Shown here: one piece after another, positions 1 to 64,000 of the stretch
Position numbering within the stretch: position 1 is the first letter of the stretch
How the letters are laid out: each line of letters opens with the position of its first letter
NCBI GenBank assembly: GCA_944323255.1
Contig: CALURU010000006.1
Coordinates: forward strand, 1-64,000
Direction of reading: 5' to 3'
Origin: Candidatus Gastranaerophilales bacterium
GTDB lineage: Bacteria > Cyanobacteriota > Vampirovibrionia > Gastranaerophilales > Gastranaerophilaceae
DNA: 64,000 bases
Notes under the pieces: generated by a model
What the model was told of the DNA's origin: nothing
The model's input: only the letters and a program-made list of their open reading frames with translations
Databases searched by the model: none
Translations under genes and position numbers: made by a program

Positions 1-75
1 AGCTTGTAGATTTATTTTAAGGGAAACGGGGAGGGTAAAATTACACTTGTAGGTTGTTTTTGTTTCCCGTCCAAA

Positions 76-125
76 TGATCTTTTCTTTTTGGTAACTTTT
101 TCTTTTTAGTAAAGAAAAAGTTACC
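76..125. repeat. T-rich palindrome at end of fmt-like gene
   Basis: Perfect 15-bp inverted repeat (91-105 and 111-125, arm GGTAACTTTTTCTTT) with a 5-nt loop. It overlaps the stop codon of the formyltransferase gene on the minus strand. A related half-palindrome lies at 42660-42705. It could act as a 3' end for converging transcripts, although no clean U-tract follows on either strand. Confidence 0.6.
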
Positions 126-1062
126 GGAATTCTTCGCCGATTTTCGGATTAACAATTCTCAAGAAATCTTTGCTGTCTCCCATGAAGAAACTTCCAAACT
201 GCATAACTGTAGGAGATACAAGCCCTTTAGAAGTTGCGATAAAGAATTTATCATCTTCAATTTTAGCAACCGTACCGGCAGGATGCGGCACGCAAAACGC
301 ATCAGAAGCCACTTCTACCTTCATAATTTTCATCATGTTGCCTCTGAAAGTTGTACTTGCAAGAATAAAGGGATTCAGAGCGCGCACGAATCTCTCAATT
401 TCTTCCGCAGTTTTGTTGTAATTGATAAAAACTTCTTTTTCGCTCAAGCCCCTGCCAGAGATGAAATCGCCAACAGGTTGTTTAATTCTTGGTAGCGGCT
501 GGTTTTCGTACGCTCTTAAAACCTGAAGCAAAAGCTCAATACCGAGAACATTTAATTCGTTAAAAATCGTTCCCATTGTAGCTTTTGAATGTATATGATA
601 AGGTTTTTGGGCAATGATATCGCCAGTATCAAAACTTTCATCCATAAAGTGAATGGTAACGCCGGTTTCGGTTTCCCCGTTCATAATAACCCTTGAATAA
701 GGATTTCCGCCCCGATATTTAGGAAGCATGGATGGATGAACGTTCAAAAACCCATCTCTTACGGATTCCAGAAGGATTTTCGGGATTTTATAATTGAAAG
801 AACACACAACCGCAGCATCAATGTTTAAATTTCTCACTGTTTCAATCAATTGCGGTTCGTCAAGTTCATCATAATCAATGTAATTTAATCTTCTTGATTG
901 AACAAAACTCTTGAAATCATAATACATGTTGTGTTCTTTTTTCGGCCCGAGAACTCCAACGATATTAACTCCCGCCATCAAAAGTCCGTCGAGCCCGATA
1001 TATGCCATATCAGGAATTCCGACAAAAAGTATTCTTTTTTTGAACAGAGTTCTGTTAAACAT
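121..1062 (-). CDS. Fmt-like formyltransferase
   Basis: Cytosolic 10-formyltetrahydrofolate-dependent formyltransferase fold, 313 residues, the usual length for methionyl-tRNA formyltransferase. The catalytic triad is visible: N107 and H109 in LNVHPSMLPKYRGG, and D145 in FDTGD, with the spacing typical of the GART/Fmt family. The N-terminal Rossmann-like part starts RILFVGIPDMAYIGL, and an OB-fold-like C-terminal domain follows residue 205. The start codon overlaps the stop of the upstream C_GCAxxG_C_C gene by one base (TAATG), so the two are co-transcribed. It may be Fmt proper or a sugar-amine formyltransferase (ArnA/WbtJ-like). The partner gene def, often next to fmt, is absent, so I leave the symbol blank. 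Confidence 0.85.
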   Translation of the reverse strand: MFNRTLFKKRILFVGIPDMAYIGLDGLLMAGVNIVGVLGPKKEHNMYYDFKSFVQSRRLNYIDYDELDEPQLIETVRNLNIDAAVVCSFNYKIPKILLESVRDGFLNVHPSMLPKYRGGNPYSRVIMNGETETGVTIHFMDESFDTGDIIAQKPYHIHSKATMGTIFNELNVLGIELLLQVLRAYENQPLPRIKQPVGDFISGRGLSEKEVFINYNKTAEEIERFVRALNPFILASTTFRGNMMKIMKVEVASDAFCVPHPAGTVAKIEDDKFFIATSKGLVSPTVMQFGSFFMGDSKDFLRIVNPKIGEEFR

Positions 1063-1457
1063 TAAACCTTAACCTTAATCATCTCATCCAAAATTCTTGC
1101 ACAGTCATTTACCATATTTGTGCAGTGTGCTTTTCTTTCAGGCGAAGCCATATCCATACCTGCGGTCAAGACCCTACAGCAGGTAGCTTTGTGGCTCTTT
1201 TTAAACTCTTCAATAAACTGTTTTGCAAGAGCTCTTGCTTTAACTTCGTTACCGGATTGATTTTCTCTACCATAAAGCCAGCCGATAATTATTTGTGAAG
1301 CTGCAATTGCTCCGCACAGGCATCCGGAGCCCATTCCGCCGGAGAATGCAGTTGCTACGGGAAGCAGTTCTTCCGGTATAATACCTTTTTCAATTGCTGC
1401 TCTTACTACACTTTCGGAACAGGAATAACCGTTGTTAAAATACTCTGCTGCTTTCAT
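1062..1457 (-). CDS. C_GCAxxG_C_C family protein
   Basis: Small 131-residue protein of the C_GCAxxG_C_C family, putative redox or metal-binding proteins. Visible cysteine landmarks are YSCSES near the N-terminus, GSGCLCGAIAAS in the middle, and CCRVLTAG and HCTNMVNDC near the C-terminus. The family name comes from exactly this pattern. A Shine-Dalgarno-like AGAGGA precedes the ATG. It is translationally coupled to the formyltransferase gene. The molecular function of the family is not firmly established. Confidence 0.88.
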   Translation of the reverse strand: MKAAEYFNNGYSCSESVVRAAIEKGIIPEELLPVATAFSGGMGSGCLCGAIAASQIIIGWLYGRENQSGNEVKARALAKQFIEEFKKSHKATCCRVLTAGMDMASPERKAHCTNMVNDCARILDEMIKVKV

Positions 1458-1572
1458 AAATAAAATCCTCTTTGATTTTATATTACCATCAAAGAGGATT
1501 TTATTCTATAGTTTTATAACTGGACTTATATACAACTTTACACAAAATATGCTTGAAATAATATATTTATAA

Positions 1573-1639
1573 TGTCATTCCGAACTTGTTTCGGAATCTT
1601 GCCGGTGGTAAGACCCTGAAACGAGTTCAGGGTGACAAT
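1573..1639. repeat. R1 dispersed intergenic repeat
   Basis: Two back-to-back short inverted repeats. One has arms around CATTCCGAA/TTCGGAAT and the other CCCTGAA/TTCAGGGTGACA. The same design recurs at 30353-30480, 47540-47722 and 48137-48297. It is non-coding and MITE- or REP-like. Similar CCTGAA...TTTCAGG elements occur in many AT-rich genomes. Confidence 0.75.
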
Positions 1640-1686
1640 TTTAGCTTTTTTAGTGCAAATTGCGATATAAATCCTTTTATATCTTA

Positions 1687-3726
1687 TTAAGCTTTTGTAT
1701 TTACTTTTTTTGCTCTGGTAAGTTTTCCGTATTGTTGAATTTTTGATTCATACAAATGATTGTAATATTTTCTTGCATCTCTTGCACGATATTGCGGATT
1801 AACTTTTTTCTCCTGCTGAATTTTAGCTTCTGCTTTTTTAACCATTGAGATAATATCTTTAACTTCAAACATTCTTGTATTATCTGCATTACGCTTTTTG
1901 AGCAGGTAATTAACATATTTTTTGTTGTTTCCGTTTAGGAGCAAATACAACTCCAGTGCGTCTTTATTTGAGGAGTTAATGCGTTTTTTGCCGATTGCTC
2001 TGTCAACATTTCTTGTATCTGCAATAGAGCCGAAGATTTCCGGCAGCATGCTCAAGCGCATCTTTGTTGCATTTGCGCCGAACAAATCTTTCTGTTGGAT
2101 ATAAGTTTTTGCGCCGAGTTTTGAACTTACAACATCAAAAATATTTTTAATCAGATCCTGTTTCTTTGCCTGACGTACCTGTGTTTTAGTTAAAACCGGA
2201 GCTTGTGCGGTTTCCTGCTCTGCTGTTTGCAGAGTATCTTCTGCGGCTTTCGGAGTTTCCTTTATACTATTAATAAGTGAATCAACCTCCTGCAGCACCG
2301 TTTTTTCAGAAAGCGGTGAAGTTTTTTCTGCTTCAGCCTGATCTATGATTTTTTTAACTGCAGCCTGTTTTGACTCTTCAAGTGATTGCGGATTCTTCAG
2401 CGGGTTTGCAATAAATTCTTTTGCTGACTCTGAATTTCCTGCTTTTTCGCTCAGGCGCTGATACTGCATTATCTGAATACGGTTTATGAGTCTTTTGAGA
2501 AATCTGTCCCAGAAATGAGTTTTTGAAGCAAACCCATATTCTTCTGCTTTTTTTCTGGATTCAGCTGCAAATTTTGTTTCAAAAAACGGATTTTCAATCT
2601 CATTCAGTAAAGTTTCTATCTGGTTATTACTATTAGTCTGACGGATAATATTTCTTGCATTAGAGCTGAATATTCCGAGCTTTAATGTTGGTACGTTATC
2701 CAGAATGTTGTTAATTTCACTGAGTTTGAGCGTGTATACAGGATTTTCCGTAATTGTTTTGACAAATTTCATAGCATATTCGTCGTTATCGATTTTGTCA
2801 AAAACTTTTTTCAATTCTGTTAATTGCGCCATTTGTTCTTCAGAGGCATGTTGTGAAATGATAGAATTACTGTAATTCTTAATAAGTCCTTTTCTTACCT
2901 TCAAATTTTCAGCGGTTGTCGTTTTGTATATATCGAGCAGGTCTTTATCACCGCCGTTTTTGAGCATTGCACTTGAAATATAAAAATGAGAGGTAAAGTA
3001 ATCTAATAACTTTCCGCCTTCTTGTGTATAGTTGTCTGCATAAATTTGCGAATTAAAATTCTCTGTTTCCGGCAGATGAAATTTTGATTTAATTCTAAGA
3101 TATTTTCTGATTGACTCATATTTACCCTGATTATAAGTTCCGTCAGCCACCATATTGTCAAGGTTTCTGACAACATCAGGATTGGTACGGTTTAATTTTA
3201 AATAAGCTTTGTATTTTTCATAATTTTTTACATACTCGCTGCTGTTTGGTGATTCCAAAAGTTCAGGAAGCATGTTTTTATATGAATCCGCTTCTGTTGA
3301 TAAAATTTCTCTATTAACTTTCTGTGCAAAATCCAAACGTTTTGTTTTATCTTTTATTCCGTCAAAAACCCTGTACAGACTTGATAAAGTGCCTTCGTAG
3401 TGTGAAACCAGATCAGAGTGCATTTCGTTAGGTGTTTTTACAGCTTTGTAGATTTTATTTACAAACCCGGAATCTTCTTTGATATCGTTCGGACGGTAAA
3501 AATTATCCTTATTGTATCTGTCTGTAAGGCTTTTGAAGAAGCTTATTTTTTTATCGGAGGCATTTCTTGTTAATCTAAAAATGTCTCTAGCATCTTGAGA
3601 TAAAATATTAGAAGTTACGTTTGCATTTGATTTTAAAAATTCTAATCTTGATGCTCTGGCAAACGAAAATCCTTTAAATTGAATGTTTCGGTTGTTATAC
3701 CTATTAATGTTGTTAATCGAATTCAT
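1687..3726 (-). CDS. Large unknown protein with N-terminal IQFKG motif
   Basis: A 679-residue protein I do not recognise as a known family. The N-terminus is Asn-rich (NNINRYNNRN) and is followed by IQFKGFSFAR, a short motif type I associate with Gastranaerophilales unknown proteins. The body is strongly helical, charged and Lys/Asn/Glu-rich, with no obvious signal peptide or membrane segment. Residues about 440-520 look like a low-complexity linker rich in Glu, Ala, Gln and Thr. The C-terminus is basic. AAGGAAAATGT gives a plausible ribosome-binding site before the ATG. It stands alone between an R1 repeat and the glycan cluster. A secreted or surface role is possible but not shown. Confidence 0.8.
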   Translation of the reverse strand: MNSINNINRYNNRNIQFKGFSFARASRLEFLKSNANVTSNILSQDARDIFRLTRNASDKKISFFKSLTDRYNKDNFYRPNDIKEDSGFVNKIYKAVKTPNEMHSDLVSHYEGTLSSLYRVFDGIKDKTKRLDFAQKVNREILSTEADSYKNMLPELLESPNSSEYVKNYEKYKAYLKLNRTNPDVVRNLDNMVADGTYNQGKYESIRKYLRIKSKFHLPETENFNSQIYADNYTQEGGKLLDYFTSHFYISSAMLKNGGDKDLLDIYKTTTAENLKVRKGLIKNYSNSIISQHASEEQMAQLTELKKVFDKIDNDEYAMKFVKTITENPVYTLKLSEINNILDNVPTLKLGIFSSNARNIIRQTNSNNQIETLLNEIENPFFETKFAAESRKKAEEYGFASKTHFWDRFLKRLINRIQIMQYQRLSEKAGNSESAKEFIANPLKNPQSLEESKQAAVKKIIDQAEAEKTSPLSEKTVLQEVDSLINSIKETPKAAEDTLQTAEQETAQAPVLTKTQVRQAKKQDLIKNIFDVVSSKLGAKTYIQQKDLFGANATKMRLSMLPEIFGSIADTRNVDRAIGKKRINSSNKDALELYLLLNGNNKKYVNYLLKKRNADNTRMFEVKDIISMVKKAEAKIQQEKKVNPQYRARDARKYYNHLYESKIQQYGKLTRAKKVNTKA

Positions 3727-3813
3727 ACATTTTCCTTTTTATTGATTTTACTGGCTATTTTTATTCAACTCAAGTAATGTAAAAAAAAAATTTGCTATTT
3801 TCTTTGCAAATAT

Positions 3814-4836
3814 TTACAAATTATTCAAATAATTTCTACATGCTTTTTCGGAAGTATAATTTTGCATTGTATCAAAAGCATTGTTCAGAATAAAGTTTTG
3901 ATTTTTAAGGTTAATAATTTCACTTATTATGCCGTCCCTCCAGAAAAAGCCATTTTCTCCGTCTTTAATAATTCCCGAAATGCCATCATTTCCCGTGCAG
4001 ACAGTAATACAGCCTGAAGCCATAGCTTCAAGGTAGACCATGCCGAAAGTTTCATTCACGCTCGGAAGCGCAAAAATATCGGATTTTCTCATCTCCTCCA
4101 GAACTTTTTCGTGATTAAGCCAGCCTGAAAATTCTGGTTTTGAAGAAAGATTCCTCAAATTTTTTAACTCTTTTCCATCCCCTATAATAGTTAATTTGAC
4201 ATCAAGATTCTCACACTCTTTAATAACTTTATCAACATTTTTCCGCTTAATAAGGTTTGCGCAGACAAGAACTTTTACTTTGCCTTGAGGTGCCCATTTT
4301 CTATGGATAACAGGGCAGTCAATTCCTGAATAGCATATAAATGTCTTGTTTTCATACTGCGGATATAGTTTTAAAAATTTGTTTTTAATGACTTCCGAGC
4401 GGCAGGAAATTTTTCGTGCGTTTTGATATGCTCTTTCCAGTTCCGGTTTAAAATAAATCGAATATAGCGGGTTTGTCAAAACCTCCAGATCCGAAACATG
4501 AACCCCGGCTGTAAATTCCAACCCCAGATGATTGGCAAAAATTGTACCGGAAGGCATGTGCGCTATTATTTTATCCGGATTAAATTCTGTTTTTATTTTA
4601 TTTCGTATATTTCCGACAAAAGGCAGAAAATAATTAATATTCTCAACTTCTCCATAAATTCCGCTTTTATAAAACGGCTTGCCCCGCAAAAAAGAATTGA
4701 AAAGAAAATTAGGTTTTATAACTCTCACCTCGTGCCCGAGCATTTCCCAGCCCTTAACAAAATTAAAAATCGTCTTAGGTGTTTTCTTTTCGCCGGCTGA
4801 AACCGGATACAAATCTGTAATAACAAGAATTTTCAT
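3814..4836 (-). CDS. Glycosyltransferase family 4
   Basis: GT-B fold glycosyltransferase, 340 residues, likely retaining and acting on a nucleotide-sugar donor for cell-surface glycan. The N-terminus MKILVITDLYPVSAG is the first Rossmann strand and loop. The C-terminal donor domain shows VLVCANLIKRKNVDKVI, and then the acidic EX7E-type region PSVNETFGMVYLEAMASG near residues 258-275. The start overlaps the stop of the upstream ABC permease gene by one base (TGATG), so both belong to one operon that begins upstream with the permease. The acceptor is unknown. Confidence 0.88.
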   Translation of the reverse strand: MKILVITDLYPVSAGEKKTPKTIFNFVKGWEMLGHEVRVIKPNFLFNSFLRGKPFYKSGIYGEVENINYFLPFVGNIRNKIKTEFNPDKIIAHMPSGTIFANHLGLEFTAGVHVSDLEVLTNPLYSIYFKPELERAYQNARKISCRSEVIKNKFLKLYPQYENKTFICYSGIDCPVIHRKWAPQGKVKVLVCANLIKRKNVDKVIKECENLDVKLTIIGDGKELKNLRNLSSKPEFSGWLNHEKVLEEMRKSDIFALPSVNETFGMVYLEAMASGCITVCTGNDGISGIIKDGENGFFWRDGIISEIINLKNQNFILNNAFDTMQNYTSEKACRNYLNNL

Positions 4837-5708
4837 CAGATATCGGTATACTTGTTCCTTTCAAAACACAAAATATTTATAAGTGAAAATATCATTACAA
4901 CGACAAGCAAAACAACGGCAAGAGCGGAAGCATAGCCCAAATCCAGATTTTCAAACGCTCTTTCGTAAATATAATAAACAATTGTCTTTGTGGAATTTAA
5001 AGGACCGCCTTTAGTCATAACGTATATTTCCGCAAAAACCTTCATCGCAGAAATTGTACTAATTGTAGATACCAGAGCAATTGTCGGCATTATATGCGGA
5101 ACAGTAACGGTTAAATGCTTGGTCAAGAAGTTCGCTCCGTCTATGTCGCAGGCTTCGTACAAATCTTGCGGAACACTCATTAATGATGCCAGATAAATCA
5201 TCATATAATATCCGACCCCCTTCCAGATTGTAACCACTGCTACCGAAAATAGCGCCCAGTTTGTATCAACAAGCCAGCCTACAGGTTTAAAATTAAAGAC
5301 CGATAAAATATAATTTAAAACACCCTGGCTTGCGTAAAGCCATTTGAATGCAATTGCCGCAACAACAATCGATACAATTACCGGAAGGTACAGAATAATT
5401 TTATAAAGAGTTATTCCCCGGATTTTCTGGTTAATCAAAATTGCAAGAAAGAGAGGGAAGATTACAAGAAACGGAACTGCAATTATTAAGTACATAAAAG
5501 TGTTAAACATAACCTTGTAGAAAATTGGTTCTTTAAATAGTTTTATATAATTATCCGCCCCGCAAAAATTAGGATTGTAAAGACTTGAAGAATAATCAAA
5601 AAAACTCAATCCGAATGTTTGAAAAAACGGTATAAAGAAAAAAATAATTAAAACCGTAAGTGCAGGTAATAAAAATAAATATGGCGTATATTTCTTGTAG
5701 TATTGCAT
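4836..5708 (-). CDS. Sugar ABC transporter permease (MalF/UgpA type)
   Basis: Inner-membrane permease of the carbohydrate ABC importer class (CUT1), 290 residues with about six transmembrane helices. The EAA loop that contacts the ATPase is visible as DLYEACDIDGANFLTKHLTVTVPHI near residues 186-210. The N-terminus is hydrophobic (YLFLLPALTVLIIFFFIPF). No second permease, ATPase or substrate-binding protein lies nearby, so the subunit is an orphan here and must find its partners elsewhere. It is followed without a gap by a GT4 gene. A GATAAT box ends 6 nt before the ATG and no Shine-Dalgarno is seen, so the mRNA may be leaderless. Confidence 0.9.
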   Translation of the reverse strand: MQYYKKYTPYLFLLPALTVLIIFFFIPFFQTFGLSFFDYSSSLYNPNFCGADNYIKLFKEPIFYKVMFNTFMYLIIAVPFLVIFPLFLAILINQKIRGITLYKIILYLPVIVSIVVAAIAFKWLYASQGVLNYILSVFNFKPVGWLVDTNWALFSVAVVTIWKGVGYYMMIYLASLMSVPQDLYEACDIDGANFLTKHLTVTVPHIMPTIALVSTISTISAMKVFAEIYVMTKGGPLNSTKTIVYYIYERAFENLDLGYASALAVVLLVVVMIFSLINILCFERNKYTDI

Positions 5709-5714
5709 AAATGA

Positions 5715-5720
5715 ATTATC
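5715..5720 (-). promoter_or_regulatory. -10-like GATAAT, 6 nt before permease ATG
   Basis: The hexamer GATAAT on the minus strand ends 6 nt upstream of the start codon, which would place the transcription start at or next to the ATG. It is one of at least twelve such boxes in this window. Confidence 0.5.
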
Positions 5721-5750
5721 TCATTTGTATCTTTTGCGGTCAAGGATGAT

Positions 5751-7646
5751 TTAATTTTTGATTAAATCTTTCAAATTCCTGAGTGATTCTTTGTATAATT
5801 TCTGCTCATATTCTTTTAGTTTGTTCTGCATATTTAAATATTCTTTTTCTGACATATTAATTCCCGCAATTAATGCGTCCGAATAGTGTTCGTCACCTTT
5901 GTATAAAATTGCATTTTCTTTATTAAGTCCGTTTATTGGTGCAAAACCTTCTGTTATAATGCAAGGTTTCAGAAAACCATACATAAGCTGAAAGTTCCCG
6001 CTTGTGCCGGAAGTATTATATCTAATATGTTCCGGATCATCTTCGTTGTAAGAAGTCAGCATAAAATCAGCTTTTTCAATTTCTTCGTACATCCTTCTGA
6101 AAGACAATCTGCCTTTGACGTCAAAATATTTTCTGATTGCTTTCGGAATATGTTTTATGCTGCCTTTTCCGACGACAGTTATTTTAAAATTTCTATAGCC
6201 TTGATCGTATACTTTTTGTACGGCATCGACAATCATCTGCGAATTCTTTTTGTTAGGTTTGATTGCGCCTATGGTAATAAAGTTTGTAATATCTTCATTT
6301 TTAGGTGTTATATTAACATTACCGAAGTAGTGCGGATTAACTACTACGGATTTTGCGCCTTTATAATTAAGTTTTCTTAAAGTAATTAAATTTTCGCACC
6401 AGCTTCCTTTATCAACCGCAAAACTTGCTTCGTGCTCGACAAAGAGGAGTTTTTTTCTGTCGGTTTCCGGGTAAAAGGTCGAATAACACTGGTCATAATG
6501 TACGCAATCGCATATTTTACCGACAGTTGTTACCATTACACCTTTGACTTTATCAATATTTGTGTGTTTAAAATAATCTTTTATTTCTTTTAGAGTCAAT
6601 TTATTGTATGAAATATTTTCATCCTCGAATCTTGAAAACAGCCCTTCTTTGTACCTGTCGGGATTCAGGAGTACACTCACATGATAGCCAAGGTCTAACA
6701 AATATTTACAATACCCCGGAACGACTTCAGAATGTGATTTGGAGCACGGCTCCCATACGATAAATGTATTGTCTTTTATAATCGGAGCTTTAATCTTTTT
6801 CTTAAAAATCAGAATAGAGCCAAAAAGATAGTACTTTTCACTATTGTCAAACTCTTTTATTTTCAAAACCGGAATATTAAATAAATATTTTTGTGATTTT
6901 ACAATAGTTTTGTTCTTGTCGGATAAAGGAAGATTATATTTTTCAAAGAAATTTATCAGGAATTTTTTTGCATTATAAGAATCTTCCTGTTTTTTCTTAG
7001 ATTGTGTCTTTTTGACAATAGAATTTGAATTAGCCCTGTAATAATAATTTGTACCTGTTACGGTTGTCAGGCTTTTTGTTCTCTCTAATACTTCAAGCGT
7101 CCAGATAATATCCTCAAAATATGCACCTTCCTTAAATGGTATATTTTTTATAAGCTCTTTTTTATAAAGCTTGTTCCAAACATAGCAGCATTTAGGAATG
7201 TTGCAGATTTCTATAATATCTTTCAGTGAATAATAAGTTTTTTCTTCATCAAATTTGACTCTTATTTTTTGTAGGTTTCTATGAACTCTTAATATTGTTG
7301 CGGCGGAAATATCTGCATTTGTTTTTGTTATTCCGTTATAAAGTTTCTCAAAGAAATTTAAGTCTACCCAGTCGTCACTGTCAACAAATGCAACGTATTT
7401 GCCTTTAGCTTCATTAATTCCGCTGTTTCTAGCTGCTGATAAACCCTTGTTATGTTCGTGATTAATAATTTTTATTCTGCTGTCTTTTTCAGCATATTCT
7501 TGAAGAATTTCTAATGAATTATCCGTAGAACAATCGTTAACACAAATAATTTCAAAATCTTTAAAGCTCTGATTTATAAGACTGTCCAGACACTCTCTCA
7601 AAAAGCTGCTTGTATTAAATACCGGTACAATAATACTAACTTTCAT
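5751..7646 (-). CDS. GT2-GT4 fusion glycosyltransferase
   Basis: Two-domain glycosyltransferase of about 631 residues. The N-terminal part is a GT-A family 2 domain: MKVSIIVPVFNTSSFLRECL, then DFEIICVNDCSTDNS, and the metal-binding FVDSDDW. From about residue 290 a second, GT-B-like domain follows, with NFITIGAIKPNKKNSQMIVDA and FKITVVGKGS. A longer frame reaches 7676. I prefer the ATG at 7646 because MKVSIIVPV is the canonical family start and GGGGACGGGTT precedes it. It probably adds two sugars, or one sugar with a second recognition domain, to a surface glycan together with the neighbouring GT4. Confidence 0.85.
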   Translation of the reverse strand: MKVSIIVPVFNTSSFLRECLDSLINQSFKDFEIICVNDCSTDNSLEILQEYAEKDSRIKIINHEHNKGLSAARNSGINEAKGKYVAFVDSDDWVDLNFFEKLYNGITKTNADISAATILRVHRNLQKIRVKFDEEKTYYSLKDIIEICNIPKCCYVWNKLYKKELIKNIPFKEGAYFEDIIWTLEVLERTKSLTTVTGTNYYYRANSNSIVKKTQSKKKQEDSYNAKKFLINFFEKYNLPLSDKNKTIVKSQKYLFNIPVLKIKEFDNSEKYYLFGSILIFKKKIKAPIIKDNTFIVWEPCSKSHSEVVPGYCKYLLDLGYHVSVLLNPDRYKEGLFSRFEDENISYNKLTLKEIKDYFKHTNIDKVKGVMVTTVGKICDCVHYDQCYSTFYPETDRKKLLFVEHEASFAVDKGSWCENLITLRKLNYKGAKSVVVNPHYFGNVNITPKNEDITNFITIGAIKPNKKNSQMIVDAVQKVYDQGYRNFKITVVGKGSIKHIPKAIRKYFDVKGRLSFRRMYEEIEKADFMLTSYNEDDPEHIRYNTSGTSGNFQLMYGFLKPCIITEGFAPINGLNKENAILYKGDEHYSDALIAGINMSEKEYLNMQNKLKEYEQKLYKESLRNLKDLIKN

Positions 7647-7885
7647 AACCCGTCCCCATATTTTTTTATGATACATGTTGAAACGGTGAAATCAACTTTT
7701 TGTGTTGAGACTGTTACTTTATTATAAATTAATTAGAATTTTATAGTATTTTTGTATTTTATCTTCAGGTGTGTTTTCTGGAAGAAAACTACTATACCAG
7801 AGTTAAGAAATGTTACAATAACTGGTAAATTTCTAAAGTTTTTCAAAAATCTGCCGTTAACCTGAATAGCAAGGAGTTGAATAAG

Positions 7886-8074
7886 ATGGATGGTGTTAAT
7901 TCCGTAAACAACAATGATTCTTCAAGACCGTTGACTTTAAGAAAGCTTAAAAAGATGGATGAAGCAAGCATTTTTAACAAACTTGATATGGACAAAAGCG
8001 GCACAATTTCGGAAGAAGAATTGACCGCAGCAGGATTTGTTAAAAAGAAAGGAATAATTATTTATGAATATTAA
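7886..8074 (+). CDS. EF-hand miniprotein
   Basis: A 62-residue protein carrying one canonical calcium-binding EF-hand loop, DMDKSGTISEEEL, with Asp, Asp, Ser, Ile and Glu at loop positions 1, 3, 5, 8 and 12. The flanking helices are KKMDEASIFNKL and EEELTAAGFV. There is no signal peptide. AAGGAG at 7871-7876 lies 9 nt before the ATG at 7886, which favours this start over an upstream TTG. Single EF-hands usually dimerise to bind calcium. A strong bidirectional terminator follows directly. Confidence 0.75.
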   Translation: MDGVNSVNNNDSSRPLTLRKLKKMDEASIFNKLDMDKSGTISEEELTAAGFVKKKGIIIYEY

Positions 8075-8109
8075 AAAGCCGGAAATCAGAATAATTTCCG
8101 GCTTTTTAA
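8072..8109. terminator. Bidirectional terminator between EF-hand gene and ferredoxin
   Basis: Perfect long stem AAAAAGCCGGAAAT with its complement AATTTCCGGCTTTTT around a short loop. A-runs and T-runs flank both sides, so it can serve the EF-hand gene on the plus strand and the ferredoxin gene on the minus strand. Confidence 0.85.
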
Positions 8110-8125
8110 TGACAATGTTATAAAC

Positions 8126-8302
8126 TTATTCAACTTCGATTGCAGAAACAGGACAAGCATTAGCTGCTTCTTTTACGCAATCTTCGTTACCAGCGATACC
8201 TGAAGCTGTAACTTCTGCCTTATCTTCTACGTGAAAAACTGCGTCGCAAATCGATTCGCAAGCGCCGCATCCGATACATGAATCATTAATTGTTACGTTC
8301 AT
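8126..8302 (-). CDS. [4Fe-4S] ferredoxin
   Basis: A 58-residue ferredoxin for low-potential electron transfer. One cluster is ligated by CIGCGACESIC near the N-terminus and by the Cys of ANACPVSAIE near the C-terminus. A further Cys pair (C19 is part of the motif, C42 lies in NEDCVKE) resembles Thermotoga-type single-cluster ferredoxins with a disulfide. It ends in acidic residues (EVE). AAAGGAG lies about 8 nt before the ATG. Monocistronic, closed by the shared terminator. Confidence 0.93.
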   Translation of the reverse strand: MNVTINDSCIGCGACESICDAVFHVEDKAEVTASGIAGNEDCVKEAANACPVSAIEVE

Positions 8303-8353
8303 TTTGTTTTCTCCTTTTTTATTGTTGTCGGTGCATATTATCTCACCGTATAT

Positions 8354-8471
8354 TGAGTTGAAAAGTGGATAAGTTGAAAAGTTGAATAGTAGTTAATTAT
8401 AGATTATTATAGAAGTATTAGTGAACTTATTGAACATTTCAACTCTTCAACTTATCCACTCTTCAACTTTT
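8354..8471. repeat. R2 long inverted repeat
   Basis: Arms of about 30 bp (from 8357, GTTGAAAAGTGGATAAG..., and its complement ending at about 8467) match with two differences. The spacer is AT-rich. A sister copy lies at 39722-39838. Non-coding, MITE-like. It lies between ferredoxin and deoB, both on the minus strand. Confidence 0.8.
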
Positions 8472-8494
8472 ATTATACACTTAAATCCCAAAAA

Positions 8495-9673
8495 TTAAAA
8501 TAACCAATCGGATATTCTCTTAGCAATAGAATCAAAGCCGATTTCAACTCCGAGATCTTTCGGTTCAATTGATGGTGAATAATAAAGTACCGGAACCTGT
8601 TCTCTTGTATGATCCGTTCCCGGAACCGTAGGGTCGCATCCATGGTCTGCTGTTATTACAAGAAGGTCATTCTCTCCGATTAGCGGAAGAATTTTTGTCA
8701 AATACCTGTCAATTTCTTCAATAGCTTCGCCATAACCCTTTGCATTATTTCTGTGACCGAAAAGCATATCAGTGTCTACAAGGTTGGTAAAAATTATTTC
8801 TCTTTCATTATCAGTAATATTTATACCCTGATACTTAATGCTTTCTAAATCGAGACTCCCATCAAGTGCTTTTATTGTAAGCTCCAAACCTTCTTTGTTT
8901 GAGCCTGTATGGATTGCATGCGTTATACCGGCTTTTGAAAAAATATCCTCAATCTTTCCGATGCCTATAACTTTTGCTCCTGAATTTTTAACTTTATCCA
9001 AAATAGTATCTTTTGGCGGTGCCATTGAATAATCCCTTCTGTCTTTAGAAATTCTTGTCGGCTTACCGTCAATAATTTTATAAGGTCTTGCAATAACCCT
9101 TGCAACATTATATCCGCCTTCATCAAGGATTTTTCTTGCAATCTTGCACCATGTATAGAGAGTTTCAAGCGGTATCATATCAGTATCGAGAGCAATCTGG
9201 AATACGCTGTCAGCGGAAGTATAAACAATCGGGTATTTGGTTTTGTGATGTTCATCATTTAACTGTTCAATAATTGTCGTACCGCTTGCAGGGATATTTG
9301 CTAACACTCCGCTGCAGCCTGTTTCTTCTATAAATTTGTCAATGAGTTCTTTCGGGAAACCAAGAGGAAAAGTCGCAAACGGTTTTTCTGAAACAAGTCC
9401 TGCAATTTCCCAGTGTCCCGTAGTGGTATCTTTGCCTTTGGACTTTTCTCTCAAAGTTCCGTACTGTGCCGCTGGACTGTCAGTCTTTTTAATTCCTTTA
9501 AAATCCTGGATATTTCCGAGCCCCATCTTTTCAAGGTTTGGCAAATTAAGTCCGCCGTTAAATTCACAGACATTTCTAAGAGTATTACATTCTTTTATAT
9601 CACCAAAGTCTTCACAGTCAGGCATTGCACCTATACCCATTGAATCAATTACAACTATTATCGCCCTTTTCAT
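8495..9673 (-). CDS. deoB: Phosphopentomutase
   Basis: Cytosolic Mn-dependent phosphopentomutase interconverting (deoxy)ribose 1- and 5-phosphate in nucleoside salvage. About 392 residues, normal for DeoB. Alkaline-phosphatase superfamily landmarks are D10 in VIDSMGIGAMPD, the phosphorylated Thr of KDTTTGHWE (T85), DMLFGHRN, and TADHGCDP with GTDHTRE near the C-terminus. I place the start at 9673 (MKRAIIVVID), 6 nt after AGGAGG, rather than the longer frame to 9691. The start lies inside the 3' end of the HxlR gene, so the two are coupled. Confidence 0.95.
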   Translation of the reverse strand: MKRAIIVVIDSMGIGAMPDCEDFGDIKECNTLRNVCEFNGGLNLPNLEKMGLGNIQDFKGIKKTDSPAAQYGTLREKSKGKDTTTGHWEIAGLVSEKPFATFPLGFPKELIDKFIEETGCSGVLANIPASGTTIIEQLNDEHHKTKYPIVYTSADSVFQIALDTDMIPLETLYTWCKIARKILDEGGYNVARVIARPYKIIDGKPTRISKDRRDYSMAPPKDTILDKVKNSGAKVIGIGKIEDIFSKAGITHAIHTGSNKEGLELTIKALDGSLDLESIKYQGINITDNEREIIFTNLVDTDMLFGHRNNAKGYGEAIEEIDRYLTKILPLIGENDLLVITADHGCDPTVPGTDHTREQVPVLYYSPSIEPKDLGVEIGFDSIAKRISDWLF

Positions 9674-10034
9674 AAGTTTCCTCCTGCTCACCAGAGCCTG
9701 CGTATTTTTCCATCAATTTACGTAACCTTTTGTATTCTCTTCCCCATTTCTGCATTGATTCGACAACCGGTCTGAGCGTATAGCCGATATCTGTCAAATA
9801 ATATTCAACTTTTGGCTGTATAGTGTCATATTTTTCACGGATTACAAGACCGTCCTCTTCCAGCTCCTTCAAGCAATTTGTGAGAACTTTTGCAGTACAG
9901 CCAAGCTTTTTCTTTAACTCTACAAACCGCATTTCTTTTTTGAGCAGCTCCTGAATAATAAGAATTTTCCATCTTGCTCCCACTAGTTGTAAAACGATAC
10001 TTACAGGATTTGATGCCAGATCTTTATATTGCAT
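9645..10034 (-). CDS. HxlR-family transcriptional regulator
   Basis: Winged-helix regulator, 129 residues. The HxlR core is clear: LVGARWKILIIQELLKKEMRF, then ELKKKLGCTAKVLTNCLKEL as the recognition helix region, then VEYYLTDIGYTLRPVVESMQKWG. It lies third in a four-gene minus-strand run and overlaps the start of deoB by 29 nt. It may regulate this operon in response to a metabolite or redox signal. No operator is identifiable. There is another HxlR gene at 33.9 kb. Confidence 0.92.
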   Translation of the reverse strand: MQYKDLASNPVSIVLQLVGARWKILIIQELLKKEMRFVELKKKLGCTAKVLTNCLKELEEDGLVIREKYDTIQPKVEYYLTDIGYTLRPVVESMQKWGREYKRLRKLMEKYAGSGEQEETYEKGDNSCN

Positions 10035-10044
10035 AGATTTCCTT

Positions 10045-10386
10045 TTATTGATCAGCCTTAGAACTTTCTTCCTTACTCTTCAGAGAGCTATCCCATAGCT
10101 GTCTTAACTTATCCTTAATACCCATTCTGCCAAACCATTTGATAACGAGCCTTTCTTCAAACCCTAAGCCGCCGTTAATCTTTGAACAGTCATTTAATGA
10201 ATAAACTGCTTCAGAGATAGAAATTCTTACAATAAAATGTGGCATTTGATATCTGGCTGCATCCATCCATATCTTTATATTATTATACTTTGCAAGGTTG
10301 ATGCTCTTAATGTTGTGAGCATCTGATTGTTCTTCAATCATAAATTTTTTCAAATGATCTTCCAGATCTTTAAATGAACCACTCAT
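10045..10386 (-). CDS. Unknown 113-aa protein in deoB operon
   Basis: Not recognised. A soluble, mixed-charge protein with an acidic/basic N-terminus (FKDLEDHLKKFMIEEQSDAHN) and the central motif YQMPHFIVRISISEAVYSL. A Lys/Glu/Ser-rich tail follows. It is separated by only 10-11 nt from its neighbours on both sides, which supports it being a real gene co-transcribed with the UPF0210, HxlR and deoB genes. Confidence 0.7.
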   Translation of the reverse strand: MSGSFKDLEDHLKKFMIEEQSDAHNIKSINLAKYNNIKIWMDAARYQMPHFIVRISISEAVYSLNDCSKINGGLGFEERLVIKWFGRMGIKDKLRQLWDSSLKSKEESSKADQ

Positions 10387-10397
10387 TATCTTTGCCT

Positions 10398-11765
10398 TTA
10401 ATTATTTAAACTGTGAATTGGAGCAGGAATTCTTCCTCCCCTGTTTACAAAATTTTCTGATGACAGAGTATTAACTTTCATAATTGGAGCTTCACCGAGA
10501 AGTCCTCCAAATACTACTTTATCACCAACATTTTTATTTGGCGCAGGAATTATCCTGACAGCTGTAGTTTTTTTGTTAATCATGCCGATTGCCATTTCAT
10601 CCGCAATTATACCGGCGATTGTTGAAACCGGTGTATTACCAGGAACCGCAATCATATCAAGCCCGACAGAACATACGCACGTCATAGCCTCAAGTTTATC
10701 AAATGTCAAATACTTTCTCTCGGCTGCTTCTATCATTCCAGCATCTTCCGATACAGGAATAAATGCTCCAGAAAGTCCGCCGACATAAGAACTTGCCATA
10801 ATTCCGCCCTTCTTTACAGCATCGTTTAGCATTGCAAGCGCAGCAGTTGTTCCGTGTGCACCGGCATGCTCCAGACCCATTGCCTGAAAAATTTGCGCAA
10901 CACTGTCACCAACAGCCGGAGTAGGTGCAAGAGATAAATCAATTACCCCAAAAGGAACGCCAAGCCTGTCAGCAAGTTTTCTGCCGACAAGTTCACCTGT
11001 TGCTGTTATTTTGTAGGCGGTTTGTTTAATCTTATTTGCAAGAATACCGAGGTCTGCATTTTTATCGAGTTCACTGATAGCAGCCCTTACAACTCCAGGA
11101 CCGGAAACTCCGATATTTAATGCGCATTCCGGCTCGCCATATCCGCAGTATGCGCCTGCCATAAAAGGATTGTCGCTTACTGAATTGCAGAAAACTACAA
11201 GCTTTGCAGCCCCGAGACCGTCTCTCTCTGCCGTAAGCTTTGCTGCTTTCTTAATTGTTTCCGCCATTTTTAAGACAGCATCCATATTTATACCGGCTTT
11301 TGAACTTGCAACATTTACTGAAGAACAAAGTCTTTCTGTTACCGAAAGTGCCTCAGGGATAGATTCTATCAATGCTAAATCGCCCTGCGTGCAACCCTTT
11401 TCAACCAGGGCAGAAAATCCGCCGATAAAATCTATGCCAAGATTTTGCGCACACTCATCAAGGGTACGGGCAATTTTTATGTAATCCTTCTGTGCACAGG
11501 ATTCACCAACAAGAGAAATCGGAGTGACTGCTATACGTTTGTTTACTATTGGTATTGAATAGTCATTTTCAATATCATTAGCATAGTGAACAAGATTTTT
11601 GGCATACATATCAAGCTTATACCGAATTTTTTCACACACGGTATTTACATTTTCGGATAAGCAGTCTCTAAGACTTATTGTAAGCGTCACAGTCCTTATA
11701 TCGAAATTGTGAAGCTTGATCATATTTATGGTTTCTAAAATTAGGCTCTCGTCAAAAATTGTCAT
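10398..11765 (-). CDS. UPF0210 / DUF711 (PFL-like) protein
   Basis: Member of the UPF0210 family, structurally related to pyruvate formate-lyase-like folds but of unknown reaction. Typical stretches are [45 protein letters not shown] and [12 protein letters not shown]. With the start at 11765 the length is 455 residues, normal for the family. A frame continues to 11807, but a TATAAT box lies about 10 nt before the 11765 ATG, so the longer start would sit upstream of the likely transcript. UPF0210 often pairs with a small ACT-domain protein, which is missing here. Confidence 0.88.
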
Positions 11766-11854
11766 TACAGTATTAATTATATCACGTATTGTAAAATTTT
11801 TAAACATTTACAATCTTTTTTATATATAATAAAACATACCGGAGGTATGAATTA

Positions 11855-12871
11855 ATGCTAGTCGTAATGAATAGTCACGCAACCGAAAAAGACATTACCC
11901 GTGTTGCAATGTATATAGAATCAAGAGGTTTTGAAGCCCGTATATCGCATGGTGAGGCAAGAACAGTTGTTCACGCAATCGGTGTCAAAAATGACGTTGA
12001 TTTGAGAGATTTTGAGCTGCTTGCAGGTGTTGATGAGGTTATTAAATTAAGCACCAATTATAAACTTGCTGCACGTGCAAGTCAGGGCAAGGATACAATT
12101 GTAGAAGTTAACGGGGTAAAATTCGGCGATAAATATACCGGACTTATTGCCGGACCTTGTACTATTGAATCATACGACCAGATGGATGAAACAGCACAGG
12201 AACTTGCTGAATCAAATGTTAAAATTATAAGAGGCGGTGCTTTCAAGCCGCGTACCAGCCCTTATGCTTTTCAGGGACTTGGAGAAGAGGGATTGAAGAT
12301 TATCAGAAGTGTTGCAGATAATCACGGAATGGCAGTAACTTCTGAAATTATGGAAGGCTCTCAGCTTGAAATGTTTGAAAAATATGTTGATATTCTGCAA
12401 GTCGGGGCAAGAAATATGCAGAATTTTAACCTGCTTAAAGAACTCGGGCAAGCACACAAACCTGTTATTCTTAAGCGCGGACTTTCTTCTACTTATGAAG
12501 AATGGCTTATGTCAGCAGAATACATTATGGCAGGTGGAAATAATCAGGTTATACTCTGCGAAAGAGGAATCAGAACTTTTGAAAAATACACAAGAAATAC
12601 ACTTGATTTAACTTCTATTCCGGTAATCAAGAAATTAAGCCATTTACCGATTATTATTGATCCTTCACATGCAACAGGCTTGAGGGATAAGGTAGAGCCT
12701 ATGTCAAGAGCAGCAGTTGCGGCAGGATGCGACGGTTTAATTATAGAAGTACACTACGACCCTGACAGAGCAGTCTGCGACGGAGCACAATCACTTTATC
12801 CTTGGCAGTATGATTTGTTGTACAAACAAATCAAACAAATTGCACCAATTGTTGGTAAAGAAATTATATAA
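11855..12871 (+). CDS. aroF: 3-deoxy-7-phosphoheptulonate synthase, type I-beta
   Basis: First enzyme of the shikimate pathway: condenses phosphoenolpyruvate and erythrose 4-phosphate to DAHP. 338 residues. An N-terminal ferredoxin-like regulatory domain (about 1-70, MLVVMNSHATEKDITRVA) precedes the TIM barrel, as in the Thermotoga-type enzyme where it mediates feedback inhibition. Barrel motifs are AGPCTIES (99-106), FKPRTSPYAFQGLG, QVGARNMQNF, ILKRGL and IIDPSHATG. GGAGG lies upstream of the ATG. It is divergent from UPF0210 and monocistronic. Confidence 0.95.
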   Translation: MLVVMNSHATEKDITRVAMYIESRGFEARISHGEARTVVHAIGVKNDVDLRDFELLAGVDEVIKLSTNYKLAARASQGKDTIVEVNGVKFGDKYTGLIAGPCTIESYDQMDETAQELAESNVKIIRGGAFKPRTSPYAFQGLGEEGLKIIRSVADNHGMAVTSEIMEGSQLEMFEKYVDILQVGARNMQNFNLLKELGQAHKPVILKRGLSSTYEEWLMSAEYIMAGGNNQVILCERGIRTFEKYTRNTLDLTSIPVIKKLSHLPIIIDPSHATGLRDKVEPMSRAAVAAGCDGLIIEVHYDPDRAVCDGAQSLYPWQYDLLYKQIKQIAPIVGKEII

Positions 12872-13065
12872 TTGTAAAAGACAAATATATTCTTTTGAAA
12901 CTTTGCGAGAAAAACAGAAAAGGTTTATTCCGGTTAGATAAAAAATATAGCCGGAGTGTTTTTCTTGCAAAAACATAATTTCATATAGAAAAATGAACTT
13001 AAAATTTTATTTGTCGTTTATAATGTTGTAAACAAGGTTAATTTTTCGAAAAATAAACAAAGCGG

Positions 13066-14709
13066 ATGAAAAATAAATTTAAAATACTGTTAGCCGTAAT
13101 TCTTTTATCTGCCGGTATACCGGCTTTTTCGGCACAGCATACAGAACAAACAAAAACAACACAGAAAACGCAAAAAGTGCAGAAGGCACAAAAAGCGCCG
13201 CAAACGCAGCAGACAATACAGATGATTCAAATAGAAAAAGACGCTGCGCTTTCACTGAATGACTGTATAAAAATTGCACTAAACAACAGCCCTGTTGTCA
13301 GAAGATCTATTTTTAATTACGATATAGCCGTTTCCTCCGTAGGTGTTGCAAAATCTGCATACTTTCCGTCTCTTTCGCTTGGAGTCGCCTATAACCAATC
13401 TTTCGGCGAAAGAAGCAACGGAAGAGGCAGTTACCAGTCAAGAACTCTGCCGGGATTTGACGCATCTTTATCACAACTTTTGTGGAACTTTGGTAAAACC
13501 GGCGCAAATATAAGAATGGAAAAATTTAACCGTATTGCGGCTGAATTTGATTTTGATGAAACTGTTCTTACAACTATTTTTAATGTAAAGTTGCAATATT
13601 ATGCAGTACTTGCAGCCAGATCACTACTGGAAGTTGAAAAGCTCAATGTGCAAATTAATGAAAGAAATTATCAGAGAACTCTGGCGTATTATGAAGAAGG
13701 CATCCGCTCAAAAATTGACCTTGTAAATGCGGAAGTTAATCTTTCGGATTCCAAAATTGCACTTGTAAGAGCTGAAAATACTTACAAAAATGCAATTGTA
13801 AGCCTGAATAATGCAATGTACGTTGCTTACGCTCCGGAATACAGGATTATGAATACAGAAACCTTCAATCTGGATAATCCCTATGTACCAATGAGCCTTA
13901 CACATATTGATCACTATAAAAAACTGTTGACACTTCCTGAAGATATTAATGATGCTGTCTATGCGGTTAAAGCTGAAAAGAGCGACGTTTTAAAAAATTA
14001 TACTTTTCAAAAATATCCGTTTACATTTGAAAAATCTGTAGAGATTGCAAAAGAAAACCGTCCGGATTTAAAAGCATTGCTTGCTACAGTAAAAGCAATG
14101 CAGCAATATGTACTTTTAACCAAACGCCAATATCTTCCGAATCTTACCGGAAATGTTGGGTACAGCTATGCAAACACAAGGCTTTACAATGATAACGGCA
14201 TGAATGTTTCCATAAATTTGAGTACAAACTTTAATATGATGCAGGTTAAGCACGAAGTTGATATTGCAAAGTCGCAATTAGATCTTGCAAAAGTAGAAGT
14301 GGATTTACTTAACCAAAACCTTTATTTCGATATTCAGAGTGCGTATGTAGATATGATTCAACTGGAAAAACAAATTCCGCTTCTGGAAACAAATGTAAGA
14401 CAAACTCTGGAGAATCTTGAACTTGCAGATGGCAGGTACATGGTAGGTTTGAGTGATTATATCCAATTGCAGGATGCAAGAGTAAATTACAATAATGCAC
14501 AAAGCTCTTATATTCAGGCGGTGTATAATTATAATGTTGCACGTGCAACGCTTGAAAGAGAAATAGCTCTTCCGCAGGAAAACACTTTGACTGTTGAAGA
14601 TATTAAAGATTATTCAAAAATATTGCATAAACAGGAACAAAAAGAAGCAAAAGCTGCCAGAAAAATTAATAAAGAATCAAAAAAAGAAAATAAAAAGGAT
14701 AATGTATGA
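13066..14709 (+). CDS. TolC-family outer-membrane efflux factor
   Basis: Outer-membrane channel of the OEP/TolC family, 547 residues. A signal peptide ends near PAFSA (residue 23), followed by an unusual Gln/Thr/Lys-rich linker (about 24-55) before the first OEP repeat (LSLNDCIKIALNNSPVVRRS). Two long helical repeats are visible, the second beginning FEKSVEIAKENRPDL. The tail is strongly basic and Lys/Glu-rich. Its stop overlaps the start of the HlyD gene by 4 nt (ATGA), so the two are coupled. It forms a tunnel with the adaptor. The cognate inner-membrane pump is not in this window. Confidence 0.92.
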   Translation: MKNKFKILLAVILLSAGIPAFSAQHTEQTKTTQKTQKVQKAQKAPQTQQTIQMIQIEKDAALSLNDCIKIALNNSPVVRRSIFNYDIAVSSVGVAKSAYFPSLSLGVAYNQSFGERSNGRGSYQSRTLPGFDASLSQLLWNFGKTGANIRMEKFNRIAAEFDFDETVLTTIFNVKLQYYAVLAARSLLEVEKLNVQINERNYQRTLAYYEEGIRSKIDLVNAEVNLSDSKIALVRAENTYKNAIVSLNNAMYVAYAPEYRIMNTETFNLDNPYVPMSLTHIDHYKKLLTLPEDINDAVYAVKAEKSDVLKNYTFQKYPFTFEKSVEIAKENRPDLKALLATVKAMQQYVLLTKRQYLPNLTGNVGYSYANTRLYNDNGMNVSINLSTNFNMMQVKHEVDIAKSQLDLAKVEVDLLNQNLYFDIQSAYVDMIQLEKQIPLLETNVRQTLENLELADGRYMVGLSDYIQLQDARVNYNNAQSSYIQAVYNYNVARATLEREIALPQENTLTVEDIKDYSKILHKQEQKEAKAARKINKESKKENKKDNV

Positions 14710-15884
14710 ACATTCCCGAAAGATTAAAAAATCTGAAAAATATTAACAGAAAACAAGTGTTAGTAATAATACTTGTCGTTATAGTTTTGTCAATCATTTT
14801 TTCTACAATAAAAAATAATCATGTAGAATATCAGACAGCAAAAATTAAAAGACGAACGATTACGCAGGTAGTTGAGGCTTCCGGAACAATCAACCCTGTT
14901 AACACTGTATCTGTAGGTTCAACAGTATCGGGTTTGATAAGTGCAATTTATGTAGATTTTAATTCAAAAGTAGAAAAAGGTCAGCTTCTTGCGGAAATTG
15001 ACCCGAGAACTTTTCAGGCAACAGTAGATCAAAATGCAGCAAACGTAGCTTCGGCAGAAGCAGATCTTGCAAACAGGCAGGCAGCTTTTGAAATGTGTGC
15101 AAAAACTTTAAAAAGATATAAGAATCTTTATGCAAAAAGTTTTATACCAAAATCAGAACTGGATCAGGCAGAAGCTGACTATGAGTCTGCGCTTGCACAA
15201 GTTAATGCGGCAAAAGCAAAAATCAGCCAGACAAAAGCACAATATGATCAATCACTTGTAAATCTGAATTATACAAAAATAACAGCACCTGTAAGCGGAA
15301 TGATAATTTCACGTGAAATTGACCTCGGGCAGCCTGTTGCAGCAAGTTTTCAGGCGCCGGAACTTTTTACAATCGCACAGGATTTGGAGAAAATGCAAAT
15401 TGAAGTTAACGTCTCCGAAGCTGATATAGGTGAAGTAAAAGAAGGGCAGGACGTAACTTACACGCTTGACGGCTATCCTAACAGCGTTTTTCAGGGTAAA
15501 GTTACCCAGGTAAGAATTTCTCCGACTACAGTTTCAAATGTTGTAACATATTCCGTAATCGTGACGGTTGATAATTCTGATTTAAAACTCAAGCCCGGCA
15601 TGACCGCTAATGTTTCAATTATAACTGCGCAGAATGAAAATGTCTTAACAGTTCCAAACATAGCATTGAAATTTACACCTAATACTGATGGTAAAAAATA
15701 CAAAACTCAAGGATTGTGGATTAAAAAAGGTATGAAGCTCGAACGTATTGATATACAGACAGGCGCAAGCGATGATTCATACACCGAGGTTAAAAGCGAT
15801 AAAATTTACGAAGGCGAAAGAGTTCTTGTTGGTATCAAAAGCGGAAAGAAAAAACAACAGGAAATGAGACCTCCAAGATTGTAA
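14706..15884 (+). CDS. HlyD/MacA-type periplasmic adaptor
   Basis: Membrane-fusion protein, 392 residues, anchored by one N-terminal helix (VLVIILVVIVLSIIF, about 19-33). It has a split lipoyl domain (VEASGTINPVNTVSVGSTVSG ... KITAPVSGMIISREIDLGQPV), an alpha-hairpin coiled coil rich in Ala/Gln/Asp between them, and beta-barrel and membrane-proximal domains after about 230. MacA is the closest style. A MacB-type ABC pump would be expected next, but the operon ends at a strong terminator after this gene. Confidence 0.92.
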   Translation: MNIPERLKNLKNINRKQVLVIILVVIVLSIIFSTIKNNHVEYQTAKIKRRTITQVVEASGTINPVNTVSVGSTVSGLISAIYVDFNSKVEKGQLLAEIDPRTFQATVDQNAANVASAEADLANRQAAFEMCAKTLKRYKNLYAKSFIPKSELDQAEADYESALAQVNAAKAKISQTKAQYDQSLVNLNYTKITAPVSGMIISREIDLGQPVAASFQAPELFTIAQDLEKMQIEVNVSEADIGEVKEGQDVTYTLDGYPNSVFQGKVTQVRISPTTVSNVVTYSVIVTVDNSDLKLKPGMTANVSIITAQNENVLTVPNIALKFTPNTDGKKYKTQGLWIKKGMKLERIDIQTGASDDSYTEVKSDKIYEGERVLVGIKSGKKKQQEMRPPRL

Positions 15885-15894
15885 GAGGAATTAA

Positions 15895-15929
15895 AAAAGG
15901 GCGCCGGATAAATCCGGCGCCCTTTAAAA
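15895..15929. terminator. Strong GC-rich terminator
   Basis: Near-perfect hairpin AAAGGGCGCCGGAT/ATCCGGCGCCCTTT with a 2-nt loop. It closes the TolC-HlyD operon and, from the other side, the 15930-16466 gene on the minus strand. Confidence 0.9.
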
Positions 15930-16466
15930 TTATTTATTTTCCGGTTCCTTTGGTTCCGGCTTATTTTCAGGCTTTGTTTCTGTATTTTTGCCTTTTTTCT
16001 CCGCCTTTGCAGCCTTTTTTGCTTCTGCTTTTGCTTTTTTTGCAGCAAGTCTTGCTTCTTTTTCTTCAGCTGTTAAGCCGTAATTAGGGTTAAATAAACG
16101 CATAAATCTCTGTCTGCGGTTTAAAGTTCTTTCTTTATCCAGAGCCTGAGTTGCCTCTTCTTTCAATTTAACAGCTTCGTCCTTCATTTTAAGTGCGGCA
16201 TCTTTTTCGGCGCTAAGCTGCGCTACTTCCTGTTTCAAACCTGAAACTTTCTTTCCTTTTGATGCTCCATACAAAACCCCTCCGATAGCCAAGATTCCAA
16301 GCGCTGTCATCCCCAGCATGTTGGAGGAGGATGATTTTTTCTGCTCAACCTCAGGTTCGTAAACCATCGGCATAGATGAGTAGTTTTGATAATTCTGATA
16401 ATCTTGATTGTTCTGAGGAACTGTCATTGTATAGTTTGCAGCATTTACACCATTAATTGGCTCCAT
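15930..16466 (-). CDS. Membrane-anchored coiled-coil protein
   Basis: Unknown 178-residue protein. The N-terminus MEPINGVNAANYTM is followed by a Gln/Asn/Tyr-rich stretch. One hydrophobic segment (MLGMTALGILAIGGVLYGA, about 49-67) is followed by a coiled coil (about 75-120), and the tail is very rich in Lys, Ala, Glu and Pro with PKEPENK at the end. It probably sits in the inner membrane with the charged tail on one face. No homologous family is recognised. Monocistronic. Confidence 0.75.
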   Translation of the reverse strand: MEPINGVNAANYTMTVPQNNQDYQNYQNYSSMPMVYEPEVEQKKSSSSNMLGMTALGILAIGGVLYGASKGKKVSGLKQEVAQLSAEKDAALKMKDEAVKLKEEATQALDKERTLNRRQRFMRLFNPNYGLTAEEKEARLAAKKAKAEAKKAAKAEKKGKNTETKPENKPEPKEPENK

Positions 16467-16586
16467 TTCTAACCTTCTTTCATATTAATTTTACACTTCT
16501 ATAACTCTTATAAAACTAATGATGAAATAAAATTGCCATATTATCTTGTTTTATTACAAAATCTTTACAAATGACTAAAAATTTGG

Positions 16587-16859
16587 TTATTTCTTTCTTA
16601 TGCGAAACCAGTTTACAAATTTATTAACAAGATTATCTTTTGGAATATCTTCTTCCTTTATTTCCATATCAAACTCTATTTCGTTAGGATCTTTTTCTTC
16701 GCTGCGTTCAAACATATCCTCATCTTCTTCGCCCTTACGCTTTTTTCCCTGTCGAAAATACATACCTCCGCCGCCCATACCGCTGGCATCTTTGTATGCT
16801 GATTGTGCTTTGTTGATCGGGTTGATATTACTGAAATCAAACGACATAGCTATGTCCAT
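16587..16859 (-). CDS. Small acidic unknown protein
   Basis: A 90-residue protein of unknown function. The N-terminus is MSFDFSNINPINKAQSAYK, then a Gly/Met cluster (GMGGGGMYF), a highly charged middle (KKRKGEEDEDMFERSEEKD), and a C-terminal amphipathic basic helix FVNWFRIRKK. Translation may begin at either of two Met codons, 16859 or 16847. No operon partner. Confidence 0.6.
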   Translation of the reverse strand: MDIAMSFDFSNINPINKAQSAYKDASGMGGGGMYFRQGKKRKGEEDEDMFERSEEKDPNEIEFDMEIKEEDIPKDNLVNKFVNWFRIRKK

Positions 16860-17013
16860 AATTTATACATTGCATGTTTATTATAAACTATTTTCGAAAA
16901 ATTTCCAGTGAAGATATTCAAAATAAGTGATATGGATGATAATGCCCTACAGTATTTAGTGTACTGAAAATGTATTGAAAATATGCTATAATAAGTATAA
17001 TAGAGGTTTGAGT

Positions 17014-17259
17014 ATGAAAAAAATCTGTATTTTGCTTTTGTCTGTTTCAATTATCGGGTTAATAACTTCTGCCTGCAATGCAGATCGGCAGCAAGAGTCA
17101 ATGGTTAAATCCCAAAGACGTTTTGCAAAGTACTTAGAACCTCAAAAGGCTGCTCCGGAAGGTGTTGTAGATCTTTCGGAAGGTCCAAGACAAAATTATG
17201 ATGCGTATTTTGGACCAAAATCTTTAAATTTTGACTTTAAAATAGAAGATCCTTATTAA
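17014..17259 (+). CDS. Putative small lipoprotein
   Basis: An 81-residue secreted protein: MKKICILLLSVSIIGLITSAC is a signal peptide with a possible lipobox (TSA-C at about residue 21), followed by a short hydrophilic mature part ending in FDFKIEDPY. The -3 Thr is unusual for a lipobox, so lipidation is uncertain. GAGG lies 7 nt before the ATG at 17014, which is why I prefer it to the in-frame ATG at 16975. The next gene starts 7 nt after its stop. Confidence 0.7.
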   Translation: MKKICILLLSVSIIGLITSACNADRQQESMVKSQRRFAKYLEPQKAAPEGVVDLSEGPRQNYDAYFGPKSLNFDFKIEDPY

Positions 17260-17266
17260 TATAATT

Positions 17267-17626
17267 ATGGATGATATAAAAAACAGAAAATATGTAGGGC
17301 GGCTTGTATATGCTGTTTTAACCGAGAGAAAGACGGTCAGAGAGGCAATTTTACTTTTTCCGGAAAGTTCCGATAAAAGTATTGAATGTGCATATCATGC
17401 GCTTGTTCACTATGAGGCTGATGAAGATTTGAGATATCAGGATTATGATTATCGTGAAGTTCAAGACGATTATTTGGAGTTTATTGCGGAAACTTTGAGC
17501 CAGGGGAAAAGTCTGCCGAGAAATATTATAGCAGACTATGAGCCTTATTATAAAGGCGTTTCCAGAAAGTGGGAAAAAGGTTCGAAAGGCTTTTTTAAAG
17601 AGTTTATGAGGTTTATCAATATATAA
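17267..17626 (+). CDS. Unknown 119-aa protein
   Basis: Not recognised. A soluble protein with the N-terminal stretch KYVGRLVYAVLTERKTVREAI, an acidic Tyr/Asp-rich middle (YQDYDYREVQDDY) and a basic C-terminus (KGSKGFFKEFMRF). It follows the putative lipoprotein gene by 7 nt and is probably co-transcribed with it. Confidence 0.7.
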   Translation: MDDIKNRKYVGRLVYAVLTERKTVREAILLFPESSDKSIECAYHALVHYEADEDLRYQDYDYREVQDDYLEFIAETLSQGKSLPRNIIADYEPYYKGVSRKWEKGSKGFFKEFMRFINI

Positions 17627-17683
17627 ATCTTAATTTTTGTAAACATTATATTGCTAAAAAATAGTTTTATGTGATAATTAATT

Positions 17684-18388
17684 ATGGACATAAAGTGTAA
17701 TTATCACCCTTATTATTTTAATCACTTTCAAGTTCCCCCGGATGATGCGGGAATAGTATTCTCAGGCGCACATAAATTACAGCCTGAAGTGCTGGAGAAA
17801 AGTGCGGATATATTTGTGAAAAGACCGGCTGGTGCAAAGTGCGCAGCCGGTCTTACGGGCATAAAACCTGTTGAAATTGCTAAGAAATCAGAAACTCTAT
17901 GGCAAAAACTGGGTAATTATGCAAAAAACTACGTAAAAAATATTAAACACACATACGAACACAAAGTCGTGTTTGCGCTTGTAGAAAAAGAACTTTTCGG
18001 CGGAAATACTATTGATAGCATTACACATGATGCGGATAAGATGATTATGTACCTTCTCGGTTTCCCTAAGTCTTTTGTGTCAAATTTTCACCGTAAACAT
18101 TCTGTCCATCACACACAAAGCGGCAAAAAATTGAATTTGAGAAGCATGTTGTGTGATAATATTGCTTCTTCTCCTGAATTTAAGCCGGAGAAAAAGTATT
18201 CATTAAGAGAACATTTTAATACTTCTCCTGAACTACAGAATGTAGACGGTTTTAAGGCTATTTTGGAAAGATACAACTATGGTGAAGATTTGGATTTTGA
18301 TAGAATAAACAGAGAAAAAATTTCCAGATATTCAGGTCTTAAAGGCTTAATGTTTCTTGCAGGCGCTTCTTTATTCAACCTCTTTTAG
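17684..18388 (+). CDS. Unknown protein with N-terminal VFSG motif
   Basis: A 234-residue protein of no recognised family. The N-terminus is Tyr/His/Asn-rich and contains GIVFSGAHKL, comparable to the FKG and FGR motifs of two other large unknown proteins in this window. The middle is basic and His-rich (FHRKHSVHHTQSGKK). The C-terminus ends hydrophobic (LKGLMFLAGASLFNLF). Its 3' end overlaps the convergent metallophosphoesterase gene by 18 nt. A GATAAT box lies 5 nt before the ATG. Confidence 0.7.
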   Translation: MDIKCNYHPYYFNHFQVPPDDAGIVFSGAHKLQPEVLEKSADIFVKRPAGAKCAAGLTGIKPVEIAKKSETLWQKLGNYAKNYVKNIKHTYEHKVVFALVEKELFGGNTIDSITHDADKMIMYLLGFPKSFVSNFHRKHSVHHTQSGKKLNLRSMLCDNIASSPEFKPEKKYSLREHFNTSPELQNVDGFKAILERYNYGEDLDFDRINREKISRYSGLKGLMFLAGASLFNLF

Positions 18389-19150
18389 TTGCGCCCAGAT
18401 TGTAGGGGTTTGGGTTTCATAATCTATGATATCAATGATTCTGTAGTATGGAACGCCTGCGGTTGTTATGTGCGTGATTCCATTTATATTTTTTTCGCTG
18501 TTAACGTCAAAATGCCCTGAAATTATTGCTTTAACATTTTTGTGTTTGGCAAGTACTGCCATGTATTTTTCCGGTTTAAAAGTATAATATGTTTCCTTGT
18601 CGGCAGGTGGAATAATAGGAAAATGCTGGAAAATTATTACATGGTTTTGAGGGTATTTGGAAAGTTCCGTATCCAGCCAGTTTAATGTGTCGTCCTTGAA
18701 ATACCCGTTTGTGCTTGGAATAACTTCTTTTGCGCCGTCTGCTACTGCAAAAATTATGCCGTCTTTTTCAAATATGTAATTTTGAGTCTCCGGCTTATAC
18801 TTTCTGACTTTTTTCTTGACAATTTTAATATACTCTGCCTTGCTCATATCCTTCAATTTATTAACTTCTTTGTCCCCGAGTACGATATAAAACTGGCATT
18901 TTAGTTTCTTTGCTTCTTCCAGAAAAGCTTCCAAAGTTTGAGGTGAAGGCTTGTTTATGTTGTCGCCTGTAAAGACAACAAATTCAACATCTTTCCGGCT
19001 GTTTATATCTTCAATAATCTTTTTAAATGCAGTGTTTTCAGAGTCGTTAGTAAATCTAGCATCACTTATTTGTACGAATCGCAAATCCTTTGCCTGCGCT
19101 GTACCTGCTAAAATTATAAATGCAAAAAGTAAGTTCAAAATTTTTTTCAT
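18371..19150 (-). CDS. Degenerate calcineurin-like metallophosphoesterase
   Basis: An exported 259-residue protein with signal peptide (MKKILNLLFAFIILAGTAQA). It has the fold of a metallophosphoesterase, but most metal ligands are changed. The first motif DxH is SDAR (D30, R32). GD is kept (TGDN, 61-64). GNHE is replaced by GDKE (92-95). The lone His is kept (FQHF, H176). GHxH is GHFD (212-215). The start at 19150 has GAGGTG in front, so the longer frame to 19183 is unlikely. It is probably a pseudoenzyme, or an enzyme using a different metal set. Confidence 0.8.
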   Translation of the reverse strand: MKKILNLLFAFIILAGTAQAKDLRFVQISDARFTNDSENTAFKKIIEDINSRKDVEFVVFTGDNINKPSPQTLEAFLEEAKKLKCQFYIVLGDKEVNKLKDMSKAEYIKIVKKKVRKYKPETQNYIFEKDGIIFAVADGAKEVIPSTNGYFKDDTLNWLDTELSKYPQNHVIIFQHFPIIPPADKETYYTFKPEKYMAVLAKHKNVKAIISGHFDVNSEKNINGITHITTAGVPYYRIIDIIDYETQTPTIWAQLKEVE

Positions 19151-19236
19151 TTTCACCTCGTCAGAAGTGATTTTATCACACAAACACGTTGAGTAGAAGG
19201 GGCATAATTCTAAAAACTTCTCTTTTTGCTTCAGGT

Positions 19237-20184
19237 TTATTTAACCCAGCATGCTGAATAGTGATTGGAATTTCTTTTTGTAAGTTCCGGTTCTTTAACA
19301 TCACACACTTCCGGCTTGCAAATATCGCATCTCGGGTGGAATTTGCATCCAATAATTTCTTCCTGAATACTTGGCGGCGCACCTTCAATTGTTCTAAGTT
19401 TCAGTGCAGGATTGCGTGTAGGAAGCGAATTTAGCAAGGCGACAGAATACGGATGAAGCGGGCGTTTAAAAAACTCTCTTGCCGGTGCTTCTTCCACTAC
19501 ATGACCTGCATACATGACCGAAACGTAGTCGGCATAGTTGCTTACGAGTGCTAAATCGTGAGAAATCAGAAGAATTGTTGTTCCGAATTCTTTTTTTATT
19601 TCGTCCAATAAATCCATAATCTGTTTCTGAATAGTAACATCGAGCGCTGTTGTCGGCTCGTCCGCAATGATAAGTTCTGCCTGACAGGCAAGCGCCATTG
19701 CGATAATAATTCTCTGTTTCATTCCACCGGAAAATTCGTGCGGATAAAAGTTCAGTTTTTTATCCGCATCAGGAATGCTGACTAAATTCATAACTTCCTT
19801 AGCTTTCCTAAGCGCCTGTCTTTCTGATACCCTTGAATGTGCCTGTATCGCTTCAACAAGCTGATTCCCTATTGTATAAAGAGGATTGAGCGAAGTCATG
19901 GGGTCTTGCGGGATGAGAGCAATTTTATTTCCTCTAAGTTCCCGCATCTGTTTTTCTTTGTATTCCAGCAGATTCTCGCCCTTAAAGTATATGCTTCCGT
20001 CAGTAATTTTTGCCCCTTTAGGCAAAAGCCGCATAACAGACATTGCTGTCATACTCTTACCACAGCCTGATTCTCCGACAAGAGCGTGCATACTTCCCCG
20101 TCCGAGGGATAAATTAACATTATAAAGCGCTTGATATTGTCCGAAAAACAGATTTAAATATCTTATTTCCAAAATATTTTCCAT
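19237..20184 (-). CDS. Oligopeptide/dipeptide ABC transporter ATPase (OppD/DppD type)
   Basis: Cytoplasmic ATPase of a peptide or nickel importer, 315 residues. Walker A GESGCGKS, Q-loop IPQDPMTSLNPL, signature FSGGMKQR, Walker B LIIADEPTTALD and switch His in LLISHD are all intact. The C-terminal Opp-type region has Cys residues (CKFHPRCDICKPEVC) typical of the family Fe-S-like motif. No permease, binding protein or OppF partner is nearby. A TAAAAT box ends exactly 6 nt before the ATG with no Shine-Dalgarno. Confidence 0.93.
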   Translation of the reverse strand: MENILEIRYLNLFFGQYQALYNVNLSLGRGSMHALVGESGCGKSMTAMSVMRLLPKGAKITDGSIYFKGENLLEYKEKQMRELRGNKIALIPQDPMTSLNPLYTIGNQLVEAIQAHSRVSERQALRKAKEVMNLVSIPDADKKLNFYPHEFSGGMKQRIIIAMALACQAELIIADEPTTALDVTIQKQIMDLLDEIKKEFGTTILLISHDLALVSNYADYVSVMYAGHVVEEAPAREFFKRPLHPYSVALLNSLPTRNPALKLRTIEGAPPSIQEEIIGCKFHPRCDICKPEVCDVKEPELTKRNSNHYSACWVK

Positions 20185-20190
20185 AAAGCT

Positions 20191-20196
20191 ATTTTA
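20191..20196 (-). promoter_or_regulatory. -10-like TAAAAT, 6 nt before oppD-like ATG
   Basis: TAAAAT on the minus strand ends 6 nt upstream of the start codon, the spacing repeated at eleven other genes here. Predicted leaderless start. Confidence 0.5.
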
Positions 20197-20251
20197 AAAC
20201 GTACCTGCTGAAAAAGGAATAAGTAAACAAGATGATATTTTGGCAATCAAG

Positions 20252-20506
20252 ATGATTACACGATTTCTTAATCTTCAATCCAATGACAACATTCCACAGA
20301 TGACATTTAATGAGATAATAAGACAGGCGAACCGGTTTGGGTTATTAAAATCTAACCTGATAAAATGGACAGAATACAGACAAAAGCGTAATGCGACTTC
20401 GCAAACATATGATGAAAATGTCGCAAATGAAGTAATAGCAATTATTCCAGAGTTCAAAACAGAGGCAGAATTCTTGTTATCTAAGTTGAAAGAACAAAAT
20501 ATCTGA
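20252..20506 (+). pseudogene. N-terminally truncated nucleotidyltransferase substrate-binding (HI0074/HEPN-like) fragment
   Basis: The 84 residues resemble the C-terminal half of the HI0074-like HEPN proteins that pair with MNT nucleotidyltransferases: TFNEIIRQANRFGLL, then RQKRNATSQTYDEN and a helical tail. The RxxxxH core of HEPN is altered (RNATSQ, with Gln where His is usual). The first ~55 residues of the family are missing. The open frame upstream has no good start or ribosome-binding site, and no nucleotidyltransferase gene is adjacent. Most likely a remnant, although a short functional protein is not excluded. Confidence 0.45.
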
Positions 20507-20548
20507 AAATTTTAGAAATATAATTTCTAATGACCTTGTAGAACTTGC

Positions 20549-21196
20549 TTAGTGCAGGTTCTGGATTGCTTTTTTATAATCAGTCTGATTAAAAATATAA
20601 CTTCCTGCAACAAGTGAATTAGCCCCGAGAGAAGTACAAATTCTGGAAGTCAGGTTATTAATTCCGCCATCTACCTGAATTATAAGATTATCCGGAGCGT
20701 GTTCTTTTATGACAGGTATTTTCATCGCACAGTCGTGCATAAATTCCTGTCCGCCAAAACCAGGCTCTACTGTCATAATAAGAATTAAGTCTAATTTATC
20801 AAGAAGCGGAAAAACTTCTTCCGGCAAAGTTTTGGGTTTTATAGAAACTCCTGCTTTGACGTTAAAGGATTTTATCAGTGTGATTGTTTCTTCTGCATGG
20901 CTGATATCTCTGCAAGCTTCCAGATGAAATGTCAGAATATCAGAGCCAGCCTTACTAAAAGCTTCAATATATTTTTCCGGATTGTCTATCATAAGATGAG
21001 TATCCAGTACAAGATCTGTAGCCTTTCTCAACGATTTGACCACCGGAATGCCTATAGTTATGTTGGGTACAAAATGCCCGTCCATAACGTCTATATGAAC
21101 CCATTTTGCACCGGCTTCCTTTACTGCATTTATCTCTTTTGCAAGATTTGCAAAATCAGCTGATAATATTGATGGTGAGATGATTACTTCTTTCAT
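20549..21196 (-). CDS. rpe: Ribulose-phosphate 3-epimerase
   Basis: Pentose-phosphate enzyme interconverting ribulose 5-phosphate and xylulose 5-phosphate, 215 residues from MKEVIISPSILSADF. TIM-barrel and active-site motifs: ILSADF, WVHIDVMDGHFVPN (catalytic Asp and His), LDTHLMI, TVEPGFGGQEF and QVDGGINN. The longer frame reaches 21292 but would add 32 unrelated residues, so the start is set at 21196. A TAAAAT box lies 7 nt before this ATG. Confidence 0.96.
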   Translation of the reverse strand: MKEVIISPSILSADFANLAKEINAVKEAGAKWVHIDVMDGHFVPNITIGIPVVKSLRKATDLVLDTHLMIDNPEKYIEAFSKAGSDILTFHLEACRDISHAEETITLIKSFNVKAGVSIKPKTLPEEVFPLLDKLDLILIMTVEPGFGGQEFMHDCAMKIPVIKEHAPDNLIIQVDGGINNLTSRICTSLGANSLVAGSYIFNQTDYKKAIQNLH

Positions 21197-21267
21197 ATAA
21201 TTTATTTTAGCATATATATTGTTATTTTCAGATATTTCATATATAATGATATTAAGAGGGTAGCCAA

Positions 21268-21639
21268 ATGATTGACGTAGATATAGATGCAATAAAAGAT
21301 TACATGAAAAAGCTCCAAAAAGTAATTAATTTTGATGCAACTTTTTCAATAGCCGGATTTAAATTGATACAAAAAAGAAAAATTGAAGATGTTCTTTGCT
21401 GTGTTTATGCAAAATTGCCTGAATCTTATAAAAAAATGCTTAAAACAAAGGTTGATGTTCAGCGTTATAATTCAGTATTATGCTACAGCCTTTTGATGAA
21501 ACTCCTGTCAAAGAAATTTTTTCTTGACAAAAATCTTATTATTGTACGTGTAAATGAAGTTAATAAATTAATAAGTGCGGTAATTGTTTCTATAGACCGT
21601 GATATAAGCACTATAGAACAATTGCTTAACAGAGATTAA
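21268..21639 (+). CDS. Small paralogue of the next coiled-coil protein
   Basis: A 123-residue unknown protein. Residues about 8-60 align with the N-terminal domain of the next gene (FxxxGFxLIxKxxIxxxL...YAxLPExxKxM), so the two are diverged tandem duplicates. The C-terminal half is helical and lacks the coiled coil of its neighbour. AGAGGG precedes the ATG. Its promoter region overlaps the divergent rpe gene start. Confidence 0.7.
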   Translation: MIDVDIDAIKDYMKKLQKVINFDATFSIAGFKLIQKRKIEDVLCCVYAKLPESYKKMLKTKVDVQRYNSVLCYSLLMKLLSKKFFLDKNLIIVRVNEVNKLISAVIVSIDRDISTIEQLLNRD

Positions 21640-21723
21640 TTTTGCCCCGTATACCATGCGTTGACTTTTATTTACTACTTGTTGTACAATCTTGTTGACT
21701 ATCATACAAATATGGAGTAAAAA

Positions 21724-22317
21724 ATGAATTCACAACAAGATGTTATATACGGTTTAATGAACGATTTAGAAGAGGCACTTGATAATAAGGGGTTTCCTTT
21801 ATTGGGTTATTCTATAGTAAAAAAAGATACTGTTACAAACATCTTGGACAAATTGTATGCGGCACTTCCTGATGAAATTAAGGAAGCTCGTTCTCTTTTG
21901 AGACGCAAGGATGAACTCCAGTATGAAGCACAGCAGAAGGCAGAAAAAGTCGTTTCTGACGCTCAGGCTGAAGCAAATAGATTGTTAAGCGAATCAGATT
22001 TGTTAAGAGCAGTTCAGAGAGAAGCTGAAAAGATTAAAGAACAGGTAATCAACGATTGCGAAGAAATTAAACGTAAGGCGGTTGATGAAGCTGAAAATAT
22101 CAGGGTTCAGGCTATAGATGAAGCCACAAGGATTAAAGACGGTGCTAATATCTATGCGGAGCAGGTTTTAACAAGTTTGGAACAAAATTTGGGGCAGCTT
22201 CAGGAAGTTGTTAAAAATGGTCAGGTTCAGCTTGAAAGAAGAAGAATGGAATCAGAAGAACCGGGCATCTATGCAAACCAGCATCCGGAATATGCTAAAG
22301 ATTTTAAGATGAATTAA
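21724..22317 (+). CDS. Coiled-coil protein, ATP-synthase-b-like
   Basis: A 197-residue protein. Residues 1-60 form a small N-terminal domain shared with the preceding gene (GFPLLGYSIVKKD, LYAALPDEIKEAR). Residues about 65-180 form a long alanine/glutamate heptad coiled coil resembling F0 subunit b or DivIVA-type rods. There is no transmembrane segment, so it is not the ATP synthase subunit. It probably acts as a cytoplasmic scaffold. GGAG lies 6 nt before the ATG. Confidence 0.7.
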   Translation: MNSQQDVIYGLMNDLEEALDNKGFPLLGYSIVKKDTVTNILDKLYAALPDEIKEARSLLRRKDELQYEAQQKAEKVVSDAQAEANRLLSESDLLRAVQREAEKIKEQVINDCEEIKRKAVDEAENIRVQAIDEATRIKDGANIYAEQVLTSLEQNLGQLQEVVKNGQVQLERRRMESEEPGIYANQHPEYAKDFKMN

Positions 22318-22366
22318 CCATCTTTTAAAAAAATGTTTTTTGCAATGGAGATTTGTCTTTCTATTG

Positions 22367-22372
22367 TATAAT
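22367..22372 (+). promoter_or_regulatory. -10 TATAAT, 6 nt before plsC-like ATG
   Basis: Perfect TATAAT ending 6 nt before the start codon of the acyltransferase gene, without a Shine-Dalgarno between. Predicted leaderless start. Confidence 0.6.
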
Positions 22373-22378
22373 CTTATT

Positions 22379-23086
22379 ATGAAATATGTAAGATCATTGA
22401 TAGCTGTATTTTGTTTCGGAGTATTCGGAACAGGTTCTATTATTCTTAACTTTTTATTGTTTCCGTTCATTAAAAACCATAAGGAATTGTGTTCGGATAT
22501 TATTCATTACACGTGGAGATTTTTCTTATATTTGATGATGGCATTTAAACTCTTCAGGCTTGATATCAAAAAACTTGATAAGATTGAAAATAAAGTAATT
22601 GTAGCGACCCATCCGAGCTTTATTGATATTGTAATTTTAATCGGGCTGGTTCCGAGGACTACCTGCGTGGTAAAAGAGTCGCTTGCTCATAATTCTATTC
22701 TAAAACATATTATCGGGAGTATTTTTATCACAAACGAAATTGATATTGAGGTTTTAAAAACAGATTCAAAACGAATGCTGGATAAAGGATTTAATTTTGT
22801 TGTGTTTCCTGCCGGAAGAAGGCACAGGAAGGATGAGCATTTGAAGATGAAAAAAGGTGCAGCTTTAATTGCTCTGAATGCGGGGAAAAATATTGTTCCG
22901 GTAAAAATTTCCAATGACGGAGATTTTTTGTATATTCACGAGCCTTTTTATGCTGTAAACAACCGATGCGTAACCTTTGAACTGGAGCAGATGCCGGAAA
23001 TTAATATAAGTGATTATGCTGAAGATACGGAAATTTCAGCAAAACATAAGATTACAAAACAAATAGAAATAGAGTTGTATAGTTAA
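22379..23086 (+). CDS. PlsC-type lysophospholipid/APE-locus acyltransferase
   Basis: Membrane-associated HxxxxD acyltransferase, 235 residues. A hydrophobic N-terminus (IAVFCFGVFGTGSIILNFLLF) is followed by the catalytic ATHPSFID (H78, D83). The second block, normally FPEGTRS, reads FPAGRRH, so the conserved Glu and Thr are missing. It probably transfers an acyl chain from ACP onto a lipid acceptor, corresponding to the ApeD-type enzyme of aryl-polyene loci, since ACPs and other APE-like genes follow downstream. The start at 22379 is preferred over 22340. Confidence 0.85.
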   Translation: MKYVRSLIAVFCFGVFGTGSIILNFLLFPFIKNHKELCSDIIHYTWRFFLYLMMAFKLFRLDIKKLDKIENKVIVATHPSFIDIVILIGLVPRTTCVVKESLAHNSILKHIIGSIFITNEIDIEVLKTDSKRMLDKGFNFVVFPAGRRHRKDEHLKMKKGAALIALNAGKNIVPVKISNDGDFLYIHEPFYAVNNRCVTFELEQMPEINISDYAEDTEISAKHKITKQIEIELYS

Positions 23087-23104
23087 ATATTGAACATTTA
23101 AAAT
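23075..23104 (+). promoter_or_regulatory. Candidate promoter of toxin-like peptide mRNA
   Basis: -35 TTGTAT (23075-23080), 18-nt spacer, -10 TAAAAT (23099-23104). The predicted transcript begins near 23112, just before GGGGCAGCCTGTA, which can pair with the 3' end of the same RNA. It overlaps the end of the acyltransferase gene. Confidence 0.45.
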
Positions 23105-23202
23105 AAAATATCAAGGGGCAGCCTGTATCTTTTTTAAGAAACGTCAGTACAACAAAATACTTTAGCCATAGGCTGATAGTTTCAAAGAAAGGAGGGCAAG
23201 TT

Positions 23203-23295
23203 ATGGAGAATATCAATTTAAGTCTTATGATTTTGTTTTTGATTTTATTCATAATAAAAAATGACACCCATCAATTAAGAGAAGTGTCACTTTAG
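23203..23295 (+). CDS. Hydrophobic 30-aa peptide, type I toxin-like
   Basis: A 30-residue peptide (MENINLSLMILFLILFIIKN plus a 10-residue polar tail): one transmembrane helix and a charged end. A very strong AAAGGAGGG lies 7 nt before the ATG. The leader carries GGGGC and CCTGTA (23115-23119, 23122-23127), which pair with GCCCC and TACAGG at 23327-23331 and 23301-23306, so the full mRNA could fold 5' to 3' and hide its ribosome-binding site. A convergent antisense RNA is predicted. This architecture is that of type I toxin mRNAs (AapA, hok). No sequence family is recognised, and the toxin role is inferred. Confidence 0.6.
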   Translation: MENINLSLMILFLILFIIKNDTHQLREVSL

Positions 23296-23334
23296 CCATT
23301 TACAGGTTATGGCAGTTGCAGCTGCCGCCCCGAT
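23254..23334 (-). ncRNA. Predicted antisense RNA (antitoxin candidate)
   Basis: An excellent minus-strand promoter, TTGAAA (23363-23368), 16-nt spacer, TATAAT (23341-23346), would start a short RNA near 23334. It contains a GGCAG/CTGCC hairpin and ends at a terminator, stem TGACAC/GTGTCA followed by six U residues (about 23255-23262), which lies inside the peptide ORF. The RNA of about 80 nt would be fully complementary to the 3' half of the peptide mRNA. Confidence 0.55.
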
Positions 23335-23560
23335 ATTTTTATTATAACTTATTTTATTGATTTTTCAATCCTGCGGGTAAAAATTTTTTTGCGTACAGTT
23401 TGCTTGCTTGGCAAGCAAGGTCAGGCTTTGTCTGACAAAAACAAAAGAGATTCTTCGCCCCTGAATTGATATCGGACTCAGAATGACAATTAACCTCTAT
23501 TCACTATTCACTAACAAAAATAAATTTACCCCGTTTTTCGTTTGAAGAATATTTGTATAG
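23296..23560. other. Intergenic region with repeat remnants
   Basis: After the peptide locus no gene is seen up to the ACP promoter. Two small hairpins (GCTTGCTTGGCAAGC and GTCAGGCTTTGTCTGAC, about 23400-23435) and a decayed repeat (AGATTCTTCG ... CTCAGAATGACA, 23449-23490) that recurs at 30178-30215 are present. Confidence 0.5.
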
Positions 23561-23567
23561 TTTATGA

Positions 23568-23573
23568 TATAAT
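23568..23573 (+). promoter_or_regulatory. -10 TATAAT, 6 nt before first ACP ATG
   Basis: Perfect TATAAT ending 6 nt before the ATG of the first acyl carrier protein. This is the likely promoter of the seven-gene 23.6-28.7 kb operon. Leaderless start predicted. Confidence 0.6.
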
Positions 23574-23579
23574 ATCGGT

Positions 23580-23837
23580 ATGAGTATAAAAGAAGATATA
23601 AAAAATTTAATTATTGAATCATTGGCGCTCGAGGAAATAACTCCTGATGATATCAAAGATGATGAGCCTTTATTTAACGAAGGTTTAGGGCTTGATTCTA
23701 TAGATGCGCTGGAACTTGGCATGGCAATTAAGCGCAAGTACAATATTTCTATGGAAGAAGATAAGGAAGTAAATAAAAAGTATTTTTATTCTGTAAATAC
23801 TTTGAGCGAATTTGTGGAGTCAAAAATCAATGGCTGA
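23580..23837 (+). CDS. Acyl carrier protein (ApeE-like)
   Basis: An 85-residue acyl carrier protein. The phosphopantetheine attachment serine is S40 in GLGLDSIDALELG. It is acidic and four-helical, with a typical N-terminus (MSIKEDIKNLIIESLALEEI). First gene of a tightly packed operon. The second ACP gene starts 8 nt before its stop. Paired ACPs at the head of an operon are typical for aryl-polyene and related specialised fatty-acid loci. Confidence 0.93.
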   Translation: MSIKEDIKNLIIESLALEEITPDDIKDDEPLFNEGLGLDSIDALELGMAIKRKYNISMEEDKEVNKKYFYSVNTLSEFVESKING

Positions 23838-24084
23838 GAAGTTCACAAAAGAGCAGATTCTTGAGGAGTTAAAAAAGATTCTGACAGAAGAGCTTGAAAT
23901 TGATGAAGAAAATATTAAACCGGAGGCAAATCTGTTTCAGGATTTGGATCTGGATAGTATTGATGCGGTTGATATTGCTGTTCGTATGCAGAAATTTACT
24001 GACAAAAAGCTTTCACCTGCGGAATTTAAGAAAATTCAGACGATTAATGATGTAGTGGAAGCTGTATATGCTCTTCTTGGATAA
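23830..24084 (+). CDS. Acyl carrier protein (ApeF-like)
   Basis: A second acyl carrier protein of 84 residues from MAEKFTKEQILEEL. The attachment serine is S43 in DLDLDSIDAVDIA. It overlaps the first ACP by 8 nt and the following membrane-protein gene by 17 nt, so the three are translated together. The longer frame starting at 23812 is not needed. Confidence 0.93.
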   Translation: MAEKFTKEQILEELKKILTEELEIDEENIKPEANLFQDLDLDSIDAVDIAVRMQKFTDKKLSPAEFKKIQTINDVVEAVYALLG

Positions 24085-24490
24085 AATCTGGCGGACAATT
24101 AAGGCTCTTGCACCGTTTATCGGTATGTTTGCCGTTATCGGATTATTTCATTTTACTGATTTTATTTTGCTGAAATATTATCCGCCTGTTATGAATTTTT
24201 GTCTGTTTTTTATCTTTTTTTCTTCTCTTTTTCAAGAGAGGACTGTTATACAAAAAATCGCACTTGCGTCTGATCCTGATTCTAACGAAGCAGTTATGAA
24301 CTATACCAGAAACTTGACTTATATTTGGGCGTTATTTACGTTTTTAAATTTTCTTGTATCTGTAGGGACTGTTTTTATGTCTGAAAAAATCTGGGCATTG
24401 TATAACGGATTTATTTCTTATCTTCTTGTCGGAATAATTTTTATTATAGAATATATAGTAAGAATAAATTTTATGAGGAAGCATGGATAA
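24068..24490 (+). CDS. COG4648-type membrane protein (ApeG-like)
   Basis: A 140-residue inner-membrane protein with about four helices. The order of landmarks NYTRNLTYIWALFTFLNF, then KIWALYNGFISYLLVGIIFI and EYIVRINF matches the small membrane protein found in aryl-polyene and related loci (ApeG). Its molecular role is unknown. It overlaps both neighbours by a few bases. Confidence 0.85.
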   Translation: MLFLDKIWRTIKALAPFIGMFAVIGLFHFTDFILLKYYPPVMNFCLFFIFFSSLFQERTVIQKIALASDPDSNEAVMNYTRNLTYIWALFTFLNFLVSVGTVFMSEKIWALYNGFISYLLVGIIFIIEYIVRINFMRKHG

Positions 24491-25796
24491 ATTTGAGGAG
24501 TTATTAGATGATTTTTTAACAACGGGTGAAATTACTTTCAGAACCGGCGGAACTGTTTCTGATGGTAAGTTTGTGAAGGCGCATCTTTCAAATATGAAGG
24601 CAGAAATTGTTGATATGAAAGAGCAGCTCGGGTTAGATGATGGTTATAAATTTATATCCACAACAACTCCAAATCACAGATGGGGTTTCACTTTTCAGCT
24701 CTTGTATCCTGCACTTACCGGCGGAGAGATCCAGTACAAGAGAGTTAATTATCCGGAGGATATTAATGTAGAGAATGCTGTTCTCGTAACAACTCCTTCG
24801 TTTCTAGAAGCTATGCGAAAGTATGGCGATTTGCCGAAGATTAATCCGAAAATTATCATGACAGCAGGGGCAAAGTTGGAAGATATAACTTTTGAGTTTG
24901 CCAAAAGTATTGCAGATAGAGTCATTGAAATTTACGGAAGTTCCGAGAGCGGAAGTATTGCCTGGAGAGAGGATAACAAGGCGAGAATGAGACTTTTCAG
25001 AGGTATGAAAGTTCTTGAAAATACAGAAGATTATACAAAAATTCATTCGGATTATTCTTCCTGCAATCCTGTTATTCTTGAGGATAGGATTAAGGTTTAT
25101 GATAACGGCGAGATTGAGTTTCTGGAGCGCAGAGGGCGGGTCTTGAAGGTTCAGGAAAAGCGGATTATGTCCTCTGATGTGGAAGAAGAACTTAATAAAC
25201 TGGAATTTATAAGCGAATCTTACTGCCTTGAATTTGACAGAAAGCTTGCGGCTTTATGCGTTTTAAACGATGAAGGAAAAAAGTTTTTGCTGGAAAATGA
25301 TAAACTTACGCTTGTAAAAAAACTAAAATCGCAATTAACAGATAAGTTTGAAATTATTCCGCAGCGTTGGAAATTCTTTGATGAGATTCCGAGGAAAGAA
25401 ACGGGAAAATTTGATAAAGATTTAATAAAAGAGTTGTTTGGGTTGAATTTATCTCTGCCTTTGATTCTTGCCCGACAGATAACGGACGGATATGCGGATT
25501 TAAGAATGACATTTATCAATAACAGTAACTTTTTCAAGGGACATTTTGAAGGCATGCCGATTTTGCCTGGAGTTGTGCAATTGTTTTATGCAAACTGGTT
25601 TGCAAAGCTTGCGTTTGGAATTGATTGTTCTCAGGGACAAATCAGAAGAGTTAAGTTTTCAAACATTATTAAACCGCTAGAAATTGTAGAATTAGAGCTC
25701 AAGAAAACGGATTCGGGAGTCAGTTTTAGGTATTATAACGAGGAAAAAACTTTCTCCTCAGGAATACTACCGGTAAAGAGCTTTTTGCAGGAATAA
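24483..25796 (+). CDS. Acyl-AMP ligase fused to hot-dog dehydratase (ApeH-ApeI-like)
   Basis: A 437-residue fusion. Residues about 1-320 are an ANL-superfamily ligase that begins almost at the A3 phosphate loop (TGGTVSDGK, 21-29). It continues with TTPNHRWGF and EIYGSSESGS and carries the C-terminal lysine region KETGKFDKD. The usual ~100 N-terminal residues are missing. Residues about 330-437 are a FabA/FabZ-like hot-dog domain with GHFEGMPILPGVVQ (353-366). In E. coli-type aryl-polyene loci these are two proteins, ApeH and ApeI. The likely job is activating an acyl starter and loading it on an ACP, plus a dehydration or chain-holding step. Confidence 0.88.
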   Translation: MDKFEELLDDFLTTGEITFRTGGTVSDGKFVKAHLSNMKAEIVDMKEQLGLDDGYKFISTTTPNHRWGFTFQLLYPALTGGEIQYKRVNYPEDINVENAVLVTTPSFLEAMRKYGDLPKINPKIIMTAGAKLEDITFEFAKSIADRVIEIYGSSESGSIAWREDNKARMRLFRGMKVLENTEDYTKIHSDYSSCNPVILEDRIKVYDNGEIEFLERRGRVLKVQEKRIMSSDVEEELNKLEFISESYCLEFDRKLAALCVLNDEGKKFLLENDKLTLVKKLKSQLTDKFEIIPQRWKFFDEIPRKETGKFDKDLIKELFGLNLSLPLILARQITDGYADLRMTFINNSNFFKGHFEGMPILPGVVQLFYANWFAKLAFGIDCSQGQIRRVKFSNIIKPLEIVELELKKTDSGVSFRYYNEEKTFSSGILPVKSFLQE

Positions 25797-25799
25797 ATT

Positions 25800-26216
25800 A
25801 TGAAAAAAATAGTAACAGAATTGAAAATAAAAGTGCCGTTTTATGATCTTGATCCAATGAATATTGTCTGGCATGGAAATTATGTAAAGTATTTGGAGCA
25901 GGCAAGGTGTGATTTTTTTGCCAAACTAGGATATGATTATATGCAAATGTACGCTGACGGCGTGATGTACCCGATAGCAAAAATGGATTTCAAGTTCATA
26001 AAATCTGCAAAATTTGAGGATAATTTAATAGTCCGCTGTACTCTAAAGGAACTTGAGCCTGCAATCATTATAAAATATGATATTGTAAGCGAGGATGGAG
26101 AAAAGATTTTATCCGCTCACACAATGCAAATGGCTGTTTCGACAAAGACCGGAGAGACGTTGTTTGAAGCGCCTGAAAGATTGAAAAAGGCAATAGAGGA
26201 TTTTGAAGAAAAATAG
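25800..26216 (+). CDS. YbgC/FadM-type thioesterase (ApeK-like)
   Basis: A hot-dog acyl-CoA/ACP thioesterase of 138 residues. The active-site pattern is FYDLDPMNIVWHGNYVKYLEQAR, with Asp in LDPMNIVWH. It starts 3 nt after the stop of the ligase-dehydratase gene. In the locus it would release or transfer the acyl product from an ACP. Corresponds to ApeK. Confidence 0.92.
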   Translation: MKKIVTELKIKVPFYDLDPMNIVWHGNYVKYLEQARCDFFAKLGYDYMQMYADGVMYPIAKMDFKFIKSAKFEDNLIVRCTLKELEPAIIIKYDIVSEDGEKILSAHTMQMAVSTKTGETLFEAPERLKKAIEDFEEK

Positions 26217-26217
26217 T

Positions 26218-26724
26218 ATGAATAAATTTTTTGTTTTTTTATTTTTGCTTATATTTATGCCGCTTGCTAATGCTGCGGTTTTTGACCATGAAATGAAGCT
26301 GGAAGAGATTTCTAAAAAGCTTCCGGAGCTCGCGAGTACAAAGTGTAAATTTAAGCAGGAAAAAATCATGTCCGGCATGGTTTTGAAATCTTCGGGCGAT
26401 TTTACTTTTGAAAAAAATAAAGGTGTAACCTTCTATACAAATTATCCGATACAGAGTACTACTTCTTACACTTCAAGAGATTACAGACAGATAAATAATG
26501 TAATTACTGCTATTTCCAGCAAATCTTATGCAAAGCTTGAAAAAGATTTTCGATTTTTCTATGAAGGAAATGAGAAAGTCTGGACGCTGGCATTGCTTCC
26601 AAGAGCAGGATCTAAGGCATTTGATTACTTAAAATCTATAGAGATTTCGGGAGACGGGGCTAAGATTACAAAAATTATTATTCTCGCCTGTGATAAAACA
26701 CAAACAACAATCTGGTTTATATGA
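26218..26724 (+). CDS. LolA-like periplasmic carrier (ApeL-like)
   Basis: A 168-residue exported protein. The signal peptide is MNKFFVFLFLLIFMPLANAA. The LolA-like beta sheet begins KCKFKQEKIMSGM, followed by FTFEKNKGVTFYTNYPI and an ISGDGAKITKI strand. It starts 1 nt after the thioesterase stop. In aryl-polyene loci a LolA-like protein is thought to ferry the lipidated product towards the outer membrane. Confidence 0.85.
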   Translation: MNKFFVFLFLLIFMPLANAAVFDHEMKLEEISKKLPELASTKCKFKQEKIMSGMVLKSSGDFTFEKNKGVTFYTNYPIQSTTSYTSRDYRQINNVITAISSKSYAKLEKDFRFFYEGNEKVWTLALLPRAGSKAFDYLKSIEISGDGAKITKIIILACDKTQTTIWFI

Positions 26725-28679
26725 TTAAAAGAGTTTTATTTATAATATTTTCAATATTGTTTTTTATTTTTGCTTTTATAAAAGCAAATCCTGTTGAAGT
26801 TGATTTGATGGGTGCGTTTGTGAATCCGAATTCCCAGACGGAAAAATATCTGGTTAAGCTTGCAAACATATCTTCAAAAAGCGTGAATGTAATTTTCGAG
26901 GGTGAAACTCCTGCCGAGGCTGAGGAGTTAAAATCGGATTTTCCGCAGATAAAAACGGATTTTCAGGAGGTTGCGGAGGTTTATAAAAACTATCCGGCTA
27001 ACTTTTTGACGGAAAAAAAGCGGGAACTTCTTAAATCTAAAAACTATTCCGAACTCCAAAAAGAGGCGCTGGAGGGGCTTTATAATCCTTTGGGAATTTA
27101 TATTGCGCCGCCTATTAGCGATCCTTATCTTCTGGCAACAGATTTTGTTCTCTCTAATGCAGGATTGTATGACGACAGCGTGAGAGAGTTTGGCGGAAAA
27201 TATTATGCGGTTTCGCACTTCAAAGTTCAGAATAACAAAGAACTTAAAACCCTAATAAATGCTGCGGAAGGGAAAAGTATTTATTTAACGGGAACTCCTG
27301 TTCATTCGTATTTTGCAAGCACAAAATCAAATAACGAGATTAATTATATTTGCATAATCTCGACTCTGGCTCTTGTTCTGTTATGCAAATTCTATTTTCG
27401 CTCAATAAAAATTTTGATTCCGATAGGATTGAGTATTTTATTTGGATTTTTACTAGGGTATTCGGTTTCTTCTCTTGTTTTTGAAAAACTTCACGTACTC
27501 ACATTTGTTTTTTCTACCTCGCTTATCGGGATAAGTTTGGACTATTCGCTCCATTATTTTCTTAAAAAAGATGATAAGGTTTTTAAAAACAGCCTGACTT
27601 CTTCCATGCTTACGACCGTTATTGCGTTTTTGTTTCTGTATTTTTCTAATATAGAAGTTTTAAGGCAGGTCGGAATTTTTACCGCTTTCGGACTTATCGG
27701 AGTTTATGCGTTTGTCTTGATTGTTCTTCCGATGTTTGGAACATTTAAAGATTTTAATACCTTCAAAAGATTTCCGATACCTGAAAAAACAATTCTTGCA
27801 ATTGTTGCAGCCATTATCATTCTTGGAAGTTTCAATATAAAATTTAACGACAATATCAAGAGTTTTTACACTCCGCCTGAAAATCTTCTGAAGGCTGAAA
27901 ATTTATACAAAGAAGTTTTTAATACCGGAAATACCGAGTTTCTGATTGTTAGAGGCAATAATACGGATGAAATTTTAGAAAAAGAAGAAGCGCTAAAGAT
28001 AAAAAACTCAATCGGGCTGAGTAATTTTGTCTCATCCAAAAATCGTCAGGAAGAGAATTTGAAACTGGTTAAAGATTTGTACAAAAACGATTTGAAAAAC
28101 TACGAGGCAAAAACGGGAATAAAATTTGAACCTGCGGAGGGAAAAATTTATGACGTAGAAAAATTTCCTCTGAAATCAGAGTTTTATCTTGATAACGGTG
28201 CATCTTATATTATAGTAAAAGAACATATAGACGGGAGCCTGAATCCTGCAGATGAAATCTCTAAGATGATGAGAATAAGAAGAATTGATTGCCTTACCCT
28301 TCTGCCTTGTACTCTTGTGGTTTTATATATTTTACTGAGTTTTATGTACGGCTTTAAAAACGCATTGAGAGTAAGTATTTCACCGGTTTTGGGAATCATG
28401 TTTACGGTCGGGATTTTATCGCTGTTTGGCGAGAGTTTGAACCTTTTTCATATTCTCGGACTATTCCTGATTGCAGGTTTCAGCCTTGATTATTCAATTT
28501 TCAGACTTAACTGCGGCGAAGGCTCAAAAGATGCTGTCTTTATGTCCGCAGCGTCCACTGCGTTCTCGTTTATGCTCCTTGGATTTACCGGATTTAAACT
28601 CGTAAGCTCAATCGGTATAACACTTTTTATCGGAATTGTAACTTCGTATATTTTAAGTCTTTTTATGGTAAAAAAGTAA
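26721..28679 (+). CDS. MMPL/RND-type exporter (ApeM-like)
   Basis: A 652-residue RND-superfamily membrane exporter. It has one N-terminal helix, a periplasmic domain to about 210, then five to six helices (209-370) with the conserved GISLDYSLHYF, a second periplasmic domain (about 370-520), and a second helix bundle with AGFSLDYSIF. The conserved Asp in SLDYS of both halves is the proton-relay residue of MMPL exporters. It overlaps the LolA gene by 4 nt and ends the operon. Exports the product of the locus across the inner membrane. Confidence 0.92.
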   Translation: MIKRVLFIIFSILFFIFAFIKANPVEVDLMGAFVNPNSQTEKYLVKLANISSKSVNVIFEGETPAEAEELKSDFPQIKTDFQEVAEVYKNYPANFLTEKKRELLKSKNYSELQKEALEGLYNPLGIYIAPPISDPYLLATDFVLSNAGLYDDSVREFGGKYYAVSHFKVQNNKELKTLINAAEGKSIYLTGTPVHSYFASTKSNNEINYICIISTLALVLLCKFYFRSIKILIPIGLSILFGFLLGYSVSSLVFEKLHVLTFVFSTSLIGISLDYSLHYFLKKDDKVFKNSLTSSMLTTVIAFLFLYFSNIEVLRQVGIFTAFGLIGVYAFVLIVLPMFGTFKDFNTFKRFPIPEKTILAIVAAIIILGSFNIKFNDNIKSFYTPPENLLKAENLYKEVFNTGNTEFLIVRGNNTDEILEKEEALKIKNSIGLSNFVSSKNRQEENLKLVKDLYKNDLKNYEAKTGIKFEPAEGKIYDVEKFPLKSEFYLDNGASYIIVKEHIDGSLNPADEISKMMRIRRIDCLTLLPCTLVVLYILLSFMYGFKNALRVSISPVLGIMFTVGILSLFGESLNLFHILGLFLIAGFSLDYSIFRLNCGEGSKDAVFMSAASTAFSFMLLGFTGFKLVSSIGITLFIGIVTSYILSLFMVKK

Positions 28680-28698
28680 ACGTAAAATCAAAAATTTA

Positions 28699-29235
28699 CT
28701 AAGCCGAAACCCAGCCGTTATTTTTGATATAAAATCTCCACGGATACTCTGCGTTTTGTTTTATGCCAATCCTCTTTGAGGTAACAATTTCAAAGTCGTT
28801 TTTTTCACTTTTTTCTATCCAAAGCGGTGAAGTTTTGGAAGTCAGATCTGCACCATTAAGCTCTTTTGTAATATTGAGAGCCTTGCATAATCTCGCTGGT
28901 CCGTTAGTTTTCGCCTCATAATTCAAAGGTTCAACAGCTCTGATTAGAACAGCGCAGCCCCGTCCTTGTTTTTCTGTAACAACATTTACGCAGTAATGCA
29001 TTCCATAAATAAAATAAACATAAGCCACTCCGCCTTTTCTATACATAACCTCACACCTCGGAGTAATTCCTCTGTAGGCATGACATGCCGCATCTTCTTG
29101 AGTGTAAGCTTCCGTCTCTACAATAACGCTTTTATAAATTTTGCCCTCAAACTCCCTGCACAACACACAGCCAAGAAGGTTTTGTGCAACTTCTACCGTA
29201 TCTTTCAGATAAAAATTTTTATTCAATAAAACCAT
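28699..29235 (-). CDS. mpg: 3-methyladenine DNA glycosylase (AAG/MPG family)
   Basis: DNA repair glycosylase removing alkylated purines, 178 residues, slightly shorter than the usual ~190-200. Motifs are LLGCVLCREFEG, VETEAYTQEDAACHAYRGIT (catalytic Glu), VMYRKGGVAYVYFIYGMHYCVNVV and GRGCAVLIRAVEP. It converges with the exporter gene upstream and is monocistronic. Confidence 0.95.
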   Translation of the reverse strand: MVLLNKNFYLKDTVEVAQNLLGCVLCREFEGKIYKSVIVETEAYTQEDAACHAYRGITPRCEVMYRKGGVAYVYFIYGMHYCVNVVTEKQGRGCAVLIRAVEPLNYEAKTNGPARLCKALNITKELNGADLTSKTSPLWIEKSEKNDFEIVTSKRIGIKQNAEYPWRFYIKNNGWVSA

Positions 29236-29281
29236 ATTGATAAATTAACACAAATCTCTAATTTTATGCTAATCTTTTATT

Positions 29282-30151
29282 ATGAAGAAATGTGCTTTAT
29301 TAATTTTATCATTATTACTTATACAAAATATCACACTTGCAGAACCGAAAGTTTTTAATGAAGATGGAAAATTCGGGCTCAAGGATGAAGCTGGCAAAGT
29401 TATTGTTGATGCTCAATATAAAAAACTTATACGTCTGGGTGAAAGCGGCTGGATTATTCAAGATGGGTCAAAGTTCGGCATAATGAATGATAACGGCAAG
29501 GTTGTGGTTGAGCCTAAATACAACAGAGCAGAAAGAGTCCTCGGCAAATATGCAAAACTTACCAGAGGAAGCAGATGCGGACTTTATGACGAAAAAGGGT
29601 TTGAAGTTTTACCTCCGATATTTTCCTCTATTGATCTTTTGTTTGGCGGAATGTTCTTAACCTGCAAAGATTACAAATACGGTGTAACCGATATGAACGG
29701 ACAACCTATTTTGGATAATCTTTTTGATGATATTTATATGCCTAAACCAAATGTCATGGTTATTGTCTACAATGGTGAAACATATCAGATCGAAGGTGTT
29801 AGGGGAGATGAAATGACTCTCCCGCAAGATTTGGGCACTCTAAGAGATACTTCAAATTTTACGATTACAGAACTTGTAACAAAACCCGGGGTTACCACCG
29901 GATATTACGGAATTACTGCAACAAATTATTTGTTGAAAATATTCTCATCAATTTCTCCTGCATATGAAGATACGATTGACGAATTAATGTTTTCGCAAGG
30001 TGCAGATGCAGCAGGAGTTATTATGAAATTCTCCTGGTTGCCTAAATTCCCGTTTGTGTATGTAAAACATTATTATCAAAATTTAGTAGCTCCAAATAAT
30101 GGACCATTGAGCGGAATTAAGACTAATCTGAAAAAGCATCTTAGTGAATGA
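29282..30151 (+). CDS. WG-repeat exported protein
   Basis: A 289-residue exported protein: signal peptide MKKCALLILSLLLIQNITLAE, then about four WG-type repeats (GKFGLKDEAGKVIVDAQYKK, KFGIMNDNGKVVVEPKYNR, RCGLYDEKGFEVLPPIF, KYGVTDMNGQPI). The C-terminal ~120 residues do not show repeats and include hydrophobic segments. WG proteins are common surface or periplasmic structural proteins. Monocistronic, and the downstream gap holds repeats. Confidence 0.85.
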   Translation: MKKCALLILSLLLIQNITLAEPKVFNEDGKFGLKDEAGKVIVDAQYKKLIRLGESGWIIQDGSKFGIMNDNGKVVVEPKYNRAERVLGKYAKLTRGSRCGLYDEKGFEVLPPIFSSIDLLFGGMFLTCKDYKYGVTDMNGQPILDNLFDDIYMPKPNVMVIVYNGETYQIEGVRGDEMTLPQDLGTLRDTSNFTITELVTKPGVTTGYYGITATNYLLKIFSSISPAYEDTIDELMFSQGADAAGVIMKFSWLPKFPFVYVKHYYQNLVAPNNGPLSGIKTNLKKHLSE

Positions 30152-30169
30152 GTTGAAGTGATTTATATA

Positions 30170-30480
30170 AGTTAAAGAGATTCTTCGGTCTTACACCCTC
30201 AGAATGACGGCACTCCTGTAAGCAGATTACAAACTAAATGTCATTCTGTATTATGCAAAAGATAATTGTAGTAGGTCGGCTTTACTAAGCCGACATTAAA
30301 TTTATCTTTTTAAACAAACGTATATCGCATAAGAAAAGAAAATAAAATAAACTGTCATGCTGAACTTGTTTCAGAATCTAACTCACTTGAAATGACTGTT
30401 TCTAACTGGTAAGATCCCGAGGGGTAAATGAATTTTATTTATATTAATGTCACCCTGAAATTGTTTCAGGGTCTTACCAA
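30170..30480. repeat. Cluster of dispersed intergenic repeats
   Basis: No gene seen. It holds a decayed AGATTCTTCG/CAGAATGACG element (30178-30215) and two or three R1 units (30353-30480), with inverted arms such as TGTCATGCTGAACTTG and CACCCTGAAATTGTTTCAGGG. The right part is the start of the 444-bp duplicated segment. Confidence 0.7.
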
Positions 30481-30849
30481 ATTGAAGTTTCTGTTTCCAA
30501 CTGGTAAGATCCCGAAAGGGGTAAATAAAATTTGTAGGTTTTACGCTTAACTGCTCCGCATGATTGAAGAAAATTCGGGATGACAGCACGCTTAGTGTCA
30601 ACTAACAAGTATAAAAGGAGGTATTATGAAAATCAGAAAAGATGTAAACGTAATAATCACATTTGACGACAAAGAATATTCGGAAGAAGAAACCGCAATT
30701 CTTTATCAACAATTTTTTGAGAGTTTAGCAAAAATCAAAGGAGTAAAAATTCCGGAATATACCGGCAAGGCTTTAGCTAAGGCGCTTAGAGTCAAAGAAA
30801 AAACATCTAAAGAGATTCGAACCTCTAAAACTGACAGTACAAAAGAGTT
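30406..30849 (+). repeat. Copy A of 444-bp inverted duplication
   Basis: Aligns without gaps to the reverse complement of 47279-47722, with only about a dozen mismatches. It spans R1 repeats and the first 74 codons of the 30626 gene. Confidence 0.9.
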
Positions 30850-30877
30850 TGTTTATAGACAGACAAGCTCTTGCTAA
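30626..30877 (+). CDS. Unknown 83-aa protein, duplicated at 47.3 kb
   Basis: Not recognised. A basic helical protein: MKIRKDVNVIITFDDKEYSEEE, then EKTSKEIRTSKTDSTKEF and a short C-terminal tail specific to this copy. AAAAGGAGG lies 6 nt before the ATG. Its near-identical copy (47275-47502) stops right at the end of the duplication, so this copy is the longer one. The next gene follows 10 nt after its stop. Confidence 0.75.
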   Translation: MKIRKDVNVIITFDDKEYSEEETAILYQQFFESLAKIKGVKIPEYTGKALAKALRVKEKTSKEIRTSKTDSTKEFVYRQTSSC

Positions 30878-30887
30878 AGAGGATTTT

Positions 30888-31070
30888 ATGACTGTTGTAT
30901 CCTTATCAATTGCAGAAATGCTCCAAGTACACGGAAACATAACTTCTGCCAAATACAGTTATGAATTAACTGACCTCATCCGCTCAGAATTGAATACATT
31001 TATCACAAACCCGGAAACCGCACAAAAATTAAAAATTCTTGAAAATATGTATAACAAGATAGGGAAATAA
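30888..31070 (+). CDS. Unknown 60-aa protein, partner of 30626 gene
   Basis: Small unknown protein, MTVVSLSIAEMLQVHGNITS then YELTDLIRSELNTFI. AGAGG lies 7 nt before the ATG at 30888. It is probably co-transcribed with the preceding gene. It is absent at the 47.3 kb copy. The pair might be a plasmid- or phage-derived regulatory module, but nothing in the sequence proves it. Confidence 0.65.
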   Translation: MTVVSLSIAEMLQVHGNITSAKYSYELTDLIRSELNTFITNPETAQKLKILENMYNKIGK

Positions 31071-31107
31071 CCAACGCTGATTACTTTTTTCCTTGAGTCA
31101 AAATACC

Positions 31108-32298
31108 TCAGACAGAAAGTACTTTTTTAACTGTTTTTTTTAATAATTCTCCGATTGTTTTGAATAATCTTTTTAAAATGCGTTTTTTCGGGGTAAGATA
31201 TTTCTTTTTAAGAGCACGCAACGTTTTTTTGCCTTTGATTACATCTTTAAAAAACTTCTCCCTTTTGCGATGCGGCTTTGAAGAGGCAACCAGATTAGTA
31301 TTATATTTTATAACAAAATCCAGCGGGAGTTCTTTTGCAAACACTGACTGCAGACTGTTTATCCGTTCAAAATATTCTTTACCTTTTGAGGAATTCAAAA
31401 GCACAACCGATACACCTTTTTGGTCGTTCACAATTCCGTCAAAATCGTCAACACCCCAAAAATCACCCATAGTAATATCACCGGTACGCGGAATTTTATT
31501 AAACTTGCACCCGAGACAGGAATCATTTATCGAAAGATTAGACAAAAATACATTATGATAAACGTTATTATCTGCGCTTGTATGATATGTAGAATTTGTA
31601 GTTTTAACAGTTTCTGTAGATTTATACCCCCAGCCGTAATTTTTATCGCGCATGTTTATCTCAAGAATTTTACCGCTGTCTTTGTTTTCCTCCAGTAATT
31701 CTTTCTTATACATTTCAAAAACTTTTCTGGAGGGGACACCGTGGCATATCAAATCTATCGTGAGCAAATTTTCATAATCATGCCGGAGATACGATTTCAA
31801 ACCTGCAATCTGACACGGAGTTCCTGTATACAAAACATATCTTCCGGATTCCAGCGCGGATTTTGTTTCTCTATAAGTATATTTTGTATCGCTTTGAACA
31901 TACTTTGAACCCTGCATTTTTTTAATTTGATTTGAATTGTCAGCTGAAGTGTGACAAACTTTCATTTCGCTATCATATACAGCACCGAAAACAATTCCGC
32001 CCTGCTTTAATATATAATCGGCAAATACAGGGAATACCCCGCCCGAGGAAGAAATCATTCTCTCATTTTCTTTTTGATTAATAAATGCAAAAACTTTCGG
32101 GGATGCAAAATTTTCTGACTTAAAATTTATTACAGGGCAAATTTTTTCGCATAATCCGCAATGTTTACACTTTGCCACATCAATAACCGGTTTTAGAAAA
32201 CCTTTTTCATTCTCTTTCATAACTATCGCGCCATGCGAGCATATATTTGCACAGGCTCCGCAGCCGGTGCACAGTTTAGTATCGTTTAAAAAATCCAA
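31108..32298 (-). CDS. Coenzyme F420 hydrogenase/dehydrogenase beta-like, ferredoxin-fused
   Basis: A 396-residue protein. The N-terminal 2[4Fe-4S] ferredoxin domain reads LCTGCGACANICSHGAI and CKHCGLCEKICPVINF. It is followed by the F420 hydrogenase/dehydrogenase beta-subunit N- and C-terminal domains (SSGGVFPVFADYIL, LYTGTPCQIAGLKSYL, LTIDLICHGVPS). This architecture is common in exopolysaccharide loci beside pyruvyl transferases. It overlaps the pyruvyl transferase gene by 23 nt. Probably reduces a sugar or nucleotide intermediate, with the exact substrate unknown. Confidence 0.88.
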   Translation of the reverse strand: MDFLNDTKLCTGCGACANICSHGAIVMKENEKGFLKPVIDVAKCKHCGLCEKICPVINFKSENFASPKVFAFINQKENERMISSSGGVFPVFADYILKQGGIVFGAVYDSEMKVCHTSADNSNQIKKMQGSKYVQSDTKYTYRETKSALESGRYVLYTGTPCQIAGLKSYLRHDYENLLTIDLICHGVPSRKVFEMYKKELLEENKDSGKILEINMRDKNYGWGYKSTETVKTTNSTYHTSADNNVYHNVFLSNLSINDSCLGCKFNKIPRTGDITMGDFWGVDDFDGIVNDQKGVSVVLLNSSKGKEYFERINSLQSVFAKELPLDFVIKYNTNLVASSKPHRKREKFFKDVIKGKKTLRALKKKYLTPKKRILKRLFKTIGELLKKTVKKVLSV

Positions 32299-33490
32299 TT
32301 GTCTGTTTCCACTTATAAATAATTAATTTCCATATATACTTTGTCACATATACAGGCAATATGTAAATAATACACCAGTTTACTTTTTTGAGCTGGAATT
32401 TTAAAGTTGCTTCATTTTGTAATTTTGCAACTTCTATTTCCAGAAAATCACGTCTTGTCAATATTTTCTCATAATTAATTTTGACGGGAGCCTCTATTGC
32501 TTTTTGTAAAAATTCAATTCCTCTTCTTGCCTCAATATCAATTTTGCGGTTAACCTGTTCATAATCTACGTTGAACACGCAGTCTCTTTTCATAATTTCG
32601 TCAAAGGAACTGATACTGTTATCTTCAATCCCCAGCATCTCGAAAATAGATTCAAATCTTGCAAAACCTCTTGATTTATTTGCAAGACAGATAAATGGCT
32701 TATTAAAAATTATCGCAAAACAAACCCCATGGAATGAATCCGTAAGCACCAATCGACAATTTTTGATTGCCGAAAGCCAATTTTCAACTGATACCTTGCT
32801 GCCGGCTAATTCTACCAAATCTGTCTTATATTTATTTTTCAACCAGCTGCAGGCATCTTTGTATGCTGCGTCTTTATCAAGTACATAGCTTACAATCCTT
32901 CCTGAATAATCTCTATCAGCAGACTTTATCAAAGCTTCATAATTTTCTTTCTCTGTGACAAACACCGGATCAATAATCCATTCGGCATCAACGTCCAAAA
33001 TATCACGGCAAATTTCGACACCGGACTTTTCTCTGACAGAAACAAAATCAAATCCTTTAAGAGAAGTTTTCATCTTCTCAATTATTTCGACAGGAGTTTT
33101 CTCCAAAAAGTTTTCTTTACCAACTCCAAAACTTGCAGAAAAAGCAATCTTTTTATTTTCAGGTTTTACAAAATCCAACATATACTCCGTCAAATGTTCT
33201 CCTTGATAAATGTATCTGAAAACCTGATCAGAACCGGTCATAAAAGTATCCGAAAAATCATTCAAAGGATTCAAATCTATTGCAGAAAATGAGGTAAATT
33301 TCAAATATTTTCTCCAGAACGCATAGTAAAAAGATGGTGAAAATCTGGCAACAGTAACACCATTATTTACTAATTGAGAATCATAACCAAGAGAATTTAT
33401 AACCTGCTGCAGTGCATACGCAGTCAAATTCGCACCATAATTTTTCTTGGTGTGCCATAAATTAAGATTATATATCTTTTTAGCAGCCAT
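32276..33490 (-). CDS. Polysaccharide pyruvyl transferase family protein
   Basis: A 404-residue GT-B-like polysaccharide pyruvyl transferase. Landmarks: NYGANLTAYALQQVINSLGY, MTGSDQVFRY, IAFSASFGVG and CRLVLTDSFHGVCFAIIFNKPFI. It would transfer a ketal pyruvate onto a glycan hydroxyl pair. The translationally coupled F420-dehydrogenase-beta-like gene supports a joint surface-glycan role. The C-terminal ~60 residues are hydrophobic and aromatic and may touch the membrane. Confidence 0.88.
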   Translation of the reverse strand: MAAKKIYNLNLWHTKKNYGANLTAYALQQVINSLGYDSQLVNNGVTVARFSPSFYYAFWRKYLKFTSFSAIDLNPLNDFSDTFMTGSDQVFRYIYQGEHLTEYMLDFVKPENKKIAFSASFGVGKENFLEKTPVEIIEKMKTSLKGFDFVSVREKSGVEICRDILDVDAEWIIDPVFVTEKENYEALIKSADRDYSGRIVSYVLDKDAAYKDACSWLKNKYKTDLVELAGSKVSVENWLSAIKNCRLVLTDSFHGVCFAIIFNKPFICLANKSRGFARFESIFEMLGIEDNSISSFDEIMKRDCVFNVDYEQVNRKIDIEARRGIEFLQKAIEAPVKINYEKILTRRDFLEIEVAKLQNEATLKFQLKKVNWCIIYILPVYVTKYIWKLIIYKWKQTIGFFKRY

Positions 33491-33679
33491 ATTTATGCAA
33501 TCACTAATATGTCTTAAAAAACTTCCAACAAAATTAACTATATAATTTTTTTACAAATTTGGCAAGTATATTTACAAGTTTTAAAACATGTAATTGCAAT
33601 TCAAGAATCTGAAATGTATTTGCTAAATATAATTATTTAAGCTATCCTTAAAGAAAAATAAAATTAAAGGAGACTGTAT

Positions 33680-33931
33680 ATGAAGTGTGCACCGGTCTGT
33701 AATCACAAATTTCTGAAATTTAAACTTTCTGAACGAACAATGAAAACCATTTCAAAATCAACTAAATTATCAGAAGAAGAATTAAAGTCTCTGTCACTGG
33801 ATGAACAGATAAAATTAATGGAGCAGCGGGGCAGCCTGAAAAAACAGAATCCTGTGAAAAAATTTATTGCAGAAAAATATAGAAAACTGGGTGAAAAATT
33901 AGGCTTGTTGAATAAAGAGCATATTATATGA
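33680..33931 (+). CDS. Unknown 83-aa protein upstream of HxlR
   Basis: Not recognised. Cys-containing N-terminus (MKCAPVCNHKFLKF), Ser/Lys/Leu-rich helical middle and basic C-terminus (KKFIAEKYRKLGEKLG). AAAGGAG lies about 7 nt before the ATG. Its stop overlaps the HxlR start by 4 nt (ATGA). Confidence 0.7.
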   Translation: MKCAPVCNHKFLKFKLSERTMKTISKSTKLSEEELKSLSLDEQIKLMEQRGSLKKQNPVKKFIAEKYRKLGEKLGLLNKEHII

Positions 33932-34254
33932 AAAACAAAAACGAATTACCCAAATGCCCAGTAGAGGTGACACTTTCTTTAATTTCAGACCGCTGGAAAG
34001 TGTTAATAATAAGAGATTTATTAAATGGTACAAAAAGATTCGGAGAGTTAAGAAAATCTGTCGGGAATGTTTCCCAAAAAGTATTGACTGCAAATTTAAG
34101 GTCTATGGAAAATGACGGATTAATTAAAAGAAAAGTATATGCGCAAGTACCTCCAAAAGTTGAATATTCGTTAACAGAAACAGGCTTAAGCTTAAAATCT
34201 GTATTAAAGTCAATGGAAGAATGGGGATTAAAATACAAAGAGGAATGTTATTAA
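33928..34254 (+). CDS. HxlR-family transcriptional regulator
   Basis: A 108-residue winged-helix regulator: LISDRWKVLIIRDLLNGTKRF, then ELRKSVGNVSQKVLTANLRSM and VEYSLTETGLSLKSVLKSMEEWG. The N-terminal Cys in ELPKCPVEVTLS is often redox-sensing in this family. Coupled to the upstream small gene. No other target is adjacent downstream. Confidence 0.93.
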   Translation: MKNKNELPKCPVEVTLSLISDRWKVLIIRDLLNGTKRFGELRKSVGNVSQKVLTANLRSMENDGLIKRKVYAQVPPKVEYSLTETGLSLKSVLKSMEEWGLKYKEECY

Positions 34255-34487
34255 GATTAGTAGGTTTTGGTAATCTTTGATTACAGAAACATTATTTGAT
34301 GTGGTAAATCGGAGATTTACCACATCCTACAAGCTTCTCCTCCAGTTTCATAACGCATAAAACGATTACTTCCGACCGCCATCATTCAAACACAAAGCCA
34401 ACTTTGCCGAATAATCCTTTTATTCGTTCAGACAAAATGTCCCGTTAAAATACATCCGCAAACGCAGTTCACGAGCGAAAAGTCACT

Positions 34488-34515
34488 AAAAAAGAGCCTT
34501 TTCAGCTCTTTTAAT
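34488..34515 (-). terminator. Terminator of CAT tRNA gene
   Basis: On the minus strand AAAGAGC, a 7-nt loop, then GCTCTTTTTT directly downstream of the tRNA. Confidence 0.85.
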
Positions 34516-34521
34516 AAAATT

Positions 34522-34593
34522 TGGGCCCGGAGGGATTCGAACCCACGACCAAAGGATTATGAGTCCTCTGCGCTACCGCTGCGCCACAGGCCC
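34522..34593 (-). tRNA. tRNA with CAT anticodon (Met or Ile2)
   Basis: A complete cloverleaf of 72 nt without encoded CCA. The acceptor GGGCCTG pairs with CGGGCCC. The D-arm is GCGCAGCGGTAGCGC. The anticodon loop CTCATAA has anticodon CAT (34559-34561). The T-arm contains GTTCGAATC with one T-T mismatch. CAT elongator and tRNA-Ile2 (lysidine) cannot be separated by eye. Its 5' end is duplicated upstream in 132-bp tandem units. Confidence 0.93.
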
Positions 34594-34870
34594 GTGACGA
34601 CTTTTATATTTAATTTTCATCTAAGGCTTGCGTTAGCGCTATTCTCGCTTCCGCTCGATGCGCTCCCTACCTCTCCTCGAACGTGACATTAAGTCACCTT
34701 CTCGTCGGCAGAGTGCCACAGGCCCGTGACGACTTTTATATTTAATTTTCATCTAAGGCTTGCGTTAGCGCTATTCTCGCTTCCGCTCGATGTGCTCCCT
34801 ACCTCTCCTCGAACGTGACATTAAGTCACCTTCTCGTCGGCAGAGTGCCACAGACCTGTGACGACTTTTC
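34583..34870. repeat. Tandem 132-bp repeats beginning at the tRNA 5' end
   Basis: The motif GCCACAG (complement of the tRNA 5' end) with flanks recurs at 34583, 34715 and 34847, a period of exactly 132 nt and about 2.1 copies. The two full units differ by very few bases (such as GATGCG versus GATGTG). Each carries a truncated 11-12-nt tRNA 5' end and then non-tRNA sequence. Confidence 0.9.
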
Positions 34871-34917
34871 CATATTATCAACTAAATACTAAAAAATCAA
34901 GCACGTGTTATTAAGAA

Positions 34918-35316
34918 CTATGCTCGTACTTTAAATGCAAATTTTTTGAACAATATATATGTGAATATTGAAGCTATCAATGTTGCAATAATCTGTGATA
35001 CGAAAACGTTTATATGTAAAAATTTTACAATAAGTTCTAACAATCCTGCGTTAATTAGGTAGCTGAAAACCCAGGTTGTACAACATTTTATGTATTCTTT
35101 TTTCCAGTTGCCCTTACCTCTAAAAACCAGAAATTTTTGTGTCGTAAAAGAAACGACAGATGAAATTGCCCAAGCTGAAGCGAGTGCTATCTGATAAAAA
35201 TGTTCACCCAAAATCAAACAAATTGCAGTATAAATAAGGTACGATACACCGGCGTTAAATCCGCCTACTAATAAAAATCTTATTTTGTCCGAAATATTAA
35301 ACCAATATTTTTTCAT
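34918..35316 (-). CDS. GtrA-family membrane protein
   Basis: A 132-residue inner-membrane protein with four helices, typical for GtrA, which helps flip bactoprenol-linked glucose or similar sugar lipids. Landmarks are FLLVGGFNAGVSYLIYTAIC, SSVVSFTTQKFLVFRGKGNWKKE and IASIFTYILFKKFAF. AAGG precedes the ATG. No glycosyltransferase partner is adjacent. Confidence 0.9.
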   Translation of the reverse strand: MKKYWFNISDKIRFLLVGGFNAGVSYLIYTAICLILGEHFYQIALASAWAISSVVSFTTQKFLVFRGKGNWKKEYIKCCTTWVFSYLINAGLLELIVKFLHINVFVSQIIATLIASIFTYILFKKFAFKVRA

Positions 35317-35399
35317 TTTTACCTTGCTACTTCACTGCCAGTCGATTGATAGTAAATAGTGAGTGAATTTTTTCAACTCACTATTTACTTACTCTCATT

Positions 35400-37664
35400 C
35401 TACAAAAAACTGTATTCCGGAATTTCAAATACTTCATTATTCGCATCTTTTTCTACAAATTGCAAATAATAATCCAGCGCCCTTTCCTTTGATTTTTCGT
35501 AATACTCTTCAGAAATTAATTCCTTGTGCAGATCCGTTCTTTCACCAGAATAATTTCCCAGAACTCTTGCAAATTTTTCAATTTCTTCCAGCTTTTCACC
35601 GCCAGCATAAGCCTTTGTCTTAGCATCCGTTCCTGATGGGCGGATTTCTACATATTTATCGCTAAATTGCAGATATGTACCGTCACCGACAAATTTAACC
35701 GATTTCAGATTATCAAAACTCAATTCTGCAAAAGCACCGTTTAGAACTTTCTTAACTGCTTCTAAATCTGCCTTGCCTTCTCTAATTGCAATTGCAAGTG
35801 ATAAATAGAAAAGATCATTTTTTGTTCTCTGTTTTTCACCCTCAATTTTTGCCTGCTTCAGCTTATCAATATCAGGCTCGGATTCATTGTAATAAGAAAT
35901 ATCTTCCCTTACGTCATATTTTGCAATTATATTATTTTCATCAAATATTTCTACAAGGTATTCTGAAAGAGTTTTATTTTCGTGCTCCAGCCTTGCAGCA
36001 AGTGATGATGCAACTATAATTGCTTCCGTAGCACTCTTTTCTCTCATAGCAATAGCTCTTCTGCCCGCAAGTGATGCTATCAGATCCTCTGAACCCATAA
36101 TCATACCGCCGGATTCTTCTCCGCCAAAAATTAGACGTGGTTGAACACCAAGGTTGATTGAGTTTCCGAAAACGTCATCAACAACAACTTCTTTATCCGG
36201 ATGATTTTTAATCTGAAGCTCAACTTTTTTCATAATATTAGCAATTTCTTTAAAACCTACCGGAACGTTTACTACCTTTATACCATGAGCTTTTGCCCAC
36301 TCATCCCACGATAGAGCTGAGGCAGTTGTTTTTATCATAAATCTCGGATGGTTTTTGAACTTTCCGCTTGTTTTAAGCTGCTTAACTCTATAGTTCATAA
36401 GCATCAAAAATGCCTGATTTGCGCTATATACAGTTAAAATTCTGTCCTCATCCAGTTGAATATATGAGATTCCGTAATCATCAAGCATCGTTGAGCTTCC
36501 GGCAGCTTCTATCTGGCACACCGTAAGCCTGTCGTGATCCGGATCTGTAATTAATACAACCGTTCCAAGCGGGTAATCTTTCAGCACTTTGTCATAGTGC
36601 AGTGATTCTATTACAGGGAAAAATTTTTCGCCGTCAGGACGTTTTGCAACAACGGTTGCGTCTACGGAATAATCATAAAAAACCTTATTTCCCTTAGGAT
36701 CGGTATCATATTTTCCGATAGAATGGAAGAACGGATCCTCTTCTATGTTATTCCAGGCGTATTTATCCTGAATTCCCAATTTCTCAAGGACTCTGCTTAA
36801 AGTTCTGTAAGCGCATCCGCCCACACTTTCGATAAACAGCTTTGATTCCATTTTCTTTATGCTGCTTAAATCTTGTGCAACGCCGGATTTTAAGTATTCA
36901 ACATATAAATCAATGCCGTCATTAATTTTAGCCATTACTGCTTCATCAATCAAAGGATCATTTTTCGGACTGATTTTTATCTCGTAAGAGCCATCTTTTT
37001 CAGTTCTGTCAAAAATTTCCTGAATTTTGTTTACAAATTCCAGCGATTCTTCCGGCAAATATTGGCTGCCTTGAGAGTTTAAATCTTTTGTAGCAGTTTT
37101 GACCGAGATTCCGTGGCTTGAAGTAATATATTCACCGCCAACCAAATCAAGCTTGAATGCTAAAAAAGATGCCAGCCAAATAGGGATAGTCTTTCGTCCG
37201 GCAGGAACAAGCGTTCTTATACCTTGAGCAGCCTGTATTCTTGCAATAGCATCAAGATACAACGCAGAATTATATCTAACTTCGCTTCCTGCAAGCTTTA
37301 CGATTTCCTGATTCGGGTATTTTTCTTTTGCCACAAGCGCCTTAGCAAGTGTTGCAAGTACAATTCCCACAAGATTAATCGGAAATCTTGTGTCCTGCGG
37401 AAACAAGATATTTTGCGGACCTCTTATACCGGCAGTAGAAACCTTTGCCTCTTTAGAATAATTAGCAAACCATTCCTTGAGGTTTAACCCCTCCGGATTG
37501 CTTTCACTATGCGGGTTCAGATGTTCTTTTTTTAATGTAAATGTGAATCCGCCCTCATTATCGAAATTTAATAAATCAAGATTTTTTATATAATCAGGAG
37601 TCTTATCCAAAACATTTTTAAACAGTTCTCCTTCTAACTCACAGCTTGGTTTTAATCTATACAT
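35400..37664 (-). CDS. Phosphoglucomutase/phosphomannomutase-like, long form
   Basis: Alpha-D-phosphohexomutase superfamily, 754 residues, longer than the usual 450-600. Motifs in order: STAGIRGPQN (76-85), the catalytic serine loop ITSSHGISVK (180-189, where most relatives have TASHNP), the metal-binding TDPDHDRLTV, the sugar-binding FGGEESGGMI, and the phosphate-binding RPSGTDAKTKAY. Extra length lies between the domains and at the N-terminus. It would interconvert hexose 1- and 6-phosphates for glycogen or surface sugars. GGAGAGG precedes the ATG. Monocistronic. Confidence 0.9.
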   Translation of the reverse strand: MYRLKPSCELEGELFKNVLDKTPDYIKNLDLLNFDNEGGFTFTLKKEHLNPHSESNPEGLNLKEWFANYSKEAKVSTAGIRGPQNILFPQDTRFPINLVGIVLATLAKALVAKEKYPNQEIVKLAGSEVRYNSALYLDAIARIQAAQGIRTLVPAGRKTIPIWLASFLAFKLDLVGGEYITSSHGISVKTATKDLNSQGSQYLPEESLEFVNKIQEIFDRTEKDGSYEIKISPKNDPLIDEAVMAKINDGIDLYVEYLKSGVAQDLSSIKKMESKLFIESVGGCAYRTLSRVLEKLGIQDKYAWNNIEEDPFFHSIGKYDTDPKGNKVFYDYSVDATVVAKRPDGEKFFPVIESLHYDKVLKDYPLGTVVLITDPDHDRLTVCQIEAAGSSTMLDDYGISYIQLDEDRILTVYSANQAFLMLMNYRVKQLKTSGKFKNHPRFMIKTTASALSWDEWAKAHGIKVVNVPVGFKEIANIMKKVELQIKNHPDKEVVVDDVFGNSINLGVQPRLIFGGEESGGMIMGSEDLIASLAGRRAIAMREKSATEAIIVASSLAARLEHENKTLSEYLVEIFDENNIIAKYDVREDISYYNESEPDIDKLKQAKIEGEKQRTKNDLFYLSLAIAIREGKADLEAVKKVLNGAFAELSFDNLKSVKFVGDGTYLQFSDKYVEIRPSGTDAKTKAYAGGEKLEEIEKFARVLGNYSGERTDLHKELISEEYYEKSKERALDYYLQFVEKDANNEVFEIPEYSFL

Positions 37665-37821
37665 AACTAAATCCTCTCCTAACTAAGCTTTACCATTATA
37701 TCATAAAAACTTTACATTTGTAACAATCTCCTATAAATATAGGGTTGAAAAACGTTTGTACATGTTTTATAATAAATATATATAGTATATATTCAATTAA
37801 ATACAAAAAAGGATTTTTATT

Positions 37822-39558
37822 ATGACAATATCGTTTAGTGGTTTGGCTTCAGGATTAGATACATCATCATGGGTAGAAGCTTTTGTCTCCGTAAAACAGG
37901 AAGAAGTCAAAAAATATGAAACAAGTTTAGAAGAGTTGCAAACTCAGAAAACAACTCTAAATGATACAAGAAGTGTATTTTCCGATTTGCGTTCAGCTAT
38001 TGAAAAGCTTACGGATGCAAAATTTGGCGGATCATTCGACTTGTTTGCCCAAAATTCTGTTACCTCTTCAAATGAGGAAATCTTTACTGCAACTGTAACA
38101 AGCAGCGCTGTCAGACAAAATTATGACATAAAGGTTCAACAGCTTGCTACAACAACAAAAGCAACTTCAAAAGAAGCTGCCAGTGCAGTTGCAGATGATG
38201 AAACTCTTTTATCTAATCTGGGAATTGCTGCAGGAACGCTTACTGCATATGTAAATGGTGAAAAACATACTATTAATATTGATAGTGCAGATACTTTAGG
38301 TGATTTAAAAGCTCGTATGGCTGAATTTGGCATAAAAACAGAAATCAGCGATACAGGTGTATTAAGCTTTTCTGCACAAAACGGCACTGATACTGTCAAT
38401 ATAGGCGCAACAACAGATAGTTCAAATCTGGTATCTTTAATCGGTTTAACCCAGCAGGAGGACGGAACTTATGCGTCTACAAATTCTTTGTATAAAGCTT
38501 CTGTTGCATCAAAGTTAACCTCTGAAGATTCAGGTTTCAATCAGCAAATCACAGCCGGTACATTCACAATCGGCGATGCAACATTTACAATTGATGAAAA
38601 TACGACATTGTCATCTATTATTTCACAGATTAATAGCAGTGAAGATGCGCAGGCATATGCATACTGGGATGATGCTACCGGTAAATTAACTATTACTTCT
38701 ACAAAAGAAGGTGCTTCTTATATTAATATCGAAGCCGGAACAAGTAATTTTACCGACGTTATGGGCTTTACTAATTCTGAGTGGGATGATGAGGGCAACC
38801 TTGTATCTTCTAAAATGTACACGGATGCTCAAACACTTGGAAAAAATGCCATATTTACAGTCAATGGGACAACAATGACTTCTACATCTAATACCGTAAC
38901 TTCTGATATTTCAAGAATTGAAGGGGTTACATTAACTCTTAAACGTGAGAACACTGAAGAAGATGGCAACACTACTTTGCAAGTAACTCAAGATACTTCA
39001 GGACTTGAAGATGCCGTAAATGAATTTATAGAAGCTTATAATGCAGCTATTGCAAAGGTTGAAGAAGTTACTGCAAGCGGTGAAGATCTCCACGGTGAAA
39101 CTTCGCTTACAAGTCTTACAAGAACTTTAAGAAGCTATGCTAACAGTTCTAACGGTACAAACGGCGGCATTTATAAATTGTTATCCGATATTGGTATTTC
39201 TACTGCATCAGCAGACGGAAACAACCTTTCTACTGACACTTATGAGCTTTCACTTGATTCCGAAAAATTTATGAAAGCTTTGCAGGAAAATCCAGAATCA
39301 GTAAAATCCTTGCTTACAGGTGAAAATGGGGTTTTAAGCATGATGGAAAATGCAGTAGAACAAAGCTTGTCTGCAACTACCGGATATTTTGATATCAAAA
39401 CTTCTACACTGGATTCTGATATTGAAAAAATGGAAGAAAAAATTACTAAGAAAAATACAAGTATTGAAACTTATAGAACGCAGTTAGAAAATAAATTCTA
39501 TCAAATGGAAATGGCAATTGCACAAATGCAGCAAAATTACAGCTCATTCCTGTCTTAG
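37822..39558 (+). CDS. fliD: Flagellar filament cap protein
   Basis: Hook-associated protein 2, the cap that assembles flagellin, 578 residues. The N-terminus ISFSGLASGLDTSSWVEAFV is diagnostic, the long acidic/Thr-rich middle carries the variable D2-D3 domains, and the C-terminal coil (KMEEKITKKNTSIETYRTQLENKFYQMEMAIAQMQ, heptad-rich) matches the D0-D1 domain. AAGGA lies before the ATG. No other flagellar gene is in the window, and a strong terminator closes it. The organism is therefore probably motile, or was ancestrally. Confidence 0.95.
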   Translation: MTISFSGLASGLDTSSWVEAFVSVKQEEVKKYETSLEELQTQKTTLNDTRSVFSDLRSAIEKLTDAKFGGSFDLFAQNSVTSSNEEIFTATVTSSAVRQNYDIKVQQLATTTKATSKEAASAVADDETLLSNLGIAAGTLTAYVNGEKHTINIDSADTLGDLKARMAEFGIKTEISDTGVLSFSAQNGTDTVNIGATTDSSNLVSLIGLTQQEDGTYASTNSLYKASVASKLTSEDSGFNQQITAGTFTIGDATFTIDENTTLSSIISQINSSEDAQAYAYWDDATGKLTITSTKEGASYINIEAGTSNFTDVMGFTNSEWDDEGNLVSSKMYTDAQTLGKNAIFTVNGTTMTSTSNTVTSDISRIEGVTLTLKRENTEEDGNTTLQVTQDTSGLEDAVNEFIEAYNAAIAKVEEVTASGEDLHGETSLTSLTRTLRSYANSSNGTNGGIYKLLSDIGISTASADGNNLSTDTYELSLDSEKFMKALQENPESVKSLLTGENGVLSMMENAVEQSLSATTGYFDIKTSTLDSDIEKMEEKITKKNTSIETYRTQLENKFYQMEMAIAQMQQNYSSFLS

Positions 39559-39570
39559 AGTTGTTAATAC

Positions 39571-39611
39571 AAAAACGGGTGCCGGACTAAAAGTCCGGCA
39601 CCCGTTTTTTC
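39571..39611 (+). terminator. fliD terminator
   Basis: Perfect hairpin AACGGGTGCCGGACT/AGTCCGGCACCCGTT with a 3-nt loop and a T-run. Confidence 0.92.
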
Positions 39612-39628
39612 TGACAATTTTATCCAAA

Positions 39629-39652
39629 TAAAAAGCCCCTAATCGGGGCTAA
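39629..39652 (-). terminator. Hairpin downstream of 39841 gene
   Basis: Stem AGCCCC/GGGGCT with loop TAAT, followed on the minus strand by TTTTTATTT. It could terminate transcripts arriving from the 39841-40086 gene. Confidence 0.6.
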
Positions 39653-39721
39653 AATTTGAGTAAGATGTAAGATGGGGTAATTTTGGGTTAGTAGTTTATA
39701 GAGCTACAAGTTTTTAGTAAA

Positions 39722-39838
39722 GGGTTGAAGAGTTGAAAAGTGGAGGAACTGAAACGTTAGTTATATCTCTATTTACGTGAGCGTAAGCGAACTTATCGAA
39801 CTATTCAACTTATCCACTTTTCAACTCTTCAACTTATA
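39722..39838. repeat. R2 long inverted repeat, second copy
   Basis: Arms GTTGAAGAGTTGAAAAGTGGA near 39724 and the complement ending near 39834. The core carries GTGAGCGTAAGCGAAC, which is also similar to the core of the element at 42759-42837. Sister of 8354-8471. Confidence 0.8.
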
Positions 39839-39840
39839 TC

Positions 39841-40086
39841 TTATTTCAGTAATGTAGAGATAAATCTAATAGAGTCGTCCTTTAATTCTCTGACAAAATC
39901 TCTTGCGATCTTTGAAAGAGGTCTGTTGTCAATTTTATCAAATACATCGTAGATTGGATCGCCGCCGTTATTAAATCTCATTTGTCTGTCCTGTTTTTTG
40001 AGATAATAGAATTGAAAGTCAGAAGGGATTTCTAAAGCTCCTGCCGGTTTTTTATTTCTTTCGATTGCATCGTATGTTGCTGTCAT
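39841..40086 (-). CDS. Unknown 81-aa protein
   Basis: Not recognised. MTATYDAIERNKKPAGALEI, then an aromatic and charged middle and the C-terminal helix RELKDDSIRFISTLLK. The ATG at 40086 is preferred to an upstream TTG. A purine-rich stretch GAGAGAG lies about 9 nt upstream. Divergent from recG. Confidence 0.65.
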   Translation of the reverse strand: MTATYDAIERNKKPAGALEIPSDFQFYYLKKQDRQMRFNNGGDPIYDVFDKIDNRPLSKIARDFVRELKDDSIRFISTLLK

Positions 40087-40196
40087 AATTCTTACTCTCT
40101 CTTTCAATTATCTCTTACATATATATAAAGTATATCTATTCTAAAAAATTGCCTTTTTTCTGTGCTTTGTTAAGAAATATTAAGGCGAATTTGTTG

Positions 40197-40202
40197 TATA
40201 AT
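40197..40202 (+). promoter_or_regulatory. -10 TATAAT, 6 nt before recG ATG
   Basis: Perfect TATAAT ends 6 nt before the recG start codon and no Shine-Dalgarno is present. Predicted leaderless start. Confidence 0.55.
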
Positions 40203-40208
40203 CTATAC

Positions 40209-42572
40209 ATGGATAATTTGGAGCAGATAAAAAAGGCTGTCGAGATTGAGGTTAAGTATAAATATATCAATATTAACGGGAAAACGAGGAGTTTTTCTTC
40301 ATTCATCTGCTCGGAATTGCGCAAGGAGATAAAAAGCTCACAAAACCCTAAGTGGCAGGTGCTTTTGGAGCATTTTGAGCGGTATCAAATGGATACCTTG
40401 CCCCAGAGAAAAAAATCACTTGAGCGATTAGTGAGTGTAATTAAGGCAGAGAGCGGAAATCCACCGGTTGAAGCAAAAAACAGCAGACTTACACTCAAGT
40501 CTGACGTTATGTATCTTAAAGGGATTGGTCCGAAAATTGCCTATATTCTAAATAAACTTGGAATTTACACAGTCGGCGATCTGCTGTATTATTTCCCCCG
40601 CAAACATGTGGACTATTCGACAAGGACAAAAATCAGAGACCTGACTCCAGGCGAGACTACTACAGTTTTTGGCACAATTCGTTCGGTAGAGGCTTTTACA
40701 ACCAAAAATAATCTTGGTGTTGTAAAGGTTAAAATTGTTGATGGCTCGGGAAGTATAAATCTTAATTTCTTTTCTTCCAAGTCTAACAAGTACACGCTTG
40801 AGAGGATTAAATCCCAGTTTCCGAAAGGCTCTGGAATAATGGTTTCAGGAACGGTCAAAATAAATTCTTATGATGGGATGCCAACTCTCGACAAACCGAC
40901 TTATTCCATCATGGATGATGAAATCCTCTCGTCGTCAAATATTAATCTTGCAAGAATTGTTCCTATTTACCCCCTGAGCGAAAATCTGAACATAAAGACT
41001 CTCAGAAAAGCAATATATAATACCATTCAGCTTTTCAAAAACGAAATTGAGACGGTTTTGCCGGCATATATTATTGAAAAATACAATCTTTTACCGAAAA
41101 AAGAAGCGGTAGAGCAAATGCATTTCCCAAACGATAACGAATCGCTGCAGAGAGCACGGTTTTCGCTTGTATTTGAAGAGTTGTTTCTTATTCAATTAAG
41201 ACTTGCGCTTTTGAGGGAAGAAAACAACAGAACAATCTCTTCAATCCCGCTGGAAATTAAGCGTGACGGGCTTGTAATGCGCTTTATTAACGGGCTTCCG
41301 TTTGAGCTTACGGGTGCACAAAAAAGGGCTGTAAATGAGATTTTGAACGACTTAAACTCTACAAAACCTATGCAAAGACTTTTGCAGGGTGATGTTGGAA
41401 GCGGTAAAACAGTTGTTGCAACAATTATGCTTCTTGCTGCGATAGAAAACGGGTATCAGGCTGCGATTATGGCACCAACAGAGATTCTGGCGCAGCAGCA
41501 TTACAACAATATGGTAAACTGGCTTGCGCCGCTTGGAATCAGGGTTGAATTATTTCTCGGAAGTATCGGTAAAAAGCAGAGAACAATTTCAGAAACTAAC
41601 CTTAGGAACGGTCAAGCGGATATTGCGGTCGGTACGCATGCACTTATTCAGGATAATATTGAATTTGCTAACCTTGGCGCTGTTGTAATTGACGAGCAGC
41701 ATAGATTTGGCGTAAAACAAAGGCTTGCACTCCGCAAAAAATCGCAAAATCCGCAAATTCTTACAATGACTGCCACTCCGATTCCAAGAACACTTGCTAT
41801 TACAATGAACGGCGATCTGGATTTAACGATTATTGACGAACTTCCAAAAGGCAGAAAACCTATCATCACAAAGCTTGTAAACTCCAAAAAACAAATAACG
41901 GAGCTTATCCGGCACGAGGTCGAAGCCGGACGTCAGGCGTACATTGTTTATCCCCTGATTGAAGAAAGCGAAACGCTTTCTGCAAAAGCAGCAACAATTG
42001 AAAAAGAACGCTGGGAAAAAGAAGTTTTTCCGGAATACAAAATCGGGCTTTTGCACGGGAAGTTAAAAAATGACGAAAAAGATGAGGTCATGAATAAATT
42101 CAAAAATAAGGAATATGATATCCTTGTCTCAACAACTGTTGTGGAAGTCGGGGTTGATGTTCCGAATGCGACTGTTATTGTTATAGAAAACGCTGAACGC
42201 TTCGGACTTTCGCAGCTCCATCAGCTGAGAGGGCGTGTCGGAAGAAGCGACCTTCAATCATATTGTCTGCTTTCTTCTTCTACAAAGTCGATGGAAACAA
42301 GGGCAAGGCTCAATATTATGACGCAGACAAACGACGGGTTTGTAATTGCGGAGCAGGATTTGCAAATCAGAGGACCGGGCGAATTTCTCGGAACACGTCA
42401 GAGCGGACTTCCGGATATGATTATTGCCGATATCGTACACGATGCTAAAATACTTGAGCTTGCACGCAGTGAAGCGATTAATTTTGTGAAAAATAACAAC
42501 ATTGATGATTATCCGCTATTAAAAGAAGCAAAAAGTTTGAATTTTGACGGCAATTTATTCGGCGCCGGCTAG
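40209..42572 (+). CDS. recG: ATP-dependent DNA helicase RecG
   Basis: Branch-migrating helicase for stalled forks and recombination intermediates, 787 residues. An N-terminal extension of about 100 residues, as in plant and cyanobacterial RecG, precedes the wedge OB domain (GIGPKIAYILNKLGIYTVGDLLYYFPRKH). Helicase motifs: I (LLQGDVGSGKT), II (DEQHRFG), III (TMTATPIPRTLA), V (VVEVGVDVPNATVIVIE) and VI (QLRGRVGR). The start is set at 40209, not 40149, because a TATAAT box ends 6 nt before it. Confidence 0.96.
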   Translation: MDNLEQIKKAVEIEVKYKYININGKTRSFSSFICSELRKEIKSSQNPKWQVLLEHFERYQMDTLPQRKKSLERLVSVIKAESGNPPVEAKNSRLTLKSDVMYLKGIGPKIAYILNKLGIYTVGDLLYYFPRKHVDYSTRTKIRDLTPGETTTVFGTIRSVEAFTTKNNLGVVKVKIVDGSGSINLNFFSSKSNKYTLERIKSQFPKGSGIMVSGTVKINSYDGMPTLDKPTYSIMDDEILSSSNINLARIVPIYPLSENLNIKTLRKAIYNTIQLFKNEIETVLPAYIIEKYNLLPKKEAVEQMHFPNDNESLQRARFSLVFEELFLIQLRLALLREENNRTISSIPLEIKRDGLVMRFINGLPFELTGAQKRAVNEILNDLNSTKPMQRLLQGDVGSGKTVVATIMLLAAIENGYQAAIMAPTEILAQQHYNNMVNWLAPLGIRVELFLGSIGKKQRTISETNLRNGQADIAVGTHALIQDNIEFANLGAVVIDEQHRFGVKQRLALRKKSQNPQILTMTATPIPRTLAITMNGDLDLTIIDELPKGRKPIITKLVNSKKQITELIRHEVEAGRQAYIVYPLIEESETLSAKAATIEKERWEKEVFPEYKIGLLHGKLKNDEKDEVMNKFKNKEYDILVSTTVVEVGVDVPNATVIVIENAERFGLSQLHQLRGRVGRSDLQSYCLLSSSTKSMETRARLNIMTQTNDGFVIAEQDLQIRGPGEFLGTRQSGLPDMIIADIVHDAKILELARSEAINFVKNNNIDDYPLLKEAKSLNFDGNLFGAG

Positions 42573-42950
42573 GGGTAAATACATTTTGTCGGGTGACAAT
42601 TGTAAAATTACCAATCAGGCTTTTTTGCCCTGTCACCCTCAAAGAGTAACTTTTACAGTTTGTTTAGTGAACTTTTTCTTTACTAAAAAGAAAAAGAAAA
42701 GAAGAAACAAAATGTTAACAGAAAAGACACCGATAGTACAATGGCAAGAAATTACTTTCCCCTCGCCCCTTGTGGGAGAGGGAAGAATTTCTTAGTGAGC
42801 GTTTAGCGAACTTAGAAATTCGGGTGAGGGGTTAACCTCGTTTAAGATTGCTTCGGGCTGTCTTGGATTGTTCACTCGTAATGATGCGTGGCTTGTAGAA
42901 ATGTAAGTCAGGTTTTACCTAACAATAACTCTTGTGGAGCAAGCTCCACA
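42573..42950. repeat. Repeat-rich intergenic region
   Basis: No gene. It holds a half copy of the T-rich palindrome (42660-42705), an element with CCCCTCGCCCCTTGTGGGAG near 42759, a stem GAATTTCT...AGAAATTC and the mirror part ending near 42837, and a decayed AGATTGCTTCGGG...CTCGTAATGATGCG element (about 42845-42885). A short ORF here only translates the repeats. Confidence 0.7.
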
Positions 42951-43199
42951 CTACTTATTAGAATTACTTTCAAATTCTTCCCATCCCTTTACCAGATTAG
43001 AGGTTGTTGTTTGTAATGCTTCTGCAATTTTAAAAAATTTTGTCGTAGAAAGACCATAAGCTTTTCCGCTTTCTATTTTTTCCATATATTGCTTGCGTAA
43101 ACCTGATTTTGAAGCTAATTCGTCAATTGTTAATTCGTTTTTCTCTCTATAATATTTAATTCTTGCTCCTATAAATTCAAAAAATAGCTTTTTTCTCAT
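42951..43199 (-). CDS. XRE-family HTH regulator
   Basis: An 82-residue DNA-binding protein. The helix-turn-helix is ARIKYYREKNELTIDELASKSGLRKQYMEKIESG (about 11-44), followed by STTKFFKIAEAL. GAGG precedes the ATG. It is divergent from the DUF6471-like gene. The interval holds palindromic elements that may be its operators. Confidence 0.9.
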   Translation of the reverse strand: MRKKLFFEFIGARIKYYREKNELTIDELASKSGLRKQYMEKIESGKAYGLSTTKFFKIAEALQTTTSNLVKGWEEFESNSNK

Positions 43200-43256
43200 A
43201 ATTACCTCACATTATTAATAAATGTAAAATATAAACACACTAATCAGAGTTAAATT

Positions 43257-43270
43257 TCACTAATAAGTGA
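43257..43270. promoter_or_regulatory. Palindrome TCACTAATAAGTGA, candidate operator
   Basis: TCACT-AATA-AGTGA inverted repeat between divergent XRE and DUF6471-like genes, near a TATAAT (43320-43325). Related half-sites (ACACTAATCA near 43237, ACACTTATTTGTCA near 43290) flank it. Suits a small XRE dimer site. Confidence 0.4.
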
Positions 43271-43332
43271 TTTAATTATATATCTTGTACACTTATTTGT
43301 CAACATTTTCATGTATTAGTATAATTATTAAC

Positions 43333-43554
43333 ATGAGTATGAAAGCCAGAGAACAAATAAAATCGTTATTAGCGGCAAAAAATATTAAAATGAAGGAACT
43401 TTGCAAGTTATTATCCGAGGAAATGGGAAAAAATTATAGTTCCAATAATCTTTCAAATAAACTTATTAGAGGTAGTATAACATACAACGAAGTTTTACTT
43501 ATAGCGGAAATTCTGGGGTACAAAATAACTTTTGTTGATACTGAAGATATATAG
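43333..43554 (+). CDS. DUF6471-like HTH protein
   Basis: A 73-residue protein that looks like the DUF6471 family: LLAAKNIKMKELCKLLSEE, YSSNNLSNKLIRGSITYNEVL, then IAEILGYKITFV. It probably has a helix-turn-helix fold of the Cro type. Start at 43333 or 43339, with TATAAT ending 7 nt before 43333. The family commonly sits in accessory gene sets. Confidence 0.75.
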   Translation: MSMKAREQIKSLLAAKNIKMKELCKLLSEEMGKNYSSNNLSNKLIRGSITYNEVLLIAEILGYKITFVDTEDI

Positions 43555-43592
43555 ATTAAGAACAATATTGCCCGAATCACAACAAAGATCTA

Positions 43593-43621
43593 TTGACAAC
43601 TTATAAAAAATAGTAAATAAT
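43593..43621 (+). promoter_or_regulatory. Promoter of predicted antisense RNA
   Basis: Consensus -35 TTGACA (43593-43598), 17-nt spacer, -10 AATAAT (43616-43621). Transcription would begin near 43628 at GTAGGGC. Confidence 0.6.
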
Positions 43622-43627
43622 AAAAAA

Positions 43628-43682
43628 GTAGGGCGAGAGCCTTTAAAAATAAGCAGGCTTAAAGACTCTTCTTCGCACCCTA
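43628..43682 (-). terminator. Terminator of toxin-like peptide mRNA
   Basis: On the minus strand GTAGGGTGCGA ... TCTCGCCCTAC forms the outer stem, with GAGTCTTTAA ... TTTAAAGGCTC within, followed by TTTTTT. The stop codon TAG starts at its 5' arm. Confidence 0.75.
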
Positions 43683-43749
43683 CGATTGAATTAATAGTTT
43701 TAATGCTACTATTGTGATTGAAGTTGCTAATAGTAGCATTATTATTTTG
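43628..43749 (+). ncRNA. Predicted antisense RNA (antitoxin candidate)
   Basis: About 120 nt beginning at GTAGGGCGAGAGCC, running antisense to the 3' half of the peptide mRNA, and ending at a terminator inside the peptide ORF: a perfect 12-bp stem (43702-43713 with 43729-43740), then ATTATTTT. It parallels the locus at 23.2 kb. Confidence 0.55.
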
Positions 43750-43757
43750 TCAATCAT
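43680..43757 (-). CDS. Hydrophobic 25-aa peptide, type I toxin-like
   Basis: A 25-residue peptide with a single membrane-spanning helix (MIDKIIMLLLATSITIVALK, ending LLIQS). AAAGGAGG lies 9 nt before the ATG. The 5' leader starts near GTAGGGC (43829-43823), which pairs perfectly with GCCCTAC at the 3' end (43634-43628), and also contains a TTAGCA/TGCTAA hairpin. The stop codon is the first base of the terminator stem. A larger frame of 92 residues exists but does not fit the ribosome-binding site. Toxin role inferred from architecture. Confidence 0.6.
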   Translation of the reverse strand: MIDKIIMLLLATSITIVALKLLIQS

Positions 43758-43931
43758 AGCTATTCGCCTCCTTTCGTCCAATTTCCTCGAGAATGTGTGT
43801 GACGAAGTTAGCATAGTGCTAAGCCCTACAATAATTAAATTAACATAGCTTTTATTTTTAGTAAATATATTAAATAAATGAATAAATGTATATGTGCTGA
43901 TTAAGTATATTTGTTTGACAATTATAAAAAT

Positions 43932-43955
43932 GGGGCGGGGTGCTTTGCACCCCGC
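43932..43955. terminator. GC-rich terminator after pepA
   Basis: Hairpin GGCGGGGTGC/GCACCCCGCC with a small loop (TTT). A short AT-rich tract follows on both sides. It probably terminates pepA on the minus strand. Confidence 0.7.
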
Positions 43956-43977
43956 CATTATTCTTAATAGTTTGTAA

Positions 43978-45378
43978 TTATTGTTCCAAAATGTAATTTA
44001 AAAGTGTTCTTACACCTGCGCCGGTCGCACCTTTGATAAATTCTTTCTGAGGTTTATCAAGGAAAGCAGTACCCGCAATATCAATGTGAGCCCATTTTAC
44101 ATCTTTTACGAACTTTTGCAGGAAAACGCCGGCAATTGATGCGCCGCCCCAGCGTGCACCGGTATTTTTCATATCCGCAATGTCGCTTTTGAGACTGTCA
44201 AAATATTCTTCCCATAAAGGAAGCTCCCAGTATCTTTCACCGTTTCTTTCCGCAGTGGCAATAAGATTTTTGACCAAGCCTTCATCATTACCCATAATAC
44301 CTGCCGCATTTGTGCCTAAAGCTACCATGCAGGCGCCTGTAAGTGTTGCAAGATCAATTACTTCATCAACACCGAGTTCGCAGGCATAACAGAGCGCATC
44401 GGCAAGAGTCAGCCTGCCTTCTGCATCAGTATTATCAACTTCAATAGTCTTTCCGTTCATTGCGGTTAAGATATCCCCCGGCTTGTAAGCTGAACAGCCC
44501 GGCATGTTTTCGCAAGCCGCAATGATACCGTGAACTTCCACCTGCGGATGAAATTCTCGTAAGATGCTCATTACGCCTAAAACACAAGCTGCGGCAGACA
44601 TATCATCTTTCATTGTAAGCATGGATGAAGGCGGTTTGATATCCAATCCACCGCTATCAAAGGTTATACCTTTACCGATTATGGCGATTTTCTTTTTAGG
44701 GTTGTCAACCTGATATTTCATATGGATGAATTTAGGTTCTTGAGCGCTTCCTCTTGATACGGCAAGGAATGCCCCCATACCCATTTTTTCGCACTCTTCT
44801 TTGTTGTATATTTTTGTGTCCAGACCAAAATCACACGCAATGTTAGCAAGCTCTGTCGGGGTAGCAAATTGAGCCGGCTCATTTGCAAGATTTCTTGCAA
44901 ATGTCATAGCTGCGGCAATTTTTTCTGCTTTTTTTACGATATCAGCGTTAGCCTGAACGTAAACTTCCTGAACCTTGTTGTCTTTCTTTTCCGATTTATA
45001 TTTATCAAAAGCATAATCTGCAATAAATGCTCCCATTGCGAATTGTTCCGAATAATCAAATTCAATTCCGTTGAGAGAGAAGGAAACTTTTTTAGCCTCC
45101 ATTTGCATACATTTCTTGATTGCTTTTGCAACAGCTTCTCTCATTTTATTCGGGTTAAACTCTGCTCTCTTTCCTAATCCAAGGACAAGAACTTTTTTGT
45201 AAATTTCTTGACCGTATGTCGGAAGAAGGTATGTTTCGCCGAATTTACCTTTAAAATTATCCTGCTCAACAGCGTATTTGTTAGCAAGATCATTTGTTGT
45301 ATTTTCTTCTTCAAACTTGTTTACCACAAGAATGTCGGATTCAATACTTTTTGCATCCTGAACAACTTTGATTTCCAT
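43978..45378 (-). CDS. pepA: Leucyl aminopeptidase (M17)
   Basis: Cytosolic Zn/Mn aminopeptidase, 466 residues, slightly shorter than E. coli PepA (503). Metal and catalytic residues: K236 and D241 in IIGKGITFDSGG, D259 region in TMKDDMSAAA, and D318/E320 in the signature NTDAEGRLTLADAL. The N-terminal regulatory macro-like domain is short. AAGGAG lies 9-10 nt before the ATG. Monocistronic. Confidence 0.96.
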   Translation of the reverse strand: MEIKVVQDAKSIESDILVVNKFEEENTTNDLANKYAVEQDNFKGKFGETYLLPTYGQEIYKKVLVLGLGKRAEFNPNKMREAVAKAIKKCMQMEAKKVSFSLNGIEFDYSEQFAMGAFIADYAFDKYKSEKKDNKVQEVYVQANADIVKKAEKIAAAMTFARNLANEPAQFATPTELANIACDFGLDTKIYNKEECEKMGMGAFLAVSRGSAQEPKFIHMKYQVDNPKKKIAIIGKGITFDSGGLDIKPPSSMLTMKDDMSAAACVLGVMSILREFHPQVEVHGIIAACENMPGCSAYKPGDILTAMNGKTIEVDNTDAEGRLTLADALCYACELGVDEVIDLATLTGACMVALGTNAAGIMGNDEGLVKNLIATAERNGERYWELPLWEEYFDSLKSDIADMKNTGARWGGASIAGVFLQKFVKDVKWAHIDIAGTAFLDKPQKEFIKGATGAGVRTLLNYILEQ

Positions 45379-45501
45379 ATATCAAAACTCCTTTCTTATT
45401 CTAGTATTGTATATAATTTGAATTTTGTTTTAAATACGCTAATTAGATTATTATAACAAAGTATTTGACATTGAATTTTGTTTGAATTAATATAAATTCT
45501 G

Positions 45502-45530
45502 TTGACAGCCGGGGGTAAATAGACTATAAA
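45502..45530 (+). promoter_or_regulatory. Consensus promoter upstream of tRNA-Val
   Basis: -35 TTGACA (45502-45507), 17-nt spacer, -10 TATAAA (45525-45530). It precedes the duplicated tRNA 5' end and the intact tRNA-Val. Confidence 0.7.
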
Positions 45531-45566
45531 GTCTGGTTCCGCCAAAAGGGTGCAAACCCAAGTGAT

Positions 45567-45732
45567 AAAAGAATACAGGTGCGGGCGTTTAGCTCAGTTG
45601 CCCAGCGAGGCGGCAAGGCTAGAAGCATAAGCAAAAGGTTTAGGAGGTTGAGCCGAGCGGTTCTAAGATACGGACGCTCTACCAACTGAACAAATGACAA
45701 AAGAATACAGGTGCGGGCGTTTAGCTCAGTTG
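45567..45732 (+). repeat. 132-bp direct duplication of tRNA-Val 5' end
   Basis: A 34-nt stretch (AAAAGAATACAGGTGCGGGCG... through TTTAGCTCAGTTG) occurs at 45567-45600 and again at 45699-45732, exactly 132 nt apart. The second is the start of the intact tRNA. Between them, GAGCCGAGCGGTTCTAAG resembles a tRNA-Leu/Ser D-arm, and GCTCTACCAACTGAAC is a reverse-complement copy of the tRNA D-arm. Confidence 0.85.
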
Positions 45733-45790
45733 GTAGAGCGTCTCCCTTACAAGGAGAGGGTCAGAAGTTCGAGTCTTCTAACGCCCACCA
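45715..45790 (+). tRNA. tRNA-Val(TAC)
   Basis: 76 nt including encoded CCA. The acceptor GGGCGTT pairs with AACGCCC. The D-arm is GCTCAGTTGGTAGAGC. The anticodon stem is TCTCC/GGAGA with loop CTTACAA, anticodon TAC (45748-45750). The T-arm GAAGTTCGAGTCTTC is fully paired. A hairpin terminator follows at 45795-45826. Confidence 0.96.
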
Positions 45791-45794
45791 TTTA

Positions 45795-45826
45795 AAAAGA
45801 AGTCATTAAGACTTCTTTTTTTATTG
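45795..45826 (+). terminator. tRNA-Val terminator
   Basis: AAAAAGAAGTC-ATTAA-GACTTCTTTTTTT hairpin directly after the CCA end. Confidence 0.88.
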
Positions 45827-45938
45827 TCAAAATGGGGCTTTTCGACTCTGCACTTGTTCAAACAAGGCAGACACCAAAAACAACCAATCACCAAAACGCA
45901 ATAATAACGAGAGTCTTAGAAGTTTGAGCACAATTTTA

Positions 45939-46166
45939 TTATTTTTTGTCGTCAAAATTGTTGTTATATAAGGCTTTTGAGGCAAAATTAGAAAAATTTT
46001 GTTCATATTCTTTTTGCTCTTTTTTCGTTTTAAACTTTTTAGCCTCTTGCTTTGCTGATAATTTCATTAAACATAAAATTAAATCACAAATGGCTTTTGC
46101 TCTTTCTTCCTCTGTTGGGTTTGAATTGTCAAATTTAACAATAAAATTTGGTTTCTTTGTTGTCAT
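45939..46166 (-). CDS. Unknown 75-aa protein
   Basis: Not recognised. A charged, Lys/Glu/Gln-rich protein (MTTKKPNFIVKFDNSNPTEE...KFKTKKEQKEYEQNF...). AAGGGAG lies 8 nt before the ATG at 46166. It is near the tRNA-Val locus, in very AT-rich accessory DNA, and divergent from the 46231 gene. Confidence 0.65.
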   Translation of the reverse strand: MTTKKPNFIVKFDNSNPTEEERAKAICDLILCLMKLSAKQEAKKFKTKKEQKEYEQNFSNFASKALYNNNFDDKK

Positions 46167-46230
46167 AATGTTCTCCCTTCTTTTAAACAGAAAATTATTT
46201 GTTCTATAATAGGGATAATGAAAGGAAACC

Positions 46231-47046
46231 ATGTTTAATTTTTATTTAAATAATAATTCAAAAGATTGGCTTGATATAGTTGGTATTGTTGGACAAATAT
46301 TGGTTCCTATTATTGTTTTAATAATTTCTATTTTATACACAAATTCAAGAAACAATAACTTAGATAAACAATTTACACAACAATTAAAACAACAAAAAGA
46401 ACAATGGCTAAGTGATGAATTTATAAAAAATGAAGCAAGAAAAATTATAGAATTTAGAGATATATGCTTTAAGTCATGTGATTCTGCTATTTGGCTGATA
46501 AATACTTTATTTTCAGCTCAATATTTACATGGCTTTTATATGGATGAAAATAATAAATATTTATTAATGGACACAATAAATATGCATTATAAAGAGGCAA
46601 AAAAAATTCCCGATTTTTATTTTAAAAATCAAATGATATTTAAGAAATATGGAATTGGAGCAGAGATTGAGTATATTTCTATGATATTAGAAATAGTTGC
46701 GGTTAGTTTAAAAAATTCTAGTGATTTAATATATAGTTTATTTAAAGAAAATGAGCAAATAAAAGAATATAGACATAATAAATATAAAGAATTAATTGAT
46801 TTTCTTGTAACAGGATTGGATTTACAATTTTCCATTATAGAAAATTCGTTTAGCGATGAAAATATAAAAAACGAAATTATAAATTTGAATTTTGATGAAA
46901 AATTGAATAAATACAAAAATTTTATTATTTCAAAAATAATTGGTTTGGAGTTTGCGTTAGAAAAACTAACCTTAATTGATTATGAAAATATTCCAGTTAC
47001 TCTAAAAAGTATATCTAAAAGAACAATTCCTGATTCATTAATTTAG
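46231..47046 (+). CDS. Unknown membrane-anchored accessory protein
   Basis: A 271-residue protein with one N-terminal transmembrane helix (LDIVGIVGQILVPIIVLIISILY, about 14-36), then a coiled coil (NNLDKQFTQQLKQQKEQW) and a helical cytoplasmic or periplasmic body. Codon use is extremely A/T-rich (Asn, Lys, Ile), unlike the housekeeping neighbours, which suggests recent acquisition. AAAGGA precedes the ATG. No family is recognised. A defence-type accessory role is possible but unproven. Confidence 0.7.
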   Translation: MFNFYLNNNSKDWLDIVGIVGQILVPIIVLIISILYTNSRNNNLDKQFTQQLKQQKEQWLSDEFIKNEARKIIEFRDICFKSCDSAIWLINTLFSAQYLHGFYMDENNKYLLMDTINMHYKEAKKIPDFYFKNQMIFKKYGIGAEIEYISMILEIVAVSLKNSSDLIYSLFKENEQIKEYRHNKYKELIDFLVTGLDLQFSIIENSFSDENIKNEIINLNFDEKLNKYKNFIISKIIGLEFALEKLTLIDYENIPVTLKSISKRTIPDSLI

Positions 47047-47139
47047 ACTTAGTTAATCAACTTTTCTCAAATTTATACTATCAATCATTCTACCAAGTTC
47101 AAACATTTCAAAAGTACGGACTTTTTCAATAAATTTATT

Positions 47140-47215
47140 GATTATAAGTTCTAACTTTGTAACCTCTGCACCACCATTTCTAAAAAGAGCCGAAAAGGCT
47201 CTTTTTTAGTGGCTT
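47140..47215 (+). other. tRNA-3'-end-like remnant with terminator
   Basis: AAGTTCTAACTTTGTAACCTCTGCACCACCA followed by TTTCTAAAAAGAGCCGAAAAGGCTC and a T-run. Ends in CCACCA directly before a tRNA-style terminator. A parallel fragment lies at 48510-48572. Probably a broken tRNA 3' half or attachment-site remnant. Confidence 0.4.
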
Positions 47216-47274
47216 TTCGCTTGTGGTCTATGTTTGCAGATTTCGAGCATTTTGAAAGAAGTTTTTAAAAATCG

Positions 47275-47502
47275 CTAGAACTCTTTTGTATTGTCAGTTT
47301 TAGGGGTTCGAATCTCTTTAGATATTTTTTCTTTGGCTCTAAGAGCCTTCGCTAAAGCCTTTTCGGCATATTCCGGAATTTTTACTCCTTTGATTTTTGC
47401 TAAACTCTCAAAAAATTGTTGATAAAGAAATGCGGTTTCTTCTTCCGAATATTCTTTGTCGTCAAATGTGATTATTACGTTTACATCTTTTCTGATTTTC
47501 AT
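47275..47502 (-). CDS. Copy of unknown 83-aa protein
   Basis: A 75-residue near-identical copy of the 30626 product (MKIRKDVNVIITFDDKEYSEEE...). It ends with a TAG created right where the duplication stops (KTDNTKEF then stop), and its partner gene is missing. AAGGAGG precedes the ATG. It may still be expressed, but is likely a duplicated fragment. Confidence 0.65.
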   Translation of the reverse strand: MKIRKDVNVIITFDDKEYSEEETAFLYQQFFESLAKIKGVKIPEYAEKALAKALRAKEKISKEIRTPKTDNTKEF

Positions 47503-47722
47503 AATACCTCCTTTTATACTTGTTAGTTGACACTAAGCGTGCTGTCATCCCGAATTTTCTTCAATCATGCGGAGCAGTTAAGCGTAAAACCTACAAATTT
47601 TATTTACCCCTTTCGGGATCTTACCAGTTGGAAACAGAAACTTCAATTTGGTAAGACCCTGAAACGAGTTCAGGGTGACATTAATATAAATAAAATTCAT
47701 TTACCCCTCGGGATCTTACCAG
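47279..47722 (-). repeat. Copy B of 444-bp inverted duplication
   Basis: Reverse-complement copy of 30406-30849 with about a dozen substitutions and no indels. Confidence 0.9.
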
Positions 47723-47732
47723 CTTGGCGTGT

Positions 47733-47738
47733 TATAAT
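47733..47738 (+). promoter_or_regulatory. -10 TATAAT, 6 nt before GIY-YIG ATG
   Basis: Perfect TATAAT ending 6 nt before the start codon. Predicted leaderless start. Confidence 0.55.
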
Positions 47739-47744
47739 TAGTCT

Positions 47745-48035
47745 ATGAGCAAAACTTATGCTGTCTATATAATGACTAATTATTCTCAAACCTCTTTTTA
47801 TATAGGAGTTACAGGTAATTTGCAAAAAAGAGTTTGGGAGCATAAAAATAAAGTAGTTGATGGTTTTACGAAAAAATATAATGTTGACAGATTGGTATAT
47901 TATGAATTGACTGACTCTGTTGACGCAGCCCTAAATCGTGAAAAACAATTAAAGCGTTGGCATAGGGAGTGGAAGATAAACTTGATTAAGGAAATGAATC
48001 CGGAATTTAAAGATTTATCTTTAGCTTGGGAATAA
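47745..48035 (+). CDS. GIY-YIG domain protein
   Basis: A 96-residue single-domain GIY-YIG nuclease-like protein: AVYIMTNYSQTSFYIGVTGN (the two strands), KRVWEHKNK (Arg and His), and the C-terminal Glu/Asn (ALNREKQLKRWHREWK). The type found singly in many AT-rich genomes, of unknown target. It sits between the 444-bp duplication and a long repeat-rich gap, fitting a small mobile or selfish gene. Confidence 0.9.
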   Translation: MSKTYAVYIMTNYSQTSFYIGVTGNLQKRVWEHKNKVVDGFTKKYNVDRLVYYELTDSVDAALNREKQLKRWHREWKINLIKEMNPEFKDLSLAWE

Positions 48036-48500
48036 ATATTGTCATTCTTGTATATGTTACGTAATTCGGTGACAAAAATTTTGGTTCGCTTTGGCAAACA
48101 ATTCCCACAACTGTCCCGAATAAATTTAAAAATTCTGTCATTCTGAAAGTGCAGAAAAATTAATTTATTTAAAACGGTTAATTTTTCACACTGTTCAGAA
48201 TCTTACAAACCAGGTATTATATTTAGGTTTTGGTAAGATCCTGAACAGATTGAAAAACTACACTTTCGTTTGTTTTTCTAATCTTTCAGGATGACATTTT
48301 TGTTTATTGTCTCTTCTATATCCTCTTTGGAAACAATACATATATTTACTCATTTTTCAGCTTATTATACAAAATTATCTTGGACAGTAGTGCAAACAAT
48401 TCCAGAATGACAGCTAACTGATTGTTTAAATACTTGATAATATTCTAAAAGCAAGACTGTATCTGACTTTTTGAGTTCTTCAATCAACTCTTTTATACAG
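48036..48500. repeat. R1-like inverted repeat region
   Basis: No gene. Outer arms GTCATTCTGAAAG (48137) and CTTTCAGGATGAC (ending 48297) flank paired inner arms (GGTTAATTTTTCACACTGTTCAG, GGTTTTGGTAAGATCCTGAACAG). The rest is AT-rich and featureless. Confidence 0.65.
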
Positions 48501-48509
48501 GATAAAAAG

Positions 48510-48572
48510 TTCGAACTTCGCCGCTTTACCCCCACCATTTCTAAAAAGAGCCTTGAAAGGCTCTTTTTTAGT
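48510..48572 (+). other. Second tRNA-3'-end-like remnant with terminator
   Basis: AAGTTCGAACTTCGCCGCTTTACCCCCACCATTTCT then AAAAAGAGCC-TTGAAA-GGCTCTTTTTT. The GTTCGAAC and CCCACCA elements resemble a T-arm and acceptor end, but no full tRNA can be folded. Confidence 0.4.
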
Positions 48573-48625
48573 AGATTTTCCTGAACTTGTTCGAATGGTT
48601 TGAAGATTGTTGCATTACAGGGTTA

Positions 48626-49072
48626 TTATAAAATTTTCTTTAAATAAATCATATCTACCAGTTGTTTTCCATCTTCAAAAATTGGATGATCATAGTTATC
48701 TATAAAAAAATTTTGTATCCTATGGGTTTCTTGAAATCCACGTTTTTTATAGAATTCCAACGTTTTGGCATTTTCTCCTGTTCCGAGAACTAAATATTTA
48801 AAATGTATTTTATACTTATTACATACAAAGTCAATTAATGCAGATGCATAACCTCTATTTTGGTATTGTGGATATGTTGCAAGGTTTTTTATTTCAACAG
48901 TTTCATTATCTATTGTTATAATTGCACAAATAGAAATTAATACATTAGTCTCATATAACGCAAAAATAGTTGATTGTTCTATATATTTATTAATCATTTT
49001 TTTATCTTCATCACCGATTAACAAGAGTTCCATATAATCAATTCTATTTGTAGTTATTTCTTTAATTTGCAT
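48626..49072 (-). CDS. GNAT acetyltransferase
   Basis: A 148-residue GNAT protein. Acetyl-CoA-binding motif A reads NLATYPQYQNRGYASALIDFV (about 85-105, Q/R-x-x-G-x-A), then LGTGENAKTLEFYKKRGFQE. The substrate is unknown. A TATATT box ends 6 nt before the ATG on the minus strand, and no Shine-Dalgarno is seen. Divergent from a second GNAT gene. Confidence 0.92.
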   Translation of the reverse strand: MQIKEITTNRIDYMELLLIGDEDKKMINKYIEQSTIFALYETNVLISICAIITIDNETVEIKNLATYPQYQNRGYASALIDFVCNKYKIHFKYLVLGTGENAKTLEFYKKRGFQETHRIQNFFIDNYDHPIFEDGKQLVDMIYLKKIL

Positions 49073-49078
49073 AGATTA

Positions 49079-49084
49079 AATATA
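49079..49084 (-). promoter_or_regulatory. -10-like TATATT, 6 nt before GNAT ATG
   Basis: TATATT on the minus strand ends 6 nt before the start codon. Confidence 0.45.
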
Positions 49085-49172
49085 CCATAATTGGTACGAA
49101 ACTGTCATATATACTTGCAATGTGTATTTAAAATTACTATGTTAATAAAATTTTTATAGTAAAATCAATCTC

Positions 49173-49703
49173 ATGCAAAATGTATTTCTAAAAACCGAAA
49201 GACTAACTTTAAGATATATAACTCAAAATGATTTTGCAGAATTAAAAACAATGTTGCAAGATAAAGAAGTAATGTATGCCTGGGAGTATGATTTCACAGA
49301 TAAAGATGTTCAAGAATGGATTGAAAAAAACTTAGAATATTATAAAAAATATAATCTTGGATTTTTTATAATGTCTGAAAATAAATCAGGGAATGTAATA
49401 GGTCAAGCGGCATTAAAACAGGATATAATTGAAAATAATCAGTATTATGAAATTGGCTATATTTTAAAAAAAGAATACCGGCATAAAGGATATGCTGCAG
49501 AAGCCGCTAATGTTTTAAAAAATTATGCTTTTAACACTTTAAATTTAAACGAAGTTATTTTTGAAATTCGTCCAAACAATATCCCATCACTCAAAGTTGC
49601 AGAAAATCTGGGTGCAAAAATTTGCGGCGAATTTATAAAAAATGTCAGAAATAAGAAAATGCCTCATTTGATTTATAAATTATCTAAATCTGTTGAGGTT
49701 TAA
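49173..49703 (+). CDS. RimJ/RimL-type GNAT acetyltransferase
   Basis: A 176-residue acetyltransferase: LKTERLTLRYITQNDFAELK (start), EIGYILKKEYRHKGYAAEAA (CoA loop), FEIRPNNIPSLKVAENLGAK. Relatives acetylate N-terminal residues or amino-glycoside-like substrates. The exact substrate is unknown. A TAAAAT box lies 7 nt before the ATG. Confidence 0.93.
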   Translation: MQNVFLKTERLTLRYITQNDFAELKTMLQDKEVMYAWEYDFTDKDVQEWIEKNLEYYKKYNLGFFIMSENKSGNVIGQAALKQDIIENNQYYEIGYILKKEYRHKGYAAEAANVLKNYAFNTLNLNEVIFEIRPNNIPSLKVAENLGAKICGEFIKNVRNKKMPHLIYKLSKSVEV

Positions 49704-49935
49704 AACCGATATTATATGGTTTAATATATTTATATTCTTTTTTACTCATATACTTAATCCTTGTTTGCTTAATAATAGCATAAACAAAATTGAGAAAATT
49801 TTAGATTTAAGGTTGCCCGAAATACTCAAACCATCAGTACAATATAATCAAACTATGTTAGTCGATTTAGAAGTTTTAAAATTAATTATTGAAAATTCAT
49901 TAAACTTAAAATACAATTAATAAGAGGTGTGTAAA

Positions 49936-50388
49936 TTGGATCATTATACAAAATCTTTGCCATATGAGTTGGAATTAACATCAAGAGTCTTGCACGAAGC
50001 TGCACGATGCTTTTTTGAACAACATCAGTTTATAATATCTCAAGAAGAATTTATTATCTTGGACTGTCTGTATATGTACCCCGGTATTATTCAGATAGAA
50101 CTCGCCAAACTTATTATGAAAGGCAGAGCACACACCGGAAAGTTCTTAAAGTCTCTTGAACAAAAAGGACTTATTGAAAGAACGCCTAAAAATCAGGGTT
50201 CAAAAATTATCATCGAAAGTACTATTACCCAAAGAGGCTTAGAACTGTATAAAACAATAAGCGAAGCTCTTGACAGGCATATCAGTGAATCAAATACGTA
50301 TACGCAAATTGACGTTCAAGGGTTAATAAAAATATTAACATTAATCAGGGAAGATGCAATAAAAAAATTTAACATAAAATTCAACTAA
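49936..50388 (+). CDS. MarR-family regulator
   Basis: A 150-residue winged-helix regulator starting at a TTG (49936, LDHYTKSLPYELELTSRVLHEAAR), with AGAGG 8 nt upstream. The wHTH is IIQIELAKLIMKGRAHTGKFLKSLEQKGLIERT. It starts next to, and likely controls, the DHA2 exporter gene, the classic MarR-EmrAB arrangement. The earlier GTG at 49927 is less likely. Confidence 0.9.
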   Translation: MDHYTKSLPYELELTSRVLHEAARCFFEQHQFIISQEEFIILDCLYMYPGIIQIELAKLIMKGRAHTGKFLKSLEQKGLIERTPKNQGSKIIIESTITQRGLELYKTISEALDRHISESNTYTQIDVQGLIKILTLIREDAIKKFNIKFN

Positions 50389-50466
50389 ATGATGCTTGCA
50401 AATTCTAAGATTATGTGGTTTAATTTACGTGTTGATATTTCTACATGTGGTAAAAGGAAACATAGT

Positions 50467-52116
50467 ATGGGGCAGGAAGCAGTAGCAGCAGAAGAGTGGA
50501 AGTTTAAATTAAATCCGTGGGTAACAATGATCCCGCTTATGATTTCAATTTTTATGTTTGCTCTGGATGAAACTATTTCAAACGTTGCACTTCCATATAT
50601 GGCAGGAACTTTTTCCATTAGTCATAACGAATCAACCTGGATTATTACCAGCTACCTAGTTGCCAGCGGTGTTGTAATACCGACTGTTGATTTTTTCAGT
50701 AAATTGATGGGCAGAAAACAATACTTTATGATGAGTATTGTAATTTTTACCATTGCATCAGTTCTGTGCGGAATATCAAATTCTATGGCAATGATATTGT
50801 TTGCAAGAATTTTGCAAGGCGCAGGCGGTGGCGGAATTCTTCCTGTTGTTCAGGCTATTATTTTCGAAATTTTTCCTAAAGAAAAATTACCTGCAGCAAT
50901 GGCAGTATTTGGTCTTGGTGTAATTGTTGCACCTATTATGGGACCGGCTCTCGGCGGGTGGATTACCGAGAATTGGTCTTGGCCTTTTATCTACTTTATT
51001 AATATTCCTTTCGGTATAGTTGCGTTTTTCTTAACACATAAATATGTTGAAGAACCACCTTATTCAAGAAAACAAAAAAATGTTACTATGGATATGTCGG
51101 GCTTCTTTTTCCTTGCACTCTGGCTTTTAACATTACAGGTCGTTTTAGACAAAGGTAATGATGCGGACTGGTTCGGTGCACCTTGGATTTGCAAACTATT
51201 TACTGTATCAATGATATCCTTTCTTATTTTTGTATTTATTCAGGTTAAAAAAGGAAAAACGAAGACCGGCTTGATCGATTTATCTATATTAAAGAATCAT
51301 AACTTTTTAATCGGTACAATGGGGCAGATGGTTTTGATGGCTGTAATGATGTCATCCGCATCAATTTTACCGTCAATGCTTCAATCGCTTCTTGGCTATA
51401 CGGCATTTTTAAGCGGTATTTCCATGGTTCCCCGAGGCGCAGGCTGTTTATTGGCTTCAATTCTTTGCGGTGTATTTGTGTCGAAAATAGGTATTCGCCC
51501 GGTCGTAATTGCAGGGCTTATTACTCTTGCTATTTCAGGCTTAATGCTGGGTGAAATTAATACCAATATTTCTCTTGCGGATATTGCGTTTCCAAACTTT
51601 GTATTCGGGCTAGGTATGATTCTTGCAATGGTTCCTCTGTCAAATATTTCCTGCGCAACTTTGCCAAAGGAAGCGCAGACAAATGCTGCCGGTGTTCAAA
51701 ACTTGCTTAAAAATACGAGCGCTGCAATCGGTACTTCTATTGCAACAACAATGATTACCAGGTTCTCGCAGGCGCACCAGTACACGATGATTAAGTTTTT
51801 GACAGACACGAACCACGTTTTTTCAGAACGGGTTCAAGCAATGATGGGCTCTTTTTCATCACTTGTTGATCCGCAAACCGCTATGTATATGGCACAGGCT
51901 CAAATTCATAATATCCTGAGGCAGCAGGCGACTCTCTGGGGATATGTTGAAACATTCAGATATTATGCGGTTGCTGTAGTATTTATCCTGCCGTTTGTAT
52001 TGTTCCTCTATGAAGGCGATAAGGAAAAGAAATACGAGGCAGAAGAAGCTCTGGAAGAAAAACTTGAGCATGAAAAAGAAGCTCATATGGAAGAAGAGAA
52101 AAAGAAGAATATTTAA
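50467..52116 (+). CDS. DHA2-family MFS drug exporter (EmrB-like)
   Basis: A 549-residue, 14-helix proton-driven exporter. The N-terminus FKLNPWVTMIPLMISIFMFALDETISNVALPYMAG carries the DHA2 motif, then FARILQGAGGGGILPVVQAIIFE and GPALGGWITENWSWPFIYFINIPFG (motif C). The start is at 50467 (AAAGGA upstream), not 50389. No EmrA adaptor is next to it. The tail is acidic and ends KKKNI. A strong terminator follows. Confidence 0.93.
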   Translation: MGQEAVAAEEWKFKLNPWVTMIPLMISIFMFALDETISNVALPYMAGTFSISHNESTWIITSYLVASGVVIPTVDFFSKLMGRKQYFMMSIVIFTIASVLCGISNSMAMILFARILQGAGGGGILPVVQAIIFEIFPKEKLPAAMAVFGLGVIVAPIMGPALGGWITENWSWPFIYFINIPFGIVAFFLTHKYVEEPPYSRKQKNVTMDMSGFFFLALWLLTLQVVLDKGNDADWFGAPWICKLFTVSMISFLIFVFIQVKKGKTKTGLIDLSILKNHNFLIGTMGQMVLMAVMMSSASILPSMLQSLLGYTAFLSGISMVPRGAGCLLASILCGVFVSKIGIRPVVIAGLITLAISGLMLGEINTNISLADIAFPNFVFGLGMILAMVPLSNISCATLPKEAQTNAAGVQNLLKNTSAAIGTSIATTMITRFSQAHQYTMIKFLTDTNHVFSERVQAMMGSFSSLVDPQTAMYMAQAQIHNILRQQATLWGYVETFRYYAVAVVFILPFVLFLYEGDKEKKYEAEEALEEKLEHEKEAHMEEEKKKNI

Positions 52117-52130
52117 GGGTTTAATGTTTT

Positions 52131-52171
52131 TAATAAGGGGGCGCAGCCTTTTAGGCTGCGCCCCCTTATTA
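52131..52171. terminator. Strong bidirectional terminator
   Basis: Near-perfect hairpin AATAAGGGGGCGCAGCC/GGCTGCGCCCCCTTATT between convergent emrB-like and TonB-C/TPR genes. Confidence 0.92.
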
Positions 52172-52181
52172 AATCAACTTA

Positions 52182-52988
52182 TTATAGTGCAGCTTTCCTG
52201 TTAACCAGATCGTTTCTGTAGCGCTTGTAATTATTATTCAATTCAGTCAGCGCAATTGCTTTATCGATGGCTTCGATAGCTTTTTCGTAATCGCCTGCAA
52301 TTTCGTAGGAATGCGCAAGGTTAAAATAGGAATAAGGTGACTGCTCCATTTCTGCAATCAATTTACTTGCCATTATTCGTTTTTGGTCGTACTTTGCTTT
52401 AAGCCTTTTGGATTCATTCAAATCTTCTTCAGCGCCTGCTGTATCGCCGAGGGCTCTTTTAATTTTACTTCTTTTTCCGTAAAGAAAATATGCATTTGTG
52501 TCACCCTGTACTTCTTCAATTGCTTTATTTATGTAATCCAGAGCGACTTTATTATTTACATTAAAGAACTTGTCTGCATTTGCCAGATAGTTTTGCATGT
52601 CGTAGGTTTTGACTATTGAGGTATCGAAGGAGTAGTTTATGGTGAGCGAACCTTTCGAGGTATTTGCGGGGAAATGATCGAAGGGTGATGATTTTCTGAT
52701 AGCTTCCAGCGCAGATTCATCGAATACTAGATCTCCGGAACTTTCGACGATTTCGCTTGAATACACATCGCCGCTCCTTGTCAGACTGAATTTTACCAGC
52801 GCATGCCCGTTACGTTCCATACATTCGGGCGGATTCCAGCTTTTTTGAATTTTTCCGTTGAGGGCGCTCATGTAACCCGAAAAATCATTTTGCAGGGTTG
52901 TATTGCCTTCTTCCGCAAAAGAATTGACGGTAGAGAAAAGCATAAGACTTATGCATAAAAGCGCAAAATTTTTAAAACCTACTCCCAT
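52182..52988 (-). CDS. TonB C-terminal/TPR exported protein
   Basis: A 268-residue exported protein. The signal peptide (FKNFALLCISLMLFSTVNSFAEE) is followed by a TonB_C-like domain (HALVKFSLTRSGDVYSSEIVESSGDLVFDESALEAIRK) and then two or three TPRs (NAYFLYGKRSKIKRALGDTAGAEEDL, YFNLAHSYEIAGDYEKAIEAIDKAIAL). Likely a periplasmic protein-protein adaptor. TAAAAT ends 6 nt before the ATG. Confidence 0.85.
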   Translation of the reverse strand: MGVGFKNFALLCISLMLFSTVNSFAEEGNTTLQNDFSGYMSALNGKIQKSWNPPECMERNGHALVKFSLTRSGDVYSSEIVESSGDLVFDESALEAIRKSSPFDHFPANTSKGSLTINYSFDTSIVKTYDMQNYLANADKFFNVNNKVALDYINKAIEEVQGDTNAYFLYGKRSKIKRALGDTAGAEEDLNESKRLKAKYDQKRIMASKLIAEMEQSPYSYFNLAHSYEIAGDYEKAIEAIDKAIALTELNNNYKRYRNDLVNRKAAL

Positions 52989-52994
52989 AGTTAT

Positions 52995-53000
52995 ATTTTA
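52995..53000 (-). promoter_or_regulatory. -10-like TAAAAT, 6 nt before TonB-C/TPR ATG
   Basis: Hexamer TAAAAT ends 6 nt before the start codon on the minus strand. Confidence 0.45.
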
Positions 53001-53471
53001 TACAAAAGCCAGGAAAGTGTAAATATTATTCAGTACTGCTTCTGCAAATTTTTCTTTCATTGTGACTCTGTCTATGTTTGGCGAAAGTAAAATTTTGTAA
53101 ACCTGATGTTTATTCGGGGTAAAGATTGCGGAATACATTAGTCCGACAGGTTTTTCGGCGCTTCCGCCTGTAGGACCTGCAATACCGGTAGTTGAGACGC
53201 AAATATCGGAATTAGTAAGTTTGTAGAGTCCCTGCGCCATCTCGAAAGCGCATTCTTCGCTGACTGCACCGTGTTTTTGTAATGTATCGGAACTTACTCC
53301 GAGTATTCGCTGTTTTGCTTCATTTGCATATGTTACAACGTTTAGGGTAACATATGCCGAGCTTCCGCTGATGTCAGTAAGTTTGGAGCTTAATAACCCT
53401 CCTGTGCAGGATTCTGCAGTGGAGATGGTTAAGTTTTTTTGAATAAGAATTTCTGCAATCTTTTTTTCCAT
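52998..53471 (-). CDS. pncC: Nicotinamide-nucleotide amidohydrolase (CinA C-terminal, PncC)
   Basis: A 157-residue stand-alone CinA C-terminal domain, which deamidates nicotinamide mononucleotide in the pyridine nucleotide cycle. Motifs: STAESCTGGLLSSKLTDISGSS (catalytic Ser), VVTYANEAKQRILGV, TTGIAGPTGGSAEKPVG. A TACAAT box ends 6 nt before the ATG. Confidence 0.95.
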   Translation of the reverse strand: MEKKIAEILIQKNLTISTAESCTGGLLSSKLTDISGSSAYVTLNVVTYANEAKQRILGVSSDTLQKHGAVSEECAFEMAQGLYKLTNSDICVSTTGIAGPTGGSAEKPVGLMYSAIFTPNKHQVYKILLSPNIDRVTMKEKFAEAVLNNIYTFLAFV

Positions 53472-53477
53472 GCTTTT

Positions 53478-53483
53478 ATTGTA
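53478..53483 (-). promoter_or_regulatory. -10-like TACAAT, 6 nt before pncC ATG
   Basis: Hexamer TACAAT ends 6 nt before the start codon on the minus strand. Confidence 0.45.
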
Positions 53484-53571
53484 ATATTTTGTAAAACAAA
53501 AGGCAATTTTTGAAACAAAAATTTGTTTATATATTTAGGGAATTAAAAAAGTTCAATTAACAGGGGATAAT

Positions 53572-54006
53572 ATGACAAGTTCAATATTACCGGCATTGAT
53601 TAATAAGACGGGAAAACTTCCGTCATTAAAGAAAGCAACGGGCGGCGCAATGTTAACCGCTGCATTTTGCCTGATGGATTTTGTCAATGTTCCCGGCGCT
53701 TTTGGTTTAAAATACAATACAGAAGGCGAGAAGGTTGAGGGGACAAATTGGAAATCAGGTTTGAAGGAGTTGGGCAAATCCGCAATCAGGTGTGCGGGTT
53801 ATATAGCGGTTCCGGCAGCGATTTTGGGAGCGGCATCTGGCGCAGGAGTTATAGTTGCGGGGCTTGCAGGCGCTGCATCATTCGGGTCGGCATTTGCACT
53901 GGGTAAAATTTTTGAGAAACTTTTGCCGGATGAAAAACTGCTTGTGGAGGAAGCTTGCAGGGAAAAAGGTATTGATATAAATGCGCATATTGATAAGACA
54001 GCCTAA
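53572..54006 (+). CDS. Unknown glycine/alanine-rich membrane protein
   Basis: A 144-residue protein. Residues about 20-45 and 75-115 are hydrophobic, with Gly/Ala zippers (AAILGAASGAGVIVAGLAGAAS), then a short acidic helical C-terminus. No family recognised. AGGGG lies 7 nt before the ATG. Its end overlaps a small converging ORF. Confidence 0.6.
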   Translation: MTSSILPALINKTGKLPSLKKATGGAMLTAAFCLMDFVNVPGAFGLKYNTEGEKVEGTNWKSGLKELGKSAIRCAGYIAVPAAILGAASGAGVIVAGLAGAASFGSAFALGKIFEKLLPDEKLLVEEACREKGIDINAHIDKTA

Positions 54007-54149
54007 TTTTTCTGATTCTTGTATTTTTTGTCTTCTTCAACCCACACAAGCGTAATCGTAAGCGGCGTTGATTCGAACGGATTAGAAGCAGCTTTGTCAT
54101 ACTTATTTATTTTTCTGTTAACCAATTTAAAAAAACTTGCCAATTTCAT
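54003..54149 (-). CDS. Possible 48-aa protein
   Basis: MKLASFFKLVNRKINKYDKA, then NPFESTPLTITLVWVEEDKK and a Lys/Asn tail, 48 residues. The aromatic-rich central stretch looks coding, but no ribosome-binding site is clear and no family is recognised. It converges with the 53572 gene, whose stop codon it overlaps. Confidence 0.35.
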   Translation of the reverse strand: MKLASFFKLVNRKINKYDKAASNPFESTPLTITLVWVEEDKKYKNQKN

Positions 54150-54245
54150 ACTTATATATTGGCACCGGACTTAGTGAGATAAATTACCCCAAATGCTAAA
54201 ATCATCCGTAAGAAAGTATTAAGCAGAAAGTATCAAAAAAGTTTG

Positions 54246-54413
54246 TTAGTGGAAATTTCTAAGCGCAAAATCTATGCATTGCACAATAATTTCATTGCGG
54301 CTTATATCTGTTTCGCTTGCGAGTTCGTCTAGAACTCTTAGAGTATCAGAGTTTAGTCTTATGCTGATAACGACCTTTTCCCGCTTAATTGGTTTAAATT
54401 TCTTTGGTATCAT
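54246..54413 (-). CDS. Ribbon-helix-helix DNA-binding protein
   Basis: A 55-residue protein: basic N-terminus (MIPKKFKPIKREK), then the RHH core VVISIRLNSDTLRVLDELA and SETDISRNEIIVQCIDFALRNF. The beta strand (VVISIRL) and two helices match the CopG/Arc fold. TATAAT lies 9 nt before the ATG, with no Shine-Dalgarno. It lies upstream of and divergent from the prepilin-like genes, which it may regulate. Confidence 0.8.
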   Translation of the reverse strand: MIPKKFKPIKREKVVISIRLNSDTLRVLDELASETDISRNEIIVQCIDFALRNFH

Positions 54414-54539
54414 ACTAGATTTATTATATTTGATTTACTAAAATTATCATATGTTTAAAAATCGAATACAGTAAGTAATTGATTTTATAATTAAATATGT
54501 TATCATGATTGTATAGTAAATATAAGGTACAAAACACAT

Positions 54540-56180
54540 ATGGTAATGAGAAGAAAAGCTGGCGGATTCACACTTGCAGAAATCCTTATAACTCTGGTTA
54601 TTATAGGGTTTGTAGGGGCGCTTGGCATACCGATGCTCGGTCAGACAAAGCTGAAAAAACCAGTTGAAATAAAAGCCGCACACGGGACTGTTGAATGTTT
54701 TTGGAGCGGCGGACATTTGTACCAATGGGAAGCCAATAATCGAGAGAATAAAAACGGGGAATTAAAAGAAGTAACAGATGCTTGTTATTTCTCAGCTCCA
54801 TCAGCGAATTTCTTTGTAATACAAACTATAGGTGCAGGAGGAGCTGGCGCTGTTGGAATAGGGTACAATGCAAACAAGCCTTGGTATACAAATGCCACTG
54901 TTAATGTCAGCGGAAATATATCTGTTGACAATAATTTTCTATCAAGTATTACGGATGAAAATGTCCCAGATTGGGTAAGGGAAGAATGGAATAAGCAATG
55001 GTGGGATTCTTCTAAATATGTTGAATACGAATTAGATTCACCTCTTGGAGCTTCGGGTAACGGCGCATGTCTCCCTATGAGAATAGATACTACAGGAAAT
55101 GAGTATAATGACTGTTCTATGGACTGTGTTATAGATATAAACATGTGTCCGGAATCTTGTTTAATGAGATATGAAGCAAACGGCGGAAATTCCGGCAGGG
55201 GTGGACGTTACAGACTCAGAACAAAAATCTATTATGATCCGGAGGGTTTGCAGGATGCAGTAGAATTTCTAAGCACGACTGAAGAAACTACACTAAGAAT
55301 CGGAAGTAAGTATGCAACTCTCAAACCTTCCGGTGACGGTACTGATGGCGAAGTTGATGATATAAATTATTTCCCGCCAAGAGAGGTTAATGGTGTCAAT
55401 GGCGACAACTTTAAAACAACATATGGTGTTAATGAATATTTCCAAATGTCAGGAATGGAAGTTTCAAATATGCAAGTACTAAATAATGCCCAACCTGGAG
55501 GCAAAGGGTGCACTTCTTCCAACAGACAGGCGGCATCCGGCAGCATAAGATCTGTAACTGGCTCTATACCTTATTATACCCAGTCTCTGGCTATAAAAGC
55601 CTTTTTTGGTCTAGCCGGTGAACCGGGTTCATCCACAACAAAAATTTTTGAAAGATTACCTTCGGGTACTTCGTTTAAACTAGTACCGGCAAAAGATACC
55701 TCGGAATCTTCTAAACTTTACGTTAAAAATGATGAAACAGGTAACTGGGATTTGTTGATGAATGCAGCATCCGGCAGTGACAGCTATGCAAGAACAGAAA
55801 CAATCGCTGTAGAAAAAGATGACTTGCCATTTCCACGCAAGTATTATCCATATTCATTCCGTGGTTCATATCCGGAGATTACAATTGCAACAGGTGCAGG
55901 CTATAGATCATATATTAGCGCAGCACATATGAATCCGGGAAAAGCGGGTTCTGGAGCACATCCTATTGTTACGCATGTTGAAGGAACAGCCGTTCACAGA
56001 ATCAATAATATTGTAACTGGAAATGAAACTATACAACCTGTAGCTGCTGACGATGCAAATAAAAGAGAATGTTTTGATGGTACTATCTACAGTTTGCCAG
56101 AATCAGGATACGGACATTTACCGGAAGCTTGCGGTGGTGAAACAGCAGGAGAACCCGGTGCAATAATAATAGCCTGGTAA
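54540..56180 (+). CDS. Long prepilin-like glycine-rich protein
   Basis: A 546-residue protein with a class III prepilin signal (KAGGFTLAEILITLVIIGFV) and a Gly-rich, Cys-containing passenger (GAGGAGAVGIG). It ends GEPGAIIIAW, much like the next gene (SGVIIISW). The mature pilin-like part is far longer than a standard type IV pilin. Followed by a second such gene 22 nt downstream. Exported by the type IV pilus/type II secretion machinery, and may form a surface fibre or adhesin. Confidence 0.8.
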   Translation: MVMRRKAGGFTLAEILITLVIIGFVGALGIPMLGQTKLKKPVEIKAAHGTVECFWSGGHLYQWEANNRENKNGELKEVTDACYFSAPSANFFVIQTIGAGGAGAVGIGYNANKPWYTNATVNVSGNISVDNNFLSSITDENVPDWVREEWNKQWWDSSKYVEYELDSPLGASGNGACLPMRIDTTGNEYNDCSMDCVIDINMCPESCLMRYEANGGNSGRGGRYRLRTKIYYDPEGLQDAVEFLSTTEETTLRIGSKYATLKPSGDGTDGEVDDINYFPPREVNGVNGDNFKTTYGVNEYFQMSGMEVSNMQVLNNAQPGGKGCTSSNRQAASGSIRSVTGSIPYYTQSLAIKAFFGLAGEPGSSTTKIFERLPSGTSFKLVPAKDTSESSKLYVKNDETGNWDLLMNAASGSDSYARTETIAVEKDDLPFPRKYYPYSFRGSYPEITIATGAGYRSYISAAHMNPGKAGSGAHPIVTHVEGTAVHRINNIVTGNETIQPVAADDANKRECFDGTIYSLPESGYGHLPEACGGETAGEPGAIIIAW

Positions 56181-56202
56181 CAGATTTTAATAGGGGTAAA
56201 TA

Positions 56203-58281
56203 ATGAAAAAAATAAATAAATTGAAAAAAGGTTTCACTTTAGTAGAATTAATGATATTTTTCGTTTTTATATCATTAGTTCTTGCTGCATCTACTCCAAT
56301 TATTACAAAAAGAATCCGCTATATTCCTGATAGAGTTCCTCATGGAAAGTTTGTATGTTATGGTGGTTCTCATGAACTATATAATAACTCAAGACTTATT
56401 GAATCCGGTTCAGGTTGCAACTTTAAACCGCCTAAAAAGGCAACACTTTTCAAAATTGAACTTATTGGTGCAGGTGCAGGTGGATACCAATGGGATCAAA
56501 GTGTAGAAGAGTTTATGGAAACAAAAACAAAAGATTTTGCTCTATCAGAAGTTCAATCTGTATGTAGCATAAAGGGAGAAGGCGTTACCTGTCCGCCTAA
56601 TGCAATCCTAAGAGAAGTTTTGAAAGGAGCACCTTTCACAATCGCAACGAGGTCACCATCTGCAGCAGCCGGAGAAGATGTCACGGAAACATATGTTGGT
56701 GTAGCGTATCCGAGTATTTCATACGGGGTTGAATGTTGGAAACCAACACCGTATGAATGTACAAAAACAAGAATGGTGAAAAAAGATACCGGTGAAAAAG
56801 ATGAGGAAGGAAACACTATCTATGAAGAAGTCGAAGAAGAATATCAAACAACTTGTTATACAACGCAGGCAGAAGATAATGCACTGGATTTATACACCTG
56901 TTCTGAAATTAATTCTGCAATATCTTCTATTGCAAGCAATATTTCTTCTCAAAGAAACTGCGGGGCAAATGACTGGTGCAAAACACTTGCTAATGAAAAC
57001 TTTATATCACCATACAAACAGCAGGTTGCATGGTTTGATGGCATGATTAACGGATTTGGAAGTCCGGGGCTTGTTGCTCGAGGTGCAGGAGCTCCGGGAG
57101 GTTCCGGAGTCGGATTATATGTTGATGGATATATTGATTTTTGTGATCATACACATTATCTCTCTAATGCTTGTCCGCACGGAAATACACAGGATGAACG
57201 TTATGTGAAAGATCAAGATGTACGCTCTTATCTAAGCAGTTTGTTTACAAAATCTTATAAAACAGGAACTGTAAGTGGAATTGGTGATTGCGCCAATATG
57301 AATTACACAGCCTGGTATACTTTTCCTGATACAAAAGTTGAGGAATCAACTTACAGACATGGTGAAAATGGTAAACAACCAAGATACTATGCCGCAATCA
57401 GCACCTGGGCAAATGGTTCTACACAGTGTGTTACAAATGTAGATTATCCTACAGGCGGTGAAGGCGGATGGATAAGAATTAACGAAGGTTCAAGTATGAT
57501 ATACGGAAGCAACAGCACCGGCAGTGTTCTAGCGGGAAAAGATGCAACAGAAGCTACCTTTGGTACAAATTTTGGTCCATATAAAGTTAATGCTGGTGAT
57601 GCTGTAACATCTAAACCGAGCTTGAGTGTGTATACTTCACTTAGCGCAAGACGTCATACAGTAGGTCAAGGAGGGGGGGCTGCAGAAACACCTGTAGTCC
57701 GCTATGTTACACAACTTGATGATGATTGTTCTTTCTTTGTTGCTTCAGGAGGTCCGGCAATAAATAAAAACGTTACTTCTAAAATGATAAAACAACTAGA
57801 AGAAAATCTTGATACCAGTTTACGTTGCAATGATTCAACTCTTTATTTGAGTGCAAAAGGTGGTTCTTATAATCCAAGTACATATTCTAAAACTTATCAC
57901 GGGTTTGATTATATACTTACGGATGGACGTTATCAAGCGGGGAATGGTGGAAATGTGTCATCAATGGAGACTGTTGATCCAGGTGGAATCTCACCATATA
58001 TTCCAAGCGATATATTCTCTAAATATGAATTGAACAACATACATCTAAGTAATAGTCCAAATGCAGTTGGTGCAGGCGGCAGCGGCAATAGAATAGACGA
58101 TCCGTGTCTATATCCATATGGTGAATATAAAGTCCGCAGTTTATATGGTTCTACTACATATAGAGAACGCAGAAGGCAAATAGATAGAACAGAAGATCAA
58201 CAGACTAAGTGTGATGAAAGATCTTTACGTAGAGAAAATGCAACAAGCGGTTCGTCCGGTGTTATCATAATATCCTGGTAA
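56203..58281 (+). CDS. Very long prepilin-like glycine-rich protein
   Basis: A 692-residue companion of the preceding protein: prepilin signal KKGFTLVELMIFFVFISLVL, Gly/Ser/Thr/Asn-rich passenger with many Cys (GAGAGGYQWDQ, GARGAGAPGGSGVG) and the tail SGSSGVIIISW. Same operon. A hairpin terminator follows at 58334-58367. Both proteins probably make up one extracellular assembly. Confidence 0.8.
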   Translation: MKKINKLKKGFTLVELMIFFVFISLVLAASTPIITKRIRYIPDRVPHGKFVCYGGSHELYNNSRLIESGSGCNFKPPKKATLFKIELIGAGAGGYQWDQSVEEFMETKTKDFALSEVQSVCSIKGEGVTCPPNAILREVLKGAPFTIATRSPSAAAGEDVTETYVGVAYPSISYGVECWKPTPYECTKTRMVKKDTGEKDEEGNTIYEEVEEEYQTTCYTTQAEDNALDLYTCSEINSAISSIASNISSQRNCGANDWCKTLANENFISPYKQQVAWFDGMINGFGSPGLVARGAGAPGGSGVGLYVDGYIDFCDHTHYLSNACPHGNTQDERYVKDQDVRSYLSSLFTKSYKTGTVSGIGDCANMNYTAWYTFPDTKVEESTYRHGENGKQPRYYAAISTWANGSTQCVTNVDYPTGGEGGWIRINEGSSMIYGSNSTGSVLAGKDATEATFGTNFGPYKVNAGDAVTSKPSLSVYTSLSARRHTVGQGGGAAETPVVRYVTQLDDDCSFFVASGGPAINKNVTSKMIKQLEENLDTSLRCNDSTLYLSAKGGSYNPSTYSKTYHGFDYILTDGRYQAGNGGNVSSMETVDPGGISPYIPSDIFSKYELNNIHLSNSPNAVGAGGSGNRIDDPCLYPYGEYKVRSLYGSTTYRERRRQIDRTEDQQTKCDERSLRRENATSGSSGVIIISW

Positions 58282-58333
58282 AAGACTTATATTATTATCA
58301 AATTACCATTAATCCAGCGGTGTATAACCGTTA

Positions 58334-58367
58334 GAAGGGAAAGTGAATACATTTTCCCTTTTTCTTT
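58334..58367 (+). terminator. Terminator of prepilin operon
   Basis: AAGGGAAAGTG-AATA-CATTTTCCCTTTTTCTTTTT hairpin and T-run, shared with the converging miaA end. Confidence 0.8.
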
Positions 58368-59216
58368 TTATATCCTAATCTCCAGTGCAGGATTTTTTCT
58401 GAACCACGTTAACTGGCGTTTGGCATAATTTCTTGTATGCTGTTTCAACTTATCCGCAGCCTCTTCCAGAGTCCATTTCCCGTCCAAATATGCCAGAATC
58501 TCCTGATAACCTATCGTGCAAACAAAATTTTTTATTCTGCCGTGCTTTTTTAAAAGGTATTTTGTCTCATCAACCAAACCCATCTCCAGCATTTCATCAA
58601 CTCTTCGATTTATTCTGTCATACAATTCCTGTCTTGAATTAAGTTCGGGCATACGCCAATCTACCTCAAATTCCGGCTCTTTTTCTATCTCCATTTCCGA
58701 TATAGGTTTTTTTAATAAATTTATAACCTCTAATGCCCTTACAATTCGGCGTTTGTTCGCATCTTTCAAGCGCTCATACGTTTTGCCGTCCAGCGCTTCT
58801 AATTCCTGCAACAACTCTTCCTTATCTTTTTTGTCCAACTCTTCCCGCAAAGCATAATCTGCCTCTACTCTCGGCAAATTGTAATGCTCAAGAAGTACAC
58901 GCAAATACAAACCCGTTCCTCCCGCAACTATCGGAATTTTTCCCCTTGAAGCTATATCGTATATCATTTTTTTTGCTTCGTCATAATAGTTGCCGACCGA
59001 ATAATCAAATTCCGGCTCTACAATATCAATCATATAATGCGGAATCCCCGCACGCTCCTCTTCTGTCGGTTTTGCAGCAGCAATGTCAAAACCTTTATAT
59101 ACAAGCCTTGAATCCGCTGAAATGATCTCGCCGTTAATTTCTTTGGCAAGTTCTATCGCCATCTTAGTTTTCCCGCTAGCTGTTGGTCCTACTACTGCTA
59201 TAACTTTCTGTTTCAT
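58368..59216 (-). CDS. miaA: tRNA dimethylallyltransferase
   Basis: Isopentenylates A37 of UNN-reading tRNAs, 282 residues (short end of the family, ~300). P-loop VVGPTASGKTKMA (7-19), DSRLVYKGFDIAAAKPT, GGTGLYLRVLLEHY, and the C-terminal QHTRNYAKRQLTWFR. A TATCAT box ends 6 nt before the ATG. Divergent from the TPR/NHL gene, with no Shine-Dalgarno in either. Confidence 0.95.
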   Translation of the reverse strand: MKQKVIAVVGPTASGKTKMAIELAKEINGEIISADSRLVYKGFDIAAAKPTEEERAGIPHYMIDIVEPEFDYSVGNYYDEAKKMIYDIASRGKIPIVAGGTGLYLRVLLEHYNLPRVEADYALREELDKKDKEELLQELEALDGKTYERLKDANKRRIVRALEVINLLKKPISEMEIEKEPEFEVDWRMPELNSRQELYDRINRRVDEMLEMGLVDETKYLLKKHGRIKNFVCTIGYQEILAYLDGKWTLEEAADKLKQHTRNYAKRQLTWFRKNPALEIRI

Positions 59217-59222
59217 ATTTAC

Positions 59223-59228
59223 ATGATA
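59223..59228 (-). promoter_or_regulatory. -10-like TATCAT, 6 nt before miaA ATG
   Basis: Hexamer TATCAT ends 6 nt before the miaA start codon on the minus strand. Confidence 0.5.
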
Positions 59229-59249
59229 CCGTAAAATCGAAAACTATGT

Positions 59250-59255
59250 TATAAT
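59250..59255 (+). promoter_or_regulatory. -10 TATAAT, 6 nt before TPR/NHL ATG
   Basis: Perfect TATAAT ends 6 nt before the ATG at 59262. The earlier ATG at 59256 abuts the box, so 59262 is the likely start. Confidence 0.55.
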
Positions 59256-59261
59256 ATGCCT

Positions 59262-60092
59262 ATGTTAAAGAAATTTCTTGCATCAATTTTACTTTTACTA
59301 TCAATTTCTGTATATGCAGCAGAAATTCCTATCGATGCAAAACTCGATTACAATCAGGGTATTGACTTTTACAAACTCGGAATGTACGAGAGAGCTATAG
59401 AATCTTTCCGCTCCGCTGTAAGAACTTATCCGGATTATATTGATGCTTACTATAATCTCGCTGCGGTACTCGAATACCTTAAACAATACGCAGAAGCGCT
59501 ATCAGTTTATAAACAGGTTTATTTGAGAAACCCTAATGACTATGAAGTAATCTACAAGCTGGCTCTTATGAGCTCTAAGCTCGAAGATTACACCAAAGCG
59601 GCAGAATATTTAAAACTTATTCCGGAAACCAGCAGCTATTACAAAAGAGGGCAGGAACTCGCAGAATCTATAAAAGTTTCCACAACTCTTCCTGCGCCGC
59701 AGGCTAATGCACCTTCTAAAGCCGCAACAAAATCCGGAATCTATGAAAATATTCTCTCACCTACCGGCATAACTTCCGATAACTCCGGAAATATTTATGT
59801 CGCAACTTTTTCGGACAACACTATTATAAAAATATCACCGGACGGAAAGCGGCAGGTTTTTGTAAAAAGTTCGCTCATAAGCGGTCCGATAAGTCTTGCA
59901 GCCGATGGTTTAGGAAATATTTATGTCTCAAATTACAACACCGGAAATGTAGTTAAAATCACACCTGCAGGTGCTCCTTCAGTATTGGTCTCAAAACTCG
60001 ACAAGCCTTACGGGCTGCATGTTGACGGAAACATGCTCTTTATCACCTGCCAGGGCTCAAATTCGGTCTACAGACAAAAAATTGCAAAATAA
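59262..60092 (+). CDS. Exported TPR plus NHL-repeat protein
   Basis: A 276-residue exported protein: signal peptide MLKKFLASILLLLSISVYAAE, then three TPRs (about 25-130: LDYNQGIDFYKLGMYERAI, AYYNLAAVLEYLKQYAEAL, VIYKLALMSSKLEDYTKAA), then NHL-like blades (GITSDNSGNIYVATFSDNTI, LAADGLGNIYVSNYNTGNVV). Probably a periplasmic scaffold or sugar-binding sensor. Confidence 0.85.
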   Translation: MLKKFLASILLLLSISVYAAEIPIDAKLDYNQGIDFYKLGMYERAIESFRSAVRTYPDYIDAYYNLAAVLEYLKQYAEALSVYKQVYLRNPNDYEVIYKLALMSSKLEDYTKAAEYLKLIPETSSYYKRGQELAESIKVSTTLPAPQANAPSKAATKSGIYENILSPTGITSDNSGNIYVATFSDNTIIKISPDGKRQVFVKSSLISGPISLAADGLGNIYVSNYNTGNVVKITPAGAPSVLVSKLDKPYGLHVDGNMLFITCQGSNSVYRQKIAK

Positions 60093-60094
60093 AA

Positions 60095-60901
60095 CTAAAG
60101 ATAGCACTTAGGTTCTTGTCCTTCAACCCCTGCATATAATTCAACATACTGCTTTGCAGGAGATGAGTCAATTTTGGTAAACAAGACTTCTTCTATCTGG
60201 AAAAATCCGACATCAGCCGTCATCTCAACACTGATTTTAATCGGGCGGCGATCGCCGTGCTGAATACGGATTCTGTTAATCGCATTTGCAGAATATTTGT
60301 GAATATCCCCGACTCTAGGAGTCGTATTAATTGACAAAGGTATTCTTGCCCTGCCTTTTGTCATATCACATCCGTCTGCAATTAGAATAATGCCGGCTTC
60401 CGTTGAATGAATTTTTCTGGAGGACATATGACCGATAATTGCTTCGATTACAATGGAGCGAATAACTACACGCTTGTGCAAATCGTGAGGAAATACTTCC
60501 ATCAAAGCTCTCTCAATTAAAGGCTTTGCTAAGATTACAGACATTTCTTCATGCCCTTGTCTGCCTATCATCATTCCCAGATCGTGCATAAGACCGGCAA
60601 GAATTACTGCGCACATGCTGTCTTCAAATGTGCCTATTTCCTCCGTCTCAAGAGAAGTCTTTATCCCTGATTCGTGAAGAATGTTGAGCATCTTGATAGC
60701 ATTCGCAGCTACCTGTCTCATATGTACGGGGCCGTGATCATTATATCCTAAACGCTTGATAGAAACATTGTTTGCATAATCCTGCATTTCCTGCAGCTCT
60801 TCATCTTCAAACAAATAATTCACAAGTTTCAGACAATTAGGGTGATTCTGAAGCCGCTTTAATATTTTGGACTCTACCGAAACTTCTTTTATTGATTTCA
60901 T
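60095..60901 (-). CDS. HD-domain phosphohydrolase
   Basis: A 268-residue HD superfamily protein. The metal-binding H...HD set is visible as GPVHMRQVAANA, AGLMHDLGMMIGRQGHEEMS (HD) and IVIEAIIGHMSSRKI (the following His), with HD-type spacing. It may hydrolyse a nucleotide or a signalling molecule. A TATCAT box ends 6 nt before the ATG. Converges with the TPR/NHL gene. Confidence 0.88.
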   Translation of the reverse strand: MKSIKEVSVESKILKRLQNHPNCLKLVNYLFEDEELQEMQDYANNVSIKRLGYNDHGPVHMRQVAANAIKMLNILHESGIKTSLETEEIGTFEDSMCAVILAGLMHDLGMMIGRQGHEEMSVILAKPLIERALMEVFPHDLHKRVVIRSIVIEAIIGHMSSRKIHSTEAGIILIADGCDMTKGRARIPLSINTTPRVGDIHKYSANAINRIRIQHGDRRPIKISVEMTADVGFFQIEEVLFTKIDSSPAKQYVELYAGVEGQEPKCYL

Positions 60902-60907
60902 ACTAAC

Positions 60908-60913
60908 ATGATA
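60908..60913 (-). promoter_or_regulatory. -10-like TATCAT, 6 nt before HD gene ATG
   Basis: Hexamer TATCAT ends 6 nt before the start codon on the minus strand. Confidence 0.45.
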
Positions 60914-60986
60914 ACATATTTTTTGGCAGTAGTAAATCCTGAAAGCGTTATATAAATTTCTCCCGGATTTCTATAAACGAAGTCAT

Positions 60987-62387
60987 TCAGAGTTTTAACC
61001 CATCCAAACTCAAATCCAAACGCTTTTCAGGCGGCGATAAATTATACATTCGTCTTGCAAAGTTAAATATATATTGTTTTGAAAGCCCAACCTTTTTGAA
61101 AGTTCCGTTATTATACAATTCGATTAACCTGTCAACCTGTTTCTGGCAGTTTTCATAAGTCTTGGGATAACGTCTTAACTGCTGTATCATTGATCTTTCT
61201 GCACGTTCGGAATTATAATAAGCAGAGCTTATACCATAATTCTCCAGACTGTCTTTTCCGTTCTTTTTGTAAGGTACAAGGTGGTCTATGCTTCCTGCCG
61301 AACCTGATACTAGATTGTACCCGATTTTATCCGAAGAATATTCTACACACTTCATAATAAAAGCTGATAAATTTTCATGCGAAGTCGGCAATTTTATAGC
61401 TTTCTGAATTATTCTGTGAGCAAGCTTTGTATCTTCTAGCGTATTCGTAATCTTTTGCAGCTCATATATAAATGATTTTCTGTTAAAAGGAATTGTTATT
61501 GGTATATTATATATTTTAGATCTTGTCTGGGAAAACAGACGCATTAATTCCTGATTCTCTTTCAGGCTGGAGCCGGTTACAAGAACTTCCATATCTGTAA
61601 GAATATCCGCCCTCGTTCTTACCAGACTCTTCTGATATTTCATTTTCTTGTTTCTTTTAGCCTTGGATTTTATTCCCCTGATGGCAGAAATTTCATCCTC
61701 TGTTTTTTCAGGCATTTTCTTAGCTAAAGATAGTATTTGCCTCATAACTGATTTTTCAGACGGATTGTTTTTCTGCATTATCTCATCAGATATTCTTTGT
61801 AATTTATACTGAAATTCTTTTGCACTAAAAGGAAGTTTGACCGGTTTGTGATTAATTTTTTTGTACACAACATCCATTAAATTATGAAATTCCTCCAGCT
61901 GCTCAACAGGCATCTCTTTTGCAAGTTCAGTTATTTCATCAAATATCGGTTGCTGTACCTCCAGCAATTTCTCATTATGCTCCGGTGCCAGAACTCTTAC
62001 AACATCTTCAAGTTTATATTGAGGATTTGCATTTGTCATACTTTTTACGATATTAAAAAATTGCCGCTCTACCGTGTGCAGACAATCTTCATATCGAATA
62101 AGCCCCTTGACAATATTTTTTATATTCTTAGAAAAGAAATGTTTAGAATAAAGTTTCTCTAATATTTTAGGAGCAATTACTCTTTTCCCTGAATACATGT
62201 CCGGAATCCCGTACTCCATTAGCCGGCGCAAAGCTTCCGCATGTTCTGCAGTCCGCCCGAACGAAATCGTATCCGCTTTTAGTGGAGGTTTCAATACAGA
62301 AGTACTGTATTGAAAATAATCGTTACGATTATTCGTTTTGAAAGGAGATATTGAATATTGATTTAATGATATTAAAGGTATTCTCAT
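60987..62387 (-). CDS. Unknown protein with N-terminal ISFGR and HNH-like C-terminus
   Basis: A 466-residue protein. The N-terminus contains YSISPFKTNN and then ADTISFGRTAEHAEAL, resembling the FKG-type motif of the 1687 protein. The body is helical and basic. Near the C-terminus IDHLVPY (D368, H369), then ENYG and YYNSERAERS resemble the beta-beta-alpha metal motif of HNH nucleases (DH, N, N), though the usual zinc cysteines are missing. Function unknown, possibly a secreted nuclease-like effector. Monocistronic. Confidence 0.7.
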   Translation of the reverse strand: MRIPLISLNQYSISPFKTNNRNDYFQYSTSVLKPPLKADTISFGRTAEHAEALRRLMEYGIPDMYSGKRVIAPKILEKLYSKHFFSKNIKNIVKGLIRYEDCLHTVERQFFNIVKSMTNANPQYKLEDVVRVLAPEHNEKLLEVQQPIFDEITELAKEMPVEQLEEFHNLMDVVYKKINHKPVKLPFSAKEFQYKLQRISDEIMQKNNPSEKSVMRQILSLAKKMPEKTEDEISAIRGIKSKAKRNKKMKYQKSLVRTRADILTDMEVLVTGSSLKENQELMRLFSQTRSKIYNIPITIPFNRKSFIYELQKITNTLEDTKLAHRIIQKAIKLPTSHENLSAFIMKCVEYSSDKIGYNLVSGSAGSIDHLVPYKKNGKDSLENYGISSAYYNSERAERSMIQQLRRYPKTYENCQKQVDRLIELYNNGTFKKVGLSKQYIFNFARRMYNLSPPEKRLDLSLDGLKL

Positions 62388-62441
62388 TGTTTTTCTTTTT
62401 TATTATTCTTTATAAAACTTATAAAGATTTTTTTTGCTATT

Positions 62442-62474
62442 AAAAAAGGAAGATAGTTAAATATCTTCCTTTTT
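62442..62474 (-). terminator. secDF terminator
   Basis: AAAAAAGGAAGATA/TATCTTCCTTTTT hairpin just after the secF stop on the minus strand. Confidence 0.85.
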
Positions 62475-62480
62475 CACACT

Positions 62481-63434
62481 TTAAGCAGCAACCGGTTTTG
62501 TTGATTTCTTCTTGTCTTCCCAAATATCAACAAGGGTCGAGCAGAAGAATATACTTGAATAAGTTCCGACAGCGATACCGAGAATCATTGCCAGAACGAA
62601 ATCTCTTGTTGTAACTCCGCCCCAGAAGTACAGGGCAATCAACGTAATCAAAGTTGTGAGTGAAGTATTGATACTTCTTGCAAGCGTCTGATTAACACTT
62701 CCGTTCATAATTTCAGAGAAAGTCATTTTCTTAGAATAATACTTCAAATTCTCACGCACCCTGTCGAATACAACAATTGTATCGTGGACGGAGAAACCAA
62801 TTACAGTTAAAAGAGCTGTTACAAACAGGGCATCAATTTGAACATCATAGAACAAGCCTAGTATTGAAAAGACACCGCAGACAAATAACGTGTCATGCAC
62901 CAGTCCCAGAATTGCCGCAAACGCATAATCAAACTGGAAGCGCATCGTTAAGTATGCGATAATACCAAGGAGCGCAAGTGACAATGCTATAAGCGAATTT
63001 TTAAACAATTCCGAACCAAGTGTCGGACCTACTGATGAAACCTGAACAAGCTGTGGAGAAGTAAATTCTTCATTCATAATATTAGTAATTTTATCTTGAT
63101 CAGCAGAACCTTCTTCTATAAACTTTGTTCTTATTGACAAAATTGCTTTCATATCAGTATCTTGCTGAGAATTTATATTAATAATCTGCAAATACGGGTT
63201 CTCTATACCGCCATCTTCAAGAGTTTTTCTTACATCAGAAAGTTTATCATTGGAAATACCTTCCTTGACACCATACTGCAAAGTTGTACCGCCTGTATAA
63301 TCTATACCGACTTTTAAAGGAGTATGTGTCGGATAAATTATTGTTGAATAAATCATTGCAATTATACCAGGTGTCAAAAGTATTGCGGAAATTGCCAAGA
63401 ATAAGATTCTGTATTTTACTAAATTTAATTTCAT
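62481..63434 (-). CDS. secF: Protein translocase subunit SecF
   Basis: A 317-residue inner-membrane SecDF subunit using the proton gradient to pull secreted proteins through SecYEG. Landmarks: VGIDYTGGTTLQYGV (P1 head entry), TMRFQFDYAFAAILGLVHD, and the conserved FSVHDTIVVFDRVREN in helix 4-5. It lies 36 nt downstream of secD and ends at a terminator. Confidence 0.96.
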   Translation of the reverse strand: MKLNLVKYRILFLAISAILLTPGIIAMIYSTIIYPTHTPLKVGIDYTGGTTLQYGVKEGISNDKLSDVRKTLEDGGIENPYLQIININSQQDTDMKAILSIRTKFIEEGSADQDKITNIMNEEFTSPQLVQVSSVGPTLGSELFKNSLIALSLALLGIIAYLTMRFQFDYAFAAILGLVHDTLFVCGVFSILGLFYDVQIDALFVTALLTVIGFSVHDTIVVFDRVRENLKYYSKKMTFSEIMNGSVNQTLARSINTSLTTLITLIALYFWGGVTTRDFVLAMILGIAVGTYSSIFFCSTLVDIWEDKKKSTKPVAA

Positions 63435-63469
63435 AATTTATTTTCCTTATTTTCTAAATATTTACAACA

Positions 63470-64000
63470 CTAATCCAGAATACCGAATTTTGCTTTTTCA
63501 CGCTGGGTTTCTACAGCCTGATATCCTTCATCGATATCACTCTGGCGCAAACCAAACAGTGCCGGATGAGTAAGTTTTCCGGCTCCAAATATCAAGTGCA
63601 TAAAGTTTTTAGTAACAGTGATTGCGCTGAACATTGAAACAGCAACACCGAGAGCCAGAGTCAGTGCAAAGCCTTTTACAATACTTGTTCCGCAGCAATA
63701 CAAAATTGCGCAGGTAATAATCGTTGTCATATTAGAGTCAAAAATACTTGTAAACGCTCTGTCAAAACCGGAATTTATCGCTGTAAACAAAGTTCTTCCG
63801 GCTTTTAATTCCTCTTTTGTACGCTCAAATATCAGGATATTAGCGTCAACTGCCATACCGATACTTAATATGAAACCGGCAATACCGGCAAGTGTCAGTG
63901 TAACTCCGAATAATTTAAAGATTGCAAATAGGATAACACCGTAAATACATAATGCGACATCGGCAATTAAACCCGGAGCTCTGTAATATGCTGCCATAAA
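63470..64000 (-). CDS. secD: Protein translocase subunit SecD, C-terminal part
   Basis: The C-terminal ~177 residues of SecD; the frame runs off the window edge. It shows the end of helix 3, [21 protein letters not shown] (conserved D in helix 4), and the last two helices ([17 protein letters not shown]). The remainder lies beyond the window. Same operon as secF. Confidence 0.94.

Follow-up and report, generated by a model that had tools for sequence, protein, structure and literature searches.

The duplicated 5′ end of tRNA-Val (TAC) described here is, on balance, probably a trace, among many others, left by small non-coding palindromic (hairpin) repeats invading tRNA genes of the Gastranaerophilaceae, a family of uncultured, cyanobacteria-like gut microbes. 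It lies in a 64,000-nt window, the whole stretch of DNA analyzed, from a Candidatus Gastranaerophilales genome. A repeat search at this locus returned a 42-nt direct repeat (45559–45600 and 45691–45732, 95% identical) at a spacing of exactly 132 nt. Its 34-nt core (45567–45600), which an earlier note on this DNA had reported as duplicated, is indeed identical in both copies and comprises 16 nt of leader and tRNA nt 1–18. This 18-nt match is the longest to the tRNA's own 5′ end in the upstream DNA, compared with a maximum of 9 in 30 shuffles. The reverse-complement D-arm noted between the copies was also recovered, as an inverted copy (45673–45694 versus 45721–45742, 91% over 22 nt) that contains a 17-nt exact antisense match. 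The supposed tRNA-Leu/Ser-like D-arm turned out to belong to a conserved insert core (GAGCCGAGCG...), which other species also have at tRNA-Gly and tRNA-Val, and Rfam gave no tRNA match in the Val insert where this arm had been proposed. The parts of the locus are as follows.

45465–45493, plus strand: tRNA-Val promoter (TTGACA, 17 nt, TAATAT), assigned from sequence
45500–45511, plus strand: native tRNA leader TGTTGACAGCCG, which also precedes the intact tRNA at L053, an empty site, and the first stub at L054 and L140
45512–45559, plus strand: class C insert starting with GGGGTAAAT, boundaries approximate; class C inserts also occur at the Val locus of relatives
45560–45582, plus strand: leader copy 1, direct repeat with 45692–45714
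45583–45600, plus strand: tRNA-Val 5′ stub (nt 1–18), 18/18 identical to the tRNA
45601–45672, plus strand: class A insert core, to which cores at Val and Gly of other species are homologous
45673–45689, plus strand: antisense copy of the tRNA-Val D-arm, 17-nt exact complement, with GCTCTACCAACTGA invariant in ten species
45692–45714, plus strand: leader copy 2, the new leader of the intact tRNA, direct repeat with 45560–45582 and unlike the native leader
45715–45790, plus strand: intact tRNA-Val (TAC) (ARAGORN; Rfam RF00005, 74.3 bits)

The neighboring pepA encodes a protein up to 96% identical to Candidatus Gastranaerophilales records. The motif GGGGTAAAT is present in 9 copies in the 64-kb window versus 0.46 expected (positions 23524, 30421, 30518, 40965, 42572, 45512, 47602, 47699 and 56193), mostly in intergenic DNA.

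Copies of tRNA 5′ ends across the genome

The genome is a MAG of 2.23 Mb in 49 contigs, 98.5% complete. We compared each of its 40 non-redundant tRNA genes with its own upstream DNA, scoring a 5′ unit where an exact upstream copy of at least 10 nt of the gene's own 5′ end was present. The earlier note had called for such a check of all tRNA genes, and duplications do occur elsewhere: 14 of the 40 genes carry one, at spacings of 94–152 nt (Phe 94; Val-GAC 95; Arg-TCT 98; Ala-TGC 103; Met 111; Leu-TAA 116; Ala-GGC 126; Val-TAC and Met-CAT 132; Gly-TCC 133; Asp 143; both Pro 144; Leu-GAG 152). The longest own-5′-end match in shuffled upstream DNA was 7–11 at most. A second species of the same genus (G033) has an own-5′-end copy upstream of 9/30 tRNA genes, and a control genome from another family of the same order (G044) of 0/32. 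Clear units with shorter exact stubs were additionally found at Asn and Leu-CAA, where the antisense arms measure 16 and 15 nt.

The units share a recurring order: promoter, native leader, tRNA 5′ stub, insert, often an antisense D-arm, an AT-rich leader and the intact tRNA. They sit between promoter and tRNA, and in most the structured insert lies in the D-loop region. Where present, the antisense arm is specific to its own tRNA, matching it over 16 nt at Asn (no more than 8 for any other tRNA), 15 at Leu-CAA (7), 14 at Pro-TGG (9) and 16 at Arg-ACG of G033 (8); the Val-GAC, Arg-TCT and Asp units have no clear arm. A leader motif, TTGAMAATTWAATA, goes with the stubs (Fisher p 0.007 in this genome and 0.014 in G033) and precedes 1/32 tRNAs in G044. 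Six of the eight exact copies of TTGAMAAYTAAATA in the genome stand just before an intact tRNA, and a seventh stands before a Leu-CAA stub at a contig end. We considered TTGAMAATTWAATA as a second promoter and discarded the idea, since no −10 element lies at the correct distance. It is instead a motif of leaders, with exact matches located mainly before tRNAs. Among 29 arrays, the distal stub was the worse one in 11 and the better one in 2, a polarity that is only suggestive, because three of the distal hits could be chance matches.

The second tRNA singled out by the earlier note, with anticodon CAT, has the 132-nt repeat described there, in 2.2 tandem units.

34522–34593, minus strand: intact tRNA (CAT) (ARAGORN; Rfam, 69.7 bits)
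34594–34725, minus strand: Met unit 1, a 132-nt tandem repeat unit with tRNA stub and class B cassette 34670–34714 (core 34680–34700)
34726–34857, minus strand: Met unit 2, a 132-nt tandem repeat unit with diverged stub and class B cassette 34802–34846 (core 34812–34832)

The equal period of the Val and Met loci is a coincidence, because spacings in the genome span 94–152 nt and the insert classes of the two loci differ; with 14 spacings within a range of about 60, pairs such as 132/132 and 144/144 are expected. These observations rule out the period as the mark of one element. A common process at the two tRNAs, which had been argued from the period, is nevertheless supported by the number of tRNA genes affected in both genomes.

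The units recall integrase-borne elements that target tRNA genes: as with attachment sites, direct repeats of the tRNA end flank the insert and the tRNA gene is made whole again, so that the stubs could be read as attachment-site remnants of a phage, a plasmid or such an element. However, units of 94–152 nt have no coding capacity and are too short to encode an integrase between the repeats; they are tandem, contain an inverted copy of the target and occur at many tRNAs. Comparison of the units with phage, plasmid and IMG/VR sequences gave no match, on which ground a phage or plasmid origin was rejected, and we regard conventional integration as very unlikely. The small tRNA-targeting element suggested previously therefore comes close to the hairpin inserts found here, but integrase-type integration left no sign.

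Template switching with fold-back typically yields repeats in direct-inverted-direct order. Replication stalled at a tRNA gene might copy its 5′ end, fold back for the inverted arm and resume, leaving scars with hairpins of local origin and involving no mobile element at tRNA loci. The order of the units fits such an event, as does the plain partial duplication at Arg-TCT of this genome. However, the same insert sequences occur at different tRNAs, in different species and at non-tRNA sites, and units are frequent in Gastranaerophilaceae and, at 5′ ends, were not seen in the control family. Template switching, another mechanism raised in the earlier note, may contribute, because many units hold an inverted copy, but alone it is insufficient, because it leaves the recurring insert sequences unexplained; as the whole account it appears unlikely. 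The Arg-TCT duplication itself (L017, near 1402–1500) places about the first 50 nt of the tRNA 98 nt upstream with no recognized insert, which speaks against invasion by hairpin repeats, and is possibly an early stage.

Turnover at the Val/pepA locus

Comparison with relatives at the orthologous Val/pepA locus revealed empty, filled and mixed sites. Empty sites, defined by 41–52 nt from −35 to tRNA and no stub, were found at L049, L051, L053, L055 and L064 and, by the same criteria, at L070, L074, L078 and L092; in these relatives the same promoter directly precedes the tRNA. Other species carry class A, class C or both. The units are patchy among close relatives, and class A requires at least 3 changes on the pepA tree, on well supported branches. 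The native leader TGTTGACAGCCGG precedes the tRNA at the empty L053 and the first stub at the filled L140 and L054, and at class A sites the intact tRNA has a new leader. The stub is therefore in the original place, and it is the intact gene that was restored. Different classes stand in series in the arrays of L054, L069, L075 and the Leu-TAA gene of this genome.

Orthologous sites also bear on whether the units are artefacts of short-read assembly. The genome is a MAG in 49 contigs, contig ends of some relatives fall at or close to these tRNAs, and 17.3 kb of the window is present a second time on one contig (C16); however, many MAGs produced independently in separate studies show the same anatomy, in diverged sequence, in contig interiors, and an artefact is hardly credible. 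The C16 copy (L042) corresponds to window positions 30253–47554, is 100% identical and inverted, and lies at the contig end, bounded by inverted repeats of about 280 bp (96%), in which ORFs of the MKIRKDVNVIITFDDKEY type are encoded. It is either an invertible segment or an assembly duplicate and, being identical over 30.25–47.55 kb, does not offer independent evidence for its Val and Met loci. Separately, L259 contains a sub-threshold tmRNA match (2811–3074, 27.9 bits versus a gathering threshold of 47) that is cut at the locus end.

Across ten species, the class A spacing at Val is 129–133 nt; the stub hardly varies and GCTCTACCAACTGA within the antisense arm does not vary at all, while the core has diverged. 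The arm is better kept than a passive scar should be, which counts against invasion by hairpin repeats, the explanation preferred here. The same pattern favors the main rival, a cis-regulatory RNA: a transcribed leader would control tRNA maturation, its antisense arm pairing with the stub or with the real D-arm, and such a switch would set the amount of folding tRNA. The position of the units between promoter and tRNA is consistent with this, as is the predicted Val fold (fold z −4.5), in which the arm pairs with tRNA nt 12–28 at a probability near 1 and which is favored by 13.7 kcal/mol over a forced cloverleaf, in an equilibrium calculation that ignores co-transcriptional order and processing. 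Against it stand the patchy distribution among close relatives, the units that have no clear antisense arm (Val-GAC, Arg-TCT, Asp) and an alignment of class A with no covariation support. Regulation of this kind is possible, although we doubt that it accounts for the units.

Insert classes and sites beyond tRNA 5′ ends

The class A insert (TTGCCCAGCGAGGC...GCCGAGCG...) occurs at Val and Gly in this genome and in relatives, and the Asp insert is related to it. On contigs that also hold a tRNA, all class A hits lie beside tRNA-Val or tRNA-Gly. Class B (ACTCTGCCGA-hairpin-GAGAGG) is found at Met, Val-GAC, Ala-GGC and Leu, and class C is marked by GGGGTAAAT. Of 146 genomes of the class, 9, belonging to several genera, contain the class B core, which precedes tRNA-Leu, Val, Ile and Met there. 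In antisense orientation it lies on the 3′ side of tRNA-Arg (this genome) and of tRNA-Leu, and it also occupies two non-tRNA loci. In a sister genus, the non-tRNA loci belong to an 88-nt palindromic repeat (GTCCTCCCCTTG-cassette-...GAGGAGGGG), of which one genome, G209, holds eight full-length or near-full-length copies at 95% identity or more. The same cassette tips unrelated palindromes (GGTGCAGG...CCTGCACC; CATTGCGAGC...AAGCAATCC; CGGATGGAGC...ATCCG). Mobility away from tRNAs is thus shown for class B; class A, the class of the Val locus, gave no such case on contigs that hold a tRNA, which counts against the invasion reading for this locus.

The class B cassette is a hairpin of about 45 nt. 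Among 18 cassettes, 6 of 16 pairs were changed on both sides, and the covariation score exceeded that of all 500 shuffles (0/500). These compensatory changes indicate that the hairpin is maintained, as RNA or as single-stranded DNA. The class A alignment and consensus fold lacked covariation support, and therefore we claim no conserved RNA structure for that class. With a cassette of about 45 nt, palindromes of 88 nt and tRNA units mostly of 94–152 nt, all non-coding, the elements stay below the 200 bp typical of MITE-like palindromic mobile repeats, which they also resemble in dispersed near-identical copies (class B) and in having both empty and filled orthologous sites (Val/pepA). In L250, a class B cassette preceding a G033 Met tRNA seems to be broken up by a GGGGTAAAT element, a nesting of modules.

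Mirror-image units were observed downstream of tRNA terminators, where copies of the tRNA 3′ end carry an insert in the T-arm, commonly in the T-loop. They occur at Arg-CCT and Gln-CTG in this genome, at Gly-TCC, Ile, Gly-GCC, Met, Arg-TCT, Gln and Phe in G033, and at Asp in G044. The exact pattern of one 3′ family (GCGCGAGYGAGCTGAGG...GTTAAACGCGANCGAGCAAGACA) is present in 20 of 146 genomes of the class, all Gastranaerophilaceae, and at other sites it can stand immediately behind apparent stop codons. Since mirror units lie past the terminators and some are antisense, a function purely as a 5′ leader is hard to reconcile with them. In L300–L327, we further noted a dispersed structured repeat of about 100 nt (GCGCGAGYGAGCTGAGG...CGAGCAAGACA) at tRNA 3′ ends and immediately after apparent stop codons of other genes, and in L303 this repeat holds a class B-type cassette inside.

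Proposed mechanism and related repeats

Invasion by hairpin repeats, the explanation we prefer, would begin with a nested small palindromic repeat entering a tRNA gene near its 5′ end, in most cases within the D-loop region. An intact tRNA gene would be restored on the far side of the insert, possibly in one and the same event. Left behind would be the native promoter and leader, the 5′ stub, the hairpin insert, in many cases an antisense D-arm that may derive from fold-back copying, a new AT-rich leader and the whole tRNA. Units could then multiply or collapse by slippage or unequal exchange between the direct repeats of leader and tRNA 5′ end, with exchange the probable route of array growth, and new insert classes re-entering the intact tRNA would generate mixed arrays. 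A mirror form would act on tRNA 3′ ends, with an insert in the T-arm and a restored 3′ end and terminator.

Two known agents of mobilization, Y1 transposase and reverse transcriptase, were sought in this genome. Y1_Tnp (PF01797) had no match, with positive controls matching, and neither did RVT_1, which counts against the preferred explanation; a REP/RAYT system was ruled out by the absence of a Y1 (TnpA_REP) transposase, and reverse transcriptase-driven mobilization by that of RVT_1. A T-box, RtT or other known RNA was rejected for want of an Rfam match at gathering or relaxed thresholds. A bolder reading sees a new kind of mobile system, whose structured hairpin modules insert into tRNA-arm loops and at the tips of other palindromes, prime inverted copying of a target stretch and, as part of one event, bring back the intact gene, leaving tRNA stub arrays ordered with the oldest nearest the promoter; taken jointly, these claims seem rather unlikely to hold.

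tRNA genes are among the most constrained genes, and about a third of those in this genome carry self-stubs with structured inserts. If the inserts are mobile, a non-coding repeat could use an essential gene as a safe harbor and leave it intact; if they are regulatory, they would represent a new control of tRNA supply. Because many species offer orthologous sites of both kinds, empty and filled, either idea can be tested directly. Annotators should be aware that stubs can break assemblies and mimic integration sites.

To our knowledge, arrays of restored genes with antisense target copies are undescribed, and no earlier description appeared in the literature searched, in which subscription journals are mostly missing. 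Integrative elements that target tRNA genes likewise insert into the gene and restore an intact copy; here, however, units are about 100–200 nt, have no visible integrase or cargo, contain an inverted target copy and form tandem arrays. REP/REPIN sequences with RAYT (Y1) are also short intergenic multi-copy hairpin repeats, but this genome is without the Y1_Tnp domain and the targets here are tRNA arms. The closest kin are bacterial small palindromic repeats, namely RPE (Rickettsia palindromic elements), YPAL/RU-2 and other MITE-like repeats (PMC2229807). RPEs are inserted in tmRNA and RNase P RNA genes, and Yersinia YPAL duplicates 3–26 bp of its target, which spans or adjoins dyad symmetry (PMC2229807). 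The present elements resemble them in being short, palindromic, dispersed and, at tRNA loci, non-coding. They differ in targeting tRNA ends, with the intact gene restored beside the stub, in duplications that reach about 36–42 nt, and in their frequent antisense target copy, tandem arrays and nested hairpin modules; a terminal TA motif is not established for them. The E. coli tyrT repeats carry copies of a tRNA 3′ end. RtT RNA comes from tyrT and other tRNA operons of E. coli (PMC4986893) and is, like the units described here, a repeat-derived RNA of tRNA transcription units. Here Rfam gives no match, both tRNA ends occur and the inserts are unrelated, so that the parallel is one in kind, not in sequence.
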